In this document: positions 1-64,000 of the stretch, in pieces
How the letters are laid out: every line of letters begins with the position of its first letter
How positions within the stretch are numbered: position 1 is the first letter of the stretch
Assembly (NCBI RefSeq): GCF_900114325.1
Contig: NZ_FOSR01000006.1
Span: 62,001 to 126,000, forward strand
Direction of reading: 5' to 3'
DNA length: 64,000 nucleotides
From: Rhodanobacter glycinis
GTDB lineage: Bacteria > Pseudomonadota > Gammaproteobacteria > Xanthomonadales > Rhodanobacteraceae
Program-made: the position numbers and the translations under genes
The notes under the pieces: model-generated
The model's input: only the letters and a program-made list of their open reading frames with translations
What the model was told of the DNA's origin: nothing
The model's database searches: none

Positions 1-591
1 GGCTATCGCCATGGCGAATACGCCTTCACCGCGATCGATGGGAAACGCGACGCGCACACCGCGACACTGACCGTCGGCCCACACCAGGGCAGCTATCCCG
101 GCATGCCGCACGACAAGCAATTCACCATCGAACTGCCGGACGCGACGCTGCCGAAAAGCGTGATGGTCAATGGCAAGCCGTACACCCGCGCGGATGACGT
201 CCGTCCGGGCACCTGGCAGTACGACGGCGACGCGCTGACGGTCCGCATCATCGTGCCGGCGCAGAACGCGGACCAGCCATTGAAAGTGACCGTGCATTTC
301 GCTGACCACCCGGTCGATGTAGCCGGTTTGCGCTACCGCATGAAACGCACCGCGGCCGCAGTCGAATGGCTGAAATACCACTGGAATTCACCGGCCCCGC
401 TGCCAGACGATGTGTCGTTGGCGGCGCAGCTCGGTCGCCTGATCGACTATCAACCCGAGCAGTTGCCAACGCTGGTCAAGGCGTTCAATGCGCGACTGAC
501 GAAGCTACCGTCCGAAATTGATCAATCGCATGCCGACCCCAAGGTCAAGGCCCACTTCGCACAGATGATCAAGGCCATCGGCAAGGACTGA
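1..591 (+). CDS. C-terminal part of a GH31-like alpha-glycosidase (5' end outside window)
   Basis: The frame is open from base 1 and ends at TGA 589-591, giving about 196 residues of a larger protein. The first half reads as a beta-sandwich like the DUF5110 C-terminal domain of glycoside hydrolase family 31 enzymes (motif DGDALTVRI, residues about 80-88, then alternating polar and hydrophobic strands). The last 90 residues form a charged helical tail. The catalytic barrel would lie upstream, so substrate cannot be judged. A secreted GH76 gene follows on the same strand, which fits a carbohydrate-degrading neighbourhood. The first in-frame ATG at 103 is internal, not a start. Family assignment rests on recalled similarity only. 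Confidence 0.6.
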   Translation, partial: GYRHGEYAFTAIDGKRDAHTATLTVGPHQGSYPGMPHDKQFTIELPDATLPKSVMVNGKPYTRADDVRPGTWQYDGDALTVRIIVPAQNADQPLKVTVHFADHPVDVAGLRYRMKRTAAAVEWLKYHWNSPAPLPDDVSLAAQLGRLIDYQPEQLPTLVKAFNARLTKLPSEIDQSHADPKVKAHFAQMIKAIGKD

Positions 592-1137
592 GGGAAGTCT
601 GATCCATCAGTCTTTTGCCCGTCATCCCGACAAGGCGCTTTTCAACAGCCGACCTGATTGGCGACAAGATTCAGGCGACACCTCACCGTTCGCCCTGAGC
701 GTAGGCCCGTAGGGCCGGAGTCGAAGGGGCATTGCTTTCGTGCGCTTCAATTCTGCTTGCTGGCGCAAGCCACGCTCAGCGCGAACGGCCCCGGGCGGAG
801 TTTCGTCGTTGATCAGAGCGGCTGTTGAACTAGCGTCTCGCGGGAATGACGAGAAAACAGGGTCATCCGCGGCTCCGTGTTTGGACGGCTATTCGAAGCG
901 CCCGGGGCCATCGATGAGCAGTCCGTGGCGTGGTTCTCACAATTGGAAGGATCCTCCGGCAATACTCGATCGGGCGCACGGGCCTGCCAGCTTCGTCGAC
1001 TTGTGCCCTGAAGGCTGCGCCACACGTGCACTTTTCCAGACCGGCATGGCGCCAAGCCACTGATCTGGCCATGGAAAGATGGGGCAATCCAGCCTCCATC
1101 CCTTTCCCGGGTATTCCCACGAGGAGAGCTTCCGATC
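592..1137. repeat. Intergenic spacer with degenerate palindromic repeats
   Basis: No convincing gene. Bases 686-729 hold one arm of the palindromic family with core TTCGCCCTGAGCG and GGAGTCGAAGGG. A partner arm ending CTCAGCGCGAACGG lies at about 766-789. Bases 616-660 resemble a degenerate copy of the CGTCATCCCG repeat. The region 800-1120 shows nothing I recognise apart from the ribosome-binding site of the next gene. Confidence 0.6.
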
Positions 1138-3123
1138 ATGCATTCGACGACAAAATTCCACTCGCTTTTAGATCGATTGAAATTGCTCCCAAAGATCCGC
1201 TCAGGCTGGCTCGGCGCCCCGCGAATGCGCCGTTCGATCACGCCGGGCCTGACCGGTCTGATGACCCTGTTCATGGTGCTGACCGCAGTGGCAAGCGCGC
1301 ACGCCCGACAACCCGAAGCCAGCCCGCGAATCGATGGTCCCACGGCCGTCGCCCGTGCCCGGGTGGCGGCGGATGTGCTGATGAGTTCGTACGATCCAAA
1401 CAAGGCCTGGTTTCCCTCCAGCTGGTGGAATTCGGCGGTCGCCCTGCAAACCATCGGCGACTACATGCAACGCACCGGCGACCGCCGCTATCTCGGTCAA
1501 CTGGACAACACCTTCGAGAAGGACAAGGGCGTGTTTCCGCCGGGCGTGCTGTCCGGCGATCCCCTGCTCGGCAACTTCACCAGCCGGGCCATCGACGACT
1601 CCGAATGGTGGGTGCTGACATGGCTTCAGGCCTATGACCTGACCCGCAATCCGAAGTACCTGGACATGGCGGTGACCATCGCCAACTACGTCTACGGCTA
1701 CTGGGACACCAGCACCTGTGGCGGTGGCGTGTGGTGGAACGCGGAACGCACCTACAAGAACGCCGTCACCAACGCGCTGTGGATCCGGCTCACCGCCGAA
1801 CTGCACAACCGCATCCATGGCGATCATCTCTGGCTCGCCCGTTCCAGCACCGCGTGGAAGTGGTTCAACGGCAGCGGCATGATCAATGCCAACGGCCTGG
1901 TCAACGATGGCCTGACCGACACCTGCACCAACAATGGACAAACCGTGTGGAGTTACAACCAGGGCATGCTGATCGGTGCCGGCCTGGAACTCTGGCGCGC
2001 CACCCGCGACCCGTCCATCATGGCCACCGTGCGCCGCCTGGCCGATGCCGCCATCGGTCCGAACGGACTGGTCGCCAGCGGCATTCTGACCGAAAGCTGC
2101 GATGCACTCGACCAGACTTGCGACGACAACGGCAAGCAGTTCAAGGGCATCTTCATGCGCTATTGGACCGACCTGGTCGACACCACCCACGATCGCCGTT
2201 ACGCCGCCTTCCTGGACACGCAGGCCGAAAGCATCTGGAACGCTGATCGCGACGCCGCCGGGCGGCTCGGCACGCGCTGGTCCGGCGCCACCAGCGACGC
2301 TCATCCGAATGTCTTCGACTGGCGCACCCAGGCCAGTGCGCTCAGCGCCCTGATCGGCGAGATACCCGTCTGGACGCCGCAAGCCTCGCTGGCCGCAACC
2401 CTGTCCCCGGCGCAGCCCGTGGTCATGCCGGCGGCATCAGGAAACACCCCCATCGCCCTCAACCTGGGGGTCTCCGCCACCGGCTGGTTCCCGCTCAACG
2501 CGAACGCATCGGTCCAGGCGCCTGCCGGCTGGGGCGTCTCGCCCACCGCAAGCCAACTGCACTTGCAGCCCCACGGCACCGCCGTCCCGGTCAACGGCTC
2601 GATTCCACTGACGCTTACCGTGCCGAGCCTGGCCACGGACGGGCACCACATGGTCACCGCCAACGTGGCGGCTGCCGGGCTGCATTTCAGCACCCAGGCC
2701 GACGTGCTGGTCGCGCACTCGATCGACTTCGACACCGGCACCGTCAACGAGACGCCGTGGCTGTGGGATCCCGACGGCTCGCAGAGCAATGGCGTGCAGA
2801 ACCGGTTCGCCGACGGTACCGCGCACTTCACCTATCGCTTCCCGTTCCCGTTCGACACCACCTCGGCACACGTCACCCTGACCATCGATGCCGAATACCT
2901 GGTCCAGGTCAGCTCCGACAACCAGAACTGGACCACGGTGCTGCAGGAAAACCAGCGCATCACCGACGGCTCCAACAAGGGCAACCAGACCATCGACCTG
3001 ACGCCATACCTCGGCTCCGGCAGCGATGGCGCGAAACCGGTCTACGTCAAGGTATCCGATGCGTTCCCGGATGATGGCTGGGGCGGACGCGTGTACCACG
3101 TCACCGCCAGCTTCACCGAGTAA
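1138..3123 (+). CDS. Secreted glycoside hydrolase family 76-like (alpha-1,6-mannanase type)
   Basis: 661 residues. The start ATG is preceded by GAGGAG 11 bases upstream; an inner ATG at residue 30 would place the hydrophobic signal segment (residues 38-56, ending around SAHA) nearer the N-terminus. Residues about 75-395 resemble the (alpha/alpha)6 barrel of GH76. They contain the adjacent acidic pair in IDDSEWW (D153-D154, the catalytic pair in this family) and WSYNQG at 271-276. Residues 410-520 look like a NEW3-type immunoglobulin fold and 525-661 like a jelly-roll carbohydrate-binding module. Predicted to cleave alpha-1,6-mannan backbones of yeast or other glycans outside the cytoplasm. 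A strong hairpin directly downstream suggests a monocistronic unit. Confidence 0.8.
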   Translation: MHSTTKFHSLLDRLKLLPKIRSGWLGAPRMRRSITPGLTGLMTLFMVLTAVASAHARQPEASPRIDGPTAVARARVAADVLMSSYDPNKAWFPSSWWNSAVALQTIGDYMQRTGDRRYLGQLDNTFEKDKGVFPPGVLSGDPLLGNFTSRAIDDSEWWVLTWLQAYDLTRNPKYLDMAVTIANYVYGYWDTSTCGGGVWWNAERTYKNAVTNALWIRLTAELHNRIHGDHLWLARSSTAWKWFNGSGMINANGLVNDGLTDTCTNNGQTVWSYNQGMLIGAGLELWRATRDPSIMATVRRLADAAIGPNGLVASGILTESCDALDQTCDDNGKQFKGIFMRYWTDLVDTTHDRRYAAFLDTQAESIWNADRDAAGRLGTRWSGATSDAHPNVFDWRTQASALSALIGEIPVWTPQASLAATLSPAQPVVMPAASGNTPIALNLGVSATGWFPLNANASVQAPAGWGVSPTASQLHLQPHGTAVPVNGSIPLTLTVPSLATDGHHMVTANVAAAGLHFSTQADVLVAHSIDFDTGTVNETPWLWDPDGSQSNGVQNRFADGTAHFTYRFPFPFDTTSAHVTLTIDAEYLVQVSSDNQNWTTVLQENQRITDGSNKGNQTIDLTPYLGSGSDGAKPVYVKVSDAFPDDGWGGRVYHVTASFTE

Positions 3124-3135
3124 TCGAACCCGAGG

Positions 3136-3169
3136 CCTCCGTTCCCCGAACCATCGAGGGGAACGGAGG
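3136..3169 (+). terminator. Hairpin terminator after the GH76 gene
   Basis: Perfect 12-bp stem (CCTCCGTTCCCC at 3136-3147 with GGGGAACGGAGG at 3158-3169) and a 10-base loop, 12 bases after the stop codon. No T-run follows, so intrinsic termination is likely but not certain. Confidence 0.7.
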
Positions 3170-3551
3170 TGCTCCGGCGCGCAGCGGAGCACGCGTACAC
3201 GATGGACGACCGTCCGAGCGACCCATGCGCTCCCGGGCAGATACATGCACCTGATGCATGCAAGAACCCGCACGCGTCGAACGACGACGACCCTCCATCG
3301 CCCATGGACGCAATGTTGAGGCAATGTTCGTGCCGGACCATGCAGCGCTTGGCTTTTCGCAGGCGCGAGATTCGCATTGTCCCATGCGGGGCAGGAACCG
3401 CCCGAAGCCCTGCTTCGTCTTCACGCCTGCCACCTGTATCCCCTGACCAGAGCCACCCCGGACCACGAGGGCGAGTACCGCATCCGCTGGCGCTCTCCTT
3501 TCGCTTCGGTGGCCTCCGGCACCTGATCGAAATGCATGAGGGCATGTAGCA
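3170..3551. other. Spacer without a recognised gene
   Basis: About 380 bases between the GH76 terminator and the glycine-zipper gene. Overlapping open frames exist on both strands but have no coding character or ribosome-binding sites. I see no repeat family member here. Confidence 0.5.
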
Positions 3552-3869
3552 ATGACACCCAGGAAAATCACACCCGCGAGAACCCGAATCGCATTCTGCC
3601 TGATGGCATCGCTCGCCATGGCCGCGGGCACCGCCTCCACTGTCGACGCGCACGGCATGACAAGGAAACAGAAGAACACGCTTATCGGTGTCGGCATCGG
3701 CGCAATCGGTGGCGCGGTGCTTTCCCATGGCGACATCTTCAGCACCATCGCCGGCGCCGCCGCAGGTGGCGTGATCGGCAACGTCACCACCAAAAACCAC
3801 CACCGACATCATGATGACCGGCGCTACCACGACCATCGCCACGATAACTACGACAGGCATCGGCATTGA
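3552..3869 (+). CDS. Small glycine-zipper periplasmic protein with His-rich tail
   Basis: 105 residues. A signal peptide (residues 1-34, ending TVDAHG) is followed by a glycine-zipper hydrophobic segment (about 44-78, repeated GxGxxxGG and AGAAAGG), which in this protein type forms membrane-packing helices. The tail from about 82 is very rich in His, Arg and Asp (HHRHH, HDHRH) and could bind divalent metal or pack against lipid A; this is inference. It sits directly before an EF-hand lipoprotein on the same strand, 25 bases apart, so the two are probably co-transcribed as envelope components. The start is supported by CDS character and the signal peptide; the ribosome site is weak. Confidence 0.7.
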   Translation: MTPRKITPARTRIAFCLMASLAMAAGTASTVDAHGMTRKQKNTLIGVGIGAIGGAVLSHGDIFSTIAGAAAGGVIGNVTTKNHHRHHDDRRYHDHRHDNYDRHRH

Positions 3870-3894
3870 CCCTGCAACACTTACGGAGCAACCC

Positions 3895-4296
3895 ATGAAA
3901 TCCGCCATCGCAAGAAACACCCTGCTGGCTTCCGCCACCCTGTTCTGCGCACTGGTCGCATGCGCCACGGCCACGCCGGTGGAAACAAAGTCCGAGTCCG
4001 ATCTTGTCGCGGCCGCCTTCAACAAGATGGACACCAACGGCGACGGACAGGTCAGCCGCACGGAGTTCAATGCATTCATGGCATCGCGCCTGGCCAACCA
4101 GCGGGTCGCCATCGAAGAAGCCTTCAAAAGCCTCGACAGCAACGGGGACAAGAGCATCAGCAAATCGGAGGCCGCCGCCAACCCGACGCTGGAGCAGCAC
4201 TTCGCCGATGTGGATGCCAACCACGACGGAAAGATCAGTCTGGATGAACTGGTTGACGCCGCACGCGCCGCACAGACGGCCGACGCCAGGCAGTAA
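3895..4296 (+). CDS. EF-hand calcium-binding lipoprotein
   Basis: 133 residues from ATG 3895, preceded by ACGGAG. A longer frame opens at 3811 but its extra N-terminus is low-complexity and out of character. The N-terminus is a lipoprotein signal with lipobox LVAC (Cys23). Three EF-hand loops follow: DTNGDGQVSRTEF at 46-58, DSNGDKSISKSEA at 81-93 and DANHDGKISLDEL at 107-119. Loops 1 and 3 have the full set of oxygen ligands and the terminal acidic residue; loop 2 is close to consensus. Likely a calcium-responsive or buffering protein of the periplasmic membrane face. Partner unknown. Confidence 0.8.
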   Translation: MKSAIARNTLLASATLFCALVACATATPVETKSESDLVAAAFNKMDTNGDGQVSRTEFNAFMASRLANQRVAIEEAFKSLDSNGDKSISKSEAAANPTLEQHFADVDANHDGKISLDELVDAARAAQTADARQ

Positions 4297-4362
4297 TCCG
4301 GCATGCCAGGCGGGGCCGATTAGCTGGCCATCCCGACTTCCGATTAGCGTCGATTCCCAGCC

Positions 4363-4515
4363 AGCTTTTTCCCTTCTCCCTCCGGGAGAAGGTGCCCCGA
4401 AGGGGCGGATGAGGGTTCGGACCAAGCGAGGCGCCTCGTGTGATTCAGGCCTGTATGCCGCGCTTCGTCCGAACCCCCTCCCCAACCCCTCTCCCAAAGG
4501 GAGAGAGGCTTCAAG
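4363..4515. repeat. Large inverted repeat of the GGGAGAAGG/CCCTCTCCC type
   Basis: An imperfect palindrome. The left half starts with CCTTCTCCC TCC GGGAGAAGG (about 4370-4390) and continues through ATGAGGGTTCGGAC. The right half contains GTCCGAACCCCCTCC and CCCTCTCCC AAA GGGAGAG. A related half-unit occurs at about 42796-42838 inside the polyene cluster. Function unknown; it resembles interspersed intergenic palindromes common in this bacterial group. No gene lies between 4297 and 4655. Confidence 0.6.
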
Positions 4516-4655
4516 CAACTGAGTTTCGACGCTGATCAGCGTTCCGACTTGAGCAGCCTCGGAAACCCGCGGCGGGGAAACATCCGCTCCCCTGCTTGAG
4601 AAAGCACATCTCGGCCCAGATGCTGTTGACCATGTAACTCCTCCGGCGGGTGCCC

Positions 4656-5411
4656 ATGTTCGACAAAATCAGAAACTGGCGTGTGCGGCGTATCGTCGCC
4701 CGGCACCCGATCCCCGACGGGCTCTGGCAAAACGCGCTGCAGCACTGTCTCCCGGCACGCCGGCTGGGTGCTTCCGACCAGGCCACGCTGCGCGTGCTGG
4801 CCACATTGTTCCTTGACCGCAAGTCGCTGGAGCCGGTGAAGGGCGTGGAGCTTGACGATGCCGATCGCGTCCTTCTCGCGACTCACGCATGCATGCCCAT
4901 CCTGAAACTGGGCATCGACTGGTACGACGGCTGGCGCAGCGTCATCGTGTATCCGGACGCGTTCATCCCCCGCCGCCAGCAAGTCGATGCCGCCGGTGTG
5001 GTTCACCAGACCAATACCCCGCTGGCAGGCGAGGCCTGGGGCCGCGGGCCGGTGATCCTGTCGTGGGCGGACGTGCTGGAGGCCGGCAAGAAACCCGGGC
5101 ACAACGTGGTCATCCACGAAATGGCCCACAAGCTCGACATGCTCAACGGCGACACCAACGGCTTCCCGCCGCTGCACCGGCGCATGGACCGCCGCGAGTG
5201 GTGGCGCATCTTCTCGAGTACATGGGACCGCCTGAAGGAAGACCAGCGCAACGGAATCGAATTGCCGATTGATCCGTACGCGTTGGAAAACCCGGCCGAG
5301 TTCTTCGCCGTGGTCAGTGAACTGTTCTTCGAAGCACCCGCCACCCTGCACCAGCACTTGCCGGCGATCTACCAGCAACTCACGCAGTTCTACCGGCAGC
5401 ACCCGTTGTAA
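4656..5411 (+). CDS. mtfA: MtfA-type zinc peptidase (M90 family)
   Basis: Reads as the MtfA family. The Escherichia coli member is a zinc aminopeptidase that also binds the Mlc repressor and modulates sugar phosphotransferase control. The zinc motif HEMAH is near residue 155, with a downstream glutamate in ENPAEFFAVVSE (about 213) as third ligand. Total length about 251 residues, close to the family norm. A GTG at 4650 also opens the frame, but GGCGGG at 4645-4650 is well placed for ATG 4656, so I chose the latter. Cytosolic, no signal peptide. It stands alone between a repeat and a secreted TVNG-repeat protein, so context gives no regulatory hint. Confidence 0.8.
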   Translation: MFDKIRNWRVRRIVARHPIPDGLWQNALQHCLPARRLGASDQATLRVLATLFLDRKSLEPVKGVELDDADRVLLATHACMPILKLGIDWYDGWRSVIVYPDAFIPRRQQVDAAGVVHQTNTPLAGEAWGRGPVILSWADVLEAGKKPGHNVVIHEMAHKLDMLNGDTNGFPPLHRRMDRREWWRIFSSTWDRLKEDQRNGIELPIDPYALENPAEFFAVVSELFFEAPATLHQHLPAIYQQLTQFYRQHPL

Positions 5412-5571
5412 ACACAACGACGCAGGCAAAGAGCCCGGTACCACACGCCTGTCTGCGCGCATACAAACGTCGCGATTTTTCACCCTGTCAAAAGCCCTAT
5501 TGGCAAACCACCGACGTTGCTGCACGATCCCTTCGATCGACGCTTCCCTCCACTACGCGCACGAGGCCGCC

Positions 5572-6258
5572 ATGCCACACGCACGTCTTTGCACCTACGT
5601 CATCGCCCTATTGGTGTTGCCGCTCGCCACCGCTGCATGCGTGAACGGCGTCAATGGTTCCGTTGATGTTCCTGCCGGCACCACCGTTTCCGATGCAACC
5701 ACCGTGAACGGGGCGATAAGCCTGCAGGCCCATGCCAAGGCCGACAAGGCCGCTACCGTCAACGGCTCGATCCACCTCGCCGAAGGCGCGCAGGCCGGAG
5801 CCGTCCATACGGTCAATGGCGACATCACCCTCGCCAAGGACGCCAAGGTCCTGGGCGACGCCGAGACCGTCAACGGCGAGCTCGACCTTGCCGCAGGGTC
5901 GGCCGTGAATGGCTCGTTGGGCAACGTCAACGATCGAATCGAGATCGATGGTGCCCACGTTGGCCATGGCATCACCACGGCGAACGGCGACATCCACATC
6001 ACCGGCAATGCCGTGGTCGACGGTGGCATCAAGGTGGAAAAAACCGATGGCAACGGCAACGGCAACGAGTTCTTCGGCATCCACTTCGGCAGCAACCATG
6101 TGCCGCGAATCGTGATCGATGCAGGCGCAACCGTGAATGGTCCGCTGGTCTTCGAAAGGCCGGTCAAGCTCTACATCAACGACCAGGCCAAGGTTGCCGG
6201 GCCCATCAGCGGCGCCCAGGCCGTGAAGTTCACCGGCGCCACGCCGCCGGCCTCGTAG
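5572..6258 (+). CDS. Secreted TVNG-repeat protein, bactofilin/DUF4097-like beta-solenoid
   Basis: 228 residues from ATG 5572; the frame extends upstream to 5269 but the added part overlaps mtfA and has no signal peptide. Residues 1-23 form a signal sequence ending in ATAAC, a weak lipobox (Cys23), so a lipoprotein is possible. The body consists of about nine short repeats built around (T)VNG followed by a beta-strand (VNGSVDV, TVNGAISL, TVNGSIHL, TVNGDITL, TVNGELDL, TANGDIHI and so on), which is what a one-turn-per-repeat right-handed beta-helix looks like. Proteins of this pattern are often annotated as polymer-forming or putative adhesins. Role here unknown. Confidence 0.65.
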   Translation: MPHARLCTYVIALLVLPLATAACVNGVNGSVDVPAGTTVSDATTVNGAISLQAHAKADKAATVNGSIHLAEGAQAGAVHTVNGDITLAKDAKVLGDAETVNGELDLAAGSAVNGSLGNVNDRIEIDGAHVGHGITTANGDIHITGNAVVDGGIKVEKTDGNGNGNEFFGIHFGSNHVPRIVIDAGATVNGPLVFERPVKLYINDQAKVAGPISGAQAVKFTGATPPAS

Positions 6259-6410
6259 GAAGCAGCGCGCCGTCTGGAAACCCGACAGGGATCTTCGAAC
6301 AACCGTCGTCATCCTGCCGCCTTCTGTCAGGAATAAATCCGTTCGATCACACCACTGCTTCCGGTGTGACAGGGCTGACGTCTGCGGCTGGCCTCGAAGT
6401 CGCCATTCTT

Positions 6411-6485
6411 GTAGGAGCCCGCTGGCGGGCGATGCTCCTGCTTCTGCTTCATCCAGAAAAGCATCGCCCGCCAGCGGGCTCCTAC
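6411..6485. repeat. TAGGAGC-type hairpin repeat, CCCGCTGGCGGGC version
   Basis: A perfect 26-bp inverted repeat, arms 6411-6436 and 6460-6485, around a 23-base loop. The outer bases GTAGGAGC and the inner CGATGCT are shared in type with copies at 34617, 45413 and 52965. The middle of the stem differs (CCGCTGGCGGG here, GCACCCTGTGCG there), and both arms change together. Confidence 0.85.
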
Positions 6486-6842
6486 GACCATGGGCCGCGA
6501 ATTTGTGCCGGAATCATGGCCTTCGATCGCCCCGCCCTGCACCACGGCGGGCTCGACGTCACGGCATGGATTTATTCCGGAGCCATGGCTTTTGCTCAAA
6601 CGCACTTTGGGGGGCATCGAAGACCCTCTGTCACCCCAGCGGCTCTCAACAGCCGAAGGGCTGGTCAAGCTGGGGTCCAGTGCCGTCCACCCATTGAAAA
6701 GCAAAGGCGCTGGATTCCTGCTTTCGCACACTGCTGTCCGGAATAATCCTGGGATGTCCTTCGAGAGTGAATACCCGCGCCGCTTGCGCGAGATGCAACA
6801 AGGGGGCGACTCCATTTCTGGCAGCGACCACCTCTCCGGCTC

Positions 6843-6959
6843 GTCATCCCGGCGCAGGCCGGAGGCGCCTTTCAACAGACGGCTGTCTGGTCATCCAGTA
6901 GCGATCACGCCTGTCCAAGCCATATGGCTACTGGATTCCGGCCTTCGCCGGAATGACGG
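6843..6959. repeat. CGTCATCCCGGCGCAGGCC inverted pair
   Basis: Left unit CGTCATCCCGGCGCAGGCC at 6843 onward, right unit ending GGCCTTCGCCGGAATGACG at about 6959. Similar units occur at 12298-12392, 17450-17515 (single), 30190-30240, 31860-31925, 42650-42775 and 49708-49795. Confidence 0.7.
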
Positions 6960-7316
6960 GCAAAAACCGATTTCGGCATATGCCACCGCACGACTGCGGG
7001 TATTCGAAATTATTCCGGACAGCAATGTGCTTTCGCAGGAATGACGAGCAAAATAAGGTTATTCGATATTCCCTGGGGTTGCTCGAAACATCCAGCTTGC
7101 CGAGGTACCAGGGCGATCCGGCCCGAACAAGGCGTGTGAGCTTCGCGCTCAAGCTATTGAAGCCTTTGGCAGGGGATGTGCCCACTCGACGAGTCGACGA
7201 GTCCACGCCCCCTCCCTGCCACCTGCTCGCCATCACGCGCCAACCAAACGCAGGCTGAGCAGCCGCGTGGTGCGTTGACCTCCAATCATGGATCCAGCCG
7301 CTATGCTGGCCTCCCC

Positions 7317-8114
7317 ATGAACCACGCACATCCACTCTCGCGAATCTGGCGACAATGGCTCCCGGCGGGCCTGCTGGCCTGCCTGTTGTCGACGCAAGTC
7401 TGCCTTGCCGATTCCGACGTCCAGCCGACGTTTGCCGGCGGCATCGGCGTGGAACGCATGCCAGCGTGGCCCGGCGCCAAGACGGCGCGCAACCAGCCGG
7501 TTCCCTACGTCGACATCGAGATCCCCGGACACCTCAGCCTGTCCACCATGGACGGCCTGCAGTTCGATCTGATCGGTGGCCCGGTGCTGCATGGCGGCGT
7601 TTATGGCGATTACCAATGGGGCCGCGATGGTGATGACCTCGGTGCACTGCGCAGCAAGATCAATACGCTATCGCCACGGCTGACCCTGGGTGGCTACCTC
7701 GAATGGCAGCTGAGCAAGCAAATGGATGCGGGCGTCGACCTCAGTCACGACACCCAAGGCGCGGGCGCCTATCTCAGGCTGTATGCCGAATGGGACCTGC
7801 CATCGGTTGGGCTGCTACATCACTCGCTGCAACTGAGCTGGCAGGCGATGAATCACGCCGCGATGAATCGCTTCTTCGGCGTTACCACGGAACAGGCCGA
7901 CGCCCTGGGAGTGCGCGCCTGGCAACCGGGCGCCGGCAGTCAGCTTGCCACGCTGGAGTACGACCTGTTCATGCCGACCAGCCCACACACCGGTTTCGCG
8001 TTGGCACTGGCCTATGGACAACTGCTCGGTGCAGCCGGCGACAGTCCGCTGGTGACCCGGTTCGGCTCACGCAGTCAGTGGAACGAATCACTGGCCTTCA
8101 TTTATCACCGTTGA
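7317..8114 (+). CDS. MipA/OmpV-family outer-membrane protein
   Basis: 265 residues from ATG 7317; the frame is open to 7176 but only the inner start gives a signal peptide (residues 1-31, ending VCLA). The mature part opens with the typical family pattern GGIGVERMPAWPGAKT, followed by PYVDIEIPGHLSLSTMDG and alternating amphipathic strands, and ends with FIYHR. MipA/OmpV proteins are about 250-residue barrels that, in E. coli, link a lytic transglycosylase to a peptidoglycan synthase or act as porins. It converges with the aminotransferase gene, with 54 bases between stop codons. Confidence 0.8.
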   Translation: MNHAHPLSRIWRQWLPAGLLACLLSTQVCLADSDVQPTFAGGIGVERMPAWPGAKTARNQPVPYVDIEIPGHLSLSTMDGLQFDLIGGPVLHGGVYGDYQWGRDGDDLGALRSKINTLSPRLTLGGYLEWQLSKQMDAGVDLSHDTQGAGAYLRLYAEWDLPSVGLLHHSLQLSWQAMNHAAMNRFFGVTTEQADALGVRAWQPGAGSQLATLEYDLFMPTSPHTGFALALAYGQLLGAAGDSPLVTRFGSRSQWNESLAFIYHR

Positions 8115-8168
8115 GGCGCTGGCCTGCCATGGGTATGGAAGGCCATCCGAATCACGCGTGACTGGCAC

Positions 8169-9308
8169 TCAGGTACCCGCCTGCATGTCGTTCAGTGCAT
8201 TGTCCAGTCGTTGCACCGTGCCGTCGACATCCCTGAGCTTGTCGATACCGAACAGGCCGAGGCGGAATGTCTTGAAATCGGCAGGCTCGTCGCAGGCCAG
8301 CGGCGTACCAGCGGCAATCTGCAGGCCGCGTTTGGCGAATGCACTGCCATTGTGGATGGTGTCGTCATCGGTGTAGCTCACCACCACGCCGGGTGCCTGG
8401 AAGCCTTCGGCAGCCACGCTGGGCAGGTCGCGCCGCACCAGCAAGGCCCGCACCTTGCGACCCAACTCCAACTGCGCGTTGCGTGCGTGTTCCAGGCCCA
8501 TCGCCATGGTTTCGTCCATGGCATCACGCAGTGTCACCAGCGCATCGGTGGGCATGGTCGAGTGATAAGCGTGGCCGCCGTTTTCGTACGCCGTCATCAC
8601 CGCGCGCCATTTGGCCAGATCCAGGGTGAAGCTGGAACTTTGCGTGGCCTTGAGCCGTGCCTCCGCCTCGGCTGAAAGCATCACCAAAGCCGCGCAAGGG
8701 CTTGCGCTCCAGGTTTTTTGCGGGGCGCTCAGCAAGACGTCCACGCCCACTTTTTCCATGTCGACCCACAGTGTGCCGCTGGCGATGCAATCCAGCACGA
8801 ACATGCCGCCATGTGCGTGCACGGCCGTCGCCACGCGCTGCAAGTAGTCATCGGGCAACAGCATGCCAGACGAGGTTTCCACGTGCGGCGCGAATACCAG
8901 GTCAGGCTTGTGCTCGGCAATGCTGGCGATGACGTCGTCGATCGGCGGTGGTGCAAACGGGGCCTGGTGCGCGGTACCGGTCGGACGCGCCTTGAGCACG
9001 GTAGTGTGCGAAGGAATCCGGCCGGCCTCGAAGATCTGGCTCCAGCGATAACTGAACCAGCCGTTGCGGATGATCAGCACGTTCTTGCCATGCGCAAATT
9101 GCCGCGCCACGGATTCCATGCCCGTCGTACCGCCACCCGGGACAAGCGCCACTGCGTGCGCGCGATAAACCGCCTTCAGGTTTTTCGACAGGTCGCGCAT
9201 GACCTGCTGGAAGCGCTGCGACATGTGGTTGAGCGCGCGATCGGTGAACACCACCGAATATTCCTGCAGGCCCTGCGGGTCGACACCGGGTGATTGGGAT
9301 GCATGCAT
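8169..9308 (-). CDS. Class V aminotransferase (alanine-glyoxylate / AEP transaminase type)
   Basis: 379 residues from ATG 9308, which has AAGGTGG five bases upstream; a GTG at 9317 also opens the frame. A fold-type I PLP enzyme: the glycine-rich PGGGTTGMES near residue 57, the cofactor-binding aspartate in VLDCIASG (about D173) and the Schiff-base lysine in SAPQKTWSASP (about K198). Class V members transfer amino groups between alanine or serine and glyoxylate, or handle 2-aminoethylphosphonate. The sequence does not let me choose. No phosphonate or photorespiration genes lie nearby. Cytosolic; monocistronic, facing the epimerase-like gene's 3' end. Confidence 0.8.
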   Translation of the reverse strand: MHASQSPGVDPQGLQEYSVVFTDRALNHMSQRFQQVMRDLSKNLKAVYRAHAVALVPGGGTTGMESVARQFAHGKNVLIIRNGWFSYRWSQIFEAGRIPSHTTVLKARPTGTAHQAPFAPPPIDDVIASIAEHKPDLVFAPHVETSSGMLLPDDYLQRVATAVHAHGGMFVLDCIASGTLWVDMEKVGVDVLLSAPQKTWSASPCAALVMLSAEAEARLKATQSSSFTLDLAKWRAVMTAYENGGHAYHSTMPTDALVTLRDAMDETMAMGLEHARNAQLELGRKVRALLVRRDLPSVAAEGFQAPGVVVSYTDDDTIHNGSAFAKRGLQIAAGTPLACDEPADFKTFRLGLFGIDKLRDVDGTVQRLDNALNDMQAGT

Positions 9309-9466
9309 GGTTTCCACCTTGGTTTCAAAGAAGCCGGGTACGTTTGCCTGACGAAAAGACTACCAAACACACCCAAGGCCGAGGCCAGCAAACGCGCGCG
9401 CCCTGCCATGCCGAAGCCGGGCCTGCGCTCATCCAGCCACACTGCGCCATGGCTCGTCCCATCCGT

Positions 9467-10126
9467 TCAGCGCGACGCCAGCGCTTTCATGTCGGCCCAC
9501 TCGTGGATGTTCACACCGATGGCGCCGTCGCTTGCGGCCCGCACCATCGCGCGCGCGACATCCACACCCGCGATGCCGCGGTACTTGCGTGCGCCGCCCA
9601 CGAACAGCCAGTCGATCGCCGGCCACACCGCGATACTGAGTCGCTCAAGTGGCCGGCGCTCTTCGCGCTGGCCAAGCAACTGCGATGGCCGGAAAACATG
9701 CGTGCGTGCGATACCCAACGCGATCACGTCGCGCTCCGTTTCACCCTTCGTACGGAGGTAGAAAAGCGACGAACCCGCCTTCGCACCCACTGCCGAGATC
9801 AGAAAGACACCAGTCGCGCCGCGCGCCTGCGCCACGGCGGCGGCGCGCACCGGGTAGTCGTGATCGATACGGTAATAGGCCGCCTCGTCGGGCACCTTGG
9901 CCTTGGTCGTGCCGAGTGCGATGAAGACGTCATCCGCGTCGATCCTGTCGGCCAGCGCGGGTAGTGCATCGATATCACCAACGAGCGTCACCAGCTTCGC
10001 GTGCGTCACGCCCGGGTCACGCCGCACGACGATGGTGACGCGGTCGTAATCGGCGCTTGCCAACAGCATCGGCAGCAACTGCGAACCAATGAATCCGGTG
10101 GCGCCGAAAACGAGTGCTTTCTTCAT
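9467..10126 (-). CDS. NAD(P)-binding atypical SDR (HTATIP2/YbjT-like)
   Basis: 219 residues from ATG 10126. A Rossmann dinucleotide motif FGATGFIGSQLL sits at residues 7-18, a second-strand Arg pair at RR 35-36 suggests NADP preference, and an acidic turn VGDI follows. The catalytic YxxxK of classical SDRs is replaced by a Y/K arrangement in the segment SSLFYLRTKGETE (about 123-135), typical of small HTATIP2-like oxidoreductases. Substrate unknown. The frame is open upstream to 10315, but that part runs through a repeat. No operon partner: the next gene in the same direction is separated by a 260-base repeat-bearing spacer. Confidence 0.75.
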   Translation of the reverse strand: MKKALVFGATGFIGSQLLPMLLASADYDRVTIVVRRDPGVTHAKLVTLVGDIDALPALADRIDADDVFIALGTTKAKVPDEAAYYRIDHDYPVRAAAVAQARGATGVFLISAVGAKAGSSLFYLRTKGETERDVIALGIARTHVFRPSQLLGQREERRPLERLSIAVWPAIDWLFVGGARKYRGIAGVDVARAMVRAASDGAIGVNIHEWADMKALASR

Positions 10127-10202
10127 GGTGGCAGCTCGAAGCTCAAGGATGGGCGACGCGCCATTGTGCGCCACGATCAGGGAGAGTTGTCTCCGGCACG
10201 CA

Positions 10203-10340
10203 TGGCGCTTGCCCGGACTCTGTTCGCCCTGGGCGCAGGCCGCGGGCCGAAGTCGAAGGACATGTCGGCGATGGGCTGCCCACGCTCGGTGACGCTTCGA
10301 CTCCGCCCGTTGCACGGGCTACGCTCAGCGCGAACGGTTG
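10203..10340. repeat. Palindromic pair of the TTCGCCCTGAGCG family
   Basis: Left unit 10221-10259 (TTCGCCCTGGGCG ... GAAGTCGAAGG) and inverted right unit about 10303-10338 (CTTCGACTCCG ... CTCAGCGCGAACGG), separated by about 45 bases. Same family as 686-789, 28327-28434 and 30285-30381. Confidence 0.7.
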
Positions 10341-10386
10341 ACCGTCGGGTGATTCCAGTCCATCTCCATCCGCTCGCGACACCGTT

Positions 10387-11175
10387 TCATGCCGCGTCCG
10401 GCCGCTCCTGTTTCAGCACGCGGTCGAACAGCGCGAACATCTCGGACCAGCCGCGCTTGGCCGCCGCCTCGTCGTAAACCGGGAAGTCCGGCTTCATCCA
10501 GCCGTGCGAAGCGCCGCGATACAGTTCGCAGCGGTAGCGCACGCCCGCATCGTCCAGCGCCTGCTCGAAGCGCTCGACCATGTCCGGCGGGCTACTGCCA
10601 TCGTTGTCGGCCACCGCAACGTACAACTCGGCGCGGATCTTCGGCGCCAGCAAATGCGGGCTGACCGGGTCGTCGGTGGCCAGCCGGCCACCGTGGAAGC
10701 TGACTGCGGCCGCCACGCGATCGGGATACGTCCCCGCTGCGGCGATTGCCATGCCGCCGCCCATGCAGAAACCGACCGTGCCGATTACGTCGCCGGCCAC
10801 GTCCTTGCGTGTGTCGAGATACGCCAGCAACGCCTCGGTATCCTGCGCGGCCTTGACGTTGTCCGTACTCGCCATCAGCGGCCCGACTACGGCCCGGAAG
10901 CCGCCGCTGGCGAACACTTCCTTCGGATCAAGCGGACCATAGGCGCCGTACCGGTAGAACAGATCCGGCACCAGCACCACGTAGCCACTGGCGGCGATGT
11001 GCTCGCCCATCTGCATCAATCCCGGGCGGATGCCGAACGCATCCATGTAGACGATTACCGCCGGCCAAGGCCCCGTCCCTTCGGGCGTAAAGACATGCGT
11101 CGCGCATTGCCCGTCCGGGGTACGGATATTGATTGTTTCGTGCTTGATCATGTTTTTGCTCGCAGTGGAAGGCAT
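10387..11175 (-). CDS. Dienelactone hydrolase family protein
   Basis: 262 residues if started at ATG 11175 (GAGG ten bases upstream); ATG 11151 is the alternative and gives the common family N-terminus MIKHETINIRTPDG. Alpha/beta-hydrolase fold with a cysteine nucleophile in GTVGFCMGGG (C137), an acid in VAVADND (about D190) and a histidine in GASHGW (about 220), the Cys-Asp-His triad of dienelactone hydrolases. These enzymes hydrolyse 4-carboxymethylenebutenolides, but many bacterial paralogues act on unrelated esters. No aromatic-degradation operon is adjacent. Cytosolic. Confidence 0.8.
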   Translation of the reverse strand: MPSTASKNMIKHETINIRTPDGQCATHVFTPEGTGPWPAVIVYMDAFGIRPGLMQMGEHIAASGYVVLVPDLFYRYGAYGPLDPKEVFASGGFRAVVGPLMASTDNVKAAQDTEALLAYLDTRKDVAGDVIGTVGFCMGGGMAIAAAGTYPDRVAAAVSFHGGRLATDDPVSPHLLAPKIRAELYVAVADNDGSSPPDMVERFEQALDDAGVRYRCELYRGASHGWMKPDFPVYDEAAAKRGWSEMFALFDRVLKQERPDAA

Positions 11176-11275
11176 GCGCCGATCGCCTCGTGGCGCACGA
11201 CAGGTATCGCACCGCGACATGCCGGCGCACAGGCATCGAAGCATGATAGCGCGCCGGCATTTTCCCGCTGTCCGT

Positions 11276-12247
11276 CTACTTCAGTTCTGCTGGTTTGAAG
11301 GAGTATCCATGTGACTTCCACCCCGACGCGATGCCCATGTCGTAGCCGTACACAAGCGTGATTCGCACGGTGTCCTCGCTGGCGATGTCAGGGTCCGCCC
11401 TGGCAACCAACTGGGCGATGCGCTTCGCCATGGCGCTGTCATCCGACAGCGGCGCATCCAGCCGTAGCGTCGCCTGCATGGAGCGGGTCACGCTGCCGTT
11501 GAAGTTGAGCCGCGTGCGACCCACCTGCGCCGACATGACATGAGGCTGCGTCGACAGTGTCTGATACATCGGCAGCATGCCGGCAAAGCTGGTGGTCGCC
11601 GCCAGTCGCTTCGCCACTGCTGGCACACCCAGCGTCAACAACGCCAGCACCGCCACGACCACCAGATGCCCTCGCCAGATCGACGGGAAGTTCGCGCGCG
11701 CCGCCGCGGGGGCTGCCTGTACCACGTACGAACCTACCGCCAGATCGTGCAGGGACTGCCGCGTGCGGCGGTTGAAAACATAGAGATAGATGATCGACAA
11801 GATGCCACCGAAGACCATCAGCGCCAGCACACAGCCAAGCACATAGCCGAGCGCGGACGTCAGCATCCATTGCGAATTGAACGCGGTGCCATTGGCAAAA
11901 AAAGGCACGCCCAGCACCACGTAACGCAACATGGAGCGCGGCAACGACAGCACCCCGCCCTGCGCATCGACCACACGCAAGCCCAACCAGCGCATGGCCA
12001 GAGTCTGCCCGCCGAACACACGACTGTTGCACAAACCAAAGTACGCCAGCGCGATCACGAAACCGATCAGCTTCGCCGCATCCCCCATGCGTGCCAGCGG
12101 ACCAAAAAACAACGTGCCGATAATCATGCCGAGCGCACCCAGCATCAGCAGATCGATAACGAGCGCAAACAACCGGCGCCAGAAACCGGCGATGACGAAT
12201 GGTGCCGCAGGCAGCATCGGCGGCTGGGCCGCAGTCGTGGTGTTCAT
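11276..12247 (-). CDS. RDD-family membrane protein
   Basis: 323 residues from ATG 12247 with GGAGGGGAC six bases upstream; the longer frame to 12472 is repeat sequence. The N-terminal half carries the RDD signature (FWRRLFALVIDLLM, R-D-D pattern residues 23-37) and about four membrane helices, with GGQTLAMRWLGLRVVD typical of the family. From about residue 205 a further helix is followed by an extracytoplasmic domain of about 110 residues ending KPAELK that I do not recognise. RDD proteins are small transporters or membrane anchors, some linked to Na+ or Li+/H+ exchange. Function here open. Confidence 0.75.
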   Translation of the reverse strand: MNTTTAAQPPMLPAAPFVIAGFWRRLFALVIDLLMLGALGMIIGTLFFGPLARMGDAAKLIGFVIALAYFGLCNSRVFGGQTLAMRWLGLRVVDAQGGVLSLPRSMLRYVVLGVPFFANGTAFNSQWMLTSALGYVLGCVLALMVFGGILSIIYLYVFNRRTRQSLHDLAVGSYVVQAAPAAARANFPSIWRGHLVVVAVLALLTLGVPAVAKRLAATTSFAGMLPMYQTLSTQPHVMSAQVGRTRLNFNGSVTRSMQATLRLDAPLSDDSAMAKRIAQLVARADPDIASEDTVRITLVYGYDMGIASGWKSHGYSFKPAELK

Positions 12248-12297
12248 GATGTCCCCTCCTTCCCTGAAGGGAGTCTCGAACAACCGCTTTATTTGCT

Positions 12298-12392
12298 CGT
12301 CATCCCGGCCAAAGCCGGGATCCAGCGACTTTAAAACGCCTGAAGTACAAAGGCACTGGATTCCGGCTTTCGCCGGAATGACGCAGATTGAA
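12298..12392. repeat. CGTCATCCCGGCCAAAGCCGG inverted pair
   Basis: CGTCATCCCGGC...GGGATCCAG at 12298-12324 and GGATTCCGGCTTTCGCCGG AATGACG at about 12358-12383, facing each other around a unique loop. Same family as the 6843-6959 element. It lies just upstream of the RDD gene. Confidence 0.7.
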
Positions 12393-12706
12393 AGGTTTTT
12401 CGAGATTCCCTGTAGGGAGCATCTTGCCGTAAACGCGAGGATGCTGGCGAGACCTGCCCGAACAGGGGCCACTCAACCCTCGCAGCGATCAAGGCCGTGA
12501 GCGGATTGTGGGCCGTGCGGCGACGCTCGCGGACGGCGGCGTGGTGCGCTCGGCGGTCTGGGCAGAACGGTGGAGACAGACAAGGCAAGCCTCCATTTTT
12601 GCCATCGAGGGAACCCTGCGCGAGAGAATCTGTCTACCGGGATCGCCCGAAACACAGCCATGCCGCCGGCATGCGCAAGCTTCGTTTGGGTATTTCGCTT
12701 GAATGA
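12393..12706. other. Spacer upstream of the proline-rich gene
   Basis: No recognised gene or repeat. Two short plus-strand frames cross it (for example from 12497) without ribosome sites. It should contain the promoters of the divergent RDD and proline-rich genes, but I cannot pick convincing -35/-10 boxes. Confidence 0.4.
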
Positions 12707-13774
12707 GGCCGTCTCATCGAACGTTCCGGGCAGGTCCGACATCCCTCCGAGGAGGATCGCGCACGCGGTCTGGCATCTCTCGACATCGGTACACGCGAGA
12801 CCCTGCGGCGCCGGCGTTGGCGACAACCACCGTCGCTGACACGCCGGGAGTGGGCGCTCGCGCTGACGTTGACCCTGGTGCTGCACGCGCTGTTCGCGCT
12901 GGTGCTGTGGAACGAGATGCGGTCCAGTCCGGCGCACCCGACGCGGGTGCACGCGGATATCAACCAGGTGCTGGTGGTGCGCCTGCTGGACCAGACCAGC
13001 ACACCGCCCGCCGCGCAGCCACCTGCACCACCCGCGCCGCCCCAATTGACCGCGTCGCGGCAGGGAGCGACGCCACACGCCCGCCCCGTCACGCACGAGA
13101 AGCCACGCCGTGGCGCGATGGTGGTGCAGGATCATGAAACAGCGCCAGCACAAGCGGCTTCCGTAGCCACGGCGGCGGACAACAGTGTGTTCGCGAAAGA
13201 TGGCTCGGTACGACTACCGCCCCCGACGAACCATTGGGCGCCACAAAGCGCCAAGGCCAAGCAGCCCAAGCTCGCGGACGATCGCCGGATCATGCAGCAC
13301 GACCTGAACCGGATGCACACCACACAAACCCGGTTCGAAAAATATTTTCCGCCGCCGAACGAGACCGCCGGTGGCGCGCTGGGCCGCCATATGGGTGATG
13401 CGCTCAAGAAGATCGCCAAAAGCATCTGCAATCCCAAGAAGAGCAGCATGGCTACCAACATGCTGTGCGCCGCACCACCCCTGCCCCCGTCGTCCAAGGA
13501 TCGCGACGAACGCATCAGCCTGCCGTCCGCGCCACTGGCCGGCAATCCGCATCCGGCCAAGCCGCTGCCACTGGCAACCTGCATCACCATCTACAAGGCG
13601 AGCGGGCCGTTGCCGTACGGCTGCCCGATCAACACGCCTGACCTGGCCTTCAAGGCCGAGATGCAGGTATGCATCGACCTGTTCCGCGCCGGCAAGCGCC
13701 TCAAGACATGGTGCCCGCCTGATACACCCAAACGCGCGGCTGCCGAATCGAAGAAGCGGGATGGAGGCCACTGA
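12707..13774 (+). CDS. Proline-rich single-pass envelope protein, TonB-like architecture, start unclear
   Basis: The frame is open from 12707 (after TGA 12704-12706) to TGA 13772-13774. The first formal start codon is TTG 12869, but the bases before it encode a basic stretch followed by TRREWALALTLTLVLHALF, which runs smoothly into the membrane helix, so the true start is probably upstream; a good SD-like AGGAGG lies at 12750-12755. After the single N-terminal helix come a proline/alanine-rich linker (PPAAQPPAPPAPPQ) and a C-terminal region with six to seven cysteines (ICNPKKSS, NMLCA, PLATCI, YGCPIN, QVCIDL, TWCPP). The layout resembles energy-transducer proteins, but no TonB C-terminal domain is recognisable. 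Confidence 0.55.
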   Translation, partial: GRLIERSGQVRHPSEEDRARGLASLDIGTRETLRRRRWRQPPSLTRREWALALTLTLVLHALFALVLWNEMRSSPAHPTRVHADINQVLVVRLLDQTSTPPAAQPPAPPAPPQLTASRQGATPHARPVTHEKPRRGAMVVQDHETAPAQAASVATAADNSVFAKDGSVRLPPPTNHWAPQSAKAKQPKLADDRRIMQHDLNRMHTTQTRFEKYFPPPNETAGGALGRHMGDALKKIAKSICNPKKSSMATNMLCAAPPLPPSSKDRDERISLPSAPLAGNPHPAKPLPLATCITIYKASGPLPYGCPINTPDLAFKAEMQVCIDLFRAGKRLKTWCPPDTPKRAAAESKKRDGGH

Positions 13775-13823
13775 GCGAACCCCGTTCAGCGTTCTCCATC
13801 CCGACATTGTGTGGCTTGCGAGA

Positions 13824-14048
13824 TCAGAGCTCCGGTACTTCGCCAGACTGGAACAGCACGCGCGGCGTACCGTAATCCCCGCCTTCTTCGTCCACATCCA
13901 TGCTGTAGGCAATCACGCCGGCATGCTTGTCGGCCATCAGCGCGGCCCTGCGTGCAGCCTCGTCGCCCGTCTTGAATTGCAACACCTGGCCTGCTTTCAA
14001 GCCCTGCTTCGCGTGGTCGAACGGCTGCACTACGTGGATCGTTTCCAT
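13824..14048 (-). CDS. Small conserved-looking acidic protein
   Basis: 74 residues from ATG 14048, chosen because AGGAGG sits four bases upstream; the enclosing longer frame is an antisense overlap of the methyltransferase region. The sequence METIHVVQPFDHAKQGLKAG starts a small beta-rich domain, followed by a helix (EAARRAALMADKHAG) and an acidic stretch DVDEEGGDYGTP. I do not recognise a family. The helix with alternating Ala/Arg and the GVIAYSMDVD strand resemble a small fold in which a protein surface is presented for binding. It lies 103 bases downstream of the methyltransferase on the same strand, so the two may be co-transcribed. Confidence 0.65.
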   Translation of the reverse strand: METIHVVQPFDHAKQGLKAGQVLQFKTGDEAARRAALMADKHAGVIAYSMDVDEEGGDYGTPRVLFQSGEVPEL

Positions 14049-14151
14049 ATGCCCTCCTGTGGGACGGCAAGTATGCGGGAATCGACGGCCAGCAAGACAC
14101 GGAACGGCGCTGGCTTTTCTGAAAAAGTGCGTTCCAAGCCAGAGGCTTGAT

Positions 14152-14994
14152 TCAACGCCGCAACGCGAGCACGCCATCCAGCGCGAGCTGCGGCTTGAAG
14201 CCGGCCTTCTCCAGCCGCCTGGCCACTTCGCGCGGCACATCCCGACCGGTGGTGAGCTTGTTGGGGCTGCCAGTGTAGTGGAACAGTTTCCCGCCCCGGC
14301 GCAGCACGCGTGCAAGCTGGTCGTAGAACACCTGCGAATACAGTTCGCCGGCAATACCGAAACGCGGCGGGTCGTGCAGCGCGGCGTCGATCGAGGCATC
14401 GGCGACCTGGCTGATCGCCAGCGATACATCGGCGTGGCGCAACTGCAGGCGCCCTTCATTGGCCGGGTCTTCAGCGTCTGGCGACCACGGGTTGAGCGTG
14501 CGCAGCCACAACACGTCGGCATTCTTCTCGAACGAATCGATGCGCGCCGCACCCGCCTGCAGGCAGCAGGCCGCAAAATAGCCAAGGCCGCCGCAGGTAT
14601 CGAGCACGCGCTTGCCGCGCGGTTCGATCAGCGCCACCTTGTGGCGCGCATCCTCAAACGGCGATTGCTTCGAGGTGGGCAGCATCTTGATGCCATCGAT
14701 CTCGAATGTCGGCGCGCCCCATTCAGTCGGCGCCAGCTTGATCAGCGAGCCGGAGAAACGCGCTGCCGGCACGAACTCGTCGCCGTCCCAGTAGTAGATC
14801 GTCCGATCCTTCAGCGACGGCGGATACGGATAACGCATGCCCCGCCATTGCCAGACATCCGCCTGAAGCAACGCCACGCCCTGCGACAGGCCCAGGTCGA
14901 GCGAACCGCTCCATTCGCCAGCACTGGCATCGCGCGCGGCCAGCAGAGCTTGGGCGGTTGCGCGCACGAACAGGGGACCAATGTAACGGGGCAT
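14152..14994 (-). CDS. SAM-dependent methyltransferase, class I
   Basis: 280 residues from ATG 14994. The SAM-binding motif I reads VLDTCGGLGYFA (about residues 132-143) and an acidic residue ends strand 2 (IDSFEKN). A DPPRFG motif is near residue 210; DPP(R/Y)F is characteristic of RNA- or amino-group methyltransferases and also of spermidine-synthase-like members annotated in this bacterial group. The N-terminal 110 residues are a separate domain without membrane segments. Substrate cannot be named. The reading frame continues upstream to 15114, but that part has no coding character. Confidence 0.7.
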   Translation of the reverse strand: MPRYIGPLFVRATAQALLAARDASAGEWSGSLDLGLSQGVALLQADVWQWRGMRYPYPPSLKDRTIYYWDGDEFVPAARFSGSLIKLAPTEWGAPTFEIDGIKMLPTSKQSPFEDARHKVALIEPRGKRVLDTCGGLGYFAACCLQAGAARIDSFEKNADVLWLRTLNPWSPDAEDPANEGRLQLRHADVSLAISQVADASIDAALHDPPRFGIAGELYSQVFYDQLARVLRRGGKLFHYTGSPNKLTTGRDVPREVARRLEKAGFKPQLALDGVLALRR

Positions 14995-15204
14995 GCGGAA
15001 CTCTCGGGAATGGAATGATGCGAGGGGATACCCCGCCGTGGAAGCCTGCCTGATCAGCCACGTCGTCAAGGTCCTCTTCGGAGGCGGATGACGATCGCGG
15101 GGGCGGCCCTGCACTCATGGGGCAATACAGGAATTTTCCCACGAATGCCCTCGTTGCCGAACCAGGCAGGAGACAACGATCCCATTCGGCTCCCTGTCGC
15201 CGGC

Positions 15205-15236
15205 ATAAACGAAAGCCGGCTTGCGCCGGCCTTCGC
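15205..15236 (-). terminator. Hairpin terminator on the minus strand
   Basis: Read on the minus strand: GAAGGCCGGC, loop GCAA, GCCGGCTTTC, then GTTT. A 10-bp stem with one G-U pair, about 45 bases downstream of the stop of the micro-ORF at 15279-15413. It supports a transcript arriving from that direction. Confidence 0.6.
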
Positions 15237-15278
15237 ATTACACCCACCTGATCGACGGCCATGCCGTCGCCCGGATGA

Positions 15279-15413
15279 TTACGAACAGGCCTTGCCGTGC
15301 TCGGCATGATCACCCTTGGCCTTAGCGGCCGCCTCGCTCATGTACTCGCCGTGCTTGCAAGATGCGAAGATGGCTGATGCCTTTCCCGCTGCCTTTGGCG
15401 CGGGAGCGTACAA
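15279..15413 (-). CDS. Possible micro-protein (up to 44 residues)
   Basis: A short frame from TTG 15413 to TAA 15279-15281. Its C-terminal half (CKHGEYMSEA, KAKGDHAEHG, KACS) is charged, with two cysteines and three histidines, and is free of the amino-acid bias of shadow frames in this genome. An internal ATG would give only 20 residues. A terminator-like hairpin follows. No good ribosome-binding site is visible, so translation is uncertain. The Cys/His content would suit metal binding, but that is speculation. Confidence 0.3.
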   Translation of the reverse strand: MYAPAPKAAGKASAIFASCKHGEYMSEAAAKAKGDHAEHGKACS

Positions 15414-15494
15414 TCAATGACTGTTTGTTCGGGCCGGGTTCGGCATGTTCGTGTGCCGGAAAAGTGAGCCCGGGCTTCTTATGGGCACCCCGTC

Positions 15495-15932
15495 ATGCGC
15501 CATCCCCTGCATCCCACGCTGGCCCACTTTCCGGTGGCCTGCTGGTCAATCGCCACCATCGCGGACTTTGCCACGCCGCACTACGGGCCCTCTGCCTGGC
15601 ACCTGGCCGATGTGTTGCTTTGGATCGGAGCACTCGCCGCGATACCGACCATCATCGTCGGCATCTTCGAGCTGACCGCGATTCCGAAAGAACCTGCGTC
15701 GGTGCGTACCGGCTTCACGCACATGGGCATCATGTTCATGGCCTTCATCCTCTACCTCGTGAGCCTGCTGCTGCGCGATCACGAAGGCCAGTTCATCCAC
15801 CCCGATACCGTGGCGCGGGCGTTCAGCGTGGCGGGCTTCGTCTTTCTGCTGGTCGGCGGCTGGCTGGGCGGCACCCTGGTCTACGGCCACGGTGCGGGTG
15901 GCGACCACAAGGATGGCGAAACATCCGCCTGA
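15495..15932 (+). CDS. DUF2231-type four-helix membrane protein
   Basis: 145 residues. It begins MRHPLHPTLAHFPVACW, the typical opening of DUF2231 proteins (conserved HP.L.HFP), followed by four membrane helices (about 10-30, 40-62, 76-95 and 113-135). A histidine-rich C-terminus (YGHGAGGDHKDGE) follows. Such proteins occur beside respiratory and stress genes and the conserved histidines may bind haem or metal. Role here unknown. No strong SD upstream. The next gene starts about 100 bases downstream on the same strand. Confidence 0.75.
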   Translation: MRHPLHPTLAHFPVACWSIATIADFATPHYGPSAWHLADVLLWIGALAAIPTIIVGIFELTAIPKEPASVRTGFTHMGIMFMAFILYLVSLLLRDHEGQFIHPDTVARAFSVAGFVFLLVGGWLGGTLVYGHGAGGDHKDGETSA

Positions 15933-16036
15933 GCGGAAACGCGGGCTTGAACCCAGGGGTGAAATGGCGCGATTTCTGATTGCCGCCAGCGCTTTTGGCA
16001 TACGATTCCTGCTCGCCGATCCGCCAAGAGATACCC

Positions 16037-16861
16037 ATGCCCCGTCTTATCGTTATCGCGGCCATGCTGACCGCCGCAGCCACGGCTGCCTTCACGCCCG
16101 CAGCGTCGGCGCAATCCAGTTTCTTCGGGATAAGTGCGCCCAAGACACCGGTGGCGCTGCACCAGAAACTCGACCAGCCGGTAGCACCCCGACTGCTGGC
16201 CACTCTCGAGCAGGCCAGCCATCGCGGCCTCGCCTTCCGCACCCAACCGGACGCGACCGTCCTCAAGGCCATCCCGGGCACGCGCCTCACCACCGATGGC
16301 AAGGTGGGATTGCTGTACGTCGGCGCCGACTTCTGTCCGTACTGCGCCAGCCAACGTTGGGGCGTGATGTTGACGCTGTTGCGTTTCGGCAAGCTCGGCG
16401 GGCTGCGTTACATGCTCTCCACTGCCAGCGACGTGTATCCCAACACAGTCACGGTGACCTTCCAGCACGCAAGCTATCAGAGCCCGTATCTCGATTTTCA
16501 GGCAGTGGAAACCGCGGACCGTGATGAGCAGCCGCTGATGATTCCGAACAAGTCGCAGATGCGGATCCTGAACACTTTCGACGCACCGCCGTACGTGCAG
16601 TTCGCCGGATCCATCCCCTTTGTCTACCTCGACGGCAAATACGAACTGGGCCAGTTGCTGGTGACACCGGACCAGCTCAAGGACCAGAACTGGCAGCAAA
16701 TCGCGACCGCGCTGGCCGACCCGAAAAGTGCACTCTTTCGTAGCGTGATGCCCCGGGTCAACCTGCTGACTGCAGCCATCTGCCATCTTGACGGCGGCAA
16801 GCCGGTCGACGTCTGCACCGCACCCGGCGTGGCGGCGGCCAAGAGCGTTCTGGCCAAGTGA
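16037..16861 (+). CDS. DUF929-like secreted thioredoxin-fold protein
   Basis: 274 residues from ATG 16037 (AAGAG upstream); a start at 15980 would bury the signal peptide. The signal sequence runs to about residue 25 (PAASA). The central region reads VGADFCPYCASQRW with C100 and C103, a thioredoxin-type CPYC redox pair in the pattern of the DUF929 family, better known from Archaea. Residues 140-275 include a strand-helix segment SIPFVYLDGKYELG corresponding to the C-terminal half of the thioredoxin fold. Two further cysteines (about 254 and 264) might form a structural disulphide. Likely a periplasmic disulphide oxidoreductase of unknown target. Confidence 0.7.
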   Translation: MPRLIVIAAMLTAAATAAFTPAASAQSSFFGISAPKTPVALHQKLDQPVAPRLLATLEQASHRGLAFRTQPDATVLKAIPGTRLTTDGKVGLLYVGADFCPYCASQRWGVMLTLLRFGKLGGLRYMLSTASDVYPNTVTVTFQHASYQSPYLDFQAVETADRDEQPLMIPNKSQMRILNTFDAPPYVQFAGSIPFVYLDGKYELGQLLVTPDQLKDQNWQQIATALADPKSALFRSVMPRVNLLTAAICHLDGGKPVDVCTAPGVAAAKSVLAK

Positions 16862-16976
16862 AAACGGAGGGCGCTTGACCTCCCCCGCCACCTGGCCCGA
16901 CGGAAACGTCCAGGTCGCAAAGGGAATCGCGCCAGCGTGACACGCTTGCCATCACCCATTTCCGGTCGAGGTGCCC

Positions 16977-17381
16977 ATGTCCCATAAAACGGCTTCATGT
17001 TGCTGCGGACAACTCAGCATCGACGTTCAAGGCGATTCGCTGGGTGCCGGCATTTGCCACTGCCTCGCGTGCCAGCAGCGCACCGGCAGCGTTTTCGCGG
17101 CGCTGGCTGCTTACGCCGCCCCTTTTGCCGTTACCGGTACCGCTACCGAATACGTCCGCACCGGCGACCAGGGAGCAACATTCCGCTTCAGGTTTTGCCC
17201 TGTTTGCGGAAGCACGGTTTTTCACACGGAAGAAGGGAACGACACGTACGTGATGGTGGCAGTCGGCGCATTTGCCGAGCCGGATTTCCCTGCCCCGCAA
17301 GATTCCATCTACGAGTGTCGCAAGCACTCATGGGTTCAATTGCCCGAGGGAATCGCCCACTACGCAAAAGATACGGACTGA
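16977..17381 (+). CDS. GFA-family zinc protein (CENP-V/GFA fold)
   Basis: 134 residues from ATG 16977 with GAGG five bases upstream; GTG 16971 is an alternative. The cysteine set of the GFA family is complete: CCCGQ at 8-12, CHCLAC at 27-32 and CPVCGS at 74-79, which bind two zinc ions in the known structures. The family was named for glutathione-dependent formaldehyde-activating enzyme, but most members have no proven activity with formaldehyde. Cytosolic. No formaldehyde dehydrogenase lies nearby, so I leave the function general. Confidence 0.8.
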   Translation: MSHKTASCCCGQLSIDVQGDSLGAGICHCLACQQRTGSVFAALAAYAAPFAVTGTATEYVRTGDQGATFRFRFCPVCGSTVFHTEEGNDTYVMVAVGAFAEPDFPAPQDSIYECRKHSWVQLPEGIAHYAKDTD

Positions 17382-17535
17382 CGCCGCACATGCCCTCATT
17401 CCCTGCTCCATCACGTGGAAGCGTGCAAGCGGCGGAATCAAGGGCAAGGCACTGGATGACCAGGCATCCGTCTGTTGAAAAGCGCCTCCAGCTTTTGCCG
17501 GAATGACGGGCAAAATCAGATTTTCCCTGGACCGC

Positions 17536-17631
17536 ATGGCGAGTCTGGTTGCCGACGTGCGCGACGCACTGATCAACTGCACGCAGCCACTCACGGGTGC
17601 CTATGGCTTCGTCCCGGCAGCAGCGAGATGA
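17536..17631 (+). pseudogene. Possible 3' remnant of a DyP-type peroxidase
   Basis: A 31-residue open tail whose frame continues upstream into the repeat (FSLDRMASLVADVRDALINC then TQPLTGAYGFVP). From memory, DyP-type peroxidases end in a very similar helix and the pattern RPLTGAYYFVPS. No start codon or haem-binding part is present, so if real it is a relic left after a repeat replaced the upstream part. Confidence 0.35.
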
Positions 17632-17680
17632 CCACGCCCGGGCGCCACTAAGCCTCCTTTCCCATCATGACCCGAGAATC

Positions 17681-17709
17681 TTGACCGCCCCACCCTGCCT
17701 ATGTACATT
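17681..17709 (+). promoter_or_regulatory. Sigma70-like promoter of the ArsR/AHSA1 pair
   Basis: TTGACC (17681-17686), a 17-base spacer, TACATT (17704-17709), 28 bases before the ArsR-type start. Between them and the gene lies an AT-rich stretch with AGTTATTAAACT, a small dyad that could be the autoregulatory operator. Function inferred from position. Confidence 0.5.
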
Positions 17710-17736
17710 ACCTATCAGTTATTAAACTAAACGGCT

Positions 17737-18093
17737 ATGCAATCATCGGAACGCCTCAACCTCACCTTTGCCGCGCTGGCCGACCCGACCCGTCGCGCCA
17801 TCCTGGCGCGGCTGGCTACCGGAGAGGCCACGGTGACGGAACTTGCCGAGCCGTTCGAAATGAGCCAGCCAGCGATCTCCAAGCACCTGAAAGTGCTGGA
17901 GCGCGCCGGCCTCATCTCGATGGATGTCGATGCGCAACGACGCCCACGCAAACTGGAACCGAAGCGACTGCAAGAGGCCGTGGATTGGATCGAACGTTAC
18001 CGCGAAATTTTTGAACAGAACTACCAGCGCCTCGATGCCTTGCTCGATGAACTCCAGGCCAAACCGTCCAGGCGCAAACAGGCAAAAAAATAG
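17737..18093 (+). CDS. ArsR-family winged-helix repressor
   Basis: 118 residues. The sequence DPTRRAILARLATGEATVTE (about residues 16-35) and EMSQPAISKHLKVLERAGLI (about 41-60) is the winged helix-turn-helix of ArsR/SdpR regulators. No cysteine metal site is present, so this is the non-metal SdpR-like branch. Such regulators are almost always paired with an AHSA1/SRPBCC gene, as here (66 bases downstream). Likely an autorepressor acting on the AT-rich dyad just upstream. The C-terminal 25 residues are basic. Confidence 0.85.
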   Translation: MQSSERLNLTFAALADPTRRAILARLATGEATVTELAEPFEMSQPAISKHLKVLERAGLISMDVDAQRRPRKLEPKRLQEAVDWIERYREIFEQNYQRLDALLDELQAKPSRRKQAKK

Positions 18094-18159
18094 CGACAAC
18101 ATGCCGCCCTTCATCCTCATGGCGGCGCACAACCACGATGAACCATCATGGAGAAGACC

Positions 18160-18657
18160 ATGCCCAAGCCCGCACAAGTAACACTTCCCAGCGATCGTGA
18201 AGTCCGCGTCACACGCAGCTTCAACGCGCCCCGCCAACTGGTTTGGGATGCACATACCCGCCCCGAACTCGTGCGGAAATGGCAGGGTTACGACGGCTGG
18301 GACATGCCGGTGTGCGACATGGATGTCCGCGTTGGCGGCAAATACCGATGGCAGTGGAAAAACCGCGAAGACGGCAACGGATTCGGCTTCCTCGGTACGT
18401 TCACCGAAGTCGACGCCCCATCCAGGCTGGCCCACGAACAATATTTCGACCCGGGCGACATGGACTTCGCCATGCCAACGGGCGATCCATGCATCGTGTC
18501 ACTTGAACTCAGCGAGCAGGACGGCGTCACCACGCTCGTCTGCAATCTGACGTTCGCGTCGAAGCAAGCGCGTGAAGACGCAGTCTCCACCGGCATGACC
18601 GACGGCATGGAGCATAGCTACACCCGCCTCGACGACATGCTCAAAGCTGCGGAGTAA
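18160..18657 (+). CDS. AHSA1/SRPBCC-domain protein
   Basis: 165 residues from ATG 18160, which follows GGAGAAG; ATG 18148 has no SD. A full START/SRPBCC (AHSA1) helix-grip fold: VTRSFNAPRQLVWDAHTRPE at the start, W-x-G-Y-D-GW and VGGKYRWQW strands, LVCNLTFASKQ, and a closing long helix (DGMEHSYTRLDDMLKAAE). These domains bind a hydrophobic small molecule or partner protein. In SdpR/AHSA1 pairs the ligand is generally unknown. Expected to be co-transcribed with and controlled by the ArsR-type gene upstream. Confidence 0.85.
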   Translation: MPKPAQVTLPSDREVRVTRSFNAPRQLVWDAHTRPELVRKWQGYDGWDMPVCDMDVRVGGKYRWQWKNREDGNGFGFLGTFTEVDAPSRLAHEQYFDPGDMDFAMPTGDPCIVSLELSEQDGVTTLVCNLTFASKQAREDAVSTGMTDGMEHSYTRLDDMLKAAE

Positions 18658-18783
18658 AGAAGCAGGCACGCGGCACGACAAATTGGATGGAGGCCGTTGT
18701 TTCAAGCTCCCTGCATCCTCTTTTACGACAGACCGCACGCGTACGCAGGGATGCAACACATACGGGCCCGCGTTCGATTTCGG

Positions 18784-19128
18784 CTACGACTTGATCCGGC
18801 GAACCTCCTGTGGCCAGCCGCATGCCACGGCCAGCTTGCCGGCCCAATGTCTTGCTGCCTGTTCGTCGGCTACGTCGATCACGCTGAATCCGCCCAGGAA
18901 CTGGGGGTTCGAGACGTACGGCCCGTCAGTGAAAACCAGCGTGCCGCTGGTGGCGTCCGCACAGAAGGCGGCAGCCGGGTCTTCCTCCAGGCCTCCGGCA
19001 AACACATGGATGCCGGCCGCCTTCATTTCTTCCACAACCGCCCTGGCCAGCGGGCCGCGCGCTTCGAACCATGTTTCGGAATGCTCGCCGACCCACGGCT
19101 GATTGAAATAGATCAGATACTCGCTCAT
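18784..19128 (-). CDS. YCII-related (DGPF-domain) protein
   Basis: 114 residues from ATG 19128 (MSEYLIYFNQPWVGEHSE). Small alpha/beta-barrel fold of the YCII/DGPF superfamily: conserved histidine near residue 17 and the motif VFTDGPYVSNPQFLGGFSVI containing DGPY. Family members often sit next to ECF sigma factor genes; none is visible here. Enzymatic role unknown (YciI itself can remove HCl from chlorinated muconolactones). The frame extends upstream to 19233, but with no SD for that start. Faces the end of the AHSA1 gene. Confidence 0.75.
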   Translation of the reverse strand: MSEYLIYFNQPWVGEHSETWFEARGPLARAVVEEMKAAGIHVFAGGLEEDPAAAFCADATSGTLVFTDGPYVSNPQFLGGFSVIDVADEQAARHWAGKLAVACGWPQEVRRIKS

Positions 19129-19376
19129 GGCATGCTTCAAGGCCGCGCAGCCCCAGCGGCTGGCTTCCTCCTGTCGACGAACGGGCGCAGGCTGTTTCGA
19201 CAAGCGGGCGGGGCAAGACTCCGTTTCCGACAAGCGCTGAAGGCGGTTTGTCAGTGAACCCTACCCCGTTTATACGCTTCGGAACTTGCTGAACTTGCTG
19301 AACTTCCTGCACCGCCTCAAGTCGATGAAAGAGCCTGCCCGGCGCGCCTGTCCGGGCCATCAATGGGAGACATGCC

Positions 19377-20438
19377 ATGAACAAGATGCACCTGAAAGCG
19401 GGTAGCGCCCTTTTGCTGGTCATGGCGTTCTGCCAGACCCAGGCCACCGAAGCCAGCCACGCCACCGCAACGCAACGCATGCCGGACAGCTATGCGCAGG
19501 CGGCGAAGCTGATCGACCTTGGCCATGGCCGCCATCTCAACCTGCGCTGCTCGGGCAACGGGCCGCAGACCGTCCTGCTGGAGGCCGGCGCGCTCGCCGA
19601 TTCCTCCACCTGGTTCAAGGTACAACCGCTGCTGGCCGCCCACGCACGCGTCTGCGCATACGACCGCGCCGGCTTCGGCTTCAGCAGCGAGGGGCCGTTG
19701 CCGCGGAATCTCGACGCCGACGTATCCGATCTGCACGCGCTGATCCAACGCGCTGGCCTTGCGACCCCGCTGGTGATGGTGGGGCATTCGCTGGGCAGCA
19801 ACATCGTTCGGCAGTACGCGAGCCGCTATCCGGAGAACGTGAGCGCGATGGTGCTGCTCGATCCGCCAGCGCAGGACATCGGCCGGTTTGCTCCCGGCTG
19901 GCAGAAGGACGAGGACACCCTCTCGGTGCAGCGGTTCGCGTTTCTTCGGCAATGCGAGGCGGCCGCCGAAAAGCACGAGCTGACGTCCACCAACAAGGAA
20001 CTGAGCCAGTGTCTCGGCGGACCCGATCCACACGCCAGCGCCAAGCTCAACGCGGTGAACCTGGCCCTCATGTCGAAGCCTGCGTACTGGCACACCGTGT
20101 TGTCGGTGCTCCAGAACAATCCCGCGATATTCAAGCCGCCCGTGTCAAAGCAGGAGACCCACGGCGCAACGCCCCTGATCGTGCTGTCCGCCGCCAACAC
20201 CTATGCCGATGCGCTGCCGCGTGACCGCAAAGGGCTGGAAGAAGCCCGGGCCCACACGCAGGCGCAGATCGTCGCCACCTCCTCCCGCGGCACGCTGGTG
20301 CACGTTGCGGATACCTCGCATGACATCCAGATCGATCAGCCGAACGCGGTGGCCAAGGCGGTCATGCAGGCTCTGAAGATGGCCAAAGGGGACGCCAATG
20401 GGCGGCAACGAGGACGAAGTGAGCCAGACCGGGGTTGA
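19377..20438 (+). CDS. Secreted alpha/beta-hydrolase
   Basis: 353 residues. Signal peptide 1-23 (ending TQA). Alpha/beta-hydrolase fold with oxyanion-region LEAGALADSSTW, the nucleophile elbow GHSLGS (Ser138), an acid in the segment APLIVLSAANTYAD and the catalytic histidine in ADTSHDIQID near residue 316. Close in pattern to bacterial lipases/esterases and C-C hydrolase-like proteins. Substrate not predictable. The last 15 residues run into a small inverted repeat at 20418-20487, so the C-terminus may have been extended by repeat insertion. ATG 19377 is preceded by GGGAGAC. Confidence 0.75.
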   Translation: MNKMHLKAGSALLLVMAFCQTQATEASHATATQRMPDSYAQAAKLIDLGHGRHLNLRCSGNGPQTVLLEAGALADSSTWFKVQPLLAAHARVCAYDRAGFGFSSEGPLPRNLDADVSDLHALIQRAGLATPLVMVGHSLGSNIVRQYASRYPENVSAMVLLDPPAQDIGRFAPGWQKDEDTLSVQRFAFLRQCEAAAEKHELTSTNKELSQCLGGPDPHASAKLNAVNLALMSKPAYWHTVLSVLQNNPAIFKPPVSKQETHGATPLIVLSAANTYADALPRDRKGLEEARAHTQAQIVATSSRGTLVHVADTSHDIQIDQPNAVAKAVMQALKMAKGDANGRQRGRSEPDRG

Positions 20439-20487
20439 CGGACAGCCCGGCTCTGCAGCGCAGGACCGGGGGTCTGGCTCACTTTCC
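20418..20487. repeat. Small inverted repeat around GTGAGCCAGACC
   Basis: GTGAGCCAGACC at 20418-20429 pairs with GGTCTGGCTCAC at about 20471-20482, around a GC-rich loop. It overlaps the end of the hydrolase gene and would form a stem after its stop codon; it may serve as terminator. Confidence 0.6.
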
Positions 20488-20621
20488 AAAAGTGAAGCGG
20501 CCTTCCAGGGCAGGCATCTATCGGCGCCCTGCCCGCGCATCGCTCGTGACGCAACAATTCAAACGGTTGCAAGTGAACCTGACCTCGTTTTTGTCAGAGG
20601 TGGACCGACTTCAAATGACCC

Positions 20622-21344
20622 TCAGATGCGTTCATGCGGTGCCAGGTAACGCCATTGTCCCGGCGGCAGCTTGGCCAGCGGAATGCGCCCCACGCGAAGA
20701 CATTTCATCCCCAGCACGGTGAGTCCGACGGCATTGCACATCGGTTCGATCTGGGTCGGCCGCAACACCTTGAACGCGAAGCGTAGCCGTTGTTCACTCT
20801 GCCAGCTGACCTTGATCGGCGGCATCGCATAGTTGTTGAAACGCAGACCGTGATTGAGCAGGGCCAGCCCGTTCGGAATCAGCGTGCCTTCCACATCGAC
20901 GACAAATTCCTGTTCGACGCGATGGATGTCTTCGGTCAGCTTGCGCACGACGCGCCAGTCCTGAGTGAAGATCAACAGGCCACTGGCATCTGTCGGAAGC
21001 GAAAGCGGCGAGGTCAGTCGATGCAGGTGTCGCCGCAACGGGCGCACGCCGGAGGCATCGTCAGGCGTGCGTGTCAGTGCAGTGACCAGCGCGTTGGCCG
21101 GGTTTGCGCCGACACCGCTGTCGTATCCAGCGGGCTTGTGCAGCACCAGGGTGATCGGTTCAGCGGGGACCAACTGGGCCGCGGGATCGAGTTCGACCAC
21201 TTGCGTGTCGACCATGAACTGCGGCTCTTCCACGACGTTGCCGTCGACCTTCACCCAGCCGCCTTCGATGTACTGCTGGGCCTCGCGTCGCGAGCAACCG
21301 GTGAGCGCGGTGAGATATTTGTCGAGGCGTAGCGGTTCGGTCAT
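20622..21344 (-). CDS. Pseudouridine synthase-like protein, RsuA/RluF type, catalytic Asp apparently replaced
   Basis: 240 residues from ATG 21344. N-terminal S4 RNA-binding domain (LDKYLTALTGCSRREAQQYI, residues 7-26), then an RsuA-type fold (HKPAGYDSG). The catalytic motif of this family is GRLD followed by xDTSGLLxxT. Here the equivalent stretch reads PLSLPTDASGLLIFTQDW, so the position of the catalytic aspartate is a proline and the later TDASGLL matches the rest of the motif. Either a shifted aspartate is used or the protein binds RNA without isomerising uridine. Length and the remaining motifs are normal. Family members modify rRNA. It marks the left edge of an accessory region. Confidence 0.75.
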   Translation of the reverse strand: MTEPLRLDKYLTALTGCSRREAQQYIEGGWVKVDGNVVEEPQFMVDTQVVELDPAAQLVPAEPITLVLHKPAGYDSGVGANPANALVTALTRTPDDASGVRPLRRHLHRLTSPLSLPTDASGLLIFTQDWRVVRKLTEDIHRVEQEFVVDVEGTLIPNGLALLNHGLRFNNYAMPPIKVSWQSEQRLRFAFKVLRPTQIEPMCNAVGLTVLGMKCLRVGRIPLAKLPPGQWRYLAPHERI

Positions 21345-21392
21345 CGGGCGGGCCTCGGGTGGTCAGTGGGGCCATTGTACGGGGTCCAAACC

Positions 21393-22213
21393 GGGGTCAG
21401 AGTGCACTTTCCGACAGGAGATGGTGGCGTGATCCGACAGACCGTCGCATGGTGCGTGGGGAAACTGGCGACACGCCCATACGGATGCCGCCATGCCTCG
21501 CCAGCCACGACTCGATCTTGCCCAGATACCCCAGCACGTCGTCCAGCGCGGCAATGATCGCCAGCCGTGCTTTTTCACCGACATCGATCGTGTGCGTTAC
21601 CTGCAAGACCTGCGCGAGATCGCCATGCGCGAGGGATGCCACGTCCACGCCTACGTGCTCATGACCAACCACGTACATCTGCTGATGACGCCCGCCGCCA
21701 GCGGCCAGGTTGCGCGCGTCATGCAATCGCTGGGGCGGCGCTACGTTCGCTACATCAACGATCGTTACCGGCGCACCGGCACATTGTGGGAAGGACGCTA
21801 CAAGTCATCACTGGTAGATCGGGAAACCTACCTGCTGCACTGCTACCGCTATATCGAGTTGAACCCGGTCCGCGCTCGCATGACCGCCGATCCACTCGAC
21901 TACGCGTGGTCGAGCCACGCACACAATGCCTTCGGCCGCGCCGATCCGCTTATCCATCCGCACCCGACCTATCTGGCTCTGGGCAGAACAGGCCAGGAGC
22001 GACAGCGCGCCTACCGCGCCCTCGCCATGGAAAACCTATCCCAGGATCATCTCGACGCCATCCGCATCCACCTGCAACGTCAACACGCCCTGGGATCTGA
22101 GCGCTTCCGCACGGCTATCGAAGCGCAGCTGTCACGCCGTGCAGGGCCGGCGAAAATCGGGCGCCCGCGCAAAAAACCTCCAGAGTGAAGCTCGGAAAGT
22201 GCACTCTGACCCC
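21393..22213 (+). mobile_element. REP-associated transposase element with 22-bp inverted ends
   Basis: The element is bounded by a perfect 22-bp inverted pair: 21393-21414 (GGGGTCAGAGTGCACTTTCC plus GA) and 22192-22213. It contains one transposase gene (21493-22188) with little else. Single or degenerate copies of the same end sequence occur at 22815-22882, 23041-23083 and 24331-24349. A related perfect inverted pair lies inside icmF (28689-28772). This is the layout of a RAYT with its dispersed palindromic repeats. Confidence 0.85.
21493..22188 (+). CDS. REP-associated tyrosine transposase (RAYT, Y1/HUH type)
   Basis: 231 residues. It opens MPRQPRLDLAQIPQHVVQRG, the standard RAYT start. The HUH metal motif reads TNHVHLL (H60, H62) and catalytic-tyrosine candidates lie in CYRYIELNPVRA (Y118-Y120). 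The C-terminus is basic (GRPRKKPPE), as expected for binding REP hairpins. RAYTs nick single-stranded DNA at palindromic repeats and are thought to have spread REP sequences; they are usually single-copy and vertically inherited. The 22-bp inverted ends flanking it give the likely target sequence. Confidence 0.9.
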   Translation: MPRQPRLDLAQIPQHVVQRGNDRQPCFFTDIDRVRYLQDLREIAMREGCHVHAYVLMTNHVHLLMTPAASGQVARVMQSLGRRYVRYINDRYRRTGTLWEGRYKSSLVDRETYLLHCYRYIELNPVRARMTADPLDYAWSSHAHNAFGRADPLIHPHPTYLALGRTGQERQRAYRALAMENLSQDHLDAIRIHLQRQHALGSERFRTAIEAQLSRRAGPAKIGRPRKKPPE

Positions 22214-22284
22214 TGTTTTCCCGCTAGAGCTGACCCCTTGGTCCTTACGCTATACACTCTGCTCTCCACAGGGGAGGGAGCGCG

Positions 22285-22659
22285 ATGAAAAGGATCGTTA
22301 CGTTGGCGGCGGCCGTAGCTGGGCTTTTGGCGAGCGTGGGTAGCTTCGCGAGCGACCTCCCCATGGATACGCTTGGCCTCATGCCCTGTTCCGCTTGGAA
22401 CGACGAACTTGCCAAGCAAAACGAGAAACTGATTGCCCTCTCCGTCGTATGGCAGGAAGGCTTCGTCACTGGTATGCGTCAGACTATCGTTGCCCAAGGG
22501 ACCGATGTGGCTGAGGGCACCGAGGTAGATCTGCGCAAGTCGATCACGGCTTTTTGCTCGCAATACCCCGACAAGACAATTCTGGTGGCTGACGCCGTGT
22601 TTGTTGGGCAGTTGGCAGCGAAAGCGGCCAACGAGAAGATTGCGAAAGAGAAGAAGTAG
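22285..22659 (+). CDS. Small secreted protein, HdeA/Rap1a-like size and pattern
   Basis: 124 residues. Signal peptide 1-23 (ending SFASD). The mature part has two cysteines (about C35 and C66) spaced as in small periplasmic proteins of the HdeA or Rap1a/Tai type, with a helix-rich segment and the motif CSQYPDKTILVADAVFVGQL before a lysine-rich tail. I cannot choose between an acid chaperone, an immunity-like fold and an unrelated protein. It lies 70 bases after the RAYT element and has a good GGGAGGG SD upstream. Confidence 0.6.
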   Translation: MKRIVTLAAAVAGLLASVGSFASDLPMDTLGLMPCSAWNDELAKQNEKLIALSVVWQEGFVTGMRQTIVAQGTDVAEGTEVDLRKSITAFCSQYPDKTILVADAVFVGQLAAKAANEKIAKEKK

Positions 22660-23107
22660 CAACTTAGGCCCATACTGGCATCTGGTGCCCGACACGGCGG
22701 TGGTATCCGATGGGTTGAGCTGTGTCCCTGGCGTGCTTGAAGCGGACTGCACCCACGAAAAAGAGAAAAAAGGTGCCAAGGACAATTAGCCGCTGAGCCA
22801 CTCACCCGTAAAGAAACAGGGGGCAGGGTCGACTTTTACTAGCGGCTTTGCTCAAAGAAAGTGCACTCTGACCCCTGTTTTTATCGCAGCAAGCGCCGGC
22901 TGTACTCGGTGATGCGACTGGGCCGCGAAGCGCTCGTGCGACGATGGTTGCCGATCTCGGTCTCGCGCCTTCTTGATCAGCTACGACAACCCGCCACATC
23001 CTTGATTGATCAACTGGGTGTACCAGCATGAAAACGTGGGGAAACCTCAGACTCTGACCCCTGTTTTGGACCCCTGTTTTGGTGGTGGTTTTGTATTTTC
23101 TTATTGG
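22660..23107. other. Spacer with decayed transposase sequence and repeat ends
   Basis: Contains a degenerate inverted pair (22815-22837 with 22857-22882) of the RAYT end sequence, a short coding-like tail at 22883-23029, and a doubled GACCCCTGTTTTGG sequence at 23041-23083. No intact gene. Confidence 0.55.
22883..23029 (+). pseudogene. Possible C-terminal fragment of a transposase
   Basis: An open stretch without a start, reading RSKRRLYSVMRLGREALVRR then WLPISVSRLLDQL and ending at TGA 23027-23029. The composition is basic and coding-like, and it sits between two RAYT-type end sequences. I suspect a transposase C-terminus (IS4-like), but the evidence is only style and context. Confidence 0.3.
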
Positions 23108-23854
23108 CTACGGGATTTTACGCACGTATTTCATACGCAGGCCTTCCTTAAAGAGTCTCCCCGCGCGCCATTTTGTAGGGTCACTTGGGTGATCCTCAAA
23201 AATACCCATATCTTTCATTCGGCGAAGAGACTCGCGAATTGCCTTCTTAGAAATGTCATTAGGTAATTTATCTTCAAGAGCATCCACACACCGATCAAGA
23301 ATAAATGGAGTCTGTAAACCACTGAAAGACTGAAGAAGGTCGGCAACTAGCTTCTTATTCAAGTCTACGGACGAGCCTAAATCGAGAGCAAAATTCAGCT
23401 CTTGCTTAACTTCGTTAATAAAATCACGCGCGGCGTACTCGAAAGCCTCTAATACGACGTCGTGGGAAACACGCCCCCCGTCCAGCGCCTTCTCGCCGCG
23501 ACTCGTCCCGAGCTCTGCGACCTTCGTAAAGAACGCGCCAAAGACTCGTGGATAGAAAGATGACCGACTGTCACCCTCGCCCGCCGCGTCAGAGAAATAG
23601 GTTCGCAGGAATGTCATCGTTGAAAGGTTATTTCGACGCAATTTTTGAGGAAATACTCGTAACAACAGTTGCTCATACTCGATGGGCTCAAGTGAGCCCG
23701 ACCTGACTCGTCCGCCATACCCGCTAAAGGACTTGCCCCACTCGTGGTCGGGGCCGAGCGCATTCGCGCGCCATTCAGCGCGCTCGATCGCTAAAGAAAC
23801 TCCCGCCATCAAAGCTGAATCGGCATATCGATGTCGAACGTCTGCATGAAGGGA
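23108..23854 (-). pseudogene. 5'-truncated large ATPase-like gene (C-terminal fragment)
   Basis: The frame is open from 23923 to the stop at 23108-23110. The part from about 23854 downward (HRYADSALMAGVSLAIERAE onward) is helical and moderately AT-rich, unlike the rest of the genome. It resembles the C-terminal half of large P-loop/KAP-like bacterial ATPases (RVSHDVVLEAFEYAARDFIN, then LKDMGIFEDHP-like wing and a basic end MKYVRKIP). No Walker A or B motif is present. The upstream boundary is an IS3-type transposase scrap, which suggests the gene lost its 5' half by insertion or rearrangement. Confidence 0.45.
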
Positions 23855-23867
23855 TAGGGAGGCATTC

Positions 23868-23925
23868 GTCGCGCAGGCGGCCGTTGAACGATTCGATGCA
23901 GGCGTTCTGGTTCGGCTTACCACAT
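23868..23925 (-). mobile_element. Scrap of an IS3-family transposase (integrase core)
   Basis: On the minus strand this encodes GKPNQNACIESFNGRLRDEC, the hallmark region around the catalytic glutamate (ES.NG.LRDE) of IS3-family OrfB transposases. It is in a different frame from the ATPase-like fragment it abuts. Only this piece remains; no terminal repeats are visible. Confidence 0.7.
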
Positions 23926-24352
23926 GCTGTGCGAAGGCACGACGTTCGATCTCACGCGCGCCTTCGGCTGATCACGCTGACGGTCGCAGGCCGGAACCGG
24001 GGTTTGGCTTCGAACCAGTCACTCTGAAAGGTCGCGACCGTCGGCACCCGTGTTGTACGCAAGACCGCACGCGGACCGAGCCATCAAGGGGTGGGCCGTG
24101 ATCCCGAGACTCTGTGCGACGCATGACGCGCACCTGGACGGCATCCGCGATGACCGATGAGTGTTTGGCCAGCAGCAAGGGCCGCTGGCGCGGCCCTAAC
24201 CAGAACGGTGACTGGCGCGATCTTGGCGCCGCATGAAACACAACGGCGGGTGGTCAGCGGCAAGACGGGCACATACCCTTCGGCACGACCGGGGAAGAGC
24301 CAGTGCGGGCCTATTGACTAAGGACAGCGAAATGGTGACCCCTGTTTCCCCT
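23926..24352. other. Degenerate region between the ATPase fragment and the NACHT gene
   Basis: About 430 bases. The left end (to TGA at about 23968-23970) reads AYHMLCEGTTFDLTRAFG on the plus strand, possibly another transposase C-terminus. The rest contains stops in all frames. A solitary GTGACCCCTGTTT repeat end lies at 24334-24346. I see no intact gene. Confidence 0.45.
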
Positions 24353-26314
24353 TTAATTCGCCTTCTTCGGAATCACGGACATAAGCCAATCAAGGTCATG
24401 ATTTAGTGGCTCATTGACGCTATCAACGATTTCCCTCGCCTCATCAAGGGACATTGTCCGAACGCCATGCGAGCGCTCTAATAGAGAAAGAAGGTCCTTA
24501 GTCTTATCTGGGGACGTACTGTCTTCCAACAAATCGAAAAAACTACAAATCGGTTCATCTAAAATATGTGAAAATCTGTCAATAGCACCTAACATCGAGA
24601 CAGGCAATCCAGACCCCAGACTTCTATCTGGCTCCAAGGCACTAATAAGCCTAAACTTATCCAAAAATGGCGTATTACAGACCGTAAGCTTACCCCCGTT
24701 CAGGGAAACATGACTGGCGCTTTGGAAATTAGATCGTAGACCAAATTTTTTGACGTCATCCATGAACTTACCAAAACCAGAAAAATCGTCTTTCAGGGTG
24801 CTGTCAACGTATGCCTTTCTGATAAAAAATATATCACCGAATTTTTCTGCCAAAAACATCTGAAAACCTGATTCTCTATCACGGAACCTACTCTTGTCAA
24901 ACTCCACCAAACAGTCTGACAAAAATGGCTTGGAGACTAACGACCTGACAAGCCTTCGATCCAAATCAGCTAGCATAACGAGAATATTTTCGTTCTTTCT
25001 TGGATTAGCTGGATCGACAAGCTTTTTTATTAATTCATCTCTAGTCGAACCAGAATCGAAGAATATATATTGGGCTGAAAAATAATCTTGAAATGCTTTG
25101 TGTGCCCACCTGATATCTACGCCATCTTTTTGAAAAATGGGAACTGCCGAGAGCAGATCAACCCTAAGCTTGCCAGCCTCAAAATTTAACGGATCGACAA
25201 TTCGCTTAGCACTCTCGATGGACGCGTGGAATTCTTCGTTACTATACTGAACCCTGCCAATGAAAAAGGTCACAATGCCGAGCGCCCGAACGGCTTTATG
25301 AAAATCTTCTATATCTAGGCCCGTTTTCTTTTTGCGTTCAAACCCTGCCCCCTTACTCAAATCATGATCTTGGTAGAGCGCATCGTACACCTGCCTAAAG
25401 AAAATATGCCGTTTAAATGGGATAGTGCCTTTGTACTCAAATGCCTTAAAGAGCAATGACACAAGAAGTGGATTACGCAGGAACTCATGTATCTGATTAT
25501 TGCTTTTAACCTTGCTTATTAAGCGCTCAGCAACATCGCCATCGTGTCCATACTTTTTTATCAACGTGAAAGCTTCCTGCATTTCAAGTGGCCTGATGCG
25601 ATATTCTTTAAAGTCGCTTAAACCTTTCAGCTCAGAATCCGGCCGAGATGAAACTATAAAGTTGCATTTCTCAAATTTGGCAGATAACTCGGATATTTCA
25701 CCGTTGATTCTCTTTCGAAGACCGTCTTCTATTTCGTCATAACCATCAAGCAGCAACAATACGTTTCCAGCTGATAGCACCTCTTCGAGCACCGTCCCAC
25801 ATACTTCTTGGTCGCACCCGGAAAATTCTTTACATATGTATCCATAAAGCGTCTCCCCGGAAGCGATTTTTCTTAACTCTACAAGTATCGGGATAGCTTT
25901 CAGCTGTAAGAGAACGGCCTGCACGATGAACTTCAGCGCAGTGGACTTACCCATACCCGCAGTATCCGTAATCAGTATTCTTTTATTTGCCTCAAAAAAT
26001 GATTCGGGGTATTTATCTAGCTTTAGTGACACTTTGTTTGCTTGATCAACAAGGGTCAACGGCACATACACATCACTTAATGCAATGGAACCGCCAGGGA
26101 TAGCGACAGTGGAAATTGTTTTGGTCGCCTTGTCGAGCCTTGAAATATATTTCTTAGAGCCATTTACTATTGAATTATGAGCTTTTCTACTCTTTAACAA
26201 TGGCGCCAGGACCTTATCCCAGAAGCTATTCGCAGCTTTTTTTGCCATAGTTGATGCAATTGATTTATTGGCCGCAACACCGCTTGCTACGAGCATTGTT
26301 TCAAAGAAAGCCAT
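24353..26314 (-). CDS. NACHT-domain NTPase, candidate anti-phage NLR-like protein
   Basis: 653 residues from ATG 26314 (AAGGA nine bases upstream; TTG 26320 is an alternative). Residues 1-110 form a helical N-terminal region. Then comes a NACHT module: Walker A DTAGMGKST (about 117-125; first glycine replaced by Asp), Walker B VLLLLDGYDEI (about 185-195), the SSRPD sensor (222-226) and a winged-helix-like segment. The remaining 350 residues are helical without clear repeats. Strongly AT-rich compared with flanking genes, so recently acquired. Bacterial NACHT proteins (bNACHT, Avs-like STANDs) sense phage and trigger an effector; no classical effector domain is evident here. Position: 45 bases after the icmF stop, same strand. 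Confidence 0.8.
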   Translation of the reverse strand: MAFFETMLVASGVAANKSIASTMAKKAANSFWDKVLAPLLKSRKAHNSIVNGSKKYISRLDKATKTISTVAIPGGSIALSDVYVPLTLVDQANKVSLKLDKYPESFFEANKRILITDTAGMGKSTALKFIVQAVLLQLKAIPILVELRKIASGETLYGYICKEFSGCDQEVCGTVLEEVLSAGNVLLLLDGYDEIEDGLRKRINGEISELSAKFEKCNFIVSSRPDSELKGLSDFKEYRIRPLEMQEAFTLIKKYGHDGDVAERLISKVKSNNQIHEFLRNPLLVSLLFKAFEYKGTIPFKRHIFFRQVYDALYQDHDLSKGAGFERKKKTGLDIEDFHKAVRALGIVTFFIGRVQYSNEEFHASIESAKRIVDPLNFEAGKLRVDLLSAVPIFQKDGVDIRWAHKAFQDYFSAQYIFFDSGSTRDELIKKLVDPANPRKNENILVMLADLDRRLVRSLVSKPFLSDCLVEFDKSRFRDRESGFQMFLAEKFGDIFFIRKAYVDSTLKDDFSGFGKFMDDVKKFGLRSNFQSASHVSLNGGKLTVCNTPFLDKFRLISALEPDRSLGSGLPVSMLGAIDRFSHILDEPICSFFDLLEDSTSPDKTKDLLSLLERSHGVRTMSLDEAREIVDSVNEPLNHDLDWLMSVIPKKAN

Positions 26315-26359
26315 AGTCAAAATTCCTTTTTTAATGAGACGTTACCAAAAGGTCGAAAT

Positions 26360-29300
26360 CTACATATTCCTCCGATACTCCCCCCCCACCTCATACAACG
26401 CATGGCTGATCTGCCCCAAAGAGTTGTACTTAACTGCCTCAATCAACTGCTCAAACACATTCCTACGCTCCCGCGCCGTCGTCTGCAGCACCTTCAGACT
26501 ATCCGAAGCCAGCGCATTCCGCGCCTCCCCATAACTCCGAACATTGGCAATCTGCGCCCCCTTCTCCTCCTCCGTCGACCGAATCAACTCGATCTCCGTG
26601 GCAATCTCCCCCGCATGATCCTTCGGCAAGAACGTATTGACGCCAATCAACGGCAACGACCCATCATGCTTCTTGTGCTCGTAATACATCGACTCGTCCT
26701 GGATCTTGCCGCGCTGGTACATCGTATCCATCGCCCCAAGCACGCCGCCGCGCTCGCTGATCGCCTCGAACTCCTTGTACACCGCTTCCTCGACCAGGTC
26801 GGTCAGCGTGTCGACGACATAGCTCCCTTGCCACGGATTCTCGTTGAAGTTCAGCCCCAGCTCCTTGTTGATGATCATCTGGATCGCCACCGCGCGGCGC
26901 ACGCTTTCCTCGGTAGGCGTGGTGATCGCCTCGTCGTAGGCGTTGGTGTGCAGCGAGTTGCAGTTGTCGAACAGCGCGTACATCGCCTGCAGGGTGGTAC
27001 GGATGTCGTTGAACTGGATTTCCTGCGCGTGCAGTGACCGGCCACTCGTCTGGATGTGGTACTTCATCATCTGGCTGCGCGCGCTGGCGCCGTAGCGCTC
27101 GCGCATGGCGCGGGCCCAGATGCGGCGGGCGACGCGGCCGATGACGGTGTATTCCGGGTCCATGCCGTTGGAGAAGAAGAACGACAGGTTGGGCGCGAAG
27201 TCGTCCACGCTCATGCCGCGGGCGAGGTAGTACTCGACGATGGTGAAGCCGTTGCTCAGGGTGAAGGCGAGCTGGCTGATCGGGTTGGCCCCGGCTTCGG
27301 CGATGTGATATCCGCTGATGCTGACCGAGTAGAAGTTGCGCACCTTGTGGTCGACGAAGTACTGCTGGATGTCGCCCATCATGCGCAGCGCGAATTCGGT
27401 GCTGAAGATGCAGGTGTTTTGCGCCTGGTCTTCCTTGAAGATGTCGGCCTGCACGGTGCCGCGCACCTTGGTCAGGGTGTCGGTCTTGATGCGGGCGTAG
27501 GTTTCCGCGTCGACCAGGTCGTCGCCGCAGACGCCGAGCAGGCCCAGGCCCAAACCGTCGTTGCCGGTGGGCAGGTCGCCCAGGTATTGCGGGCGCTGGC
27601 GGCCTTCGTAGAGTTTGTCGATCTTCTTCTGCGCGGCGGCCCAGCGGGCGGCGTCTTCGCGCAGGTACTTTTCAACATTTTGGTCGATGGCCGTGTTCAT
27701 GAACATCGCCAGGATCATCGGCGCGGGGCCGTTGATGGTCATGGAGACGGAGGTGCTGGGCGCGCTGAGGTCGAAGCCGGAGTACAGCTTCTTCATGTCG
27801 TCCAGGGTGGCGATGTTGACGCCGGAGTTGCCGATCTTGCCGTAAATGTCCGGGCGCGGGGCCGGATCCTCACCGTACAGGGTGACCGAGTCGAACGCGG
27901 TGGACAGGCGCGTGGCGGCGCCGCCCTGGCTCAGGTAATGGAAGCGGCGGTTGGTGCGCTCGGGCGTGCCTTCGCCGGCGAACATGCGGGTGGGATCTTC
28001 GCCGCTGCGGCGGTATGGGTAGACGCCGCCGGTGTACGGGTAGTGGCCGGGCAGGTTTTCCTTGCCGAGGAAGGTGAGCAGGTCGCCCCAATCCTTGGAC
28101 TTGGGTGGGGCGACTTTCGGGATTTTCTGATGGCTGAGGGATTCGCGGTAGTTGTCGACCTTGATGACCTTGTCGCGGACTTTGTATTCGTTGAATTCGG
28201 CGGTGACCGATTCGAACAGTGTGGGCCAGTGGCGCAGTTGTTCGATGGCTTCGTGACTGAGTTCCTTCAGCGCGGCGTTGTAGCGCTGGCGCAGGAGGAG
28301 CATGGAGCGGTCGACGTGAGGGGACGCTTCGACTTCGCCCTGCGGGCTACGCTCAGCGCGAACGGTTTCATGTTCGTTACCAGCCGACCCATCCGTTCGC
28401 CCTGAGCGTAGACGCGCAGCGTCGGAGTCGAAGGGCTCGTGCAGCTCGGCGTTGCGGTACAACTCCAGCGGCTTGGGCAATTTGTCGTCGCCCAGCTCCT
28501 TCAGCGCTTCGTAGTAGTGCTGCGCCTTGCTGGCGAACTCGGCCTGGGTCTCGATGCCCTGGTTGATGGCGCGGCCCTGCTCGGCGATTTCGGCGAGGTA
28601 GCGCACGCGGGCGCCGGGGATGAGGACGGTGGCGCGGGGGGATTTGAGGGTGGTGTCGAGGTTGGGTTGCCAGTCGCAGCCGGAAAGGAAAAGGGGGTCA
28701 GAGTCACTTTTCGACTCAGAACCAACAAGACCAGCGGCGTACGCACTCGAAAAGTGACTCTGACCCCCTTTTCCCGCGCCGAGGTGGAGTTTCTCGCGCA
28801 TCAGGCGACACAGGTTGGTGAACATCCAGGTGACGCCCGGATCGTTGAACTGGCTGGCGATGGTGGGATAGACCGGCACGTCCTCGTCCTTGACGTTGAA
28901 CGCGGTGCGGTTGCGCTTCCACTGCTTGCGGATGTCGCGCAGCGCGTCTTCGGCGCCGCGCTTGTCGAACTTGTTCAGCACGATGAGTTCGGCGAAGTCG
29001 ATCATGTCGATCTTCTCCAGCTGGCTGGCGGCGCCGTAGTCGCTGGTCATCACGTAGGTGGGGAAGTCGACCAGGTCGACGATTTCCGAATCGCTCTGGC
29101 CGATGCCGGCGGTTTCCACGATGACCAGGTCGTACGGCTGGCTCTTCAGGAAGCCGATGCAGTCGTGCAGCACGATGCTGGTGGCGGCGTGCTGGCGGCG
29201 GGTGGCCATGGAGCGCATGAAGACGCGATGGCTGCGCAGGGAATTCATGCGGATGCGGTCGCCGAGCAGCGCGCCACCGGAACGGCGGCGGGTGGGATCG

Positions 29301-30037
29301 ACCGCCAGCACGGCGATGCGCATCTCGGGGAAGGCATGCAGGAAGCGCAACAGCAGCTCGTCCACCACGGACGACTTGCCGGCGCCGCCGGTGCCGGTAA
29401 GGCCGAGCACCGGGGTCTGTTTGCCGGCCAGCGCCCATTCCTTGCGCAGGCGGGTCAGCTCGGCATCGTCGAGATGACCTTCCTCGATGGCGGTGAGCAT
29501 GTGGCCGATGCTGATCTCGTCGCTGATATCGACGCGGGCGGGCACGCCGGACGGCTCGGCTTCGGCGCGCTTGCCGGCGGCGCCACGGGCGCGCGTCATC
29601 ACGTCTTCGATCATCTCGACCAGGCCCAGCTTCATGCCGTCGTTGGGGTGGTAGATGCGCTCGACGCCGTAGGCCTGCAGCTCGCGGATTTCCTCCGGCG
29701 TGATGGTGCCGCCACCGCCGCCGAACACGCGGATGTGACCGGCGCCCTTCTCTTTCAGCATGTCGACCATGTACTTGAAGTACTCGACGTGGCCGCCCTG
29801 GTAGGACGACATGGCGATGGCGTCGGCGTCTTCCTGCAGCGCCGCGCGCACCACGTCTTCCACCGAGCGGTTGTGGCCCAGGTGGATCACTTCCGCGCCC
29901 TGGCTCTGGATGATGCGGCGCATGATGTTGATGGCCGCGTCATGGCCGTCGAACAGGCTGGCGGCGGTGACGAAACGCAGCGGATGAGTCTCGCGCTGGT
30001 GGGTGCTTGCGGGGACGTGCTTGGCGGGCGAGCTCAT
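26360..30037 (-). CDS. icmF: Fused B12-dependent acyl-CoA mutase with its own G-protein chaperone (IcmF type)
   Basis: 1225 residues from ATG 30037 (GGAG upstream). Order: B12-binding domain ([14 protein letters not shown], His in DxH, about residues 24-165), MeaB-like G-domain (P-loop [12 protein letters not shown], about 212-223), linker, then the mutase TIM barrel ([12 protein letters not shown] onward). This fusion order is that of IcmF, which interconverts isobutyryl- and butyryl-CoA using adenosylcobalamin and carries its GTPase repair partner in one chain. Typical members are about 1090-1100 residues. The excess matches two palindromic insertions (about residues 422-450 and 535-570) that keep the frame. 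Substrate (isobutyryl, isovaleryl/pivalyl) not settled. Fits the nearby branched-chain acyl-CoA genes. Confidence 0.85.
28327..28434. repeat. Palindromic pair inside icmF (TTCGACTTCGCCC / CGGAGTCGAAGG)
   Basis: Left unit 28327-28368 and inverted right unit 28393-28434 of the same family as 686-789 and 10203-10340, 108 bases in all, a multiple of three. The encoded peptide (about 36 residues, including [18 protein letters not shown]) is low in hydrophobic residues and foreign to mutases. Confidence 0.8.
28689..28772. repeat. Perfect 26-bp inverted repeat inside icmF (RAYT-type end sequence)
   Basis: Arms 28689-28714 and 28747-28772 are perfect inverted copies containing GGGGGTCAGAGTCACTTTTC. 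The loop is 32 bases and the total 84 bases, a multiple of three. The ends resemble those of the RAYT element at 21393-22213. It lies between the G-domain and the mutase part. Confidence 0.85.
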
Positions 30038-30476
30038 GGGGGACTCCGTAAAACCTTGGTGATCAGCCCCGTGATTCTAGTGGCTGGGGGCTGTCATCCG
30101 CTGACGCACTGCCGCATAAGCGAAGGCGTGCGTCGGTGCGTGGAAAATCGCCACGGAAGCAGGGGCGGTCTCGAAAAACTTCGCCGGACACGTCATTTCA
30201 GCGAAAGCTGAAATCCAGTGCCTTTGCTTTTCAAGAGACTTGAAGTGGCCGGATTTCGGCTTCCTGATTGGCGATGACGATCAGCCCAAAAGGCCGTTCG
30301 AACCGAGCGAAGCTTGCGTCGGCAAGCACAGGCGCTCCCTTCGACTCCGGCCCTGCGGGCCTACGCTCAGGGCGAACGGTAAGGTCTCGGCTGAACCTTG
30401 TCGCCCATCAGGCCCGGCCTGCGCCGGAATGATTGCGTTATTCGAGGTTCCCAACAGGGCCCTCCATGTCAGCGCA
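30038..30476. other. Spacer between icmF and chaB with palindromic repeats
   Basis: Two repeat stretches: a CGTCATTTCAGCGAAAGCTG unit at 30190-30235 and a CTTCGACTCCGGCCCTGCGG unit at 30337-30380, with a degenerate partner at about 30285-30335. The icmF promoter must lie in 30050-30180 but no boxes stand out. No gene. Confidence 0.55.
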
Positions 30477-30704
30477 TCACTTGCGGTGCCAGTCGCCGTC
30501 GTCGCCCTTGGCGTAGTCCTTTTTCACGGCGGACCAGGCGACCTTGTGCGCCACTTCCTCGCGGGAATCGTCGCCGTCGCGCTTGTCCTTGTCGGCGTAT
30601 TCGTCCCAGGCGTGGTTGTAGGCCTCCTTGTAGATCGCCTGCGCGTGATCGGGCAGATGATCGCGCACGGCATCGGGCAACTCGCTGGTGTGTTTGTACG
30701 GCAT
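30477..30704 (-). CDS. chaB: ChaB-family protein
   Basis: 75 residues, MPYKHTSELPDAVRDHLPDH onward. This matches the ChaB family, about 75 residues with a conserved P.A..IYKEA..HAW.EY segment and an alternating charged C-terminus (here AVKKDYAKGDDGDWHRK). ChaB was named as a regulator of the cation antiporter ChaA in E. coli. Other homologues occur alone or in stress operons, and no ChaA lies here. Divergent from the M48 gene with 154 bases between starts. Confidence 0.85.
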   Translation of the reverse strand: MPYKHTSELPDAVRDHLPDHAQAIYKEAYNHAWDEYADKDKRDGDDSREEVAHKVAWSAVKKDYAKGDDGDWHRK

Positions 30705-30858
30705 GGCGACGGACTCGGCAGCATCGATGGAACCAGCATGGACGCGCTGGCATCACGTCGCCGTCAAACGCGTGCATGCCCTGCGTGGAAGGTCTGCGCG
30801 GCGACCCGGCACCGCCTCACGTTATGCTTGGCATGTTGGAACACATGGAGAATGCCGC

Positions 30859-31656
30859 ATGAACGCGCGAACCCTGGCCACCGCCCTGGCCACCCTGCTG
30901 CTGGGCGCCTGCGCCACCTCGCCCACCGGCCGCTCGCAATTGATGATGGTGTCCGATGCGCAGATGAGCCAGATGGGCCTGACTGCCTTCAACAGCATGC
31001 GCAAACAAGGCAAGTTCGTGGACGCGCCACGCCAGCTGGCCTACGCCACCTGCGTTGCCAATGCGCTGATCGCGGTGCTGCCGCCGCCGTGGAACACGCA
31101 ATCGTGGGAGGTGCAGATCATCGGCGACGACAGCGCCAATGCGTTTGCCCTGCCCGGTGGCCGCATCGGCGTGAACATGGGCATGTTCAAGGTGGCCACC
31201 GACCAGAACCAGTTGGCAGTGGTGCTGGGGCACGAGCTGTCGCACGTGGTGGCGCGGCACGGTGCCGAACGCATGTCCGATCACCTGGCAGCAGAAGCCG
31301 CGGTAGCCGCCGGCACCATCTACGCCGGCACGCGCGGCACCAATACCGGCTATGCCGCCGCCGCATTGGGGCTTGGCGCGGAGGTCGGCCTGTTGCTGCC
31401 GTTCTCGCGCACCCAGGAAAGCGAGGCGGACGAACTGGGCCTGCGCTACATGGCGCGTGCCGGCTTCGACCCGCGTGCCGCCCCGGCGCTGTGGCAGAAG
31501 ATGGCGCAGCAAGGCGGCAGCAAGACCCCGGCCTTCCTGTCCACCCATCCCTCGTCGGCGCATCGCGAAGCGGTGCTGGGACAGGAGGCGCAGCAGCTGA
31601 TGCCGGTGTACCAGCAGGCACGCGCCAGCGGGCATGCGCCGAACTGCCGGATGTAG
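30859..31656 (+). CDS. M48-family metalloprotease lipoprotein (LoiP/BepA-like)
   Basis: 265 residues from ATG 30859. Lipobox LLGAC (Cys18) gives an outer-membrane-directed lipoprotein (+2 Ala). The zinc motif HELSH is at 125-129 within LAVVLGHELSHVVARHGAER, and the third ligand is in ESEADELGLRYM (about E180-E184). Family members (LoiP, YfgC/BepA) degrade or help assemble outer-membrane proteins. The C-terminal part has THPSSAHREAV, typical of the soluble M48 lipoproteins, with no TPR domain seen. The stop codon TAG is the first triplet of a 165-base palindromic repeat, which may act as terminator. Confidence 0.85.
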   Translation: MNARTLATALATLLLGACATSPTGRSQLMMVSDAQMSQMGLTAFNSMRKQGKFVDAPRQLAYATCVANALIAVLPPPWNTQSWEVQIIGDDSANAFALPGGRIGVNMGMFKVATDQNQLAVVLGHELSHVVARHGAERMSDHLAAEAAVAAGTIYAGTRGTNTGYAAAALGLGAEVGLLLPFSRTQESEADELGLRYMARAGFDPRAAPALWQKMAQQGGSKTPAFLSTHPSSAHREAVLGQEAQQLMPVYQQARASGHAPNCRM

Positions 31657-31818
31657 GAGCGTGGGCGGCAGAAATCTTCCGGACTGCAAAAGTGGCTGCG
31701 TGGTCCATATGTCCGTCGTTTCTTGGCCCATAGAACCACTATGGGCCGGCGAATCGTCGAAAATCTGTCCTCACGCAGCCACTTTTTCGCTTCGAAAGTT
31801 TCTACCGCCCACGCTCCC
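31654..31818. repeat. Long TAGGAGC-type palindrome, copy A
   Basis: An imperfect inverted repeat of about 165 bases. Outer arms TAGGAGCGTGGGCGG and CCGCCCACGCTCC; central dyad GGCCCATAG AACCA CTATGGGCC (about 31725-31747). Copies B (33141-33306, opposite orientation) and C (63346-63510) share the core. It begins with the stop codon of the M48 gene. Confidence 0.85.
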
Positions 31819-32068
31819 AGGGCGCAGCCCCACGCGCGACGCATCGACATCACGCTTTGTTCGTCATTCCGGCGCAGGCCGGAGGCGCCTTTCAACAGAC
31901 GGCTGTCTGGTCATCCAGTGGCCGTATGGCCTGGGCAAGCGTAGCCGCCGAAACCGAGTCATTCCCAGTACAAGCTGAACAAGGCTACGCACACACGTCA
32001 ACACAGGCGCCGGTACGGCGTTTTCCGTCTTGCACGCCGCCGATGGCGGCCATGACGGAGAACACACC
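31819..32068. other. Spacer with a CGTCATTCCGGCGCAGGCC unit
   Basis: A single repeat unit of the CGTCATTCCGGC family at about 31860-31925, nearly identical to the left half of 6843-6959 (including CGGCTGTCTGGTCATCCAG). Otherwise no feature until the SD of the next gene. Confidence 0.55.
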
Positions 32069-32404
32069 ATGATGATGCGCTTCCCCCGCAAGTTTGCCTT
32101 GATCGCCGGACTGGCATTCGCCTTCGGCGGCACGGTTTACGCACTGCCTGCCGCGGCCCAGGTCAGTGTTGGCATCGGTATCAATGTGGCGCCGCCGGCG
32201 CCGCGTTTCGAGCGCATGCCGCCGCCACGTCGCGGCTATGTGTGGGCCCCCGGCTACTGGCAGTGGAACCCGGGCTGGCACCGCCATGTGTGGGTCGCCG
32301 GTCGCTGGATGCGCGTGCACCCGGGCTATCGCTATCGCCCCGCCCGCTGGGTGCGCGGGCCGCGCGGACACTGGCATTTCCACCCCGGCCGCTGGGACCG
32401 CTGA
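32069..32404 (+). CDS. Secreted YXWXPG-W repeat protein
   Basis: 111 residues from the ATG cluster at 32069 (GGAG nine bases upstream). Signal peptide 1-31 (ending ALPAAAQ). The mature part is aromatic- and proline-rich with repeats of the WXXGXW/YVWxPGYW type (YVWAPGYWQW, HVWVAGRWMR, ARWVRGPRGHWHFHPGRW). Such repeats occur in small envelope proteins of unknown function, often several per genome. A second member follows downstream on the same strand (32515), probably in the same transcript. Confidence 0.7.
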   Translation: MMMRFPRKFALIAGLAFAFGGTVYALPAAAQVSVGIGINVAPPAPRFERMPPPRRGYVWAPGYWQWNPGWHRHVWVAGRWMRVHPGYRYRPARWVRGPRGHWHFHPGRWDR

Positions 32405-32514
32405 ACCCGCAACAACCTGCGAGCGGAGGTGTGCCATGCGGCACACCTCCGCCATGGGCTGCATCCCTACACTGCGCGCGCTTCATCCTTCCCGCTCCCA
32501 ATCCAGGAATTTTC

Positions 32515-32883
32515 ATGTCCCTGCGTCTTGTCGCTCTGGCCGGCCTCGTCGGCGTGGTCGTGCTCGCTTCCGGCTGTGTCGAGGAACGTCCCGTATACCG
32601 CCCGCGCCCGGTGCAGCGCGAGGTGATCGTCGAACGTCCGGCGCCCCAGGTGGTGGAGGTGATCGCACCGCAGCCGCCACCGCCGCGCATCGTGGAAATC
32701 GAACCACGTCCCAACCCCGGCTATATCTGGGTGCACGGCTACTGGCGCTGGAATGGCCGACGCTACGTGGCCGTGCATGGCCACTGGCGCCCGGCCCGCC
32801 CCGGCTACCGCTATGTGCGCCCGCACTGGGAACAGCGCAACGATGGCTGGCATTTCCACGTCGGCGCGTGGGTCTCGGGCTGA
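32515..32883 (+). CDS. YXWXPG-W repeat lipoprotein
   Basis: 122 residues from ATG 32515 (CAGGAAT upstream). Lipobox LASGC (Cys21). A Pro/Val-rich segment (RPVQREVIVERPAPQVVEVI) is followed by the repeats GYIWVHGYWRW, YVAVHGHWRPARPGYRYV and WHFHVGAWVSG. Paralogue of the upstream gene, with an added lipoprotein anchor. Together they look like a small envelope pair. A terminator-like hairpin follows at 33006-33035. Confidence 0.75.
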   Translation: MSLRLVALAGLVGVVVLASGCVEERPVYRPRPVQREVIVERPAPQVVEVIAPQPPPPRIVEIEPRPNPGYIWVHGYWRWNGRRYVAVHGHWRPARPGYRYVRPHWEQRNDGWHFHVGAWVSG

Positions 32884-33005
32884 TCGCCAAGCCCGTACAA
32901 ACGCCGATACGGCCGCACCCTGGCCATATCGCGCCCGCCGGCCACGGGGCCGCGCGGACACTGCACCTGAACCACGGCCCTGAAGCTGCCGACTCCCGTT
33001 CGACC

Positions 33006-33035
33006 CACACGGCTGACACCGATGTCAGCCGCGTG
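33006..33035 (+). terminator. Hairpin after the YXWXPG lipoprotein gene
   Basis: CACACGGCTGACA (33006-33018), loop of four, TGTCAGCCGCGTG (33023-33035), one mismatch. No T-run. It lies 120 bases after the stop. Confidence 0.5.
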
Positions 33036-33140
33036 GCGACGCGCCACCCACATCTGCGCACGCTTGTCATGCTGCGCCGCGAAAGCAGTGGCCTCGGCAA
33101 GGGACTAAAATTGACTGGATAAACTCATCGCCCCGGCCTC

Positions 33141-33306
33141 TAGGGGCCTGGGCGGTAGAAACTTTCGAGGCGAAAAAGTGGCTGCGTGAGGACAGATTTT
33201 CGACGATTCGCCGGCCCATAGTGGTTCTATGGGCCAAGAAGCGACGGGAATATGGACCACGCAGACGCTTTTGCCGTCCGGAAGATTTCTCCCGCCCAGG
33301 CTCCTA
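33141..33306. repeat. Long TAGGAGC-type palindrome, copy B
   Basis: About 166 bases, the reverse orientation of copy A: GCCTGGGCGGTAGAAAC on the left, CCCGCCCAGGCTCCTA on the right, central GGCCCATAG TGGTT CTATGGGCC (about 33213-33235). It sits 114 bases before the dehydrogenase start. Confidence 0.85.
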
Positions 33307-33419
33307 CGCCTGGGGCTTTGAGTTTCAGGCAATGCCCTGGCGGGGCCGCACTGGATCGACCTTCGCCGCCTTCCGCAGTCGCTGTTTGCAGTGCTGCATA
33401 ACGTGGAGTCAACGTTCCA

Positions 33420-34520
33420 ATGATTTTCGAAACCATCGCCCAAACCGATCATGAGCAGGTCGTTTTCTGCCAGAACCGGGACGCCGGCCTGAAGGCCATC
33501 ATCGCGGTTCACAACACGGTGCTGGGCCCTGCGCTCGGCGGTCTGCGCATGTGGCCTTACAAGACCGAGCAGGATGCGGTGAACGACGTGCTGCGCCTGT
33601 CGCGCGGCATGACCTACAAGAACGCCGTGGCCGGCCTGAACCTGGGCGGCGGCAAGGCCGTCATCATCGGCGATCCGAGCAAGGACAAGTCCGAGGCGCT
33701 GTTCCGCGCGTTCGGCCGCTTCGTCAACTCGTTGAATGGCCGCTACATCACCGCCGAAGACGTCGGCATCGACGTCAACGACATGGAATACGTGTTCCGT
33801 GAAACCGAATACGTCACCGGCGTGCACCAGGTGCACGGCGGCTCGGGCGATCCGTCGCCGTTCACCGCCTACGGTTCGCTGCAGGGCCTGATGGCCTCGC
33901 TGCAGGCCAAGTTCGGCAACGAGGACGTGGGCAAGTACAGCTATGCGGTGCAGGGCTGCGGCCACGTCGGCGGCGAGTACATCAAGCTGCTGCGCGAACA
34001 GGGCGCCAAGGTGTTCGTCACCGACATCAACAAGGAAGCGGTGCAGCGCTGCGTGGACGAGCTGGGCTGCGAAGCGGTGGGCCTGGACGAGATCTATGAC
34101 GTCGACGCCGACGTGTACAGCCCGTGCGCGCTGGGCGGCACGGTGAACGAGCAGACCATCGACCGCATCAAGGCGAAGATCATCTGCGGCCCGGCCAACA
34201 ACCAGCTGGCCACCGACGCGATTGGCGACGAGCTGCAGAAGCGCGGCGTGCTGTACGCGCCGGACTACGCGGTGAACGCCGGCGGCGTGATGAACGTCTC
34301 GCTGGAAATCGACGGCTACAACCGCGAGCGCGCGATGCGCATGATGCGCACGATCTACTACAACCTGAGCCGCATCTTCGAGATCAGCAAGAACGAAGGC
34401 ATCCCGACCTACAAGGCCGCCGATCGCCTGGCCGAGGAGCGCATCAGCGCGATCGGCAAGATCAAGCTGCCGCACATGGGCAACGGCACCCGCTTCCAGG
34501 GTCGCATGCGCGGGCAGTAA
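33420..34520 (+). CDS. Leu/Val/Phe-type NAD-dependent amino-acid dehydrogenase
   Basis: 366 residues from ATG 33420. The substrate domain has RMWPYKTEQDAVNDVLRLSR and the catalytic lysine in NLGGGKAVI (K79), with a second lysine at MTYKNA (K67). The NAD domain has the Rossmann motif VQGCGHVGGEYI (about 179-190). The pattern is that of leucine dehydrogenase (oxidative deamination of leucine, valine and isoleucine to branched 2-oxo acids), cytosolic and octameric in known cases. It probably feeds branched acyl-CoA synthesis for lipids or degradation and fits with isovaleryl-CoA dehydrogenase (53155) and IcmF in the window. A terminator lies 40 bases downstream. Confidence 0.85.
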   Translation: MIFETIAQTDHEQVVFCQNRDAGLKAIIAVHNTVLGPALGGLRMWPYKTEQDAVNDVLRLSRGMTYKNAVAGLNLGGGKAVIIGDPSKDKSEALFRAFGRFVNSLNGRYITAEDVGIDVNDMEYVFRETEYVTGVHQVHGGSGDPSPFTAYGSLQGLMASLQAKFGNEDVGKYSYAVQGCGHVGGEYIKLLREQGAKVFVTDINKEAVQRCVDELGCEAVGLDEIYDVDADVYSPCALGGTVNEQTIDRIKAKIICGPANNQLATDAIGDELQKRGVLYAPDYAVNAGGVMNVSLEIDGYNRERAMRMMRTIYYNLSRIFEISKNEGIPTYKAADRLAEERISAIGKIKLPHMGNGTRFQGRMRGQ

Positions 34521-34563
34521 ACCGCCGCGTACATCGTGGAACCACCCGGTTCCGCCATCGACG

Positions 34564-34593
34564 AGCCCGGCCTTGCGCCGGGCTTGTTCGTTT
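34564..34593 (+). terminator. Intrinsic terminator after the dehydrogenase gene
   Basis: 8-bp stem AGCCCGGC (34564-34571) and GCCGGGCT (34577-34584), loop CTTGC, then TGTTCGTTT. Clear intrinsic form. Confidence 0.75.
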
Positions 34594-34841
34594 ACGGGCT
34601 CCGCATGGCCGGTTTTGTAGGAGCGCACCCTGTGCGCGAATGCTCTGGCGTCCGCTCGAAGCAAGAGCCATCGCGCACAGGGTGCGCTCCTACATGCGAA
34701 TTCGGTAAGGCTTTGAAATCGCCTGCACCGGAGCGACGCCCCCCCATGAAGCACCTGAAGCTTCGCCGACAGGTGGGGGATTTTCGCGCGCGCTCCGTTA
34801 CATCGAAGGCGACCCGATCGGCGGGTCTGTCGTCTTTCATC
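34594..34841. repeat. Spacer with a TAGGAGC-type hairpin (34617-34693)
   Basis: Perfect 23-bp arms 34617-34639 and 34671-34693 with the GCGCACCCTGTGCGCGA version of the stem. No gene otherwise. Confidence 0.8.
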
Positions 34842-37800
34842 ATGGGGAAATACGTGCGCAAGATTCCGTACCGACCGCTGGCGCTGGCTTTGGCCTGCCT
34901 GCTTGCTCCCTGCGCCCAGGCGTGGGCCGACAGCATTCCGCTGGATATCATCCAGGAAGGCAACAGCCAAGCCTATGCCTATCGGCTCGGCATCAACGTC
35001 GGCGTGAACGGCGCCAAGCCCGAGGAATACATCTTCGATACCGGCTCGGATTCGTTCAACATCGACGTGGGCCTGACTGCGCTCGGTGGCAGCGGCCCTG
35101 CCTGGTTCCCCACCCAGCCCGGTACGGCCACCGGCCCGCTGCAGTTCTATCTCTACGGTAATGGCACCTACGGCTACCTGCAGTCGTCCACCACCGTGGC
35201 CAGCATGCAGTTCTACAACTCGACCACGGGTGCCCAGGTGGCCGGCTATGGCACCGCGGCCGGCGCGCCGGTGGCGATCAACTACGCCTACGTGACCACC
35301 ATCGCCACCGGCCCGGTGGTGGGTACGTTTCCCGACGGCACCACGCTGAAGATCGACGAGAATTTCCAGAACAGCCTGGCCAAGGGCATTGCCCCGGAAG
35401 AAGGCGCGTTCTACGGCATCTTCGGTGCCGGCGATTTCGGCAACGGCGTGCCCGGCATGCTGAGCAAGAGCGGTTACATCGTCGAGGCCAACGGCACCGG
35501 CGTGGGACCGGGCAACTGCGGTCCAGCCTGCCTGATCGAGGGCCTGACGCCGGCACTGCGCGCGCAGTTCCTCACCGCAGTGCCGTGGATCGGCGGTGCG
35601 CAGGGTTCGTTCGCGCTGTCCGGTGCCAATTCCGCCAGCCAGTTCGATACCGAGTTCACCTACACCTTGTCGCAGGGCGGCCAGACGCTGTGGAGCGCGA
35701 CCTACCCCACGCTGTTCGACACCGGCACGCCGGACATCATGCTGATCGACAACGATGACGGCTATCCGCCGGGCTCCGCGTTGAACCCGGGCATCACCCT
35801 GACCGCCACCGGCGCGGTGGCCGGTGCGCAGGGTTCGTCCATCGTCTCGGGCGACCCGAACAGCGGCGACTACAGCAACGTGGTGGGCATCGGCCCCTAC
35901 GGCGGCTTCCCGGACAGCGCGATCTACGGCATCTCGTTCTTCTTCCACAACGCGGTGATGTACGACCTGGAAAACCAGCAAACCGCCTACACCCCGTTCT
36001 TCGTCACCGAGGCGCCGATCACCAGCAGCCTGGACGTGACCCCGGACATGGGCCTGCTCGGACTGGCCGGCAACATTTCCGGCACCGGCACGCTGCAGGT
36101 GGAAGCCAACGGCGTGGCCAACCTCAGCGGCACCAACACCTACACTGGCGCCACCCGCGTGGCCGCCAACGGCTGGCTGGGCCTGGCCGGTCCCGGCAGC
36201 ATCGCGGATTCGTCGAACGTGCAGGTGGATGGCGTGTTCGACATCTCGCGCACCAGCCACACCACCGACATCCGCTCGCTGTCCGGCAGCGGCTACGTTG
36301 CCCTGGGCGATGCCACGCTGAACCTCACCGCGGCCAATGGCCGCTTCGACGGCAGCCTGGTCGACGGCGGGCTTAGCGGTGGCGTGGGCGGCCACCTGAT
36401 CGTGTCCGGCGGCAGCGAACTGCTGACCGGCGACAACAGCTTCACCGGCCCCACCGGCATCGGCGCGAACGGCGCGCTGGTGCTCACCGGCGCGTTGACC
36501 GGCAACGCGATCAACCTCGGCTTGCTGGTGGACAACGGCCTGATCCGTGGCTCGGTGCTGAACAACGGCCTGTTGCTCGGCAACGGTCGCATCGGCGGCG
36601 CGCTGCAGGTCGATGGCATGGTGGCCCCCGGCCAGGGCGCCGGCAGCTTCCAGACGCTGGCGGTGGCGGGCAACTACGTGCAATCGGCGACGTCCCGCTA
36701 TCTGGCGCAGGTCGATCTCGGTCATCCCGGCACATCGAGCCTGATCGACGTAGGTGGCCACGCCAGCCTGCTCAGCGGTGCCAGCCTGGCCGTCACCGCC
36801 AAGCCGGGTACCTTGTACAGCGTCGGTTCGCGCTACACCGTGCTCGATGCCGCGAAGGGCGTGAGCGGCACCTATGCGCTGGCCGGCGACATGGCGATCA
36901 GCCCGATCCTGGGTCTGGCCACGGCCTACGATGCACGGCACGTGTACCTGGACGTGGTGCAGTCGCGCCCGCTGACTGCCGTCGGCGGCACGCCGAACCA
37001 GGTGGCCGCACTGGGCGGCGTGCAGAGCCTGGCACCGACCAGCGCGCTGTTCACCGTGCTCGCCAACCAGCCCAGCGATGCCGCCATTCGCAGCGCCGCC
37101 GACCAGCTCTCCGGCGAAATCCACGCCAGCGTGCAAAGCGCCTTCCTGTCCGACAGCCACTACCTGCGCGATGCCGTGAGTGCCCGCCTGCGCCAGGGCA
37201 ACGACGACGCCACCGCGGCCGGCCCTTCGGTGCAGGCCGGCGCCAACGGACAGGCGTGGTGGGGCCAGTTCATCGGCGCCTGGGGCCATAACGATGGCGA
37301 CGGCAACGCGGCCCGCAGTCGACAGAACCTGGGCGGTTTCCTGGTCGGACACGACATCGCCATGGGCCAGGCCAGCCGCTTCGGCATCACCGCCGGCTAC
37401 ACCCAGACCGCGGTCAATGTCGACGGGCGCCAATCGTCCGCCAACAGCGACGACCTGCACCTGGGCGCGTATGTCGGCAGCCAGCTCGGCAACTTCAACC
37501 TGGGCATGGGCGTGGCCTGGACCCGGCATGAGATCAAGACGCGCCGCCTCATCGCCATGCCCTACCTGCTCGACGAGGCGCGCGGCGACTACACCGCCCA
37601 TACCTCGCAGGCGTTCGGTGAAGCCAGCTACACCTACCACTTCAAGCGCTCGGTGCTGGAACCGTTTGCGCAGGCGGCCTGCGTGCGCACCTACACCGGC
37701 ACCGTCCGCGAGCAAGGGGGCATCGAAACGCTGACCGGCCACAACGACCAGCACCGCACATTCTTCACCACGCTGGGCGCTCGCGCCGCCACCTGGTTCA

Positions 37801-38069
37801 TCGCCAACAACAACCGCATCACCGCGCACGGCATGCTCGGCTGGCGCCATGCGTCCGACTACGTCAGGCCGCAAGACGCGCTGGCCTTCGACGGCGGCAA
37901 CAGCTTCACCACTACCGGCGTGCCGATTGCCCGCAACGCGCTGGCGGTGGAAGCGGGGCTGACGGCACAGGTGTCGACGTCAGCCTCGTTCGACCTGTCC
38001 TACCAGGGCCAGGTGGCCAGCCATGCGCTGGATAGCGGTTTCCATGTCGGCTTCAACTGGACGTTCTGA
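34842..38069 (+). CDS. Autotransporter with pepsin-like aspartic protease passenger
   Basis: 1075 residues from ATG 34842; GTG 34854 with GGGGAAAT upstream is an equally good start. Signal peptide about 1-29 (ending AQAWA). Residues about 35-395 show a two-lobed pepsin pattern: DTGS at 66-69 in YIFDTGSDSFNID, an AFYGIFGAGDFG turn (189-200, like pepsin's DGILGLG), a second DTGT at 293-296 in LFDTGTPDIML, and a closing YGISFFFHNAVMYDLENQQ (362-380) like pepsin's final strand. Four cysteines are few. Residues about 400-700 hold autotransporter beta-strand repeats (GTGTLQVEANG, NTYTGATRV). The last about 280 residues form the translocator barrel, ending GFNWTF. Secreted, surface-bound or released protease; substrate unknown. 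Confidence 0.85.
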   Translation: MGKYVRKIPYRPLALALACLLAPCAQAWADSIPLDIIQEGNSQAYAYRLGINVGVNGAKPEEYIFDTGSDSFNIDVGLTALGGSGPAWFPTQPGTATGPLQFYLYGNGTYGYLQSSTTVASMQFYNSTTGAQVAGYGTAAGAPVAINYAYVTTIATGPVVGTFPDGTTLKIDENFQNSLAKGIAPEEGAFYGIFGAGDFGNGVPGMLSKSGYIVEANGTGVGPGNCGPACLIEGLTPALRAQFLTAVPWIGGAQGSFALSGANSASQFDTEFTYTLSQGGQTLWSATYPTLFDTGTPDIMLIDNDDGYPPGSALNPGITLTATGAVAGAQGSSIVSGDPNSGDYSNVVGIGPYGGFPDSAIYGISFFFHNAVMYDLENQQTAYTPFFVTEAPITSSLDVTPDMGLLGLAGNISGTGTLQVEANGVANLSGTNTYTGATRVAANGWLGLAGPGSIADSSNVQVDGVFDISRTSHTTDIRSLSGSGYVALGDATLNLTAANGRFDGSLVDGGLSGGVGGHLIVSGGSELLTGDNSFTGPTGIGANGALVLTGALTGNAINLGLLVDNGLIRGSVLNNGLLLGNGRIGGALQVDGMVAPGQGAGSFQTLAVAGNYVQSATSRYLAQVDLGHPGTSSLIDVGGHASLLSGASLAVTAKPGTLYSVGSRYTVLDAAKGVSGTYALAGDMAISPILGLATAYDARHVYLDVVQSRPLTAVGGTPNQVAALGGVQSLAPTSALFTVLANQPSDAAIRSAADQLSGEIHASVQSAFLSDSHYLRDAVSARLRQGNDDATAAGPSVQAGANGQAWWGQFIGAWGHNDGDGNAARSRQNLGGFLVGHDIAMGQASRFGITAGYTQTAVNVDGRQSSANSDDLHLGAYVGSQLGNFNLGMGVAWTRHEIKTRRLIAMPYLLDEARGDYTAHTSQAFGEASYTYHFKRSVLEPFAQAACVRTYTGTVREQGGIETLTGHNDQHRTFFTTLGARAATWFIANNNRITAHGMLGWRHASDYVRPQDALAFDGGNSFTTTGVPIARNALAVEAGLTAQVSTSASFDLSYQGQVASHALDSGFHVGFNWTF

Positions 38070-38550
38070 AAACCATCACACAAACGCCCTGGATGGCGAT
38101 TTCCTGAAACCTTTCTTTATGGGCGGTCGTTCATGACCGAGGCCGGCAAGGTGGTCCCCCCGACTCCTTGCTGGCCGCCCCACCTTCTTGTTGAGAGTCC
38201 GAACAGTCGCCCACCGGCGGCTGTTTGCATTTGCGGGCCCGGCCTCCGCCATCACCCCGCCTCGCCACAAAGCGCGCTTTCGCCACGGCCCGGGGCGGCG
38301 GGGCCGGCCAACCCATGCCACGATCCTGCTAGACTTCGCCCATCGCGTCATGTGCAAGGCTTTGCCTGCAAAGGCAAAGCGGTCGAACAGGGGCTTGCAC
38401 CGGGGAACAATCGGCTCATGCCGATTTTCATGCAACGGAACCGGAACGGAGGACCTCCTCCGCTGGATGGTTGTCATGCCCGGCACGCCCTTCCGCCTTC
38501 GATCTCGCGCTACCGACGCATTCACGAAAGCAGGAACAGGCGGAACCGTT
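38070..38550. promoter_or_regulatory. Presumed promoter region of the polyene cluster
   Basis: 480 bases without a gene or repeat family member. A minus-strand frame crosses it but has no coding character. It should contain the promoter of the plus-strand cluster starting at 38551. I cannot identify boxes with confidence. Confidence 0.4.
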
Positions 38551-38820
38551 ATGAGCACCATTTTGGCAGCAGGGATCAGCGACGCGGAGATTCTGGGCAG
38601 ACTCCGCGAAGTGCTGCACGAGACCTTCGAGATCGCCCCGGCCCGGGTCACGCCTTCGGCCCACCTGTTCACCGACCTGGAGCTGGACTCCATCGACGCG
38701 GTGGACCTGGCGATCCAGGTGCAGGAAATGACCGGCATGCGGATCAAGCCGGAAGACTTCAAGAACGTGCGCACCGTCGGCGACGTGATCGCCACGGTCC
38801 ATGCCCTGCTCGGCCGCTGA
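38551..38820 (+). CDS. Acyl carrier protein 1 of the aryl-polyene cluster
   Basis: 89 residues from ATG 38551. Four-helix carrier fold with the phosphopantetheine serine in LELDSIDAVDLAI (S47). First gene of the cluster. Aryl-polyene systems use two carrier proteins (ApeE/ApeF-type); the second is at 47023. It carries the growing polyene chain between ketosynthase, ketoreductase and dehydratase. Overlaps or abuts the glycosyltransferase gene. The start is chosen for its MSTILAAGISDAEIL helix and AGGCGGAA upstream; a much longer open frame from 38188 is spurious. Confidence 0.85.
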   Translation: MSTILAAGISDAEILGRLREVLHETFEIAPARVTPSAHLFTDLELDSIDAVDLAIQVQEMTGMRIKPEDFKNVRTVGDVIATVHALLGR

Positions 38821-38836
38821 GCCCGCCGCGCGCCTC

Positions 38837-39610
38837 ATGCCGGACGCCAGCGACGGTTTCGCGCCCTGCGCGCTGATCCCGATCTACAACCACGGCAGCA
38901 CCATTGCGCGCACGGTGCACGCCTTGCGTGCACATGGCTTGCCAGTGCTGATCGTGGATGACGGCAGCGATGCAGCCACCCGCGACGTGCTCGATGCGCT
39001 GGCGCGCGACGAGGCAGGCGTGCAACTGCTGCGCCTGCCGTACAACCAGGGCAAGGGCCGCGCACTTTCCGCCGGCCTGCTGGCCGCGCACAAGGCGGGT
39101 TACAGCCATGCGCTGCAGATCGATGCCGACGGCCAGCACGACACCGACGACGTGCCACGCTTCCTGAACGAGGCGCGCGCCCATCCGCGCGCGCTGGTCT
39201 GCGGCTGCCCGATCTACGACGACAGCGTGCCGCGCGGACGCTTGTACGGACGCTACGTCACCCATGTCTGCGTGTGGCTGGAAACGCTGTCGCTGGCGAT
39301 CCGCGATTCGATGTGCGGCTACCGGCTGTACCCGCTGGCCGCCACCTGCGCCGAGATCGCCCGGGCGCCGCTGCCGGCACGCATGGATTTCGATACCGAA
39401 GCCGCCGTGCGACTGGTCTGGCGCGGCGTAGCTGTACGCAACCTGCCTACGCGGGTGATCTACCCCGAGAACGGCTTGTCACATTTCCGTATGCTGCAGG
39501 ACAACCTGCGCATCAGCGCGATGCATACGCGTCTGTTGCTGGGCATGCTGCCTCGGGCTCCGCGCCTGTTGTGGCGCCGATTCCGTGGAGAAAATGCATG
39601 CGTCGCCTGA
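38837..39610 (+). CDS. Family 2 glycosyltransferase
   Basis: 257 residues from ATG 38837; ATG 38801 would overlap the ACP gene. GT-A fold: ALIPIYNHGSTIARTV at the start, VDDGSDAAT (nucleotide-binding acidic pair), QIDADGQHD (DxD metal motif, about 91-99). The C-terminal third lacks membrane helices. In enterobacterial aryl-polyene clusters the glycosyltransferase is fused to a lysophospholipid-type acyltransferase (ApeJ); here the two are separate (acyltransferase at 48260). It likely attaches a sugar or carries out the step that ties the polyene to a membrane anchor. Confidence 0.8.
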   Translation: MPDASDGFAPCALIPIYNHGSTIARTVHALRAHGLPVLIVDDGSDAATRDVLDALARDEAGVQLLRLPYNQGKGRALSAGLLAAHKAGYSHALQIDADGQHDTDDVPRFLNEARAHPRALVCGCPIYDDSVPRGRLYGRYVTHVCVWLETLSLAIRDSMCGYRLYPLAATCAEIARAPLPARMDFDTEAAVRLVWRGVAVRNLPTRVIYPENGLSHFRMLQDNLRISAMHTRLLLGMLPRAPRLLWRRFRGENACVA

Positions 39611-40242
39611 TCGCCCCCCTGTTCCTGAGCTGCCTGCTGCTGTGCGTTGCGAGCGTTGCCGCGCAAACCACCGCGCCCCAAGCCACCGCGCCTGACGATG
39701 CGCTGTTGCAACACGTGCTGGCCGAACTGGGCCAGCATCAGGCCGTGCGCGCCGACTTCGTGCAGACCCGGGCGAATCCCGCGCTGACCCAACCGCAGGT
39801 GAGTCGCGGCCAGCTGCTGTTCGTGCTCAACCACGGCATGCTGTGGCAGACGCAATCGCCGTACGCCGAAACGCTGGCGCTCACCGGCAGGCATGCCGCG
39901 CGCATCGACGCGCAAGGCCACGCGCACCCGATGCGCGACGCGCGCGGCATGGACCGCATTTCGCAGATGCTGCAATCGATGCTCGCCGGCAAGCTCGACG
40001 AGGTACTGCGCCAGTTCAACGTGGTGGCCAGCGGCACGACGGCCAACTGGACGCTGCGCTTCACCCCGAAGCAGGAGCGCATGGCACGCGTGCTGGGCAG
40101 CATCACGCTCAGTGGTGACGCGTTCCTCGAAGGCATCCGCATCGCCATGCATGACGGCGGCAGCACCGACATCCGCTTCGCGCACACGCGCGATGCCGGC
40201 CCGCTCAGCGCGCTGGAACAGCGCGCCCTCGGCCTGCCATGA
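39598..40242 (+). CDS. LolA-like periplasmic carrier (ApeL type)
   Basis: 214 residues from ATG 39598 (GGAG upstream), overlapping the glycosyltransferase end by 13 bases. Signal peptide 1-22. LolA-like open beta-barrel: RADFVQTRANPAL, LFVLNHGMLWQT, then alternating strands to LSALEQRALGLP. In aryl-polyene systems this protein is thought to accept the lipid-linked polyene in the periplasm and pass it to the outer membrane. Paired with the MMPL exporter, whose start overlaps its stop by four bases. Confidence 0.85.
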   Translation: MRRLIAPLFLSCLLLCVASVAAQTTAPQATAPDDALLQHVLAELGQHQAVRADFVQTRANPALTQPQVSRGQLLFVLNHGMLWQTQSPYAETLALTGRHAARIDAQGHAHPMRDARGMDRISQMLQSMLAGKLDEVLRQFNVVASGTTANWTLRFTPKQERMARVLGSITLSGDAFLEGIRIAMHDGGSTDIRFAHTRDAGPLSALEQRALGLP

Positions 40243-42620
40243 CGCTGCCGCAAGACATGCCATCGCGGAGGCTGAAGCTGCGCGCCGGCCTGTTCGCCCT
40301 CGGCACGCTGCTGGTCGCCGCGCTGGGTGCCTACCTGCTGTTCGGGCGCGGCCAGGTGGCGATTCAGACCGATCTGCTGGCGATGCTGCCGACCACCGAG
40401 CAGAACCCGATGGCCGAAGCGGCCGTGCAGCGGCTGGCACACGCCAACGGCGACCGCATGGTGCTTCTGGTGGAGAACGCCGACGATGACCGCGCCAAGG
40501 CCGCCGCACGCGAGCTGGGCAAGGCGCTGGCACAACACAAGGTGTTCGACTCGGTCATGGCCGAGCTGCCACCGTTCGACCTCAAACAGATGGTGGCGCC
40601 GTATCTCGCGCATCGCTTCTGGTTGCTCACCGATGCCGACCGCGCCGCACTCGCCGCGCCCGGCCACGATCCCGCGCAGGCATTGGCCCGTCGTTTGAAT
40701 GCGCCGTTCCTCGACGGCGTGGGCACGAGCCTGCAGGACGACCCGTTCGGCTGGCTGCAGCACTGGCTGGACCAGCAACCGTGGAGCCGCTCGCCACTGC
40801 TGCCCGAGGATGACCTGCTGGTCGCGCATCGCGGCGACAAGACCTACGTGCTGGTGACGGCCGCGCTGGCCGGCTCGTCCTACGACGACAGCGTGCAGCA
40901 GCGCGCATTGGCCGCACTGGCCGGCGCCGAACAAAGCATCAGGCACGACTACCCGGGCACGCACCTGTCGCGCACCGGTGCGGTGTTCTATGCCGCTGCC
41001 GCACGGGCCGGCGCGGAACACGACGTGCACATGGTCGGCTGGATCTCCAGCATCGGCATCGCGCTATTGCTGATCGGCATGTTCCGCTCGCCCGGCCCGC
41101 TGCTGCTGGCCTTCCTGTCCACCGCCGTCGGCGTGATCGCGGCCACCACGGTGAGCTTGCTGGTATTCGGCCAGATCTACCTGCTGACTCTGGTGTTCGG
41201 CGCGGCACTCTTGGGTGAGGCGGTGGACTATTCGATCCAGTACCTCACCGCGCGTGCGAATGCCGGCGCGAACTGGCACGCCTCGACCGGCCTGCGCCAG
41301 GTGCGCCCGGCCCTGCTGCTGGCGCTGGCCACCTCGTTGCTTGGCTACGCGCTGCTCGGCCTGGTGCCGTTCCCCGCGCTGCGACAGATGTCGGTGTTCG
41401 CGATGAGCGGCATGCTCGCCGCCTGTCTCAGCGTGTTCGGCCTGCTGCCGGCCTTGCTGCAACGCCCGGCCCGACCCTTGTCGGCGCGGCCGGTGCGCTG
41501 GGCGCTGGCCTTGCAACGCACGGTCAACCGCTTCGGTCGCGGGGCGCGCGGCGCGGGTGTGGCGCTGCTGTTGCTGCTGCTCGCGCTACCCGGTTGGTGG
41601 CAACTGGGCCACAACGACGACGTGCATCTGCTGATCGCCCAACCCGCCGGCCTGCTGGCGCAGGAGGCACAGATCCGCGACATCACCGGACTCGGCAACG
41701 GCAGCCAGTTCTACCTGGTGCAAGGTGCCAATACCGAACAGACGCTGCAGCGCGAAGAAGCGCTCGACCGGCGCCTGCAATCGATGGTCGACCATCAGCA
41801 ATTGCAAGGCTGGATCGGGCTGGCCGGCATGGTGCCATCGCAGCAACGCCAACAGGTGGACCATGCCTTGCTGGCGCCGTTGATGAGTCATCCCGAGCGC
41901 GTGCGCGCCTTGCTTGCCGGTGCCGGCTTCCGCGCCAACGCCATCGACGCGTGGCTGGCGGCGTGGCCCGGCACGCCGTTGACGCTGGATGCCTGGCTGA
42001 AGACGCCACTGGCCACGCCATTCCGCTATCTGTGGATGGGTTGCAGCGCGCAAGGCTGCGGCACCATCGTGCTGCCGCAAGGCACCGACGACGACGCCAC
42101 GCTGCAACGTGCCGCCGATGGTCTGCCCGGCGTGAGCCTGGTCGACAAACCGGCCAGCGTGTCGCAACTGTTCGGCCGCTACCGCCGCTACGCCAGCGTG
42201 TGGCTGCTGGCGGCGATCGTGCTGATCGTGCCGGTATTCGGCTGGCGCTACGGCTGGCGTCGCATGCCGCGCGTGATGACGCCGCCGGTGCTGGGGATCG
42301 CACTGACCCTGGCAACCCTGGGCTATCTGCATCAGCCGCTGACGCTGTTCCACTGGATGGCCTTGATGCTGGTGCTCGGCGTGGGCGCCAATTACGCCGT
42401 ATTTCTGCACGAAGGCGAGCCGCACGCCGCGCACCGCCCCGGCGCGATGTATGCCAGCGTGTTGCTGTCGGCGATCACCGCTTTGCTTTCATTCGGGCTG
42501 CTGTCTCTCAGCTCGATGCCGGCGTTGCGGGACTTCGGGCTCACGTTGTTGCTGGGCATCGGGTTTACCGCATTGCTGGTGCCGGCGAGTCGGGCCGGCA
42601 CGATGGATGCGGCACCGTGA
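40239..42620 (+). CDS. MMPL/RND-type exporter (ApeM type)
   Basis: 793 residues. Twelve predicted membrane helices in the two-times-six MMPL arrangement: a first helix at about 12-35, a periplasmic loop of about 230 residues, a block of five helices (about 265-420), a second helix/loop block, and the final five helices ending LLVPASRAG. Expected to move the finished aryl-polyene lipid across the inner membrane using proton motive force. Starts within the LolA-like gene's stop codon, so translation is coupled. Confidence 0.85.
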   Translation: MTLPQDMPSRRLKLRAGLFALGTLLVAALGAYLLFGRGQVAIQTDLLAMLPTTEQNPMAEAAVQRLAHANGDRMVLLVENADDDRAKAAARELGKALAQHKVFDSVMAELPPFDLKQMVAPYLAHRFWLLTDADRAALAAPGHDPAQALARRLNAPFLDGVGTSLQDDPFGWLQHWLDQQPWSRSPLLPEDDLLVAHRGDKTYVLVTAALAGSSYDDSVQQRALAALAGAEQSIRHDYPGTHLSRTGAVFYAAAARAGAEHDVHMVGWISSIGIALLLIGMFRSPGPLLLAFLSTAVGVIAATTVSLLVFGQIYLLTLVFGAALLGEAVDYSIQYLTARANAGANWHASTGLRQVRPALLLALATSLLGYALLGLVPFPALRQMSVFAMSGMLAACLSVFGLLPALLQRPARPLSARPVRWALALQRTVNRFGRGARGAGVALLLLLLALPGWWQLGHNDDVHLLIAQPAGLLAQEAQIRDITGLGNGSQFYLVQGANTEQTLQREEALDRRLQSMVDHQQLQGWIGLAGMVPSQQRQQVDHALLAPLMSHPERVRALLAGAGFRANAIDAWLAAWPGTPLTLDAWLKTPLATPFRYLWMGCSAQGCGTIVLPQGTDDDATLQRAADGLPGVSLVDKPASVSQLFGRYRRYASVWLLAAIVLIVPVFGWRYGWRRMPRVMTPPVLGIALTLATLGYLHQPLTLFHWMALMLVLGVGANYAVFLHEGEPHAAHRPGAMYASVLLSAITALLSFGLLSLSSMPALRDFGLTLLLGIGFTALLVPASRAGTMDAAP

Positions 42621-42888
42621 AAACAGTCCACGTCCATCGCGCGCCCTCAACGTCATTCCGGCGCAGGCCGGAATCTAGTGAAACATGTCGTGCGCAGCAC
42701 TCGAAACAGGCTTTGTGCGCTTCACGCGAGATATCTGACTGGATTCCGGCCTGCGCCGGAATGACGGGCAGCAAACCCAGCGACTTCGCGAGCACCCACC
42801 CCTCACCCCAACCCTCTCCCCCACGGGGAGAGGGAGCGGAGCGCGCACGATTCGTGACCACGAAACCATCGACAAGGATGCCGCCAGC
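42621..42888. repeat. Repeat-bearing gap inside the polyene cluster
   Basis: A CGTCATTCCGGCGCAGGCC inverted pair at about 42650-42775 and a CCCCTCACCCC / CCCTCTCCCCCACGGGGAGAG half-palindrome at 42796-42838. It splits the cluster into transcription blocks after the exporter gene. Confidence 0.65.
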
Positions 42889-44112
42889 ATGAAGCGCGTC
42901 GTCATTACCGGCATGGGCGGGATCACCGCGCTGGGCCACGACTGGGACACCATCGCAACACGCCTGCGCGAGGGTCGCAACGCGGTGCGGCGCATGCCCG
43001 AGTGGGATTACTTCGATGGCCTGAACAGCCGCCTCGGTTGTCCCGTGGACGATTTCGACGTGCCACGCTGGCCGCGCCAGAAACTGCGTTCGATGGGGCG
43101 CGTGGCGCAGTTGGCCGTGGCCGCCAGTGAACATGCCTTGCGCGATGCCGGGCTGCATGACGACGCGACGATTCGCGACGGCCGCATGGGTGTGGCTTAT
43201 GGTTCGTCCGGCGGCAGCATCGAGCCGGTGCGGGTGATGGGTCGCATGCTCGACACCGGTTCGATGCAGGGCGTCACCGCCACCAGTTATATCCAGATGA
43301 TGGCGCACACCACCGCAGTGAACGTCGGCGTGTTCTTCGGACTGAAGGGGCGGATCATTCCCACCTCCAGCGCATGTACCTCCGGCAGCCAGGCGATCGG
43401 TTACGGCTACGAGGCGATCCAGCACGGCAAGCAGAAGCTCATGTTGTGTGGCGGTGCGGAGGAGCTTTCCGGCCCCGGCGCGGCGGTGTTCGACACGCTG
43501 TTCGCTACCAGCACGCGCAACGACGAAGCGCAGCTCACGCCGCGTCCGTTCGACCGCCATCGCGACGGGCTGGTGGTGGGTGAAGGGGCCTGCACGCTGG
43601 TGCTGGAGGAATACGAACACGCCAGGGCGCGCGGCGCGACGATCCATGCGGAAGTGCTGGGCTTCGGTTGCAATTCCGATGGCGCGCACATCACCCAGCC
43701 CACCGCCGAAACGATGGCGGTGGCGATGCGGCTGGCGCTGGATGACGCGCAACTGCCAGCGGACGCGATCGGCTACATCAGCGCCCACGGCACCGCCACC
43801 GACCGTGGCGACGTGGCCGAAAGCCACGCCACCCACGACGTATTCGGTGCGCGCGTGCCGATCAGCTCGATGAAGAGTTACGTCGGCCACACGCTGGGCG
43901 CCTGCGGCGCGCTGGAAGCGTGGTGGACAGTGGCGATGATGCGTGAAGGCTGGTTTGCGCCCACGATCAACCTGAGCGAGATCGATCCGGAATGCGCCGA
44001 GCTGGATTACATCATCGGCAGCGCTCGCCAGCTCGCCACCGAGCGCGTGATGAGCAACAACTTCGCCTTCGGCGGCATCAATACCTCGCTGATCCTCGGG
44101 GCCTGCGCATGA
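42889..44112 (+). CDS. Ketosynthase, FabF-like (KS 1)
   Basis: 407 residues. The thiolase-fold triad is complete: Cys163 in SSACTSGSQAIG, His300 in SAHGTATDRGD and His334 in SYVGHTLGACG. Corresponds in position and type to the ApeR/ApeO ketosynthases of aryl-polyene clusters, condensing malonyl units on the carrier protein. Stop and next start are close. Cytosolic. The second ketosynthase follows within 20 bases. Confidence 0.85.
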   Translation: MKRVVITGMGGITALGHDWDTIATRLREGRNAVRRMPEWDYFDGLNSRLGCPVDDFDVPRWPRQKLRSMGRVAQLAVAASEHALRDAGLHDDATIRDGRMGVAYGSSGGSIEPVRVMGRMLDTGSMQGVTATSYIQMMAHTTAVNVGVFFGLKGRIIPTSSACTSGSQAIGYGYEAIQHGKQKLMLCGGAEELSGPGAAVFDTLFATSTRNDEAQLTPRPFDRHRDGLVVGEGACTLVLEEYEHARARGATIHAEVLGFGCNSDGAHITQPTAETMAVAMRLALDDAQLPADAIGYISAHGTATDRGDVAESHATHDVFGARVPISSMKSYVGHTLGACGALEAWWTVAMMREGWFAPTINLSEIDPECAELDYIIGSARQLATERVMSNNFAFGGINTSLILGACA

Positions 44113-44131
44113 CGTGCGGAGCGTGCAGTTG

Positions 44132-45379
44132 ATGCGCCTGCGCGACGCCAACGGCCTGCCGCGCGTGGTGGTGACCGGCAGCGGTTCGCTATCCTGCCTG
44201 GGTCACGGCAACGTGGCGTTCTTCGATGCCTTGCGCGCGGGCCGTGGTGGCTTGCGCCCGATGGCGGGGTTCGCTGCGCTGGGCCTGCGCGCTCGTGTGG
44301 GCGGCCCGGTCGACCTCACCGGTATGCCCGAAGCACCGCGCAAGCTGCGCCGTTTTTTCGCCCCGCCCGGCCTGTACGCGTGGCATGCCGCGAACGAGGC
44401 GTTCGCGCAAGCGGGCGTGACGCCGGAACACCTGCGTGCTGATGACTGCGGACTGGTATTCGGTGGCGGCGCCGCGCTGAGCGAACACGAAGCGGGGCTG
44501 GCCAGTCATCGCGCCAAAGGCATCGCCAAGCTGTCGCCGTTCTGGGTGCCACGCGGCATGAGCAGCGCGCTGTCCGCCAGCCTGGCGCATGCGTTCGACA
44601 TCGGCGGCACCAGCCTCACCCTCAGCTCGGCCTGCACCAGCGCCACCCACGCGATTGGCCACGCGATGGAGCTGATCCAGCTCGGTCGCCAACAGATGGT
44701 GGTCACCGGCGGCGCGGAAGAACTGCACGACAGCACGGCGATGTGGTTCGACGCGATGGGTGCGCTGTCGCCACAGCATGATCCCGCGCTGGCCTCGCGT
44801 CCCTGCGACCGCGACCGCGACGGCTTCGTGCTGGCCGCCGGCGCCGGCGTGCTGGTGCTGGAATCACTGGAACATGCGCACGCGCGCGGTGCCACCGTGC
44901 TGGCCGAACTCGCCGGCTACGGCAACTGCACCGATGCCGCCAGCATGGTCGGCCCCGGTGCCGACGGCATCGCCCGCGCAATGCGCCAGGCACTGGACCG
45001 CGCCGGCACCCTGCCCGACTACATCAACACCCACGCCTGCTCCACGCCGCAGGGCGACCTGGCCGAATGGCAGGCCATCCGCACGGTGTTCGCCGAGCGC
45101 GGCGCGGCGGTGCCACCGCTGTCCTCGATCAAGGGCCTGACCGGTCACGCCCCCGGCGCCGCCGGTGCGCTGGATGCCATCGCCGGATTGCTGATGATGC
45201 AGCACGATCTGCTCGTCGCCGGCCGGGTGGTGGACACACCCGATCCCGACTTCGCCGATGCTCCATTGCTCGCTGCCAACCGCGCGCAACGCATCGACAG
45301 CGTGCTGTCCAACAGCTTCGGCTTCGGCGGCAGTTGCGCCTCGCTGCTATTCCGCCGCTACACGGAGGACGCCGCATGA
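44132..45379 (+). CDS. Ketosynthase, FabF-like (KS 2)
   Basis: 415 residues from ATG 44132 (GGAG eleven bases upstream); GTG 44114 also opens the frame. Cys168 in SSACTSATHAIG, His301 in NTHACSTPQGD (the usual HGT is HAC here) and His339 in LTGHAPGAAGA, so a catalytic triad is possible. More divergent than KS 1 and KS 3: the first 100 residues are unusual and the family's HGTxT motif is altered. Likely part of a heterodimer with a ketosynthase or chain-length partner. Same strand, 19 bases after KS 1. Confidence 0.8.
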   Translation: MRLRDANGLPRVVVTGSGSLSCLGHGNVAFFDALRAGRGGLRPMAGFAALGLRARVGGPVDLTGMPEAPRKLRRFFAPPGLYAWHAANEAFAQAGVTPEHLRADDCGLVFGGGAALSEHEAGLASHRAKGIAKLSPFWVPRGMSSALSASLAHAFDIGGTSLTLSSACTSATHAIGHAMELIQLGRQQMVVTGGAEELHDSTAMWFDAMGALSPQHDPALASRPCDRDRDGFVLAAGAGVLVLESLEHAHARGATVLAELAGYGNCTDAASMVGPGADGIARAMRQALDRAGTLPDYINTHACSTPQGDLAEWQAIRTVFAERGAAVPPLSSIKGLTGHAPGAAGALDAIAGLLMMQHDLLVAGRVVDTPDPDFADAPLLAANRAQRIDSVLSNSFGFGGSCASLLFRRYTEDAA

Positions 45380-45509
45380 GGGCCTCCCGGGAAACCCGCA
45401 AGGCATCCGTGGGTAAGAGCGCACCCTGTGCGCGATGGCTTTGGCGCCGGTCGAAGCCAGAAGCGTTCGCGCACAGGGTGCGCTCCTACACTGACTTTTC
45501 GAGGTGTCC
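45380..45509. repeat. TAGGAGC-type hairpin in the polyene cluster
   Basis: Arms 45413-45435 and 45467-45489 (one mismatch; GTAAGAGC on the left). It lies between KS 2 and the chain-length-factor-like gene. No other feature. Confidence 0.8.
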
Positions 45510-46259
45510 ATGATCGACCTGCGCATCGAACGCTGGCAGGCATGGGCGCCCGGCCTGGACAACGCCGCGGCGTGGCAAGCCTGGGCACAAGCGCCACACG
45601 CCGTGTCCGACGACGGCAAGCTGCAACCAGCGTGTGCCTTCCTGCCGGCGATGCAGCGCCGCCGCCTGAGCCGGCTGGCGCGCATGACCCTGGAAGCCGC
45701 GTGGCCGCTGTGCGACGACGGCGAGCAATTGCCATTCGTGTTCGCCTCGCGTCATGGCGAAACCACGCGCACGCTCGCCCTGCTTGGCGACCTGGTCGAT
45801 GAGCAGCCGCTGTCGCCGACCCAGTTCGGCCTGTCGGTGCATAACGCCATCGCCGGTCAATGGTCGATTCTGCGCGAACAGCGCGGCGAGTCGGTGGCGC
45901 TTGCCGGCGAGGCCGATGCCTTCGAGCACGCCATGCTGGAAGGCACGCTGCAACTGGCCGCCGGCGCCCCATCCGTGCTGGTGGTGGTCGCCGAGGAACT
46001 GCCGCCGCCGGCCTATGCCGAGTGGATCGACGACGTGCCGTTCTCCTATGCTGTCGCGCTGCGTTTGGGGAAAACCACAGCCACCGGCGAAGCGCCGACC
46101 ACCACCGACTGGCAACTGCAGCCAGGCCGGCACGACGACCGTGGCACACCTTGCGCATGGCCGCACGCGCTGGATTTCCTGCGCGCTCTGCTCGTTCATG
46201 AACCGTCACTGGAACACGTATGGAAAGCACGCCGCTGGAACTGGCAACGCAGCCGCTGA
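45510..46259 (+). CDS. Chain-length-factor-like protein (beta-ketoacyl synthase N-terminal type)
   Basis: 249 residues from ATG 45510 (GAGG five bases upstream). Reads as a truncated thiolase fold (RHGETTRTLALLGDLV, SPTQFGLSVHNAIAGQWSIL, VVVAEELPPP) without any catalytic cysteine or histidine at the usual places. Matches the beta-ketoacyl-synthase chain length factor family (ApeC type) that pairs with a ketosynthase to set the number of double bonds. The next start lies 40 bases inside its 3' end, so translation is coupled. Confidence 0.8.
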   Translation: MIDLRIERWQAWAPGLDNAAAWQAWAQAPHAVSDDGKLQPACAFLPAMQRRRLSRLARMTLEAAWPLCDDGEQLPFVFASRHGETTRTLALLGDLVDEQPLSPTQFGLSVHNAIAGQWSILREQRGESVALAGEADAFEHAMLEGTLQLAAGAPSVLVVVAEELPPPAYAEWIDDVPFSYAVALRLGKTTATGEAPTTTDWQLQPGRHDDRGTPCAWPHALDFLRALLVHEPSLEHVWKARRWNWQRSR

Positions 46260-47026
46260 ACCGGCGCACCGACGCATGGGCCGTGCGGCTGGTCGCCACC
46301 GGCGCCAGCTTCGTGCTGTTCGGATTGGGCGGCCTGCTGCTGTGGATATTCCTGCTGCCGGTGCTGGCCTGCCTGCCCGGTGGAGTGATGGCACGACGCC
46401 GGCGCGCACGCGCCGCGATCAGTCGCGCGTTCCGCCTGCACGCCTGGTTCATGCGACGCAGCGGCGTCCTCACCTTGCATATCGATGGCGTGCAGCGACT
46501 GGGACAACCCGGCCAGATGATCGTGGCCAACCATCCCTCGCTGATCGACGTGGTGTTTCTGATCGGCCAGTTGCGCGACACCAACTGCATCGTCAAGGCC
46601 GGCCTGTTTCGCAACCCGTGCATGCGCGGGCCGGTGCGCGCGGCGCAATACATCAGCAACGATGGCAGCATGACCATGCTGGAGCGCGCCGCCGACGTGC
46701 TGCGCGAAGGGCAATCGCTGCTGGTGTTTCCCGAAGGCACGCGCACCACGCCGGGCTGCGCGCCGGTGTTCCATCGCGGCGCGGCGGCCATCGCCTTGCG
46801 TGGCGCGCGTTGCGTCACACCGGTGTTCATCACCGTCGAACCGACCACGCTGACCAAGGCCGAGCCGTGGTATCGCATCCCCGACCGCCGCGTGCAGGTG
46901 CGCCTGCGCGTGGGCGCGGACATCGACCCCGCCGACTTCAACACCAACGCACCACTGCCGGTCGCCTCGCGCCGGCTCAACGACCATTTGCATCAACTCT
47001 TTCTCAGGGAACTCGCCACCTCGTGA
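46220..47026 (+). CDS. Lysophospholipid acyltransferase-like protein (ApeD type)
   Basis: 268 residues. N-terminal membrane helix (about 25-50). PlsC-type acyltransferase motifs: NHPSLID (H105-D110, the HX4D catalytic pair) and FPEGTR (170-175). In aryl-polyene systems this type is thought to acylate or anchor the polyene to a lipid. Overlaps the preceding gene by 40 bases and the following carrier protein by four, so translation is coupled. Confidence 0.8.
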   Translation: MESTPLELATQPLNRRTDAWAVRLVATGASFVLFGLGGLLLWIFLLPVLACLPGGVMARRRRARAAISRAFRLHAWFMRRSGVLTLHIDGVQRLGQPGQMIVANHPSLIDVVFLIGQLRDTNCIVKAGLFRNPCMRGPVRAAQYISNDGSMTMLERAADVLREGQSLLVFPEGTRTTPGCAPVFHRGAAAIALRGARCVTPVFITVEPTTLTKAEPWYRIPDRRVQVRLRVGADIDPADFNTNAPLPVASRRLNDHLHQLFLRELATS

Positions 47027-47313
47027 ACGCACCGACCCAGACCGCACTCGAGCAGGCCATCGCCCAGCTCATCATCGACACGCTGAACCTGGAAGACCTC
47101 CAGGCCTCCGACATTCCGCCGGCGCAACCGCTGTTCGGCGAAGGCCTGGGGCTGGACTCGGTGGACGCGCTGGAACTGGCGCTGGCGCTGCAGAAGCGTT
47201 ACGGCATTCGCGTGGAATCCGATGCGAAGAACGCACGCGAGCACTTCGCCACCGTCGCCAACCTCGCCGCCTATGTCGCCTCGCAGCAAGGCGCCGGCGA
47301 TGGCGCACACTGA
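47023..47313 (+). CDS. Acyl carrier protein 2
   Basis: 96 residues from GTG 47023, whose G-T-G-A overlaps the TGA of the acyltransferase gene. Phosphopantetheine serine in GLGLDSVDALEL (S46). Second carrier protein of the cluster, as in ApeE/ApeF pairs. Small and acidic; expected to be modified by a cellular 4'-phosphopantetheinyl transferase. None is visible in this window. Confidence 0.85.
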   Translation: MNAPTQTALEQAIAQLIIDTLNLEDLQASDIPPAQPLFGEGLGLDSVDALELALALQKRYGIRVESDAKNAREHFATVANLAAYVASQQGAGDGAH

Positions 47314-47334
47314 CGACGCCTGCCCTGCGCATCG

Positions 47335-47910
47335 ATGAACACCATGCCGAACGGATCGCCGCGACCCAAGTTGACCCGCCTGCTGCTGCCGCTGGCCGGC
47401 GTGCTGTATCCGTTCGTCGTCTACTACGGCATGGAAAAGGTGGCGCCGCCGGTATTCGCGCTGGTGCTGGGCGCGATCTGGCTGATCCGCGCACCGACAC
47501 TGCTGCGCGAGCCCGGCGGACGCTGGATGGTCGCCGTGGCGTTGGCGTATTGCGTGCTGCTGGCCGTGAGCGGCGAGGAGCAATTGCTGCGCTGGTACCC
47601 CACCCTGATCAGTGTCTTCCTGCTTGCCACGTTTGGCCTGAGCCTGGTCTTCGGGCCGCCTCTCGTCGAGCGAATAGCGCGCCTGCGCGAACCCGACCTG
47701 CCCCCGGAAGCCGTGCCTTACACGCGCAAGGTCACCTGGGTGTGGGTAGGCTTTTTCGTGTTCAACGGACTGATGTCGGCGGCGCTCACGCTGTGGGCGC
47801 CGCTGAAGTGGTGGACGCTGTACAACGGCCTGATCGTGTACTTCATCATGGCCGTGCTGTTCGTCGGCGAATGGCTGCTGCGCCAGCGCATGCGGAAGCG
47901 CTACGCATGA
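47335..47910 (+). CDS. Small membrane protein of aryl-polyene clusters (COG4648 type)
   Basis: 191 residues with five to six membrane helices (first about 15-35, last about 160-180). Matches in size and position the ApeG-type inner-membrane protein found in aryl-polyene clusters; role unknown, possibly membrane assembly of the synthase complex. Its ATG has no strong SD but follows the ACP gene by 21 bases. Stop overlaps the next start (ATGA). Confidence 0.75.
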   Translation: MNTMPNGSPRPKLTRLLLPLAGVLYPFVVYYGMEKVAPPVFALVLGAIWLIRAPTLLREPGGRWMVAVALAYCVLLAVSGEEQLLRWYPTLISVFLLATFGLSLVFGPPLVERIARLREPDLPPEAVPYTRKVTWVWVGFFVFNGLMSAALTLWAPLKWWTLYNGLIVYFIMAVLFVGEWLLRQRMRKRYA

Positions 47911-48263
47911 ATGCGCCGCGCACCGCCGAGTTGCTCGACGAACGCGAAGTCGATGGCGTCTGGACGCTGCGTCTGCGCCTGCCGCCGGAGCTGGCGCATT
48001 TCACCGGGCACTTTCCCGGTGCCCCGGTGTTGCCCGGCGTACTGCAGGTGCAATGGGCACTGGCGCTGGCGGCGCCGCGACTGGGCATCACTCCGCGCTG
48101 CCGCGAGATGGAGGCGCTGAAATTCCAGCGCCTGTTGCGCCCGGGCGACGAGGTGGAACTGGAACTGCGACTGGACGCCACGCGCGGCAAGCTGCACTTC
48201 GCCTATCGGATCGACGGTGCGCATTGCTCGTCCGGCCGCCTGCGCGTGGAGCCGGCGGCATGA
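47907..48263 (+). CDS. FabZ-like 3-hydroxyacyl carrier protein dehydratase (ApeI type)
   Basis: 118 residues. Hot-dog fold with HFTGHFPGAPVLPGVLQVQW: the histidine of the FabZ pattern GHFP is kept (H35) and the following glycine-rich helix start. No second domain. The ketoreductase, this dehydratase and a second one (51721) make the trans-2 double bonds of the polyene chain. Starts in the ATGA overlap with the membrane protein gene; the next gene starts in an ATGA overlap with its end. Confidence 0.85.
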   Translation: MNAPRTAELLDEREVDGVWTLRLRLPPELAHFTGHFPGAPVLPGVLQVQWALALAAPRLGITPRCREMEALKFQRLLRPGDEVELELRLDATRGKLHFAYRIDGAHCSSGRLRVEPAA

Positions 48264-49225
48264 GCGACGCAGGCGTGCAGGAGCCGCATTGGGCCGCACA
48301 GAAGGAGCGCGGCAGCTTCGCCTTGATGAAACTCACGGCGCTGGCGTTGCGCCACCTCGGCCGACGTCCGATGACGCCAGTGCTGTACCTGATCGTGCTG
48401 TACTTCTTCGTGTTCGGCCGTCGCGCGCGGCGCAACATACGCCAGTACCAGACCTACCTCGCCAACTGGAGTGGACGCGACGAACTGCGCTCCACCACGC
48501 GCCGCGTGTTCGGCCAGTTCATGGCTTTCGGCGAGAGCCTGCTTGATCGCCTCGACGTGTGGCATGGGCGGCTCGGCCCGGCGCAGGTCGAGCTGCACGA
48601 CCCGGCCGGCGTGCGCGACCAGCTGCGCCAATGCCTGCATGGCGGACGCGGACAGATTCTGGTCTGCACCCACCTGGGCAACCTCGACGTCTGCCGCGCG
48701 CTGGCGGAGATGGGAGAACAGGTACCGCTGAACGTGCTGGTGCACAACCGTCACGTCGCCCATTTCAACCAGTTGCAGAGTGAGGCCGGTGATCGCCAGC
48801 TGCGCCTGCTGCAGGTCAGCGAGATGGACGCGGCGCTGATGCTCGACCTGTCGCAACGGCTGGATCGCGGCGAATGGCTGGCGATTGCCGGCGACCGCGT
48901 GCCGCTCAACGATGGCCGTCGTGTCAACGTGGATTTCCTCGGCCATGTCGCGCCGTTTCCGCAAGGTCCGTGGCTGATGGCCGGCCTACTGCGCTGCCCG
49001 GTGAACCTGATGTGCTGCCTGAAGATCGATGGCCGCTACCAGATCCGGCTGGAGCCATTCCTCGACTTGCCGACGTGGGAGCGCGGGCGACGTGAGCAAA
49101 CCATTGCCCAATGGACGCAACGCTACGCCGACCGCCTCGCCCAGCTATGCCTGCTGGCGCCGCAACAATGGTTCAATTTCTACGCCTACTGGCCATCCAT
49201 CCATCAGGGAGAAACCGATGCGTAG
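48260..49225 (+). CDS. LpxL-type lysophospholipid acyltransferase-like protein
   Basis: 321 residues. One membrane helix at about 35-52 and the LPLAT motif VCTHLGNLDVCRAL, where the usual HLGNWE is HLGNLD. In enterobacterial aryl-polyene clusters this part is fused to the glycosyltransferase (ApeJ); here it is separate, 9.4 kb from the GT2 gene. Likely transfers an acyl or polyene group to a lipid acceptor. Overlaps the preceding gene (ATGA) and the thioesterase gene by eight bases. Confidence 0.75.
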   Translation: MSDAGVQEPHWAAQKERGSFALMKLTALALRHLGRRPMTPVLYLIVLYFFVFGRRARRNIRQYQTYLANWSGRDELRSTTRRVFGQFMAFGESLLDRLDVWHGRLGPAQVELHDPAGVRDQLRQCLHGGRGQILVCTHLGNLDVCRALAEMGEQVPLNVLVHNRHVAHFNQLQSEAGDRQLRLLQVSEMDAALMLDLSQRLDRGEWLAIAGDRVPLNDGRRVNVDFLGHVAPFPQGPWLMAGLLRCPVNLMCCLKIDGRYQIRLEPFLDLPTWERGRREQTIAQWTQRYADRLAQLCLLAPQQWFNFYAYWPSIHQGETDA

Positions 49226-49694
49226 CCGCGGCGTGATGCACGTTGACAGCGAAATCGTGGTGCCGTTCTACGACGTCGATTCGATGGACGTGGTCTGGCA
49301 TGGTCACTACGTGAAATACCTGGAAGTGGCGCGCTGCGCGCTGCTCGACCTGATCGGCCACAACTACACGCAGATGAAGGCCGCCGGTTACGTCTGGCCA
49401 GTGATCGACGTGCAGTTGCGCTACGTGCGCCCGGCCCGTTTCGGACAGCGCCTGCGCGTGCGCGCCGAGCTGGTGGAATGGCAGAACCGGCTGAAGATCC
49501 ACTACCTCGTCAGCGATGCCGCCAGCGGCGAGCGTATGACCCGCGCCAGCACCGTGCAGGTGGCTGTGCGCCTGGCCGATGGCGAGATGCAACTGGTTTC
49601 GCCGCAGATTTTTATTGATGCCGTGGAGCAAAGTATTTCCATTGGTCATGCTGACCGAGCACATGAACAGGTGAGCGCTCATGACCGCTCCTAG
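49218..49694 (+). CDS. Thioesterase, 4-hydroxybenzoyl-CoA type (ApeK type)
   Basis: 158 residues from ATG 49218, overlapping the acyltransferase end. Hot-dog thioesterase pattern VPFYDVDSMDVVWHGHYVKY (catalytic Asp in the YxVDxxxxVWH segment). Releases acyl or aryl-polyenoyl chains from thioester linkage. The last 25 residues (AVEQSISIGHADRAHEQVSA) are charged and near a repeat, so the natural end may be earlier. Followed by a CGTCATCCCAGCGC repeat pair. Confidence 0.8.
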   Translation: MRSRGVMHVDSEIVVPFYDVDSMDVVWHGHYVKYLEVARCALLDLIGHNYTQMKAAGYVWPVIDVQLRYVRPARFGQRLRVRAELVEWQNRLKIHYLVSDAASGERMTRASTVQVAVRLADGEMQLVSPQIFIDAVEQSISIGHADRAHEQVSAHDRS

Positions 49695-49811
49695 CATCCG
49701 GATTCTGCTCGTCATCCCAGCGCAAGCTGGGATCCAGTGCCTCCGAGCCATTGAACAAAAGACACTGGATTCCTGCTTGCGCAGGAATGACGAACAAAGA
49801 ACCTATTGATC
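49695..49811. repeat. CGTCATCCCAGCGCAAGCTGG inverted pair
   Basis: Left unit about 49708-49735, right unit ending TTGCGCAGGAATGACG at about 49795. Separates the thioesterase gene from the methyltransferase gene; no other feature. Confidence 0.7.
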
Positions 49812-50534
49812 ATGACCTACGCCAGCCCTACCTACGTCGAAGAAACCCGCATCGGTTTCCGCTTCCTCGCCACTCACACCTGGCAGCACCATGTGCTGCG
49901 CGTGGCGATCAATGACCTGAAGCGCTTGATCGGCGACCCGCTGCCGCAAGGCGGCGTGCTGCTTGACGTCGGCTGCGGCCAGGGGCGTTCGTTCCGGCTG
50001 CTGCGTGAGGCCTTCGCGCCCCGCCGATTGATTGGACTGGATGCCGACCCGCACAGCGTCGAGTTGTCGCGCATCGAAGCGCAGCGCGAGGGCATCGACG
50101 TGGAGCTGCACGTTGCCGACTGCGCGCGCATCGAGTTGCCCGATGCCAGCGTGGACATCGTGTTCTGCCACCAGACGTTCCATCACCTGGTTGAACAGGA
50201 ACAGGCGCTGGCCGAGTTCTGGCGCGTGCTGAAACCCGGCGGCCGGCTGTTGTTCGCCGAATCGACCAAGGCGTATATCGACACGTGGGTGATTCGCTGG
50301 TTCTTCCGTCACCCGATGCACGTGCAGAAAAGTGCCGACGGCTACCTCGCCATGCTGCGCACGCAGGGTTTCGTGTTCGATGACGCCCACGTTTCGCTGC
50401 CCTATCTGTGGTGGAGCCGTTCGAAGGATTTCGGTTTGCTTGAACGCTGGGGGCTGCGAGCGCCGCCACCGCCGGGCCAGCGCGAGGAAACCCTGGTGAA
50501 CGTGGCCGCGCGCAAACCGATGGAACGCGCATGA
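49812..50534 (+). CDS. SAM-dependent methyltransferase (ApeB type)
   Basis: 240 residues from ATG 49812 (TTG 49806 is an alternative). Motif I VLLDVGCGQGRSFRLL (about 49-64), acid at LIGLDADP (about 77), motif IV HVADCARIELPDASVDIVFC. In aryl-polyene clusters a methyltransferase methylates the aryl head group (often a hydroxyl). Substrate here not known, but the position in the cluster supports that role. Followed by KS 3 with an ATGA overlap (50531). Confidence 0.75.
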   Translation: MTYASPTYVEETRIGFRFLATHTWQHHVLRVAINDLKRLIGDPLPQGGVLLDVGCGQGRSFRLLREAFAPRRLIGLDADPHSVELSRIEAQREGIDVELHVADCARIELPDASVDIVFCHQTFHHLVEQEQALAEFWRVLKPGGRLLFAESTKAYIDTWVIRWFFRHPMHVQKSADGYLAMLRTQGFVFDDAHVSLPYLWWSRSKDFGLLERWGLRAPPPPGQREETLVNVAARKPMERA

Positions 50535-51724
50535 GCCACGCCTACCTCAACGCACTTGGCGTGACCTGCACGCTCGGCAGCGGCAAGGCCGCGGTGGCCG
50601 AGGCGTTGTTTGCCGGCGACGATCGCTGCCTGCAACCCGAGTCCGGCTGGATTCCCGGCCATGCGCCGTCACTCGGTGCGGTGCGCACGCCGTTGCCGGC
50701 CATGCCCGAATCCCTGGCGGCCAGCCGCGACAACCGCTGCAATCGCCTGCTGCTGGCCGCCGCGATGGAGATCGAGGGCGATATTCGCACCGCCATCGCA
50801 CACTACGGCAGCGAGCGCATCGGCATCGTGCTCGGCACCAGCACCGGCGGTATCGAGGAAGCCACCGATGGCCTCGCCGCCTGGCGTCGCGATGGCACAT
50901 GGCCGTCTGAATATCGATACGCCCACCAGGAACTGGCTGGCCCGGCCGAATGTCTCGCCGAATGGCTGGGGCTGGCCGGTCCCTGCTACGTCATCTCCAC
51001 CGCCTGCACCTCCGGCGCACGCGCGCTGATCAGCGCGCAGCGGCTGTTGCAGGTCGGCGTCTGCGATGCCGTGCTATGCGGCGGCGTGGACACGCTGGCG
51101 CGGCTGCCGATCAACGGCTTCCATGCGCTGGAAGCGCTGGACCCGGCGCGCTGCAATCCGTTCTCGCGGCATCGCCACGGCATCAATATCGGCGAGGCCG
51201 CCGCACTGTTCCTGATGACCCGCGAGCGCGGTCCGGTACAGCTGCTGGGCAGTGGCGCCAGTTCGGATGCCCACCACATGTCGGCGCCCGATCCGGATGG
51301 TCGCGGCGCGATGCAGGCGATGCGTGCCGCACTGGCCGATGCCGGGCTGCAACCGGCGCAGATCGACTACCTCAACCTGCACGGCACCGCCACCGAACAC
51401 AACGACCGCATGGAAAGCCGCGCGGTGGCCGACGTGTTCACCGATGGCGTGCCTTGCGCATCGACCAAGTCGCTCACCGGTCACACGCTGGCCGCCGCCG
51501 GCGCGCTGGAAGCGGCGTTCTGCTGGCTGAGCCTGACCGACGCGCGCGCCATGCGGCGGCTGCCACCGCAGGTATGGGATGGCGCAGCCGATCCAGAACA
51601 GCCCTCATTGAACTTCGTCCACACCGGCGAGCATCTACCGGCCGGTCGCCCGTGCCGATTGATGAGCAATTCCTTCGCCTTCGGCGGCAACAATGCCTGC
51701 CTGATTCTCGGGGACCCGCGATGA
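50531..51724 (+). CDS. Ketosynthase, FabB/FabF-like (KS 3)
   Basis: 397 residues. Complete triad: Cys159 in ISTACTSGARAL, His284 in NLHGTATEHND and His318 in LTGHTLAAAGAL. ApeO-type position, third ketosynthase in the cluster. Two more genes follow with four-base overlaps, so it belongs to a tightly coupled KS-dehydratase-ketoreductase block. No other domain. Confidence 0.85.
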   Translation: MSHAYLNALGVTCTLGSGKAAVAEALFAGDDRCLQPESGWIPGHAPSLGAVRTPLPAMPESLAASRDNRCNRLLLAAAMEIEGDIRTAIAHYGSERIGIVLGTSTGGIEEATDGLAAWRRDGTWPSEYRYAHQELAGPAECLAEWLGLAGPCYVISTACTSGARALISAQRLLQVGVCDAVLCGGVDTLARLPINGFHALEALDPARCNPFSRHRHGINIGEAAALFLMTRERGPVQLLGSGASSDAHHMSAPDPDGRGAMQAMRAALADAGLQPAQIDYLNLHGTATEHNDRMESRAVADVFTDGVPCASTKSLTGHTLAAAGALEAAFCWLSLTDARAMRRLPPQVWDGAADPEQPSLNFVHTGEHLPAGRPCRLMSNSFAFGGNNACLILGDPR

Positions 51725-52179
51725 CAGCGCGACCGATCGCCGAACTGCTGCCACACGCCGGCGAGATGATCCTGCTCGACGGCGTGATCGAAGTCGGGGA
51801 CGAATACATTGCTTGCCGTCGCCGCGTACGCAGCGAAGGCCTGTTCGAAGATGCCAACGGCTTGCCCGCCTGGGCCGGCGTGGAACTGATGGCCCAGGCC
51901 GTCGCCGCCTGGGCCGGCCACCAGGCCCGGCAGGAACGACAACCGGTCCGCCTGGGCTTTCTGCTGGGCACCCGGCACTATCGCTGCGACGTGGACAGCT
52001 TCCCGCCCGATACCGAATTGCGCGTGGAAGCGGTACGCAGTTTCCACGACGACAGCGGCATGGCCGTGTTCGCCTGCCGCATCGATTCAGCCATCGGCAG
52101 TGCCGAGGCCTTGCTCAACGTTTTCAGTCCAACCAACGCGGAGGTGTTTTTCACGGCCTCTGCGGGAGAACCCACATGA
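51721..52179 (+). CDS. 3-hydroxyacyl carrier protein dehydratase (ApeP type)
   Basis: 152 residues. FabA/FabZ-like hot-dog fold: LLPHAGEMILLDGVIEV, then AWAGVELMAQAVAAWAG, with the His at PHAGEM and Glu at GVELMAQ as the usual catalytic pair. A second dehydratase besides the gene at 47907, as in enterobacterial aryl-polyene clusters where ApeI and ApeP act as a pair. Overlaps the preceding and following genes by four bases each. Confidence 0.85.
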   Translation: MTARPIAELLPHAGEMILLDGVIEVGDEYIACRRRVRSEGLFEDANGLPAWAGVELMAQAVAAWAGHQARQERQPVRLGFLLGTRHYRCDVDSFPPDTELRVEAVRSFHDDSGMAVFACRIDSAIGSAEALLNVFSPTNAEVFFTASAGEPT

Positions 52180-52904
52180 CGGACACCATCCTAGTCACCG
52201 GCTCCAGCCGCGGCATCGGCCGCGCCATCGCCTTGCGACTAGCGCAAACCGGCTACGACCTGGTGCTGCATTGCCGCTCGCGCCGCGACGAGGCCGAAGC
52301 CGTCGCCACTGAAATCGAGGCGCTGGGCCGCCAGGCACGCATCCTGCAATTCGACATTTCCGATCGCGCCGCCTGTCGCGCCGCACTGGAAGCCGACGCA
52401 GCCGAACACGGCGCACCCTACGGAGTGGTCTGCAATGCCGGACTGACCCGCGATGGCGCCTTCCCGGCCTTGTCCGACGACGACTGGGACAGCGTGCTGC
52501 GCACCAATCTCGACGGCTTCTACAACGTGCTGCACCCGCTGGTGATGCCGATGATCCGTCGCCGCCAGCCGGGCCGCATCGTCTGCATCGCCTCCGTCTC
52601 GGGCCTGATCGGCAACCGCGGCCAGGTCAACTACAGCGCCTCCAAGGCCGGCGTGATCGGCGCCGCCAAGGCGCTGGCGGTGGAACTGGCCAAGCGCAAG
52701 ATCACGGTGAACTGCGTGGCGCCGGGGCTGATCGACACCGACATGCTGGACGAGGACGTGCCGGTCGAGGAAATCCTCAAGGCCATCCCCGCACAACGCA
52801 TGGGCACGCCGGAGGAAGTCGCCGCCGCCGTGCAATTCCTGCTCGGCCCCGACGCCGGCTACATCACCCGCCAGGTGCTGGCGGTGAATGGCGGGCTGTG
52901 CTGA
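52176..52904 (+). CDS. 3-oxoacyl carrier protein reductase, FabG-like (ApeQ type)
   Basis: 242 residues. Classical SDR: TGSSRGIGRAIAL (9-21, NADP motif), NAG at 87-89, and the catalytic Ser140, Tyr153 and Lys157 (YSASK). Reduces the beta-keto group after each condensation. Last gene of the cluster. A 28-bp hairpin starts 61 bases after the stop and may terminate the operon. Confidence 0.9.
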   Translation: MTDTILVTGSSRGIGRAIALRLAQTGYDLVLHCRSRRDEAEAVATEIEALGRQARILQFDISDRAACRAALEADAAEHGAPYGVVCNAGLTRDGAFPALSDDDWDSVLRTNLDGFYNVLHPLVMPMIRRRQPGRIVCIASVSGLIGNRGQVNYSASKAGVIGAAKALAVELAKRKITVNCVAPGLIDTDMLDEDVPVEEILKAIPAQRMGTPEEVAAAVQFLLGPDAGYITRQVLAVNGGLC

Positions 52905-52964
52905 CGATGTCCGACGTGGACCTGATGGCGAAGCTCGTCAAGGTGCATTGATCCCGGTGCTACC

Positions 52965-53042
52965 GTAGGAGCGCACCCTGTGCGCGAATGCTTTTCGCCG
53001 AGGACCGGCATTAGAGCATTCGCGCACAGGGTGCGCTCCTAC
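52965..53042. repeat. TAGGAGC-type hairpin after the polyene cluster
   Basis: Perfect 28-bp arms 52965-52992 and 53015-53042 of the GCGCACCCTGTGCGCGAATGCT version. It lies just after the last cluster gene and may act as terminator in addition to being a repeat. Confidence 0.85.
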
Positions 53043-53154
53043 ACCAACCCCGGGGCGCCACAACCGACGACGTCCATCGCACTGGTGCGGCGCGTCAGGG
53101 CAAGCCGGCGCCACTCGGTTACCATTGCCCGGCTAAGTCCCCAAGGAGTTCGTG

Positions 53155-54312
53155 ATGCGCCCGTTCCCGCTCGGAGAAGACATCGACCTGCTGCGCGACA
53201 CCGTGCACGCCTTCGCGGAAAAAGAGATCGCCCCGCGCGCGACCCAGATCGATCACGACAACCTGTTCCCGGCCGACCTGTGGAAGAAATTCGGCGAGAT
53301 GGGCCTGCTCGGCATGACCATTCCGACCGAGTACGGCGGCACCGGCATGGGCTATCTCGCGCACATGGTGGCGATGGAGGAAATCTCCCGCGCCTCCGGT
53401 TCGGTGGGCCTGTCCTACGGCGCGCATTCCAACCTGTGCGTCAACAACATCTTCCACAACGGCAACGAAGCCCAGCGCAAGAAATACATCCCCCAGCTGT
53501 GCTCGGGCGAATACATCGGCGCGCTGGCCATGAGCGAGCCGGGCGCCGGTTCCGACGTGGTCGGATCGATGAGCTGCAAGGCCGAAAAGAAGGGCGACGT
53601 GTGGGTCGCCAACGGCACCAAGATGTGGATCACCAACGGCCCCGACGCCGACGTGCTGCTGGTCTACATGCGCACCGCGCCGCGTGCCGCCGGCAGCCGC
53701 TGCATGACCGCCTTCATCGTCGAAAAGGGCATGAAGGGTTTCAGCACCGCGCAGAAACTGGACAAGCTGGGCATGCGTGGCTCAAACACCTGCGAGCTGG
53801 TGTTCGAGGATTGCGAGATCCCTGCCGAGAACATCGTCGGCGAAGTGAACGAAGGCGTGCGCGTGCTGATGAGCGGCCTGGACACCGAGCGCCTGGTGCT
53901 CTCCGGCGGACCGATTGGCCTGATGCAGTCGGCGATGGACCTCACCCTGCCCTACGTGCGCGAGCGCAAGCAGTTCAACGCACCGATCGGCACCTTCGAG
54001 ATCATGCAGGCCAAGGTGGCCGACATGTATACCGCACTGCAGAGCTCGCGCGGCTTCGCCTACATGGTGGCGCAGCAGTTCGACAACGGCGTGAAGTCGC
54101 GCGTGGACCCGGCCGCCTGCCTGCTCAACGCCTCCACCAATGCGGTGAAGGTGGCGCTGGAAGCGATCCAGTCGCTGGGCGGCAACGGCTACATCAACGA
54201 ATTCCCCGCCGGCCGCCTGCTGCGCGATGCGAAGCTGTACGAGATCGGCGCCGGCACCAACGAGATCCGCCGCATGCTGATCGGCCGCGAGCTGTTCCAC
54301 GGCAAGGCGTAA
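53155..54312 (+). CDS. Isovaleryl-CoA dehydrogenase-like acyl-CoA dehydrogenase
   Basis: 385 residues from ATG 53155 (AAGGAG six bases upstream); GTG 53152 also opens it. FAD acyl-CoA dehydrogenase with [12 protein letters not shown] (E245). In isovaleryl-CoA dehydrogenases the catalytic Glu sits in this helix (LDxERLVLAGG), unlike the later position in short- and medium-chain enzymes. The motif [10 protein letters not shown] and the end [17 protein letters not shown] are standard. Acts in leucine degradation with ETF as electron acceptor. Leucine dehydrogenase and IcmF elsewhere in the window fit that theme. A strong terminator follows. Confidence 0.85.
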
Positions 54313-54332
54313 GCGATACGCACCACTGAATT

Positions 54333-54361
54333 GAAAACGGCCCGCCATGCGGGCCGTTTTC
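54333..54361 (+). terminator. Intrinsic terminator
   Basis: 13-bp perfect stem GAAAACGGCCCGC / GCGGGCCGTTTTC with a three-base loop, 21 bases after the stop of the acyl-CoA dehydrogenase gene. Its U-rich right arm works for plus-strand transcripts and the sequence is symmetric enough to work for the other strand too. Confidence 0.9.
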
Positions 54362-54623
54362 ACAGGAAGCGCAGCAAGTGCACATTCCGTCGAACATCAT
54401 CACCGTTCGAGCAAACTGCGGTCAGCATGCTGCCGCGATCACGATTGATGGCTTACTGTCCGTCCGTCACGGGTAGGAATCAGCCAGAAACGGTCACTCG
54501 CTTTGAGCTGAGCCCCCCGTTCCGCACAGAAGACCGGTTGACCGAACACGATTCAAACGACCGCAAGTGAACCTGGAACCGTTTTTTGCGCTCTTTAATG
54601 CCACCAATTAGAAAATAATATAA
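54362..54623. other. Spacer with lower GC content
   Basis: About 260 bases with composition dropping toward the Rhs locus. A short similarity to the sequence GCAAGTGAACCTG also seen at about 20567-20582 is noted (54558-54577). No gene recognised. Confidence 0.4.
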
Positions 54624-54917
54624 TTACTTCTTTAGGCTATGACGCCACCTTTTTTTCGTTGCCGCAACCCCCATTAATGGCAATAGAAAGATGAGCCAGA
54701 ATAATGATGCAAAAACAACCCCAATCGAAGCACAGGTGAAGGCTGCGTAAATTGCTGATGTAGTAGTTAGTTGTTGGCGAAATACTTGAGTGACTATAAA
54801 AAATAAAAACATTGGAGTGGCCATAAATAATTGTGAAACCACAAGAATCCTGATCAAGGCTGACGATCTGGTTTTATAGGAATTCTGTCCGAAAAGTTTC
54901 ATGTCTATGCTCGCCAT
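54624..54917 (-). CDS. Small membrane protein downstream of Rhs, candidate immunity protein
   Basis: 97 residues, AT-rich. Two clear membrane helices (about 23-46 and 57-85, the second ending FWLIFLLPLMGVA) and a basic tail KKRWRHSLKK. Starts seven bases after the Rhs stop, in the place where immunity genes stand in Rhs loci. Its membrane location would suit protection against a membrane-acting toxin. No family recognised; the immunity role is inference from position. Confidence 0.55.
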   Translation of the reverse strand: MASIDMKLFGQNSYKTRSSALIRILVVSQLFMATPMFLFFIVTQVFRQQLTTTSAIYAAFTCASIGVVFASLFWLIFLLPLMGVAATKKRWRHSLKK

Positions 54918-54923
54918 TATTTA

Positions 54924-57029
54924 TCATTTACACTCACACGATTTGCCGCCAACATTGGGGCTGTCTAACATGGCGCCACCAACTCCGCCGAGTATTCCAC
55001 CTATTGCGGCACCACGGCTACCGCCTACAATGGAGGCGGTAGCGTAGGGTTCAGGCGCCTCAGTTATTAACCATTTGATAACGTTTTCAGCAGCCAAATC
55101 GGACGCACCTCCTGTTTCAGGTGTAGTCATTAAAGCCACTACTGCGGTAGTTCCAATAGCAAACCCAGCCAGCATTCCCATGCCAGCAAGACCGTTTCTA
55201 TAAAAGTGCGGATCCATATTACAACTTGGAACATTCCCCGTTTCGAAAACAGTTGGATTTCCACCATTATTCCACGATCCAACTCCTTCTAAGCCGAGGA
55301 GATCGATACTATTTAATGGATTGCTTCCCACATAGGCATAAGTATTCGGCCCGGCCTTCAACCCCAGCGGATCACTCTCCACATACCTTCCCAATGCTGG
55401 GTCGTAGTCCCGGAACCCGTTGTTCCACAGCCCCGTCTCTTGGTCGTAGTACTGCCCTGGGAATCCAACATTCAGCGGCGCCGAACTCGACACCGCCACG
55501 TCCCGCGTGAACGGCCAGTTCTGTGCACTCCACACCACAGCCTGCGACGCATTCGTCACCACTTGAGGGCGACCTAGTTGATCGTCGTGGATCGCTTCCA
55601 GTTGTCCGCTCACATCGCGTCCAATCAAACGCCCGCCCAGCCACACGTAATCGATCCACTGACCGTTGTCGCTCTCTGCTAGCAAGGAACCGCTGGGGCC
55701 CGGCGCAAAGTAGGTCGTCCCTGCACTGCCCGTCTTGAGGAGCCGTTGCCCTTCCGGGTTGACGTAGTAGCTCATGCCGCCTGTCGCTTTCATCCGGTTG
55801 AACGCATCATACTGATAGGCAACTGTGCCACCCAACGTGGTGATGTTGCCCAGCGCATCGTAACCGTAGGTTTGCGCGTTCGCTCCCGTCGTTTGCGTGA
55901 GGTGGTTGTTGGTGGCGCTGTAGCTGGCGCTGCTCGTGCCGGCACCGTTCACGCTGGCGATGCGGTTGCCATCCGCGTCGTAACTGTAGCTGGCGCCCTG
56001 GTTGAGTGAATACATCGACACCAACCGCGATTGGTCGTCATAACCGAAGTCCTGGCTCATCGTGCCGTCGAGCGCATTGTCGATACCGGTGAGACGATTG
56101 GCCTTGTCATAGCTGAACCCCAGGCTTTCCACGCCCGGTACGCTGATGCCTGTAAGGCGACCATCGGTGTCGTACGCCAATGTGTTGGTCAACCCATTGC
56201 TCGACGTCCAGCCTGTCACTGCGGCATCCATCGGCTGCCACGCGATATTGCTCGCGGCGGTGAGCTGGGTACCGCCCATCGCGAACGTGATGTCGGACAC
56301 CACGCCCCGACTATAGCTATAAAGCGCCTGATGACCGTCCGGATAGGTCACAGCAGCCAGATGGCCCACGGCGTCGTAACCGTAGCCCAGTGAGTAGCTG
56401 GTGCCATTGATCGAGAAACCACGTCCCGCAACCCGACCCTCGGGGGTATAGGTATAGGTCGTGGAGCCAATAGCATCGCTGGCGGAGCACAGACGACCCA
56501 CACCGTTCGTGCAGTTGTCGTAGGCGTAGGTCTGAACCTGACTTCCGGCGCTGACGCTAGTGGGGCGATTGATAGTGTCGTAGCCGTAGGTCGTGGTCAC
56601 ACCATTGGCACGGGTCAGGCTGATGCGCCGTCCATAAGCATCGTAGTTAGCAGTACTGGTGCCCGTATCGGGGCTGGACACCCCCCACAGCAGGCCCAGC
56701 CCATCATAGTTGTAAGCCGTGACCAGCCCCCGCGGATCAGTCACCGTAGTGACGTGATTCCCGGCGTCGTAGGTGTACTGGGTCACCGTGGTCGAGGCTA
56801 TTGCGGATGCGGTCACGCCAAGGCTTCCGGCACACAGCAAGGCCAGCGCCGTTTTCCGCCCCAGGCTTCTTGACGGTGCTTCCCGGCTGTTGGCACCCGC
56901 CTTGGCGTACATCCGACGCCGCAGGTTTGACAAACCGGACTCGCACGAACGGATCGAACGACACCCCTGTTCAATTGGCAGAGCCGACGATTGCCTGGAA
57001 ACAGTTGCCACGTGGAGTTCCTTTTTCAT
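54924..57029 (-). CDS. Rhs-repeat protein with variable hydrophobic C-terminal tail
   Basis: 701 residues from ATG 57029, whose SD (GAGG) overlaps the stop of the upstream Rhs gene. An alternative start at the ATG for MYAKAGANSREAPSRS places a signal-like segment (KTALALLCAGSLGVTASAIA) near the N-terminus. YD repeats run through most of it. The core ends with FRDYDPALGRYVESDPLGL and NPLNSIDLLGL, the boundary after which Rhs tails are swapped. The tail (about 120 residues) has a Gly-rich hydrophobic segment (GLAGMGMLAGFAIGTTAV) and a GSRGAAIGGILGGVGGAM stretch, then a Cys end. No toxin family recognised; pore-forming or membrane-acting is plausible. Confidence 0.75.
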   Translation of the reverse strand: MKKELHVATVSRQSSALPIEQGCRSIRSCESGLSNLRRRMYAKAGANSREAPSRSLGRKTALALLCAGSLGVTASAIASTTVTQYTYDAGNHVTTVTDPRGLVTAYNYDGLGLLWGVSSPDTGTSTANYDAYGRRISLTRANGVTTTYGYDTINRPTSVSAGSQVQTYAYDNCTNGVGRLCSASDAIGSTTYTYTPEGRVAGRGFSINGTSYSLGYGYDAVGHLAAVTYPDGHQALYSYSRGVVSDITFAMGGTQLTAASNIAWQPMDAAVTGWTSSNGLTNTLAYDTDGRLTGISVPGVESLGFSYDKANRLTGIDNALDGTMSQDFGYDDQSRLVSMYSLNQGASYSYDADGNRIASVNGAGTSSASYSATNNHLTQTTGANAQTYGYDALGNITTLGGTVAYQYDAFNRMKATGGMSYYVNPEGQRLLKTGSAGTTYFAPGPSGSLLAESDNGQWIDYVWLGGRLIGRDVSGQLEAIHDDQLGRPQVVTNASQAVVWSAQNWPFTRDVAVSSSAPLNVGFPGQYYDQETGLWNNGFRDYDPALGRYVESDPLGLKAGPNTYAYVGSNPLNSIDLLGLEGVGSWNNGGNPTVFETGNVPSCNMDPHFYRNGLAGMGMLAGFAIGTTAVVALMTTPETGGASDLAAENVIKWLITEAPEPYATASIVGGSRGAAIGGILGGVGGAMLDSPNVGGKSCECK

Positions 57030-57040
57030 CGTCCGCGCCC

Positions 57041-60040
57041 TCACTCGTTTACCACGGTCGGTGTCACCACCGCGCTCCATGCCGAGCAGCCACTGGCATT
57101 ACACGCTTGCACCTTCGCTGAAACAGCTCCTCCCTGCACATAGAAGTCCGGGACAGACGGCGTTGCCACCGACTGCGTGGGGCAAGAGCCGCTTGGCTGG
57201 CAATAGTTGAAGTTGTAACTGGACGCACCAGCGACACTCGACCACGTCGCGGTCAATGTGTAGGTCGTTTTGGGTGGACGTGTATCCGAAAGAAACTCTT
57301 TGTACACCGTGGCCGAGAGGCCCGCAGGCGTCGCAGGTACCCGCAGGACGGTGACACTGCCGGCTCCACTCCACGGCCCGCAGCCGCCAGCATTGCAGGC
57401 TTGCACCCGATAGCCGTACGTGCCATTGCCTTTGCCGCTTTCGCCCCGACTGGTGCTGCTGCTGGCTTGTATCGTGCCCCAACTGCCGCCATTGACCTGC
57501 CCCTGCAGGGTGTAGCTGGTGGCTCCGCCAATGCCCGTCCAACTCACCGTGTAACTGCCGGTGGAGTTGCTGGATGGAACGCTCAGGTTGGGCGCGCTTG
57601 CCGGAGGAACCGTTACCGCTACAGTGCCGCTGCCCGTCCAACCACTACAACCACCCGCACCGCAGGCTTGCACCTGGTAGGTGTAGCTGCCGGTGGCGCT
57701 CTCCGTCACCGTTGTACTGGTGTTGCCACCACTGTAGACCGTGTTCCAGCTGCCGGTGCCCAAGCGGTGCTGCAACGTATAACTGGTCGCCGTACTGCTG
57801 GATGGCCAGCTTACGGCCACGTTTCCCGAACTGGTGGCTGGCACCGACACGCTAGCCGGTGCCGGTGGCGGCGTCAGCCGTTGCACGATGACACTGGCCA
57901 CGCCGCTCCACGCACCGCAACCAGTGACGTTACAGGCTCGCACGCGGTAACTATAGGTGCCATCGCTTTTGCCCGTGGCAGCCCAACTGGTGGCCGTACC
58001 GTCCTGAACCGTTGTCCATGCCCCGCCATTGTCTCGCTGCTGCAGGACATAGCTGGCGGCGCCTGTGACCCCACTCCAGCTCACGCTATAGTTGCCGTTG
58101 GCATTGTTGGCTGGCACGCTGAGGTTAGGTACGCCGCTAGGTAACGCCGGACTGGCGCCGCCGCTCGAGATTGTTTTGGTCACTCGATTGAGGGCGTCGT
58201 ATTGGTTACTGACCGTATGGCCTGTGGCATCGGTGACCGTGAGTACGTTGCCGTTGCCGTCATAACCGTAGGTCAACAACTGGCCGTGGTTGCCCTGACG
58301 CTTATAGAGGCGTCCCAGGGCATCGTAGCTCAGGGTCTCGGACAGGCTCGGGGTGCCGTTGCGGGAGACCGTGTGGCTAGTGACGTCACCGTTGGCGTCG
58401 TAGCCAAAGCTCTCGGTGGAGGCTCCATCTTTGTCGTTGCGCACGATGCTGGTGACGCGCATTTCCGCATCGTGGTTCCACGCCGTGGTTTCGCCATCCG
58501 GCACCGCCAGGCTGGCAAGCTGACCGTAGCCGTCGTAACCATAGGTCCAGGTGGCCGCCACACCATTGGGATGGGTCGTCTTGGTGGCCACGCGGCCGCG
58601 TGCATCGTAGCTGTAGTCGGTCACATCGCCGTTGGGGCCGACCACATGTTGCGGTTCACCCAATCCATTGTAGTTGCTGAAGGTGGTTGCCTGCCCCAAG
58701 CCGTTCGCACGAGAGGTCAGGTTGCCAAGAGCGTCGAACGTGTACGTATCGACATCGCTGTTGCCGGGTGACGGGTGGGTCACCGTCATGACATGCACCA
58801 TGCCGCTGGCGTACAGCGTATAGCCGTAGGTCGTGGTCAGCGTCTGGTTGGCCGAGCCGTTGCCGGACAGATTGGTAACCGATACCGAGGCTAGCCTGTT
58901 TTGAGCGTTGTAGGTGTAGGTCGTCTTGGACCACCCTTCGACCGTAACGCTTGTCAAGCGATTGAGCCGCAGATCGGAGTCCCACGTATAGTCCGTGGTC
59001 CGAGCCAACGATGTGCCTGCGGCTTCCGTCTCGGACTGAAGCTGACCCGTGGCGGCGTAGGTGTAGGTGTGCACGTTGCCGTTGTTGTCCACTTCCTTGG
59101 ACAGATTGCCGTTGGCATCATAGGAGCGGCCCCGGATCGTCGCGCCACAATCGGCCACGGCATCGTCGCTTATCGCCGACAGTTGCCCGTTGTAAGTTCC
59201 GCCAGGGCCATTGGTACCGTCATAGGTTTGTACCCGATGATGCCCAAGCGCATTGGTAATCGTGGCTTGCAGATTTCCTGCAGCATCCTTGGCGTAGAGA
59301 ATCGTGGCGCTTTCCGAATTATCGGCCAGGTAATTCGCGGTAGCCCATCCGTAATATGGGCTGGACGAATTGGTGTTGTATGACGTGTAGTCGTACGGCG
59401 CGCCGTTGTAATCCACTTCGGTCAGGAGGCCGGGTAGAGCGGATAGCCCGTATTTGAAAGACACAGTGGTCGCTGGCGATCCGGGATAAGTGATTGACGT
59501 GTAATTGCCATCGTTCGTCAGATGGAGCACATAGGCATTACCCGATGGATCTGTAACCGTTATCGTGTCACTACTGTTTCGGGTGACGGAGTAGGATTTT
59601 CCGCTGCTATGCGTGACCGTGTAAGTGGAGGCGCTGGCAGGTCCCGACCCTGCAATGGTCCAGCCGATACCTGACGAATCCGTGATGGACTTGATGTTTT
59701 CGTAGGTGTCGAAGACTTTGGTTGTGGCGTCCTCGTCATGCAAGATATACGTTGATGACGCGCTGTCGTAAGTCAGCGTGGCCAAGCCACCGCCACCGCT
59801 CTCCACGTAACCACCCGACTGGGAATCGAATGTCAACGTCGATCCATCGGGCCTCTGATAGATCTTGGCGCTGCATATCAGTTCGCCGGTGTTTTTGTTG
59901 ACAAAGCACTTGCCGTCGGTAAGCGTATAATCAAGATTGGTTGACCAATAGGTGTTTGAAAGAGCTTGGGGTATTTTGCGCGCCGTGTTGTAGTACAGGG
60001 TGAAATTCCCCTGTGACATCCAAGAACTTGCGCATTGCAA
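57041..60040 (-). CDS. Rhs/YD-repeat protein with FN3 domains, 5' end lost or frame-shifted
   Basis: The frame runs from TTG 60040 (ATG 60019 inside) to TGA 57041-57043; a stop lies three codons upstream of the TTG and no signal peptide is present. It starts in the middle of an Rhs N-terminal region (LYYNTARKIPQALSNTYWST), so the original start is missing or separated by a frameshift; a second frame upstream (60078) contains KEANYETAC, which could be the missing piece. YD repeats fill residues about 90-680. Four fibronectin-III-like domains follow (each ending in V.ACN..GCG.WSG). No toxin tail. AT-richer than neighbours. Coupled to the next Rhs gene. Confidence 0.7.
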   Translation of the reverse strand: MQCASSWMSQGNFTLYYNTARKIPQALSNTYWSTNLDYTLTDGKCFVNKNTGELICSAKIYQRPDGSTLTFDSQSGGYVESGGGGLATLTYDSASSTYILHDEDATTKVFDTYENIKSITDSSGIGWTIAGSGPASASTYTVTHSSGKSYSVTRNSSDTITVTDPSGNAYVLHLTNDGNYTSITYPGSPATTVSFKYGLSALPGLLTEVDYNGAPYDYTSYNTNSSSPYYGWATANYLADNSESATILYAKDAAGNLQATITNALGHHRVQTYDGTNGPGGTYNGQLSAISDDAVADCGATIRGRSYDANGNLSKEVDNNGNVHTYTYAATGQLQSETEAAGTSLARTTDYTWDSDLRLNRLTSVTVEGWSKTTYTYNAQNRLASVSVTNLSGNGSANQTLTTTYGYTLYASGMVHVMTVTHPSPGNSDVDTYTFDALGNLTSRANGLGQATTFSNYNGLGEPQHVVGPNGDVTDYSYDARGRVATKTTHPNGVAATWTYGYDGYGQLASLAVPDGETTAWNHDAEMRVTSIVRNDKDGASTESFGYDANGDVTSHTVSRNGTPSLSETLSYDALGRLYKRQGNHGQLLTYGYDGNGNVLTVTDATGHTVSNQYDALNRVTKTISSGGASPALPSGVPNLSVPANNANGNYSVSWSGVTGAASYVLQQRDNGGAWTTVQDGTATSWAATGKSDGTYSYRVRACNVTGCGAWSGVASVIVQRLTPPPAPASVSVPATSSGNVAVSWPSSSTATSYTLQHRLGTGSWNTVYSGGNTSTTVTESATGSYTYQVQACGAGGCSGWTGSGTVAVTVPPASAPNLSVPSSNSTGSYTVSWTGIGGATSYTLQGQVNGGSWGTIQASSSTSRGESGKGNGTYGYRVQACNAGGCGPWSGAGSVTVLRVPATPAGLSATVYKEFLSDTRPPKTTYTLTATWSSVAGASSYNFNYCQPSGSCPTQSVATPSVPDFYVQGGAVSAKVQACNASGCSAWSAVVTPTVVNE

Positions 60041-60321
60041 GCCGTCTCATAATTTGCTTCTTTGAACTGCATTAACAATCAGGGCTGCCCGACACTTTTT
60101 GAAAGTGAAGGACTACAAAAGTCAGTCTCATTAGCGACGTTGCTCGGCTACCTACCTCTTTAGCGCCACATCGCCAAGCCGAAACCTCATGAGACGCCGA
60201 GCATGCGAACCGAGTCGCTGGCGATCTCGCGATACGTTGCCCCTCAAGGATCAGCAGCCGCGGTGTAATCACGTGCTGCCGCTCTCCCGATCATGCTCGA
60301 CCAGCACGCGCAGCAAGGATT
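60041..60321. other. Spacer between Rhs locus and subtilase gene
   Basis: 281 bases. Contains the decayed start region of the upstream Rhs gene (60019-60078) and otherwise nothing I recognise. Confidence 0.4.
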
Positions 60322-63174
60322 TCAGAAACGCCAGCGATAGCTGAGCGTGGCCTGTTTTGCCGCGACGTGCTGGGCTACTTGCTGTTGATAGTCCAAGGCC
60401 AGACTGCTGCGCGGCGAGACGTTCCAGTCGAGCGTGACGCCGGCCAGGCCACCGTAACGCGACAGGCCGATGCCGCCCACCGGCAGCCACTGCTGCAGGC
60501 CCGTGAAGCTGGCATCGAGCTGTTCGCCGCTCATCGCGAAGGCCTGCTGCCACAGCAAGCGCGCCTGCAAGCTCAGCGTGCTGCCGTTGGCGAACAGCCA
60601 TTGGTGGGCGCCGCGCATGCCTGCGCCGGCCTGCCAGCGGGTCACGTTTTGCGCACCGGACATCAGACCGAAGCCGTTTGCGCCGCTTTCGTTGAAGCCG
60701 TCGAGGCTCAGTTGTGCGTATTGCAGGTTCACGTAGGGCGTCAGCTGCAGGCCACCAAGGGCGAGACGATAGCCGCTCTCGCCATAGGCCACGCCGTATT
60801 GGCCATTGCTGTAGCTGGCCACGTTGGCGGATGCGTCACCGAGGGTGAGCTGGCGTCGCATGTCTTCGCGATAGCTGCCCATGCCCACGCGCCCCATCGC
60901 ATACCACGAGCCGCGGATCACGCCACCGTAGAACATGCCTTCCAGCGCGTGGCTGCTGCCCTGGTCGGCGCTTTCGGAAAGTCGGCCCAGCCCCTGGCTC
61001 TGGCTGATCGCGTAGCCGATCACACCATCGCGACCGAGCCGGCTGTCCGCACCGACCATGTGGCCGTTAAGGTCGAAACCGACATTGCCGTAACCGCTGC
61101 GTGACATGCTGCCGTGATCGCCCAGGCTTTGCGTCCAGCCACCGACGTGACCGGCCAGCTGCGGTGCATCCAGCAACTGTTCGAAGCGACTGGAGAGTGC
61201 TTGCGTACCCGCGTCCAGCGCCTCGAAAGCCATCGCTGCACTGGCCGCATGCAACTGGCCAGACAGGCTTTCGAACGAGCGCGCGGCCTGCGCCGTGGTG
61301 GCCTCGTACTGCAGATGCGCGGCGCCGGCAATGAAGTCGGTCGACACCGGCGCGGAACCGCCGCTGCTGGTGCCCTGCAACTGTCCGTCGATCGCCGCGA
61401 ATGCGCTCTGCACGCGCGCCGCGGCGGCATAGCTGGCCGCCGAATACGGCAATCCCTGGATCGCCGTGAGATTCACCTGGGTCACGTCGAGCCAGGCGTT
61501 GTTGGCGTCGTAGCCCATCGTGGCCTTCAAGGTCACGGTCGACGGCGTACTGAGGCTGGCGAACGTGCCGCTCAAACCACCATGGGCGGTCAGCACCGTG
61601 GTATGCGAACTCATCACATAACCTTGGTCGGCGCCGTAGACGTAAAGCCCGGCGTTGGCGGTGAGGCTGGCGCTGCCGGACACCTGCAGCGAGGAGCCCA
61701 GCGGTACCGCCAGCCGTCCGGTTTGCGTGTAATTGCCGCTGACGGTGAGGTTGCTGCTGCCCACCACCAGTGCGCCCGCGTTGGCGACATTGCCCGCGAT
61801 TGAAGGCACCGAGGCGCTGGCTGTTCCGGTGATCGCCAGCGTGCCGGCCGTGCCGATGCTGGCGCCGCCCGCTCCCAGCGAAACGGCATCCAGGCTGCCG
61901 CCGGTCACCGTGGTGAGGCCGGCATAGCTGGAAGGCTGGGTGAGATTGAGGGTGCCGGTGCCCTGCTTGATCAGGCCGCCGGCACCCGAGATCGGATTGT
62001 TCCAACTGGACACGCCGCTGAAGTCGACCGTGACGTCACCCCAGTTGAATTGCGCCGGGCCATTCACCGCCTTGCCCACATCCAGTTCGCCATAACCGAA
62101 GGTGGGATTGGGTTGCGAGCCGCCCAGCGGGTCGGCCGTGCCGAGCAGGGTCTGCCGCACCAGATCGTTGCTGAAATACGGGTACGCCTGCCACACCAGC
62201 GCCGCCGCGCCGGACACCTGCGGCGCCGCGAACGAGGTGCCTTCCACGATGAAATACGACGGCTTGGCGGTGGTGGCGGTGGTGTCCTTGTCCAGCACGA
62301 TCACGTCGCCCGGCGCGGCCAGGCAGTAATTCATCGCCACGCCGCACTTGTTCGAATAGCCCTCGAGCTGGGTCGGGTCATTGCTGTTTATCGCCACGGC
62401 CACCAGCCAGCCCTTCTCCAGGTCCGGCGCCAGGCTGGGCAGTGCGGCGATGGTGCTGGGGTTGGCATTCGAATCGTTGCCGGCGGCGAATACCACCAGC
62501 CCGTCGTGATTGAGCACGAAGTTGCTGTAGGCGTCGTGGAAAGCCTGGGTTACCGCGGTATCAGTGCTGCTCCAGGTAATGCCGCCCCAGGAGTTGTTCA
62601 TCACGTTGACGCCGGCGCTGATCAGGTCCTGGTTCACGGAACCGAAGAACTGCGCATCGCTGACGGTGACCTGCGATGGCGGTGTGGAACCGTTGTCGTC
62701 CGGCGCGTTGTCACTGATGATGCGCGCCGACACCAGGTTGGCCCCCGGTGCAATGCCGCCGGGAAACTGGGCGAACGGCGTGCCGGCGGCAATCCCGGAC
62801 ACCCAGGTGCCGTGACCGACCACGTCGTCGATCTTGGTGTTGTTCTGCGTCGGGTCGACGTAGATCAACTCCTTGGTCACCCTGCCAGCCACCGTGGGGT
62901 TGCTTTGCATGATGCCGCTGTCGACCACGCCGATGGTGACGCCGACACCCGTATAGCCGGCATCGTGTGCTGCGTAAGTGTTGGTAAGCGAAAGCTGGGC
63001 ATCCAGCGGCGGTTGCGGGGGCGGCGGAGGCGCCGTGCTGGCCGGAGGCGGATTGTCGCTCGCAGGTGATGGCTTGACGCCGCCACCACCGCCGCCACAG
63101 GCGCTCAGCGCCAGTGCAATCGCCATGAACAACGCCGCCTCGCGGCAACCCGGACCACGCACGTCTGCTTTCAT
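60322..63174 (-). CDS. Subtilase autotransporter lipoprotein
   Basis: 950 residues from ATG 63174 (GTG 63195 also opens the frame). Lipobox LSAC (Cys26), then a Gly run and a Pro-rich linker (PPPPPQPP). Peptidase S8 domain with the triad D85 in IGVVDSGI, H121 in VVGHGTWVSG and S314 in EGTSFAAPQVSG. A linker with passenger beta-strand repeats (GNYTQTGRLAV) follows. The C-terminal about 280 residues form an autotransporter barrel ending TLSYRWRF. Neisserial NalP is a known lipidated subtilase autotransporter, so the lipobox is meaningful. It could process other surface proteins, including the passenger of the aspartic autotransporter at 34842. Confidence 0.85.
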   Translation of the reverse strand: MKADVRGPGCREAALFMAIALALSACGGGGGGVKPSPASDNPPPASTAPPPPPQPPLDAQLSLTNTYAAHDAGYTGVGVTIGVVDSGIMQSNPTVAGRVTKELIYVDPTQNNTKIDDVVGHGTWVSGIAAGTPFAQFPGGIAPGANLVSARIISDNAPDDNGSTPPSQVTVSDAQFFGSVNQDLISAGVNVMNNSWGGITWSSTDTAVTQAFHDAYSNFVLNHDGLVVFAAGNDSNANPSTIAALPSLAPDLEKGWLVAVAINSNDPTQLEGYSNKCGVAMNYCLAAPGDVIVLDKDTTATTAKPSYFIVEGTSFAAPQVSGAAALVWQAYPYFSNDLVRQTLLGTADPLGGSQPNPTFGYGELDVGKAVNGPAQFNWGDVTVDFSGVSSWNNPISGAGGLIKQGTGTLNLTQPSSYAGLTTVTGGSLDAVSLGAGGASIGTAGTLAITGTASASVPSIAGNVANAGALVVGSSNLTVSGNYTQTGRLAVPLGSSLQVSGSASLTANAGLYVYGADQGYVMSSHTTVLTAHGGLSGTFASLSTPSTVTLKATMGYDANNAWLDVTQVNLTAIQGLPYSAASYAAAARVQSAFAAIDGQLQGTSSGGSAPVSTDFIAGAAHLQYEATTAQAARSFESLSGQLHAASAAMAFEALDAGTQALSSRFEQLLDAPQLAGHVGGWTQSLGDHGSMSRSGYGNVGFDLNGHMVGADSRLGRDGVIGYAISQSQGLGRLSESADQGSSHALEGMFYGGVIRGSWYAMGRVGMGSYREDMRRQLTLGDASANVASYSNGQYGVAYGESGYRLALGGLQLTPYVNLQYAQLSLDGFNESGANGFGLMSGAQNVTRWQAGAGMRGAHQWLFANGSTLSLQARLLWQQAFAMSGEQLDASFTGLQQWLPVGGIGLSRYGGLAGVTLDWNVSPRSSLALDYQQQVAQHVAAKQATLSYRWRF

Positions 63175-63552
63175 CTGATTGTCCCCGCTACACATTCCGT
63201 GTCACGACCGACGCGGCAAGACCCCATCCTGCGGTCGGCTACGCGGCACAGTTTGGCATAACCGCCATGCACCGGAACGCTCCCTGGCAGACGTCGAGCG
63301 GTCCGGTTTGCCGCGCCGCATCATGGGCTGCGATAATCCGAAGGCTAGGAGCCTGTCGTACTTTGGTGGTCGAGGCGAAAACTCGGCTGCGCGAGGACAG
63401 ATTTTCGGCGATTCTTGACCCATAGTGGTTCTATGGGTCAAGAATCGACGGAAATATGGACCGTGCAGACGGATTTGCAGCCCGGCCGACCAAAGTACGA
63501 CAGGCTCCTACTCCCGGGCGCATCGCGCCTCCACGTTCCTGCGGAGATCCCC
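63175..63552. repeat. Spacer with long palindrome copy C (63346-63510)
   Basis: Copy C of the TAGGAGC-type palindrome: left arm from TAGGAGCCTGTCGTACTTTG, right arm ending CAAAGTACGACAGGCTCCTA, central CTTGACCCATAG TGGTT CTATGGGTCAAG. Its outer arms differ from copies A and B but remain perfectly paired. The rest of the spacer (63175-63345) shows no feature. Confidence 0.85.
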
Positions 63553-64000
63553 ATGTCGGACGTCAGCGTTGTCATCGCCGGTGCCAAGCGCACCGCCATC
63601 GGCTCCTTCCTCGGTCAGTTCACCGGCGTCCCCACGCCGAAGCTGGGCGCCACCGCCATCCGCGCCGCGCTGGAGCAAGCCGCCGTGGCTGCCGGCGACG
63701 TCAGCGAGGTCATCATGGGCTGCGTGCTGCCCGCCAACCTCGGCCAGGCCCCCGCGCGCCAAGCCTCGCTGGAAGCCGGCCTGCCGGTCAGCACCGGCTG
63801 CACCACCATCAACAAGGTCTGCGGCTCGGGCATGAAGGCGGTGATGCTTGGCCACGACCTGATCAAGGCCGGTTCGGCTGCCATCGTGGTCGCCGGCGGC
63901 ATGGAGTCGATGACCAATGCGCCGCACATGGTGCAGGCCCGTGGCGGCATCCGTTACGGCAGTGGCGAGCTGGTCGACCACATGGCGTGGGACGGCCTGA
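63553..64000 (+). CDS. Acetyl-CoA acetyltransferase (thiolase), 3' end outside window
   Basis: 149 residues visible, frame open to the window end. It starts MSDVSVVIAGAKRTAIGSFL, the thiolase N-terminus, and has the acylatable cysteine in INKVCGSGMKA (C90) and GGMESMTNAPHM. Type is biosynthetic/degradative acetyl-CoA C-acetyltransferase. The second half with the H and C of the active site lies outside the window. Directly downstream of repeat copy C. Fits the branched-chain and acyl-CoA theme of the window. Confidence 0.9.
   Translation, partial: MSDVSVVIAGAKRTAIGSFLGQFTGVPTPKLGATAIRAALEQAAVAAGDVSEVIMGCVLPANLGQAPARQASLEAGLPVSTGCTTINKVCGSGMKAVMLGHDLIKAGSAAIVVAGGMESMTNAPHMVQARGGIRYGSGELVDHMAWDGL

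Follow-up and report, generated by a model that had tools for sequence, protein, structure and literature searches.

The window, as we call the whole stretch of 64,000 nucleotides analysed here, carries a gene whose product is likely a type Va autotransporter. Its passenger would be a complete pepsin-type aspartic protease, monomeric and two-lobed, and is inferred to be zymogen-less and exposed at the cell surface. The architecture of the protein, its conservation and its predicted fold are shown below; catalysis, surface location, the absence of zymogen control and the substrate are inferred. The novelty lies in a new combination of two known kinds, the pepsin fold and type Va secretion. Judging by predicted fold and catalytic residues, the passenger probably represents a new family of the pepsin fold in clan AA. 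Its nearest family is A1, but we do not class it as an ordinary A1 member, because the curated model misses it and because it has neither Trp39 nor Asp303 nor the disulphides of pepsin. Pepsin-type proteases are rare in bacteria and mostly thought to be cytoplasmic there. A conserved exported family in Proteobacteria would, if the inferred activity holds, add a catalytic class to the protease autotransporters, and it provides one more bacterial lineage in which the origin of two-lobed pepsins can be studied.

Gene start and domain layout

A preliminary description, made from the sequence alone, had reported the reading frame at 34842-38069, DTGS at residues 66-69 and DTGT at residues 293-296 (227 residues apart), the stretches AFYGIFGAG and YGISFFFHNAVMYDLENQQ, and a C-terminal FNWTF, all of which held as quoted. 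The frame is present in the window as a listed ORF of 1075 amino acids on the + strand, and we keep the numbering of that description, in which the ATG at 34842 is residue 1. The same ATG had been taken as the start, and this we correct. The true start is very likely the GTG at 34854 (residue 5), because a GGGGA lies at 34844-34848, the start codons of homologues align with it (GTG, TTG or ATG at this codon in 12 homologues) and the residues upstream are not conserved. The resulting layout is as follows.

34844..34848 (+), Shine-Dalgarno sequence GGGGA of the likely start, read from the sequence; a purine-rich stretch also precedes the aligned homologue starts
34854..34856 (+), likely start codon GTG, from the start codon alignment of 12 homologues
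34854..34928 (+), signal peptide VRKIPYRPLALALACLLAPCAQAWA, residues 5-29; n-, h- and c-regions read by eye
34929..36023 (+), passenger catalytic unit, residues 30-394 (365 aa), predicted two-lobed pepsin-type aspartic protease; from AlphaFold2, Foldseek against the PDB and dN/dS
36024..37241 (+), stalk with PATR-like repeats, residues 395-800; homologues match PF12951 at this place
37257..38066 (+), autotransporter beta-barrel, residues 806-1075, ending FNWTF; PF03797, E 4.9e-53, and TIGR01414, E 1.5e-40

The three signal-peptide regions are typical, in the homologues too, although this rests on visual reading only, and the mature protein is predicted to begin near residue 30. PF03797, at residues 806-1055, is the sole Pfam match of the protein and leaves the passenger unrecognised, and NCBIfam likewise returned barrel and stalk models only. 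With a C-terminal PF03797 barrel whose last residue is aromatic, the barrel criterion for type Va is satisfied; the earlier claim of autotransporter repeats followed by a barrel also held, the repeats forming a PATR-like stalk. By sequence the gene product is an autotransporter, and its surface location is inferred. A match far below cut-off to the NCBIfam model of the serine peptidase EprS was set aside, as it covers residues 527-1075, which are stalk and barrel and not passenger.

An antisense ORF of 1589 amino acids (33105-37874, -) was considered as a gene and rejected as a high-GC shadow frame. Substitutions relative to the nearest homologue number 184, 156 and 280 at codon positions 1, 2 and 3 of the + frame, a bias that favours this frame over the antisense one. 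The antisense frame also spans a leucine-dehydrogenase-like gene, and pieces of it are open in relatives too.

Predicted fold and catalytic residues

The preliminary description had proposed a pepsin fold for the passenger, with the predicted fold set beforehand as a refutation test. In a first AlphaFold2 run, using the passenger and 29 close homologues, pLDDT was 65.9 and pTM 0.70, with a poor region over residues 197 to 269; Foldseek with this shallower model already placed chymosin and Rv0977 at the top. A second run, with 40 homologues including distant ones and with the Paracoccus plasmid sequence left out, gave pLDDT 90.8 and pTM 0.91 (all five models at 88-91), and the poor region was resolved once the distant homologues had been added. 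The predicted fold is confidently two-lobed, so the proposal passed its test and is supported.

The best 50 Foldseek matches in the PDB were all pepsin-fold proteins aligned across both lobes, headed by rhizopuspepsin (E 5.7e-10) and including cathepsin D, plasmepsins, pepsin, chymosin, Rv0977 and basic 7S globulin. By AlphaFold2 and Foldseek together, the A1 criterion of a two-lobed fold in one chain is satisfied. TM-scores were only 0.43-0.52 on query length (0.63 on Rv0977), with an rmsd of 7-12 A. Because of these modest scores we read the model as predicting a distant pepsin relative with inserts and a different lobe packing, with the caveat that the packing may instead be imperfectly modelled. 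The high pTM supports one rigid bilobal unit in the prediction; the distance between D66 and D293 was not measured.

Profile searches point the same way. A 41-sequence family profile searched against 177,635 PDB sequences gave five matches at E < 10, four of them A1 proteases. The best was chymosin (E 0.034), with both DTG motifs aligned, and plasmepsin V and plasmepsin IV were matched as well. Each match is weak alone, and what counts is the in-register position of both DTG motifs. PDB sequence searches with the single sequence or a 29-sequence profile returned no matches, and hhalign, run with the family and one bacterial pepsin, aligned the first DTG region only (probability 2.3%), which is uninformative with a lone sequence as partner. 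No curated Pfam or NCBIfam aspartic protease model scored above cut-off on the passenger. PF00026 matched none of the 29 members scanned and nothing in the protein's own genome, and of 229 genomes sampled from the class just 2 had a match. Current family libraries fail to detect this conserved enzyme domain of some 365 residues.

The residues expected of a pepsin-type enzyme were located as follows, with counts taken over the family alignment.

35037..35048 (+), first catalytic motif DTGS, D66-S69; D66, T67 and G68 invariant (41/41)
35154..35177 (+), flap YGNGTYGY, Y105-Y112; Y105 in 41/41, G106 and G108 in 39/41
35415..35432 (+), first psi-loop, hydrophobic-hydrophobic-Gly, GIFGAG, residues 192-197; G192 and G195 in 41/41
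35517..35531 (+), CGPAC, putative small disulphide loop, C226/C230; C226 in 41/41, every sequence having C-x2-C or C-x3-C
35718..35729 (+), second catalytic motif DTGT, D293-T296; D293 in 40/40 with data, Thr or Ser at 294, T296 in 38/40
35925..35966 (+), second psi-loop and end of the C-lobe, YGISFFFHNAVMYD, residues 362-375; G363, F366 and D375 in 39/39

The count for D293 is 40 rather than 41 as one fragment stops short of that position. We take YGNGTYGY to be the counterpart of the pepsin flap Y75-G-T-G, which bears out the flap-like spacer claimed earlier, and GIFGAG that of the first psi-loop of pepsin. The stretch at residues 362-375 we take to match the second psi-loop and last strands. 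The alignment with plasmepsin V, in which ILGLTFFKNRQVIFD falls at this point of the family profile, computes the same correspondence. All A1 motif criteria are satisfied: a catalytic D-T/S-G in each lobe, the Tyr75 flap and the hydrophobic-hydrophobic-Gly psi-loop. Conservation of D66 and D293 across homologues that keep the barrel, the other refutation test set beforehand, was checked and passed, both being invariant. The equivalent of pepsin Thr218 is retained as T296, the position of Trp39 holds a nearly invariant Asn (N73), and that of Asp303 is I364, mostly Ile, Leu, Val or Met in the family. Three cysteines lie outside the signal peptide. C226 and C230, the sole passenger pair, form the conserved C-x2/3-C and are close together as had been claimed, but the third, C947 in the barrel, had been missed. 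Strict placement in family A1 is less sure, with no curated A1 model matching and Trp39, the disulphides and Asp303 not kept.

Could an adhesin passenger of the usual kind have gained these motifs by chance? Two D[TS]G[ST] motifs alone, 150-300 residues apart, did occur in 79 of 100,000 passenger shuffles, whereas the full order of DTGS, YGxG[ST], psi-loop Gly and D[TS]G[ST] occurred in 0 of 100,000. The fold prediction, the conservation and the profile match refute this explanation and all but exclude it, conservation across homologues being stronger evidence than the shuffle statistics. Additional DTG triplets in some Dyella sequences are not conserved in the alignment.

Another explanation is a retropepsin-like (A2-type) domain that was duplicated and fused independently of A1, and so is pepsin-like without pepsin descent. 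In its favour, the only relevant weak Pfam matches are to the retropepsin-like models PF13650 (2 of 29 members, E 0.036) and PF13975 (1 of 29, E 0.09). Against it stand the structural and profile matches to A1 enzymes over both lobes, together with an N-lobe that has an A1-type flap (YGxGT) and a GILG-like psi-loop, and we consider it unlikely. Retropepsins have a single DTG lobe per chain and work as pairs, a criterion that a chain with two motifs and two lobes does not satisfy.

The passenger might also be a non-cleaving binder with a pepsin fold, an adhesin or inhibitor comparable to soybean basic 7S globulin and to the xylanase inhibitors of plants, which keep the fold. Foldseek did match basic 7S globulin, Trp39 is replaced, and for PE_PGRS16 the fold has been solved without proteolytic activity being observed (PMC6819658). 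Nevertheless, lineages that differ at 60-70% of positions all keep the catalytic aspartates, the Gly after each of them and the flap Tyr. A binder would have no need of these residues, which counts heavily against it and makes it very unlikely; a pepsin-type protease remains our preferred reading.

Distribution and selection

Scanning genome contigs with the passenger gave 26 loci in Fulvimonas, Dyella, Rhodanobacter, Neokomagataea, Acetobacter and Zymomonas. Members were found in 11 of 299 genomes of the order and, in a search at the level of the family Rhodanobacteraceae, sporadically in 29 of 233. Diverged members turned up in one further genus of the phylum (three genomes), in one more genome (two copies) and on a Paracoccus plasmid. 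The alignment of 41 sequences reaches down to about 30% identity with the window protein. Homologues extend about 1000-1270 residues past the first motif to an aromatic C-terminus, excepting a truncated copy (L088), contig-end fragments and apparent frameshifts. The barrel is kept in Rhodanobacteraceae, Acetobacter/Neokomagataea, Zymomonas, Paracoccus and other genomes. Besides Rhodanobacteraceae, the family thus reaches into several lineages of Alphaproteobacteria. All of the eight distant homologues scanned carry PF03797 at E < 1e-50, and in five of them the stalk region also matches PATR, three of those matches falling short of the PATR cut-off.

In a maximum-likelihood tree of the passenger, the window protein groups with Fulvimonas inside Rhodanobacteraceae, the Acetobacteraceae and Zymomonas sequences make up a single supported clade in which Zymomonas falls within Acetobacter, and the most diverged members sit on long branches whose exact placement is unsure. 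The four Zymomonas passengers (L022, L023, L024, L031) lie inside the Acetobacter clade with support 100/98, a nesting that suggests transfer between bacteria that may share fermentation habitats. Some genomes hold tandem or second copies (L027:2363-5617 and 5887-9246; L086 and L087; L088 and L089). L088 is a second copy of 664 amino acids with passenger and stalk and without barrel, apparently truncated. In L021 and the second L027 copy the barrel C-terminus is out of frame (RSGQCAAL, ECAVSPRI), possibly through frameshifts or assembly errors.

Relative to the nearest homologue, whose passenger is 89% identical, the passenger has a dN/dS of 0.23, against 0.51 in the stalk and 0.70 in the barrel. 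Adhesin autotransporters commonly show the reverse pattern, with the passenger less constrained. Here constraint is strongest on the passenger, and an enzyme role therefore fits. Comparison of gene neighbourhoods found no conserved partner gene beyond close relatives (shared ORFs were mostly shadow frames), so the protein acts alone as far as genome context shows.

Known systems and proposed role

The nearest known surface analogue is the mycobacterial PecA. PecA and Rv0977 (PE_PGRS16; PDB 4EHC; PMC6819658) are likewise bacterial, surface-directed and built on a two-lobed DTG/DSG fold, and Rv0977 is matched by Foldseek at E 5.2e-9 with a TM-score of 0.63 on target. They belong to another phylum, however, and are type VII substrates with an N-terminal PE region, whereas the window protein has a C-terminal type Va barrel. 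Pfam found no PE domain in it, with a barrel in its place, so the PE_PGRS/PecA criteria of PE domain and type VII export are not satisfied, and the PDB sequence search detected no similarity to PecA/Rv0977.

Shewasins and other bacterial A1 homologues (PMC2761423, PMC4814920) are also two-lobed and without a prosegment, and Asp303 is replaced in both groups, by Leu in the Shewanella and Colwellia homologues and by an aliphatic residue in the window family. When bacterial A1 enzymes were first reported, they had no signal peptides (PMC2761423), and shewasins, lacking a prosegment, stay inside the cell (PMC4814920). In contrast to these cytoplasmic enzymes, the window protein has a putative signal peptide and a barrel. 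We encountered two exceptions to signal-less bacterial A1 enzymes, the mycobacterial surface protease PecA and the secreted Akkermansia enzyme Amuc_1434, which a review assigns to A1 (PMC13271334).

Protease autotransporters such as the SPATEs of S6 and Ssp and SphB1 of S8/S53 share the order of signal peptide (putative in the window protein), N-terminal protease passenger, stalk and PF03797 barrel. Those classified so far are serine (S1, S6, S8/S53), cysteine (C1) or metallo (M10, M28) enzymes (PMC5767081); the aspartic class of the window protein is absent there. APRc of Rickettsia (PMC4140852) is likewise an aspartic protease of the Gram-negative outer membrane, but is single-lobed, retropepsin-like and not itself an autotransporter. 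With the eukaryotic pepsin family (chymosin, cathepsin D, rhizopuspepsin) the window protein shares the fold, two DTG motifs, flap Tyr, psi-loop glycines and, by inference, secretion. It differs in lacking a prosegment, the pepsin disulphides, Trp39 and Asp303, in having about 40 residues inserted into the N-lobe after the flap and before the psi-loop, and in its added stalk and barrel. The earlier remark that no pepsin-like protease was known with type Va delivery held in the 5.39 million open papers searched, where we found none (most subscription journals and preprints were not covered).

We propose that the protein would be exported by Sec, that its barrel would insert into the outer membrane, and that the stalk would help the passenger to cross and fold, the catalytic unit folding only outside the cell. 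In a single cleft, over which the Y105 flap closes, D66 and D293 would then activate water by general acid-base catalysis. Only about 37 residues separate D66 from the predicted signal cleavage site, similar to the position of D32 in mature pepsin, which leaves no room for a prosegment. The unfolded state during export may replace the zymogen as safeguard, and this inference suggests a way of keeping an acid protease harmless without a prosegment. The enzyme would most likely stay bound to the cell and cleave protein outside it or on its surface; we cannot decide between scavenging of extracellular protein and processing of surface proteins.

One rival keeps the same fold and delivery and makes the main job the processing of its own stalk or of surface proteins of the same cell. 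PecA cleaves itself and other PE_PGRS proteins (PMC6819658), the subtilisin autotransporter SphB1 acting on FHA is a precedent, and six further above-cut-off PF03797 matches in the genome are possible clients. On the other hand, there is no conserved adjacent partner gene beyond close relatives, no cleavage site was recognised, and the sporadic presence of the gene (29/233) speaks against a general maturation role. This alternative remains possible.

For the pepsin-type surface protease that we favour, acid activity is plausible by inference and not settled. Six of seven bacterial A1 homologues carry Ala218, and Rawlings and Bateman hold that loss of Thr218 explains their neutral activity (PMC2761423). 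The window family has Thr there (T296), but its hydrogen-bond partner Asp303 is replaced (I364), and the evidence on pH is split. The host names Acetobacter, Zymomonas, Dyella acidisoli and D. acidiphila suggest acid habitats, an inference from names without a control set. Among the hosts are several harmless bacteria of fermentations and soil, and a surface acid protease could serve food processing. A bolder reading, about as likely as not, is that a new clan AA family evolved as an autotransporter passenger, the first aspartic protease autotransporter class and a surface pepsin of acidic-habitat Gram-negatives that is zymogen-free because its unfolded export takes over the zymogen's task.

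Several other features of the window were recorded. A second protease autotransporter, with a subtilase S8 passenger, a PATR repeat and a PF03797 barrel, lies at 60322-63195 (-), about 22 kb from the first. A REP-like palindrome, GTAGGAGCGCACCCTGTGCGCGA, occurs with its inverse 31-32 bases apart at 34617-34693, 45413-45489 and 52965-53042 (chance expectation 0), one copy being just upstream of the autotransporter gene; no exact copy was present in the fetched homologue loci of other genomes. At 38554-47310 (+) a cluster with acyl carrier proteins, a glycosyl transferase 2, an MMPL exporter and a ketosynthase may resemble an aryl-polyene or xanthomonadin cluster, and an RHS-repeat protein (PF05593, 1.1e-30) is encoded at 54924-57080 (-).

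Follow-up and report, generated by a model that had tools for sequence, protein, structure and literature searches.

Three palindromes in a Rhodanobacter glycinis contig belong to a mobile family of DNA hairpins of about 165 bases

What kind of sequence changes the letters of its arms and yet keeps them paired? The window considered here, meaning the whole 64,000-nucleotide stretch of Rhodanobacter glycinis DNA that was analyzed, raises this question three times. An earlier note had described palindromes A, B, and C as one element family whose outer arms differ between copies while each remains self-complementary and whose center changes from GGCCCAT/ATGGGCC in A and B to TTGACCCAT/ATGGGTCAA in C. 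Both the differing arms and the central swap are real, and the copies lie where that note placed them (Table 1), except that copy A, whose start stands, ends at 31817 (GCTCC), 1 base short of the 31818 given before. Copy A runs opposite to B and C and is 93% complementary to B across 168 nt. The predicted fold of copy C has an energy of -114.7 kcal/mol, compared with -52.3 for its shuffles (z -14.7), and that of copy B reaches -102.6 kcal/mol (z -10.4); in each case, 0 of 200 shuffles was as low. All three are members of a mobile DNA hairpin family of about 165 bases found in a gammaproteobacterial group.

Table 1. Positions of the three palindromes and their parts in the window
Feature	Position	Strand	Remarks
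Copy A, class 1 arms	31654..31817	-	L018; loop AACCA at 31734-31738
Copy B, class 1 arms, variant GCCTGGGCGG	33141..33306	+	L001; loop TGGTT at 33222-33226
Copy C, class 2 arms, entire element with TA at either end	63346..63510	+	L027
Left outer arm of copy C, TAGGAGCCTGTCGTACTTTGGTGG, 24 nt	63346..63369	+	Pairs with right outer arm; unlike class 1 arms of A and B
Core of copy C, common to both arm classes	63370..63485	+	Match 25-141 of query
Apical stem of copy C, GATTCTTGACCCATAG / CTATGGGTCAAGAATC, loop TGGTT 63426-63430	63410..63446	+	
Right outer arm of copy C	63486..63510	+	Complementary to left outer arm
CTAG, left junction of copy C	63345..63348	no strand	
CTAG, left junction of copy B	33140..33143	no strand	

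The window holds other dispersed repeats as well. One, TCGTCATCCCGGCGCAGGCCGGAGGCGCC.., occurs at 6841-6920, 17450-17514, 31856-31940, and 42651-42766; one of its copies adjoins copy A, and at 42651-42766 the repeat forms a palindromic pair whose ends are similar. A third dispersed repeat family, CCGTTCGCCCTGAGCGTAGGC..GTCGAAGGG, lies at 653-728, 28386-28435, and 30337-30412.

How large is the family to which A, B, and C belong? When its own genome (3.87 Mb in 29 contigs) was searched with copy B, 37 matches were returned, comprising 28 mapped copies (L001 to L028) and at least 2 more degenerate ones; the other rows fall at the same place on the opposite strand. Identity to copy B is 82 to 100% for 24 of the 28. 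The outer arms fall into two classes, each of 24 nt and each starting TAGGAGCSTG: class 1 (TAGGAGCGTGGGCGGTAGAAACTT) is carried by L001 to L025 and class 2 (TAGGAGCCTGTCGGGCTTGGGTGG) by L026 to L028. Copy B was matched in 8 of 15 genomes of the genus. From 28 genus copies, some of them from the own genome, a covariance model (R1) of the 119-nt core was built; it detected the core in 40 of 147 genomes of the host's bacterial family, representing 12 of 26 genera, with the highest count in the own genome (24). A scan with a protein of the window gave Dyella ginsengisoli (78%) as its best named hit, followed by Rhodanobacter, which pointed to Rhodanobacteraceae as the probable host family. The element displays the traits of a miniature inverted-repeat transposable element (MITE), being small, devoid of coding capacity, bounded by terminal inverted repeats, and present in multiple copies. 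Phages and plasmids contained no match to it. A viral or plasmid origin was rejected; four viral-contig pattern scans gave 0, 0, 0, and 8 hits, of which the 8 were due to chance, the element being absent. No description of the family was found in the literature searched by motif strings, titles, and the starts of abstracts, and a term search of PMC12306157 gave no hits for these genera. As far as these searches show, this is a new palindromic mobile family in which one strand holds the fold.

Does the pairing itself matter? The earlier note argued that it does from covariation, for which three copies are insufficient as statistics by themselves; in larger collections, the argument holds, with covariation far above chance in two alignments. 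The first, A1, comprises 34 genus-level copies aligned without reference to structure. It leaves out L005, L006, L008, L009, L012, L014, L015, L017, L018, L019, L021 to L025, L028, and L053, which are mostly near-identical own-genome, insert-bearing, or partial copies. RNAalifold folds A1 into one hairpin of 62 pairs, 34 of which show a compensatory double change. Pairing is retained in 96.8% of cells, compared with 84.0% after shuffling, and double changes occupy 263 cells, against 81.6 in shuffles and 27 to 49 in slid controls; 0 of 500 shuffles attained any of the measures, although shuffles ignore relatedness, so that these figures, here and below, are not probabilities, while the slid control keeps relatedness. 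The second alignment, A3, is an independent set from other genera, none of whose copies was used in building the model. After filtering by score (75) and length and exclusion of L206, 53 references remained, and omission of L142, which is from the same genus, brought these to 52. Among 56 pairs, 44 show a double change; 95.1% of cells are paired (81.3% in shuffles), and double changes fill 373 cells, versus 98.0 in shuffles and 40 to 90 in slid controls. In A3, the unpaired columns within the element are more conserved than the paired ones (0.892 versus 0.810, P = 0.0002), while in A1 the difference is not significant (P = 0.62), and the mismatched segments TCGAGGCGAAAA versus TTTGCAGCCCGG and GAGGACAG versus ATGGACC are conserved.

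Is the duplex or one of its strands the object of this constraint? If duplex DNA alone mattered, one-sided changes should produce G.T and A.C pairs equally. Two counts were made: one took the pairs in which Watson-Crick combinations are in the majority, and the other took the union of the pairs predicted for the two strands, which removes the bias of folding one strand only. Over the union pairs, G.T exceeds A.C in 29 versus 13 in A1 (P = 0.02) and in 33 versus 11 in A3 (P = 0.0013), with the reservation that pairs in one phylogeny are not fully independent. The 25 class 1 copies of the own genome, taken alone, give 17:12 distinct changes, a bias that is not clear. The strand with the loop TGGTT, taken as canonical, also folds better than its complement. 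RNA parameters give this result in 32 of 34 copies of A1 and 52 of 52 of A3 (84 of 86 in total); with DNA parameters, it holds for 34 of 34 and 52 of 52 (86 of 86). The fold is strand specific, an indication that selection acts on a single-stranded form, whether RNA or single-stranded DNA (ssDNA).

Scattered, near-identical copies imply movement, and the sites that they occupy can be compared with those of relatives. The flanks of 15 own-genome copies were joined and searched against four relatives. Empty sites whose junction reads CTA were found for L010 (4 of 4 loci), L022 (3 of 4), L014 (2 of 2), and L009 (1 of 1), and for L006 the empty site reads CTG in two relatives, with three other loci lacking a readable junction; L013, L015, L017, L021, and L025 were unreadable, and no spanning match was listed for L002, L005, L007, L008, and L016. 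Several relatives lack the element where copy C sits (for example, CTATCTCGG in G013), and G012 lacks it at the site of copy B. The scatter of near-identical copies and the unoccupied sites of relatives, mostly CTAG, show that the element is mobile. Eight older copies were treated likewise. Six were readable (L034, L038, L041, L044, L045, and L046), and their sites are empty with no clear CTAG or TA duplication; L035 found only itself, and the loci matching L037 were not retrieved.

What do the ends reveal about how the element arrives? End analysis covered 95 of 117 copies, the other 22 having been dropped for unreadable ends or low scores. TA is found at both ends in 27 of the 95, and CTAG is found at either end in 22 of 27 own-genome copies and 39 of 68 others. 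The tetranucleotide is rare in the window, with 23 seen and 77.7 expected from dinucleotides, a depletion of about 3.4-fold that may help explain the decay of TA ends to CA and TG. Within the own genome, the two ends are unequal: TA stands at the left in 14 of 27 copies and at the right in 23 of 27 (P = 0.018), and the right flank starts with T in 26 of 27, versus 18 of 27 for the left flanking pair (P = 0.011). Such asymmetry would fit a left TA that is carried by the element. The copies of relatives are symmetrical (29 of 68 at the left, 30 of 68 at the right), which fits a decayed duplication. The recent empty sites are compatible with TA duplication within CTAG and also with a carried TA.

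Taken together, these properties suggest that the element is probably a MITE-like, nonautonomous mobile element, some 165 bp long, that propagates via a hairpin folded from one strand. Insertion would occur mainly at the rare CTAG, with TA left at both ends, and movement would be carried out in trans by a separate enzyme. During propagation, one defined strand would fold into the long hairpin, so that pairs are kept while letters drift, and the conserved mismatched segments may serve for protein recognition. We lean slightly toward ssDNA in transposition, rather than RNA, as the single strand concerned. The earlier note had offered a structured RNA or a folded single-strand intermediate of transposition. 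That reading is partly supported, in that pairing is kept in A1 and A3 and the strand asymmetry favors one strand. Mobility is likewise supported by the scattered copies and empty sites; searches for Y1 and DDE_3 (PF13358) genes yielded no enzyme to which the movement could be assigned.

What sort of enzyme might be involved? One serious possibility, though with less than an even chance, is that the element is REP-like and is moved by an HUH (Y1) transposase of the RAYT type, which would cut the folded strand at C^TAG and carry TAGGAGC..GCTCC, the right TAG coming from the target. The strand-specific fold agrees with this, as does the asymmetry of the own-genome ends, which look as if the left pair were carried and the right one belonged to the target. 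CT is the common cleavage site of TnpA-REP, according to the excerpted text of PMC8266576. The own genome has two Y1 (HUH) transposase genes, the second of which, at 105465-105785 of contig C8, lies between REP doublets GTAGGAGCG.., in which the TAGGAGCG of the element ends recurs. However, neither gene is flanked by the element; other repeats flank them. Nor is Y1_Tnp associated with it across genomes (27 of 40 with the element versus 71 of 107 without, P = 1.0), and G013 and G014 hold copies and no Y1 gene. The mirrored end positions are also about equally conserved in the 68 copies from relatives. As to the surroundings of these genes, the HUH (Y1) RAYT-type gene of the window (21493-22188) has perfect 20-bp inverted repeats, GGGGTCAGAGTGCACTTTCC, at 21393-21412 and 22194-22213, with an extra one-mismatch copy at 22856-22875; these fit the GGGGWSAS type of terminal inverted repeat described in the part of PMC3733652 consulted. 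Ordinary REP doublets, GTAGGAGCGCACCCTGTGCGCGA, form inverted pairs at 34617-34694, 45413-45490, and 52965-53042, and the same doublets flank the Y1 gene on C8.

Somewhat less probable is an ordinary DDE MITE, of an IS630/Tc1-like or other family that duplicates TA, which moves as a duplex and inserts at CTAG with TA duplication; the hairpin would then be no more than a by-product of long inverted repeats. IS630 prefers CTAG, and the CTAG empty sites and the copies with TA at both ends are what such an element would leave. TA ends and a duplicated TA are likewise features of ERIC-type elements in the excerpt of PMC2759123. Against this, duplex recognition predicts zero strand bias, contrary to the bias seen, and DDE_3 (PF13358) is absent from the own genome and from all 12 good genus genomes (0 of 12). 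An IS630-type transposase was therefore rejected for the own genome. A scan of the own genome for a gene bounded by the element's arms found none, the end-pattern hits either pairing at element length or looking like remnants or chance.

Which parts of the element are exchanged, and could covariation arise with no selection for pairing? L117:951-1211 (G000:C19:14150-14410) has class 1 outer arms around an unrelated inner core, and other genera carry both classes and further arms (e.g., ..CCTGTCGGACTTATGGAA in L155, L188, and L189) on the same core; outer arms and core are swapped as modules. A 26-nt insert occurs in the own genome on the left side in L022 and L024, on the right in L023, and in both arms of L025. 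A G-to-T substitution in GCGTGG affects the left arm alone in L025, the right arm alone (mirrored) in L011, and both arms in L023. We read this pattern of left-only, right-only, and both-arm occurrence as copying between arms, and such copying can generate covariation in the absence of selection. That such copying (quasi-palindrome correction) alone made the covariation is nevertheless unlikely. It would erase the mismatched segments, yet those are conserved across genera, and it yields no strand bias; both points speak against arm copying as the whole explanation. The insert, moreover, could represent independent insertion at similar ATTT/TCG motifs, since L118, with class 2 arms, holds the insert of L022 to L025 at a different place.

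The setting of the copies bears on whether the host makes use of a transcript. By a rough, home-made gene caller, 25 of the 28 own-genome copies are placed between two genes, in the orientations ++ (8), -- (6), +- (6), and -+ (5), and the lack of a strong orientation pattern ill suits a transcript-borne function. Copies A and B, separated by 1.3 kb, run in opposite directions, as do L008 and L025 at a distance of 3 kb, which argues against a strict lagging-strand or other replication-strand preference. A host-useful structured RNA acting in mRNA stability, RNase processing, or regulation and repeated by chance is the least probable of the alternatives: the strand-specific fold with its tolerated G.U pairs and conserved internal loops would accord with it, and MITEs, including Correia and ERIC, act in transcripts (PMC10969869, in the part available), but the copies occupy unrelated, recently filled sites, 5 of 25 own-genome copies lie between divergent genes, and Rfam gave 0 matches in the window at the gathering threshold. 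Low-threshold Rfam matches, nearly all to eukaryotic miRNA or snoRNA hairpins, fell below curated cutoffs and were rejected as a known RNA. Integron attC sites were set aside as well, the element ends, TAGGAGC, being unlike the attC core.

Does the element ever enter genes? An in-gene screen of 114 copies left 24 rows past a codon-position filter; ten open reading frames were scanned, and only two proved to be one protein flanking the element on both sides. In G004 (L046:1048-3117), a class 2 copy lies inside an open GlnD frame that is matched by the Pfam and NCBIfam GlnD models; where a relative reads ILGSSAGMAMDTF, G004 reads ILGSRSLSD..QAPSGMAMDTF. In G144 (L199:428-1441), a diverged copy lies inside TrpC: by phmmer against 6y88, residues 17-196 and 255-329 align with chain positions 5-184 and 190-264, and the gap is the element. 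The glnD element has 163 nt and that of L199 has 162, and the frame is retained with the one longer. Both copies are read from the same strand in a common element frame, one that stays open in 51 of 109 copies, and each insert adds about 55 residues. More speculatively, and with the odds against it, the outer arms, internal loops, and apical stem might each act as a separate module that an enzyme recognizes on a single folded strand. The element would then be neither a duplex MITE nor a REP of 20 to 40 bp, spreading through a bacterial family and at times adding a peptide of about 55 residues to core enzymes (for example, GlnD and TrpC).

Where does this family stand among known repeats? To our knowledge, how ERIC-like palindromes move is still an open question. 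By analogy, the behavior of the element appears related to that of ERIC, REP, and Rickettsia palindromic elements, and we read it as a nonautonomous element of that kind. The ERIC, or IRU, elements of enterobacteria (RU-1 and RU-2) are 100- to 170-bp intergenic stem-loop repeats with TA ends, with intragenic open-frame copies reported and a transfer mechanism that is not settled (excerpts of PMC2759123 and PMC10969869). The imperfect palindrome and TA ends are present here too. The taxon differs, however, as do the interchangeable outer arms and the family-wide, strand-biased covariation, and copy B had no match in 20,395 records of E. coli (E <= 0.01), which carries ERIC (PMC10969869, same excerpt). 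With REP/BIME and RAYT systems (GTAG repeats), the element has in common the TAGGAGCG foot of the own-genome REP doublets, and stems that vary by complementary change, with G.T pairs noted, are reported for GTAG families in the excerpt of PMC3733652. REP units there are 20 to 40 bp, in contrast to one 165-nt hairpin with conserved internal loops, and a RAYT gene flanked by the element was not found in the own genome. Correia/NEMIS, RUP, Nezha, and other bacterial MITEs are similarly small, noncoding, inverted-repeat, and multicopy (PMC3733652 and PMC10969869, in part), whereas the present element is palindromic over almost its entire length and has exchangeable arms, and no parental IS was found. 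Because the family provides recent copies along with empty sites, exchangeable arms, and a strand-specific fold that has been quantified, the form that is recognized (duplex, ssDNA, or RNA) is directly testable in this family. Finally, Rickettsia palindromic elements offer a likeness in insertion behavior: the part of PMC10969869 consulted describes in-frame palindromes in conserved metabolic genes, and the same is seen here in another taxon, though for only two verified copies of the 114. The in-frame glnD and trpC copies carry the Rickettsia type of palindrome within a protein over to another bacterial group.
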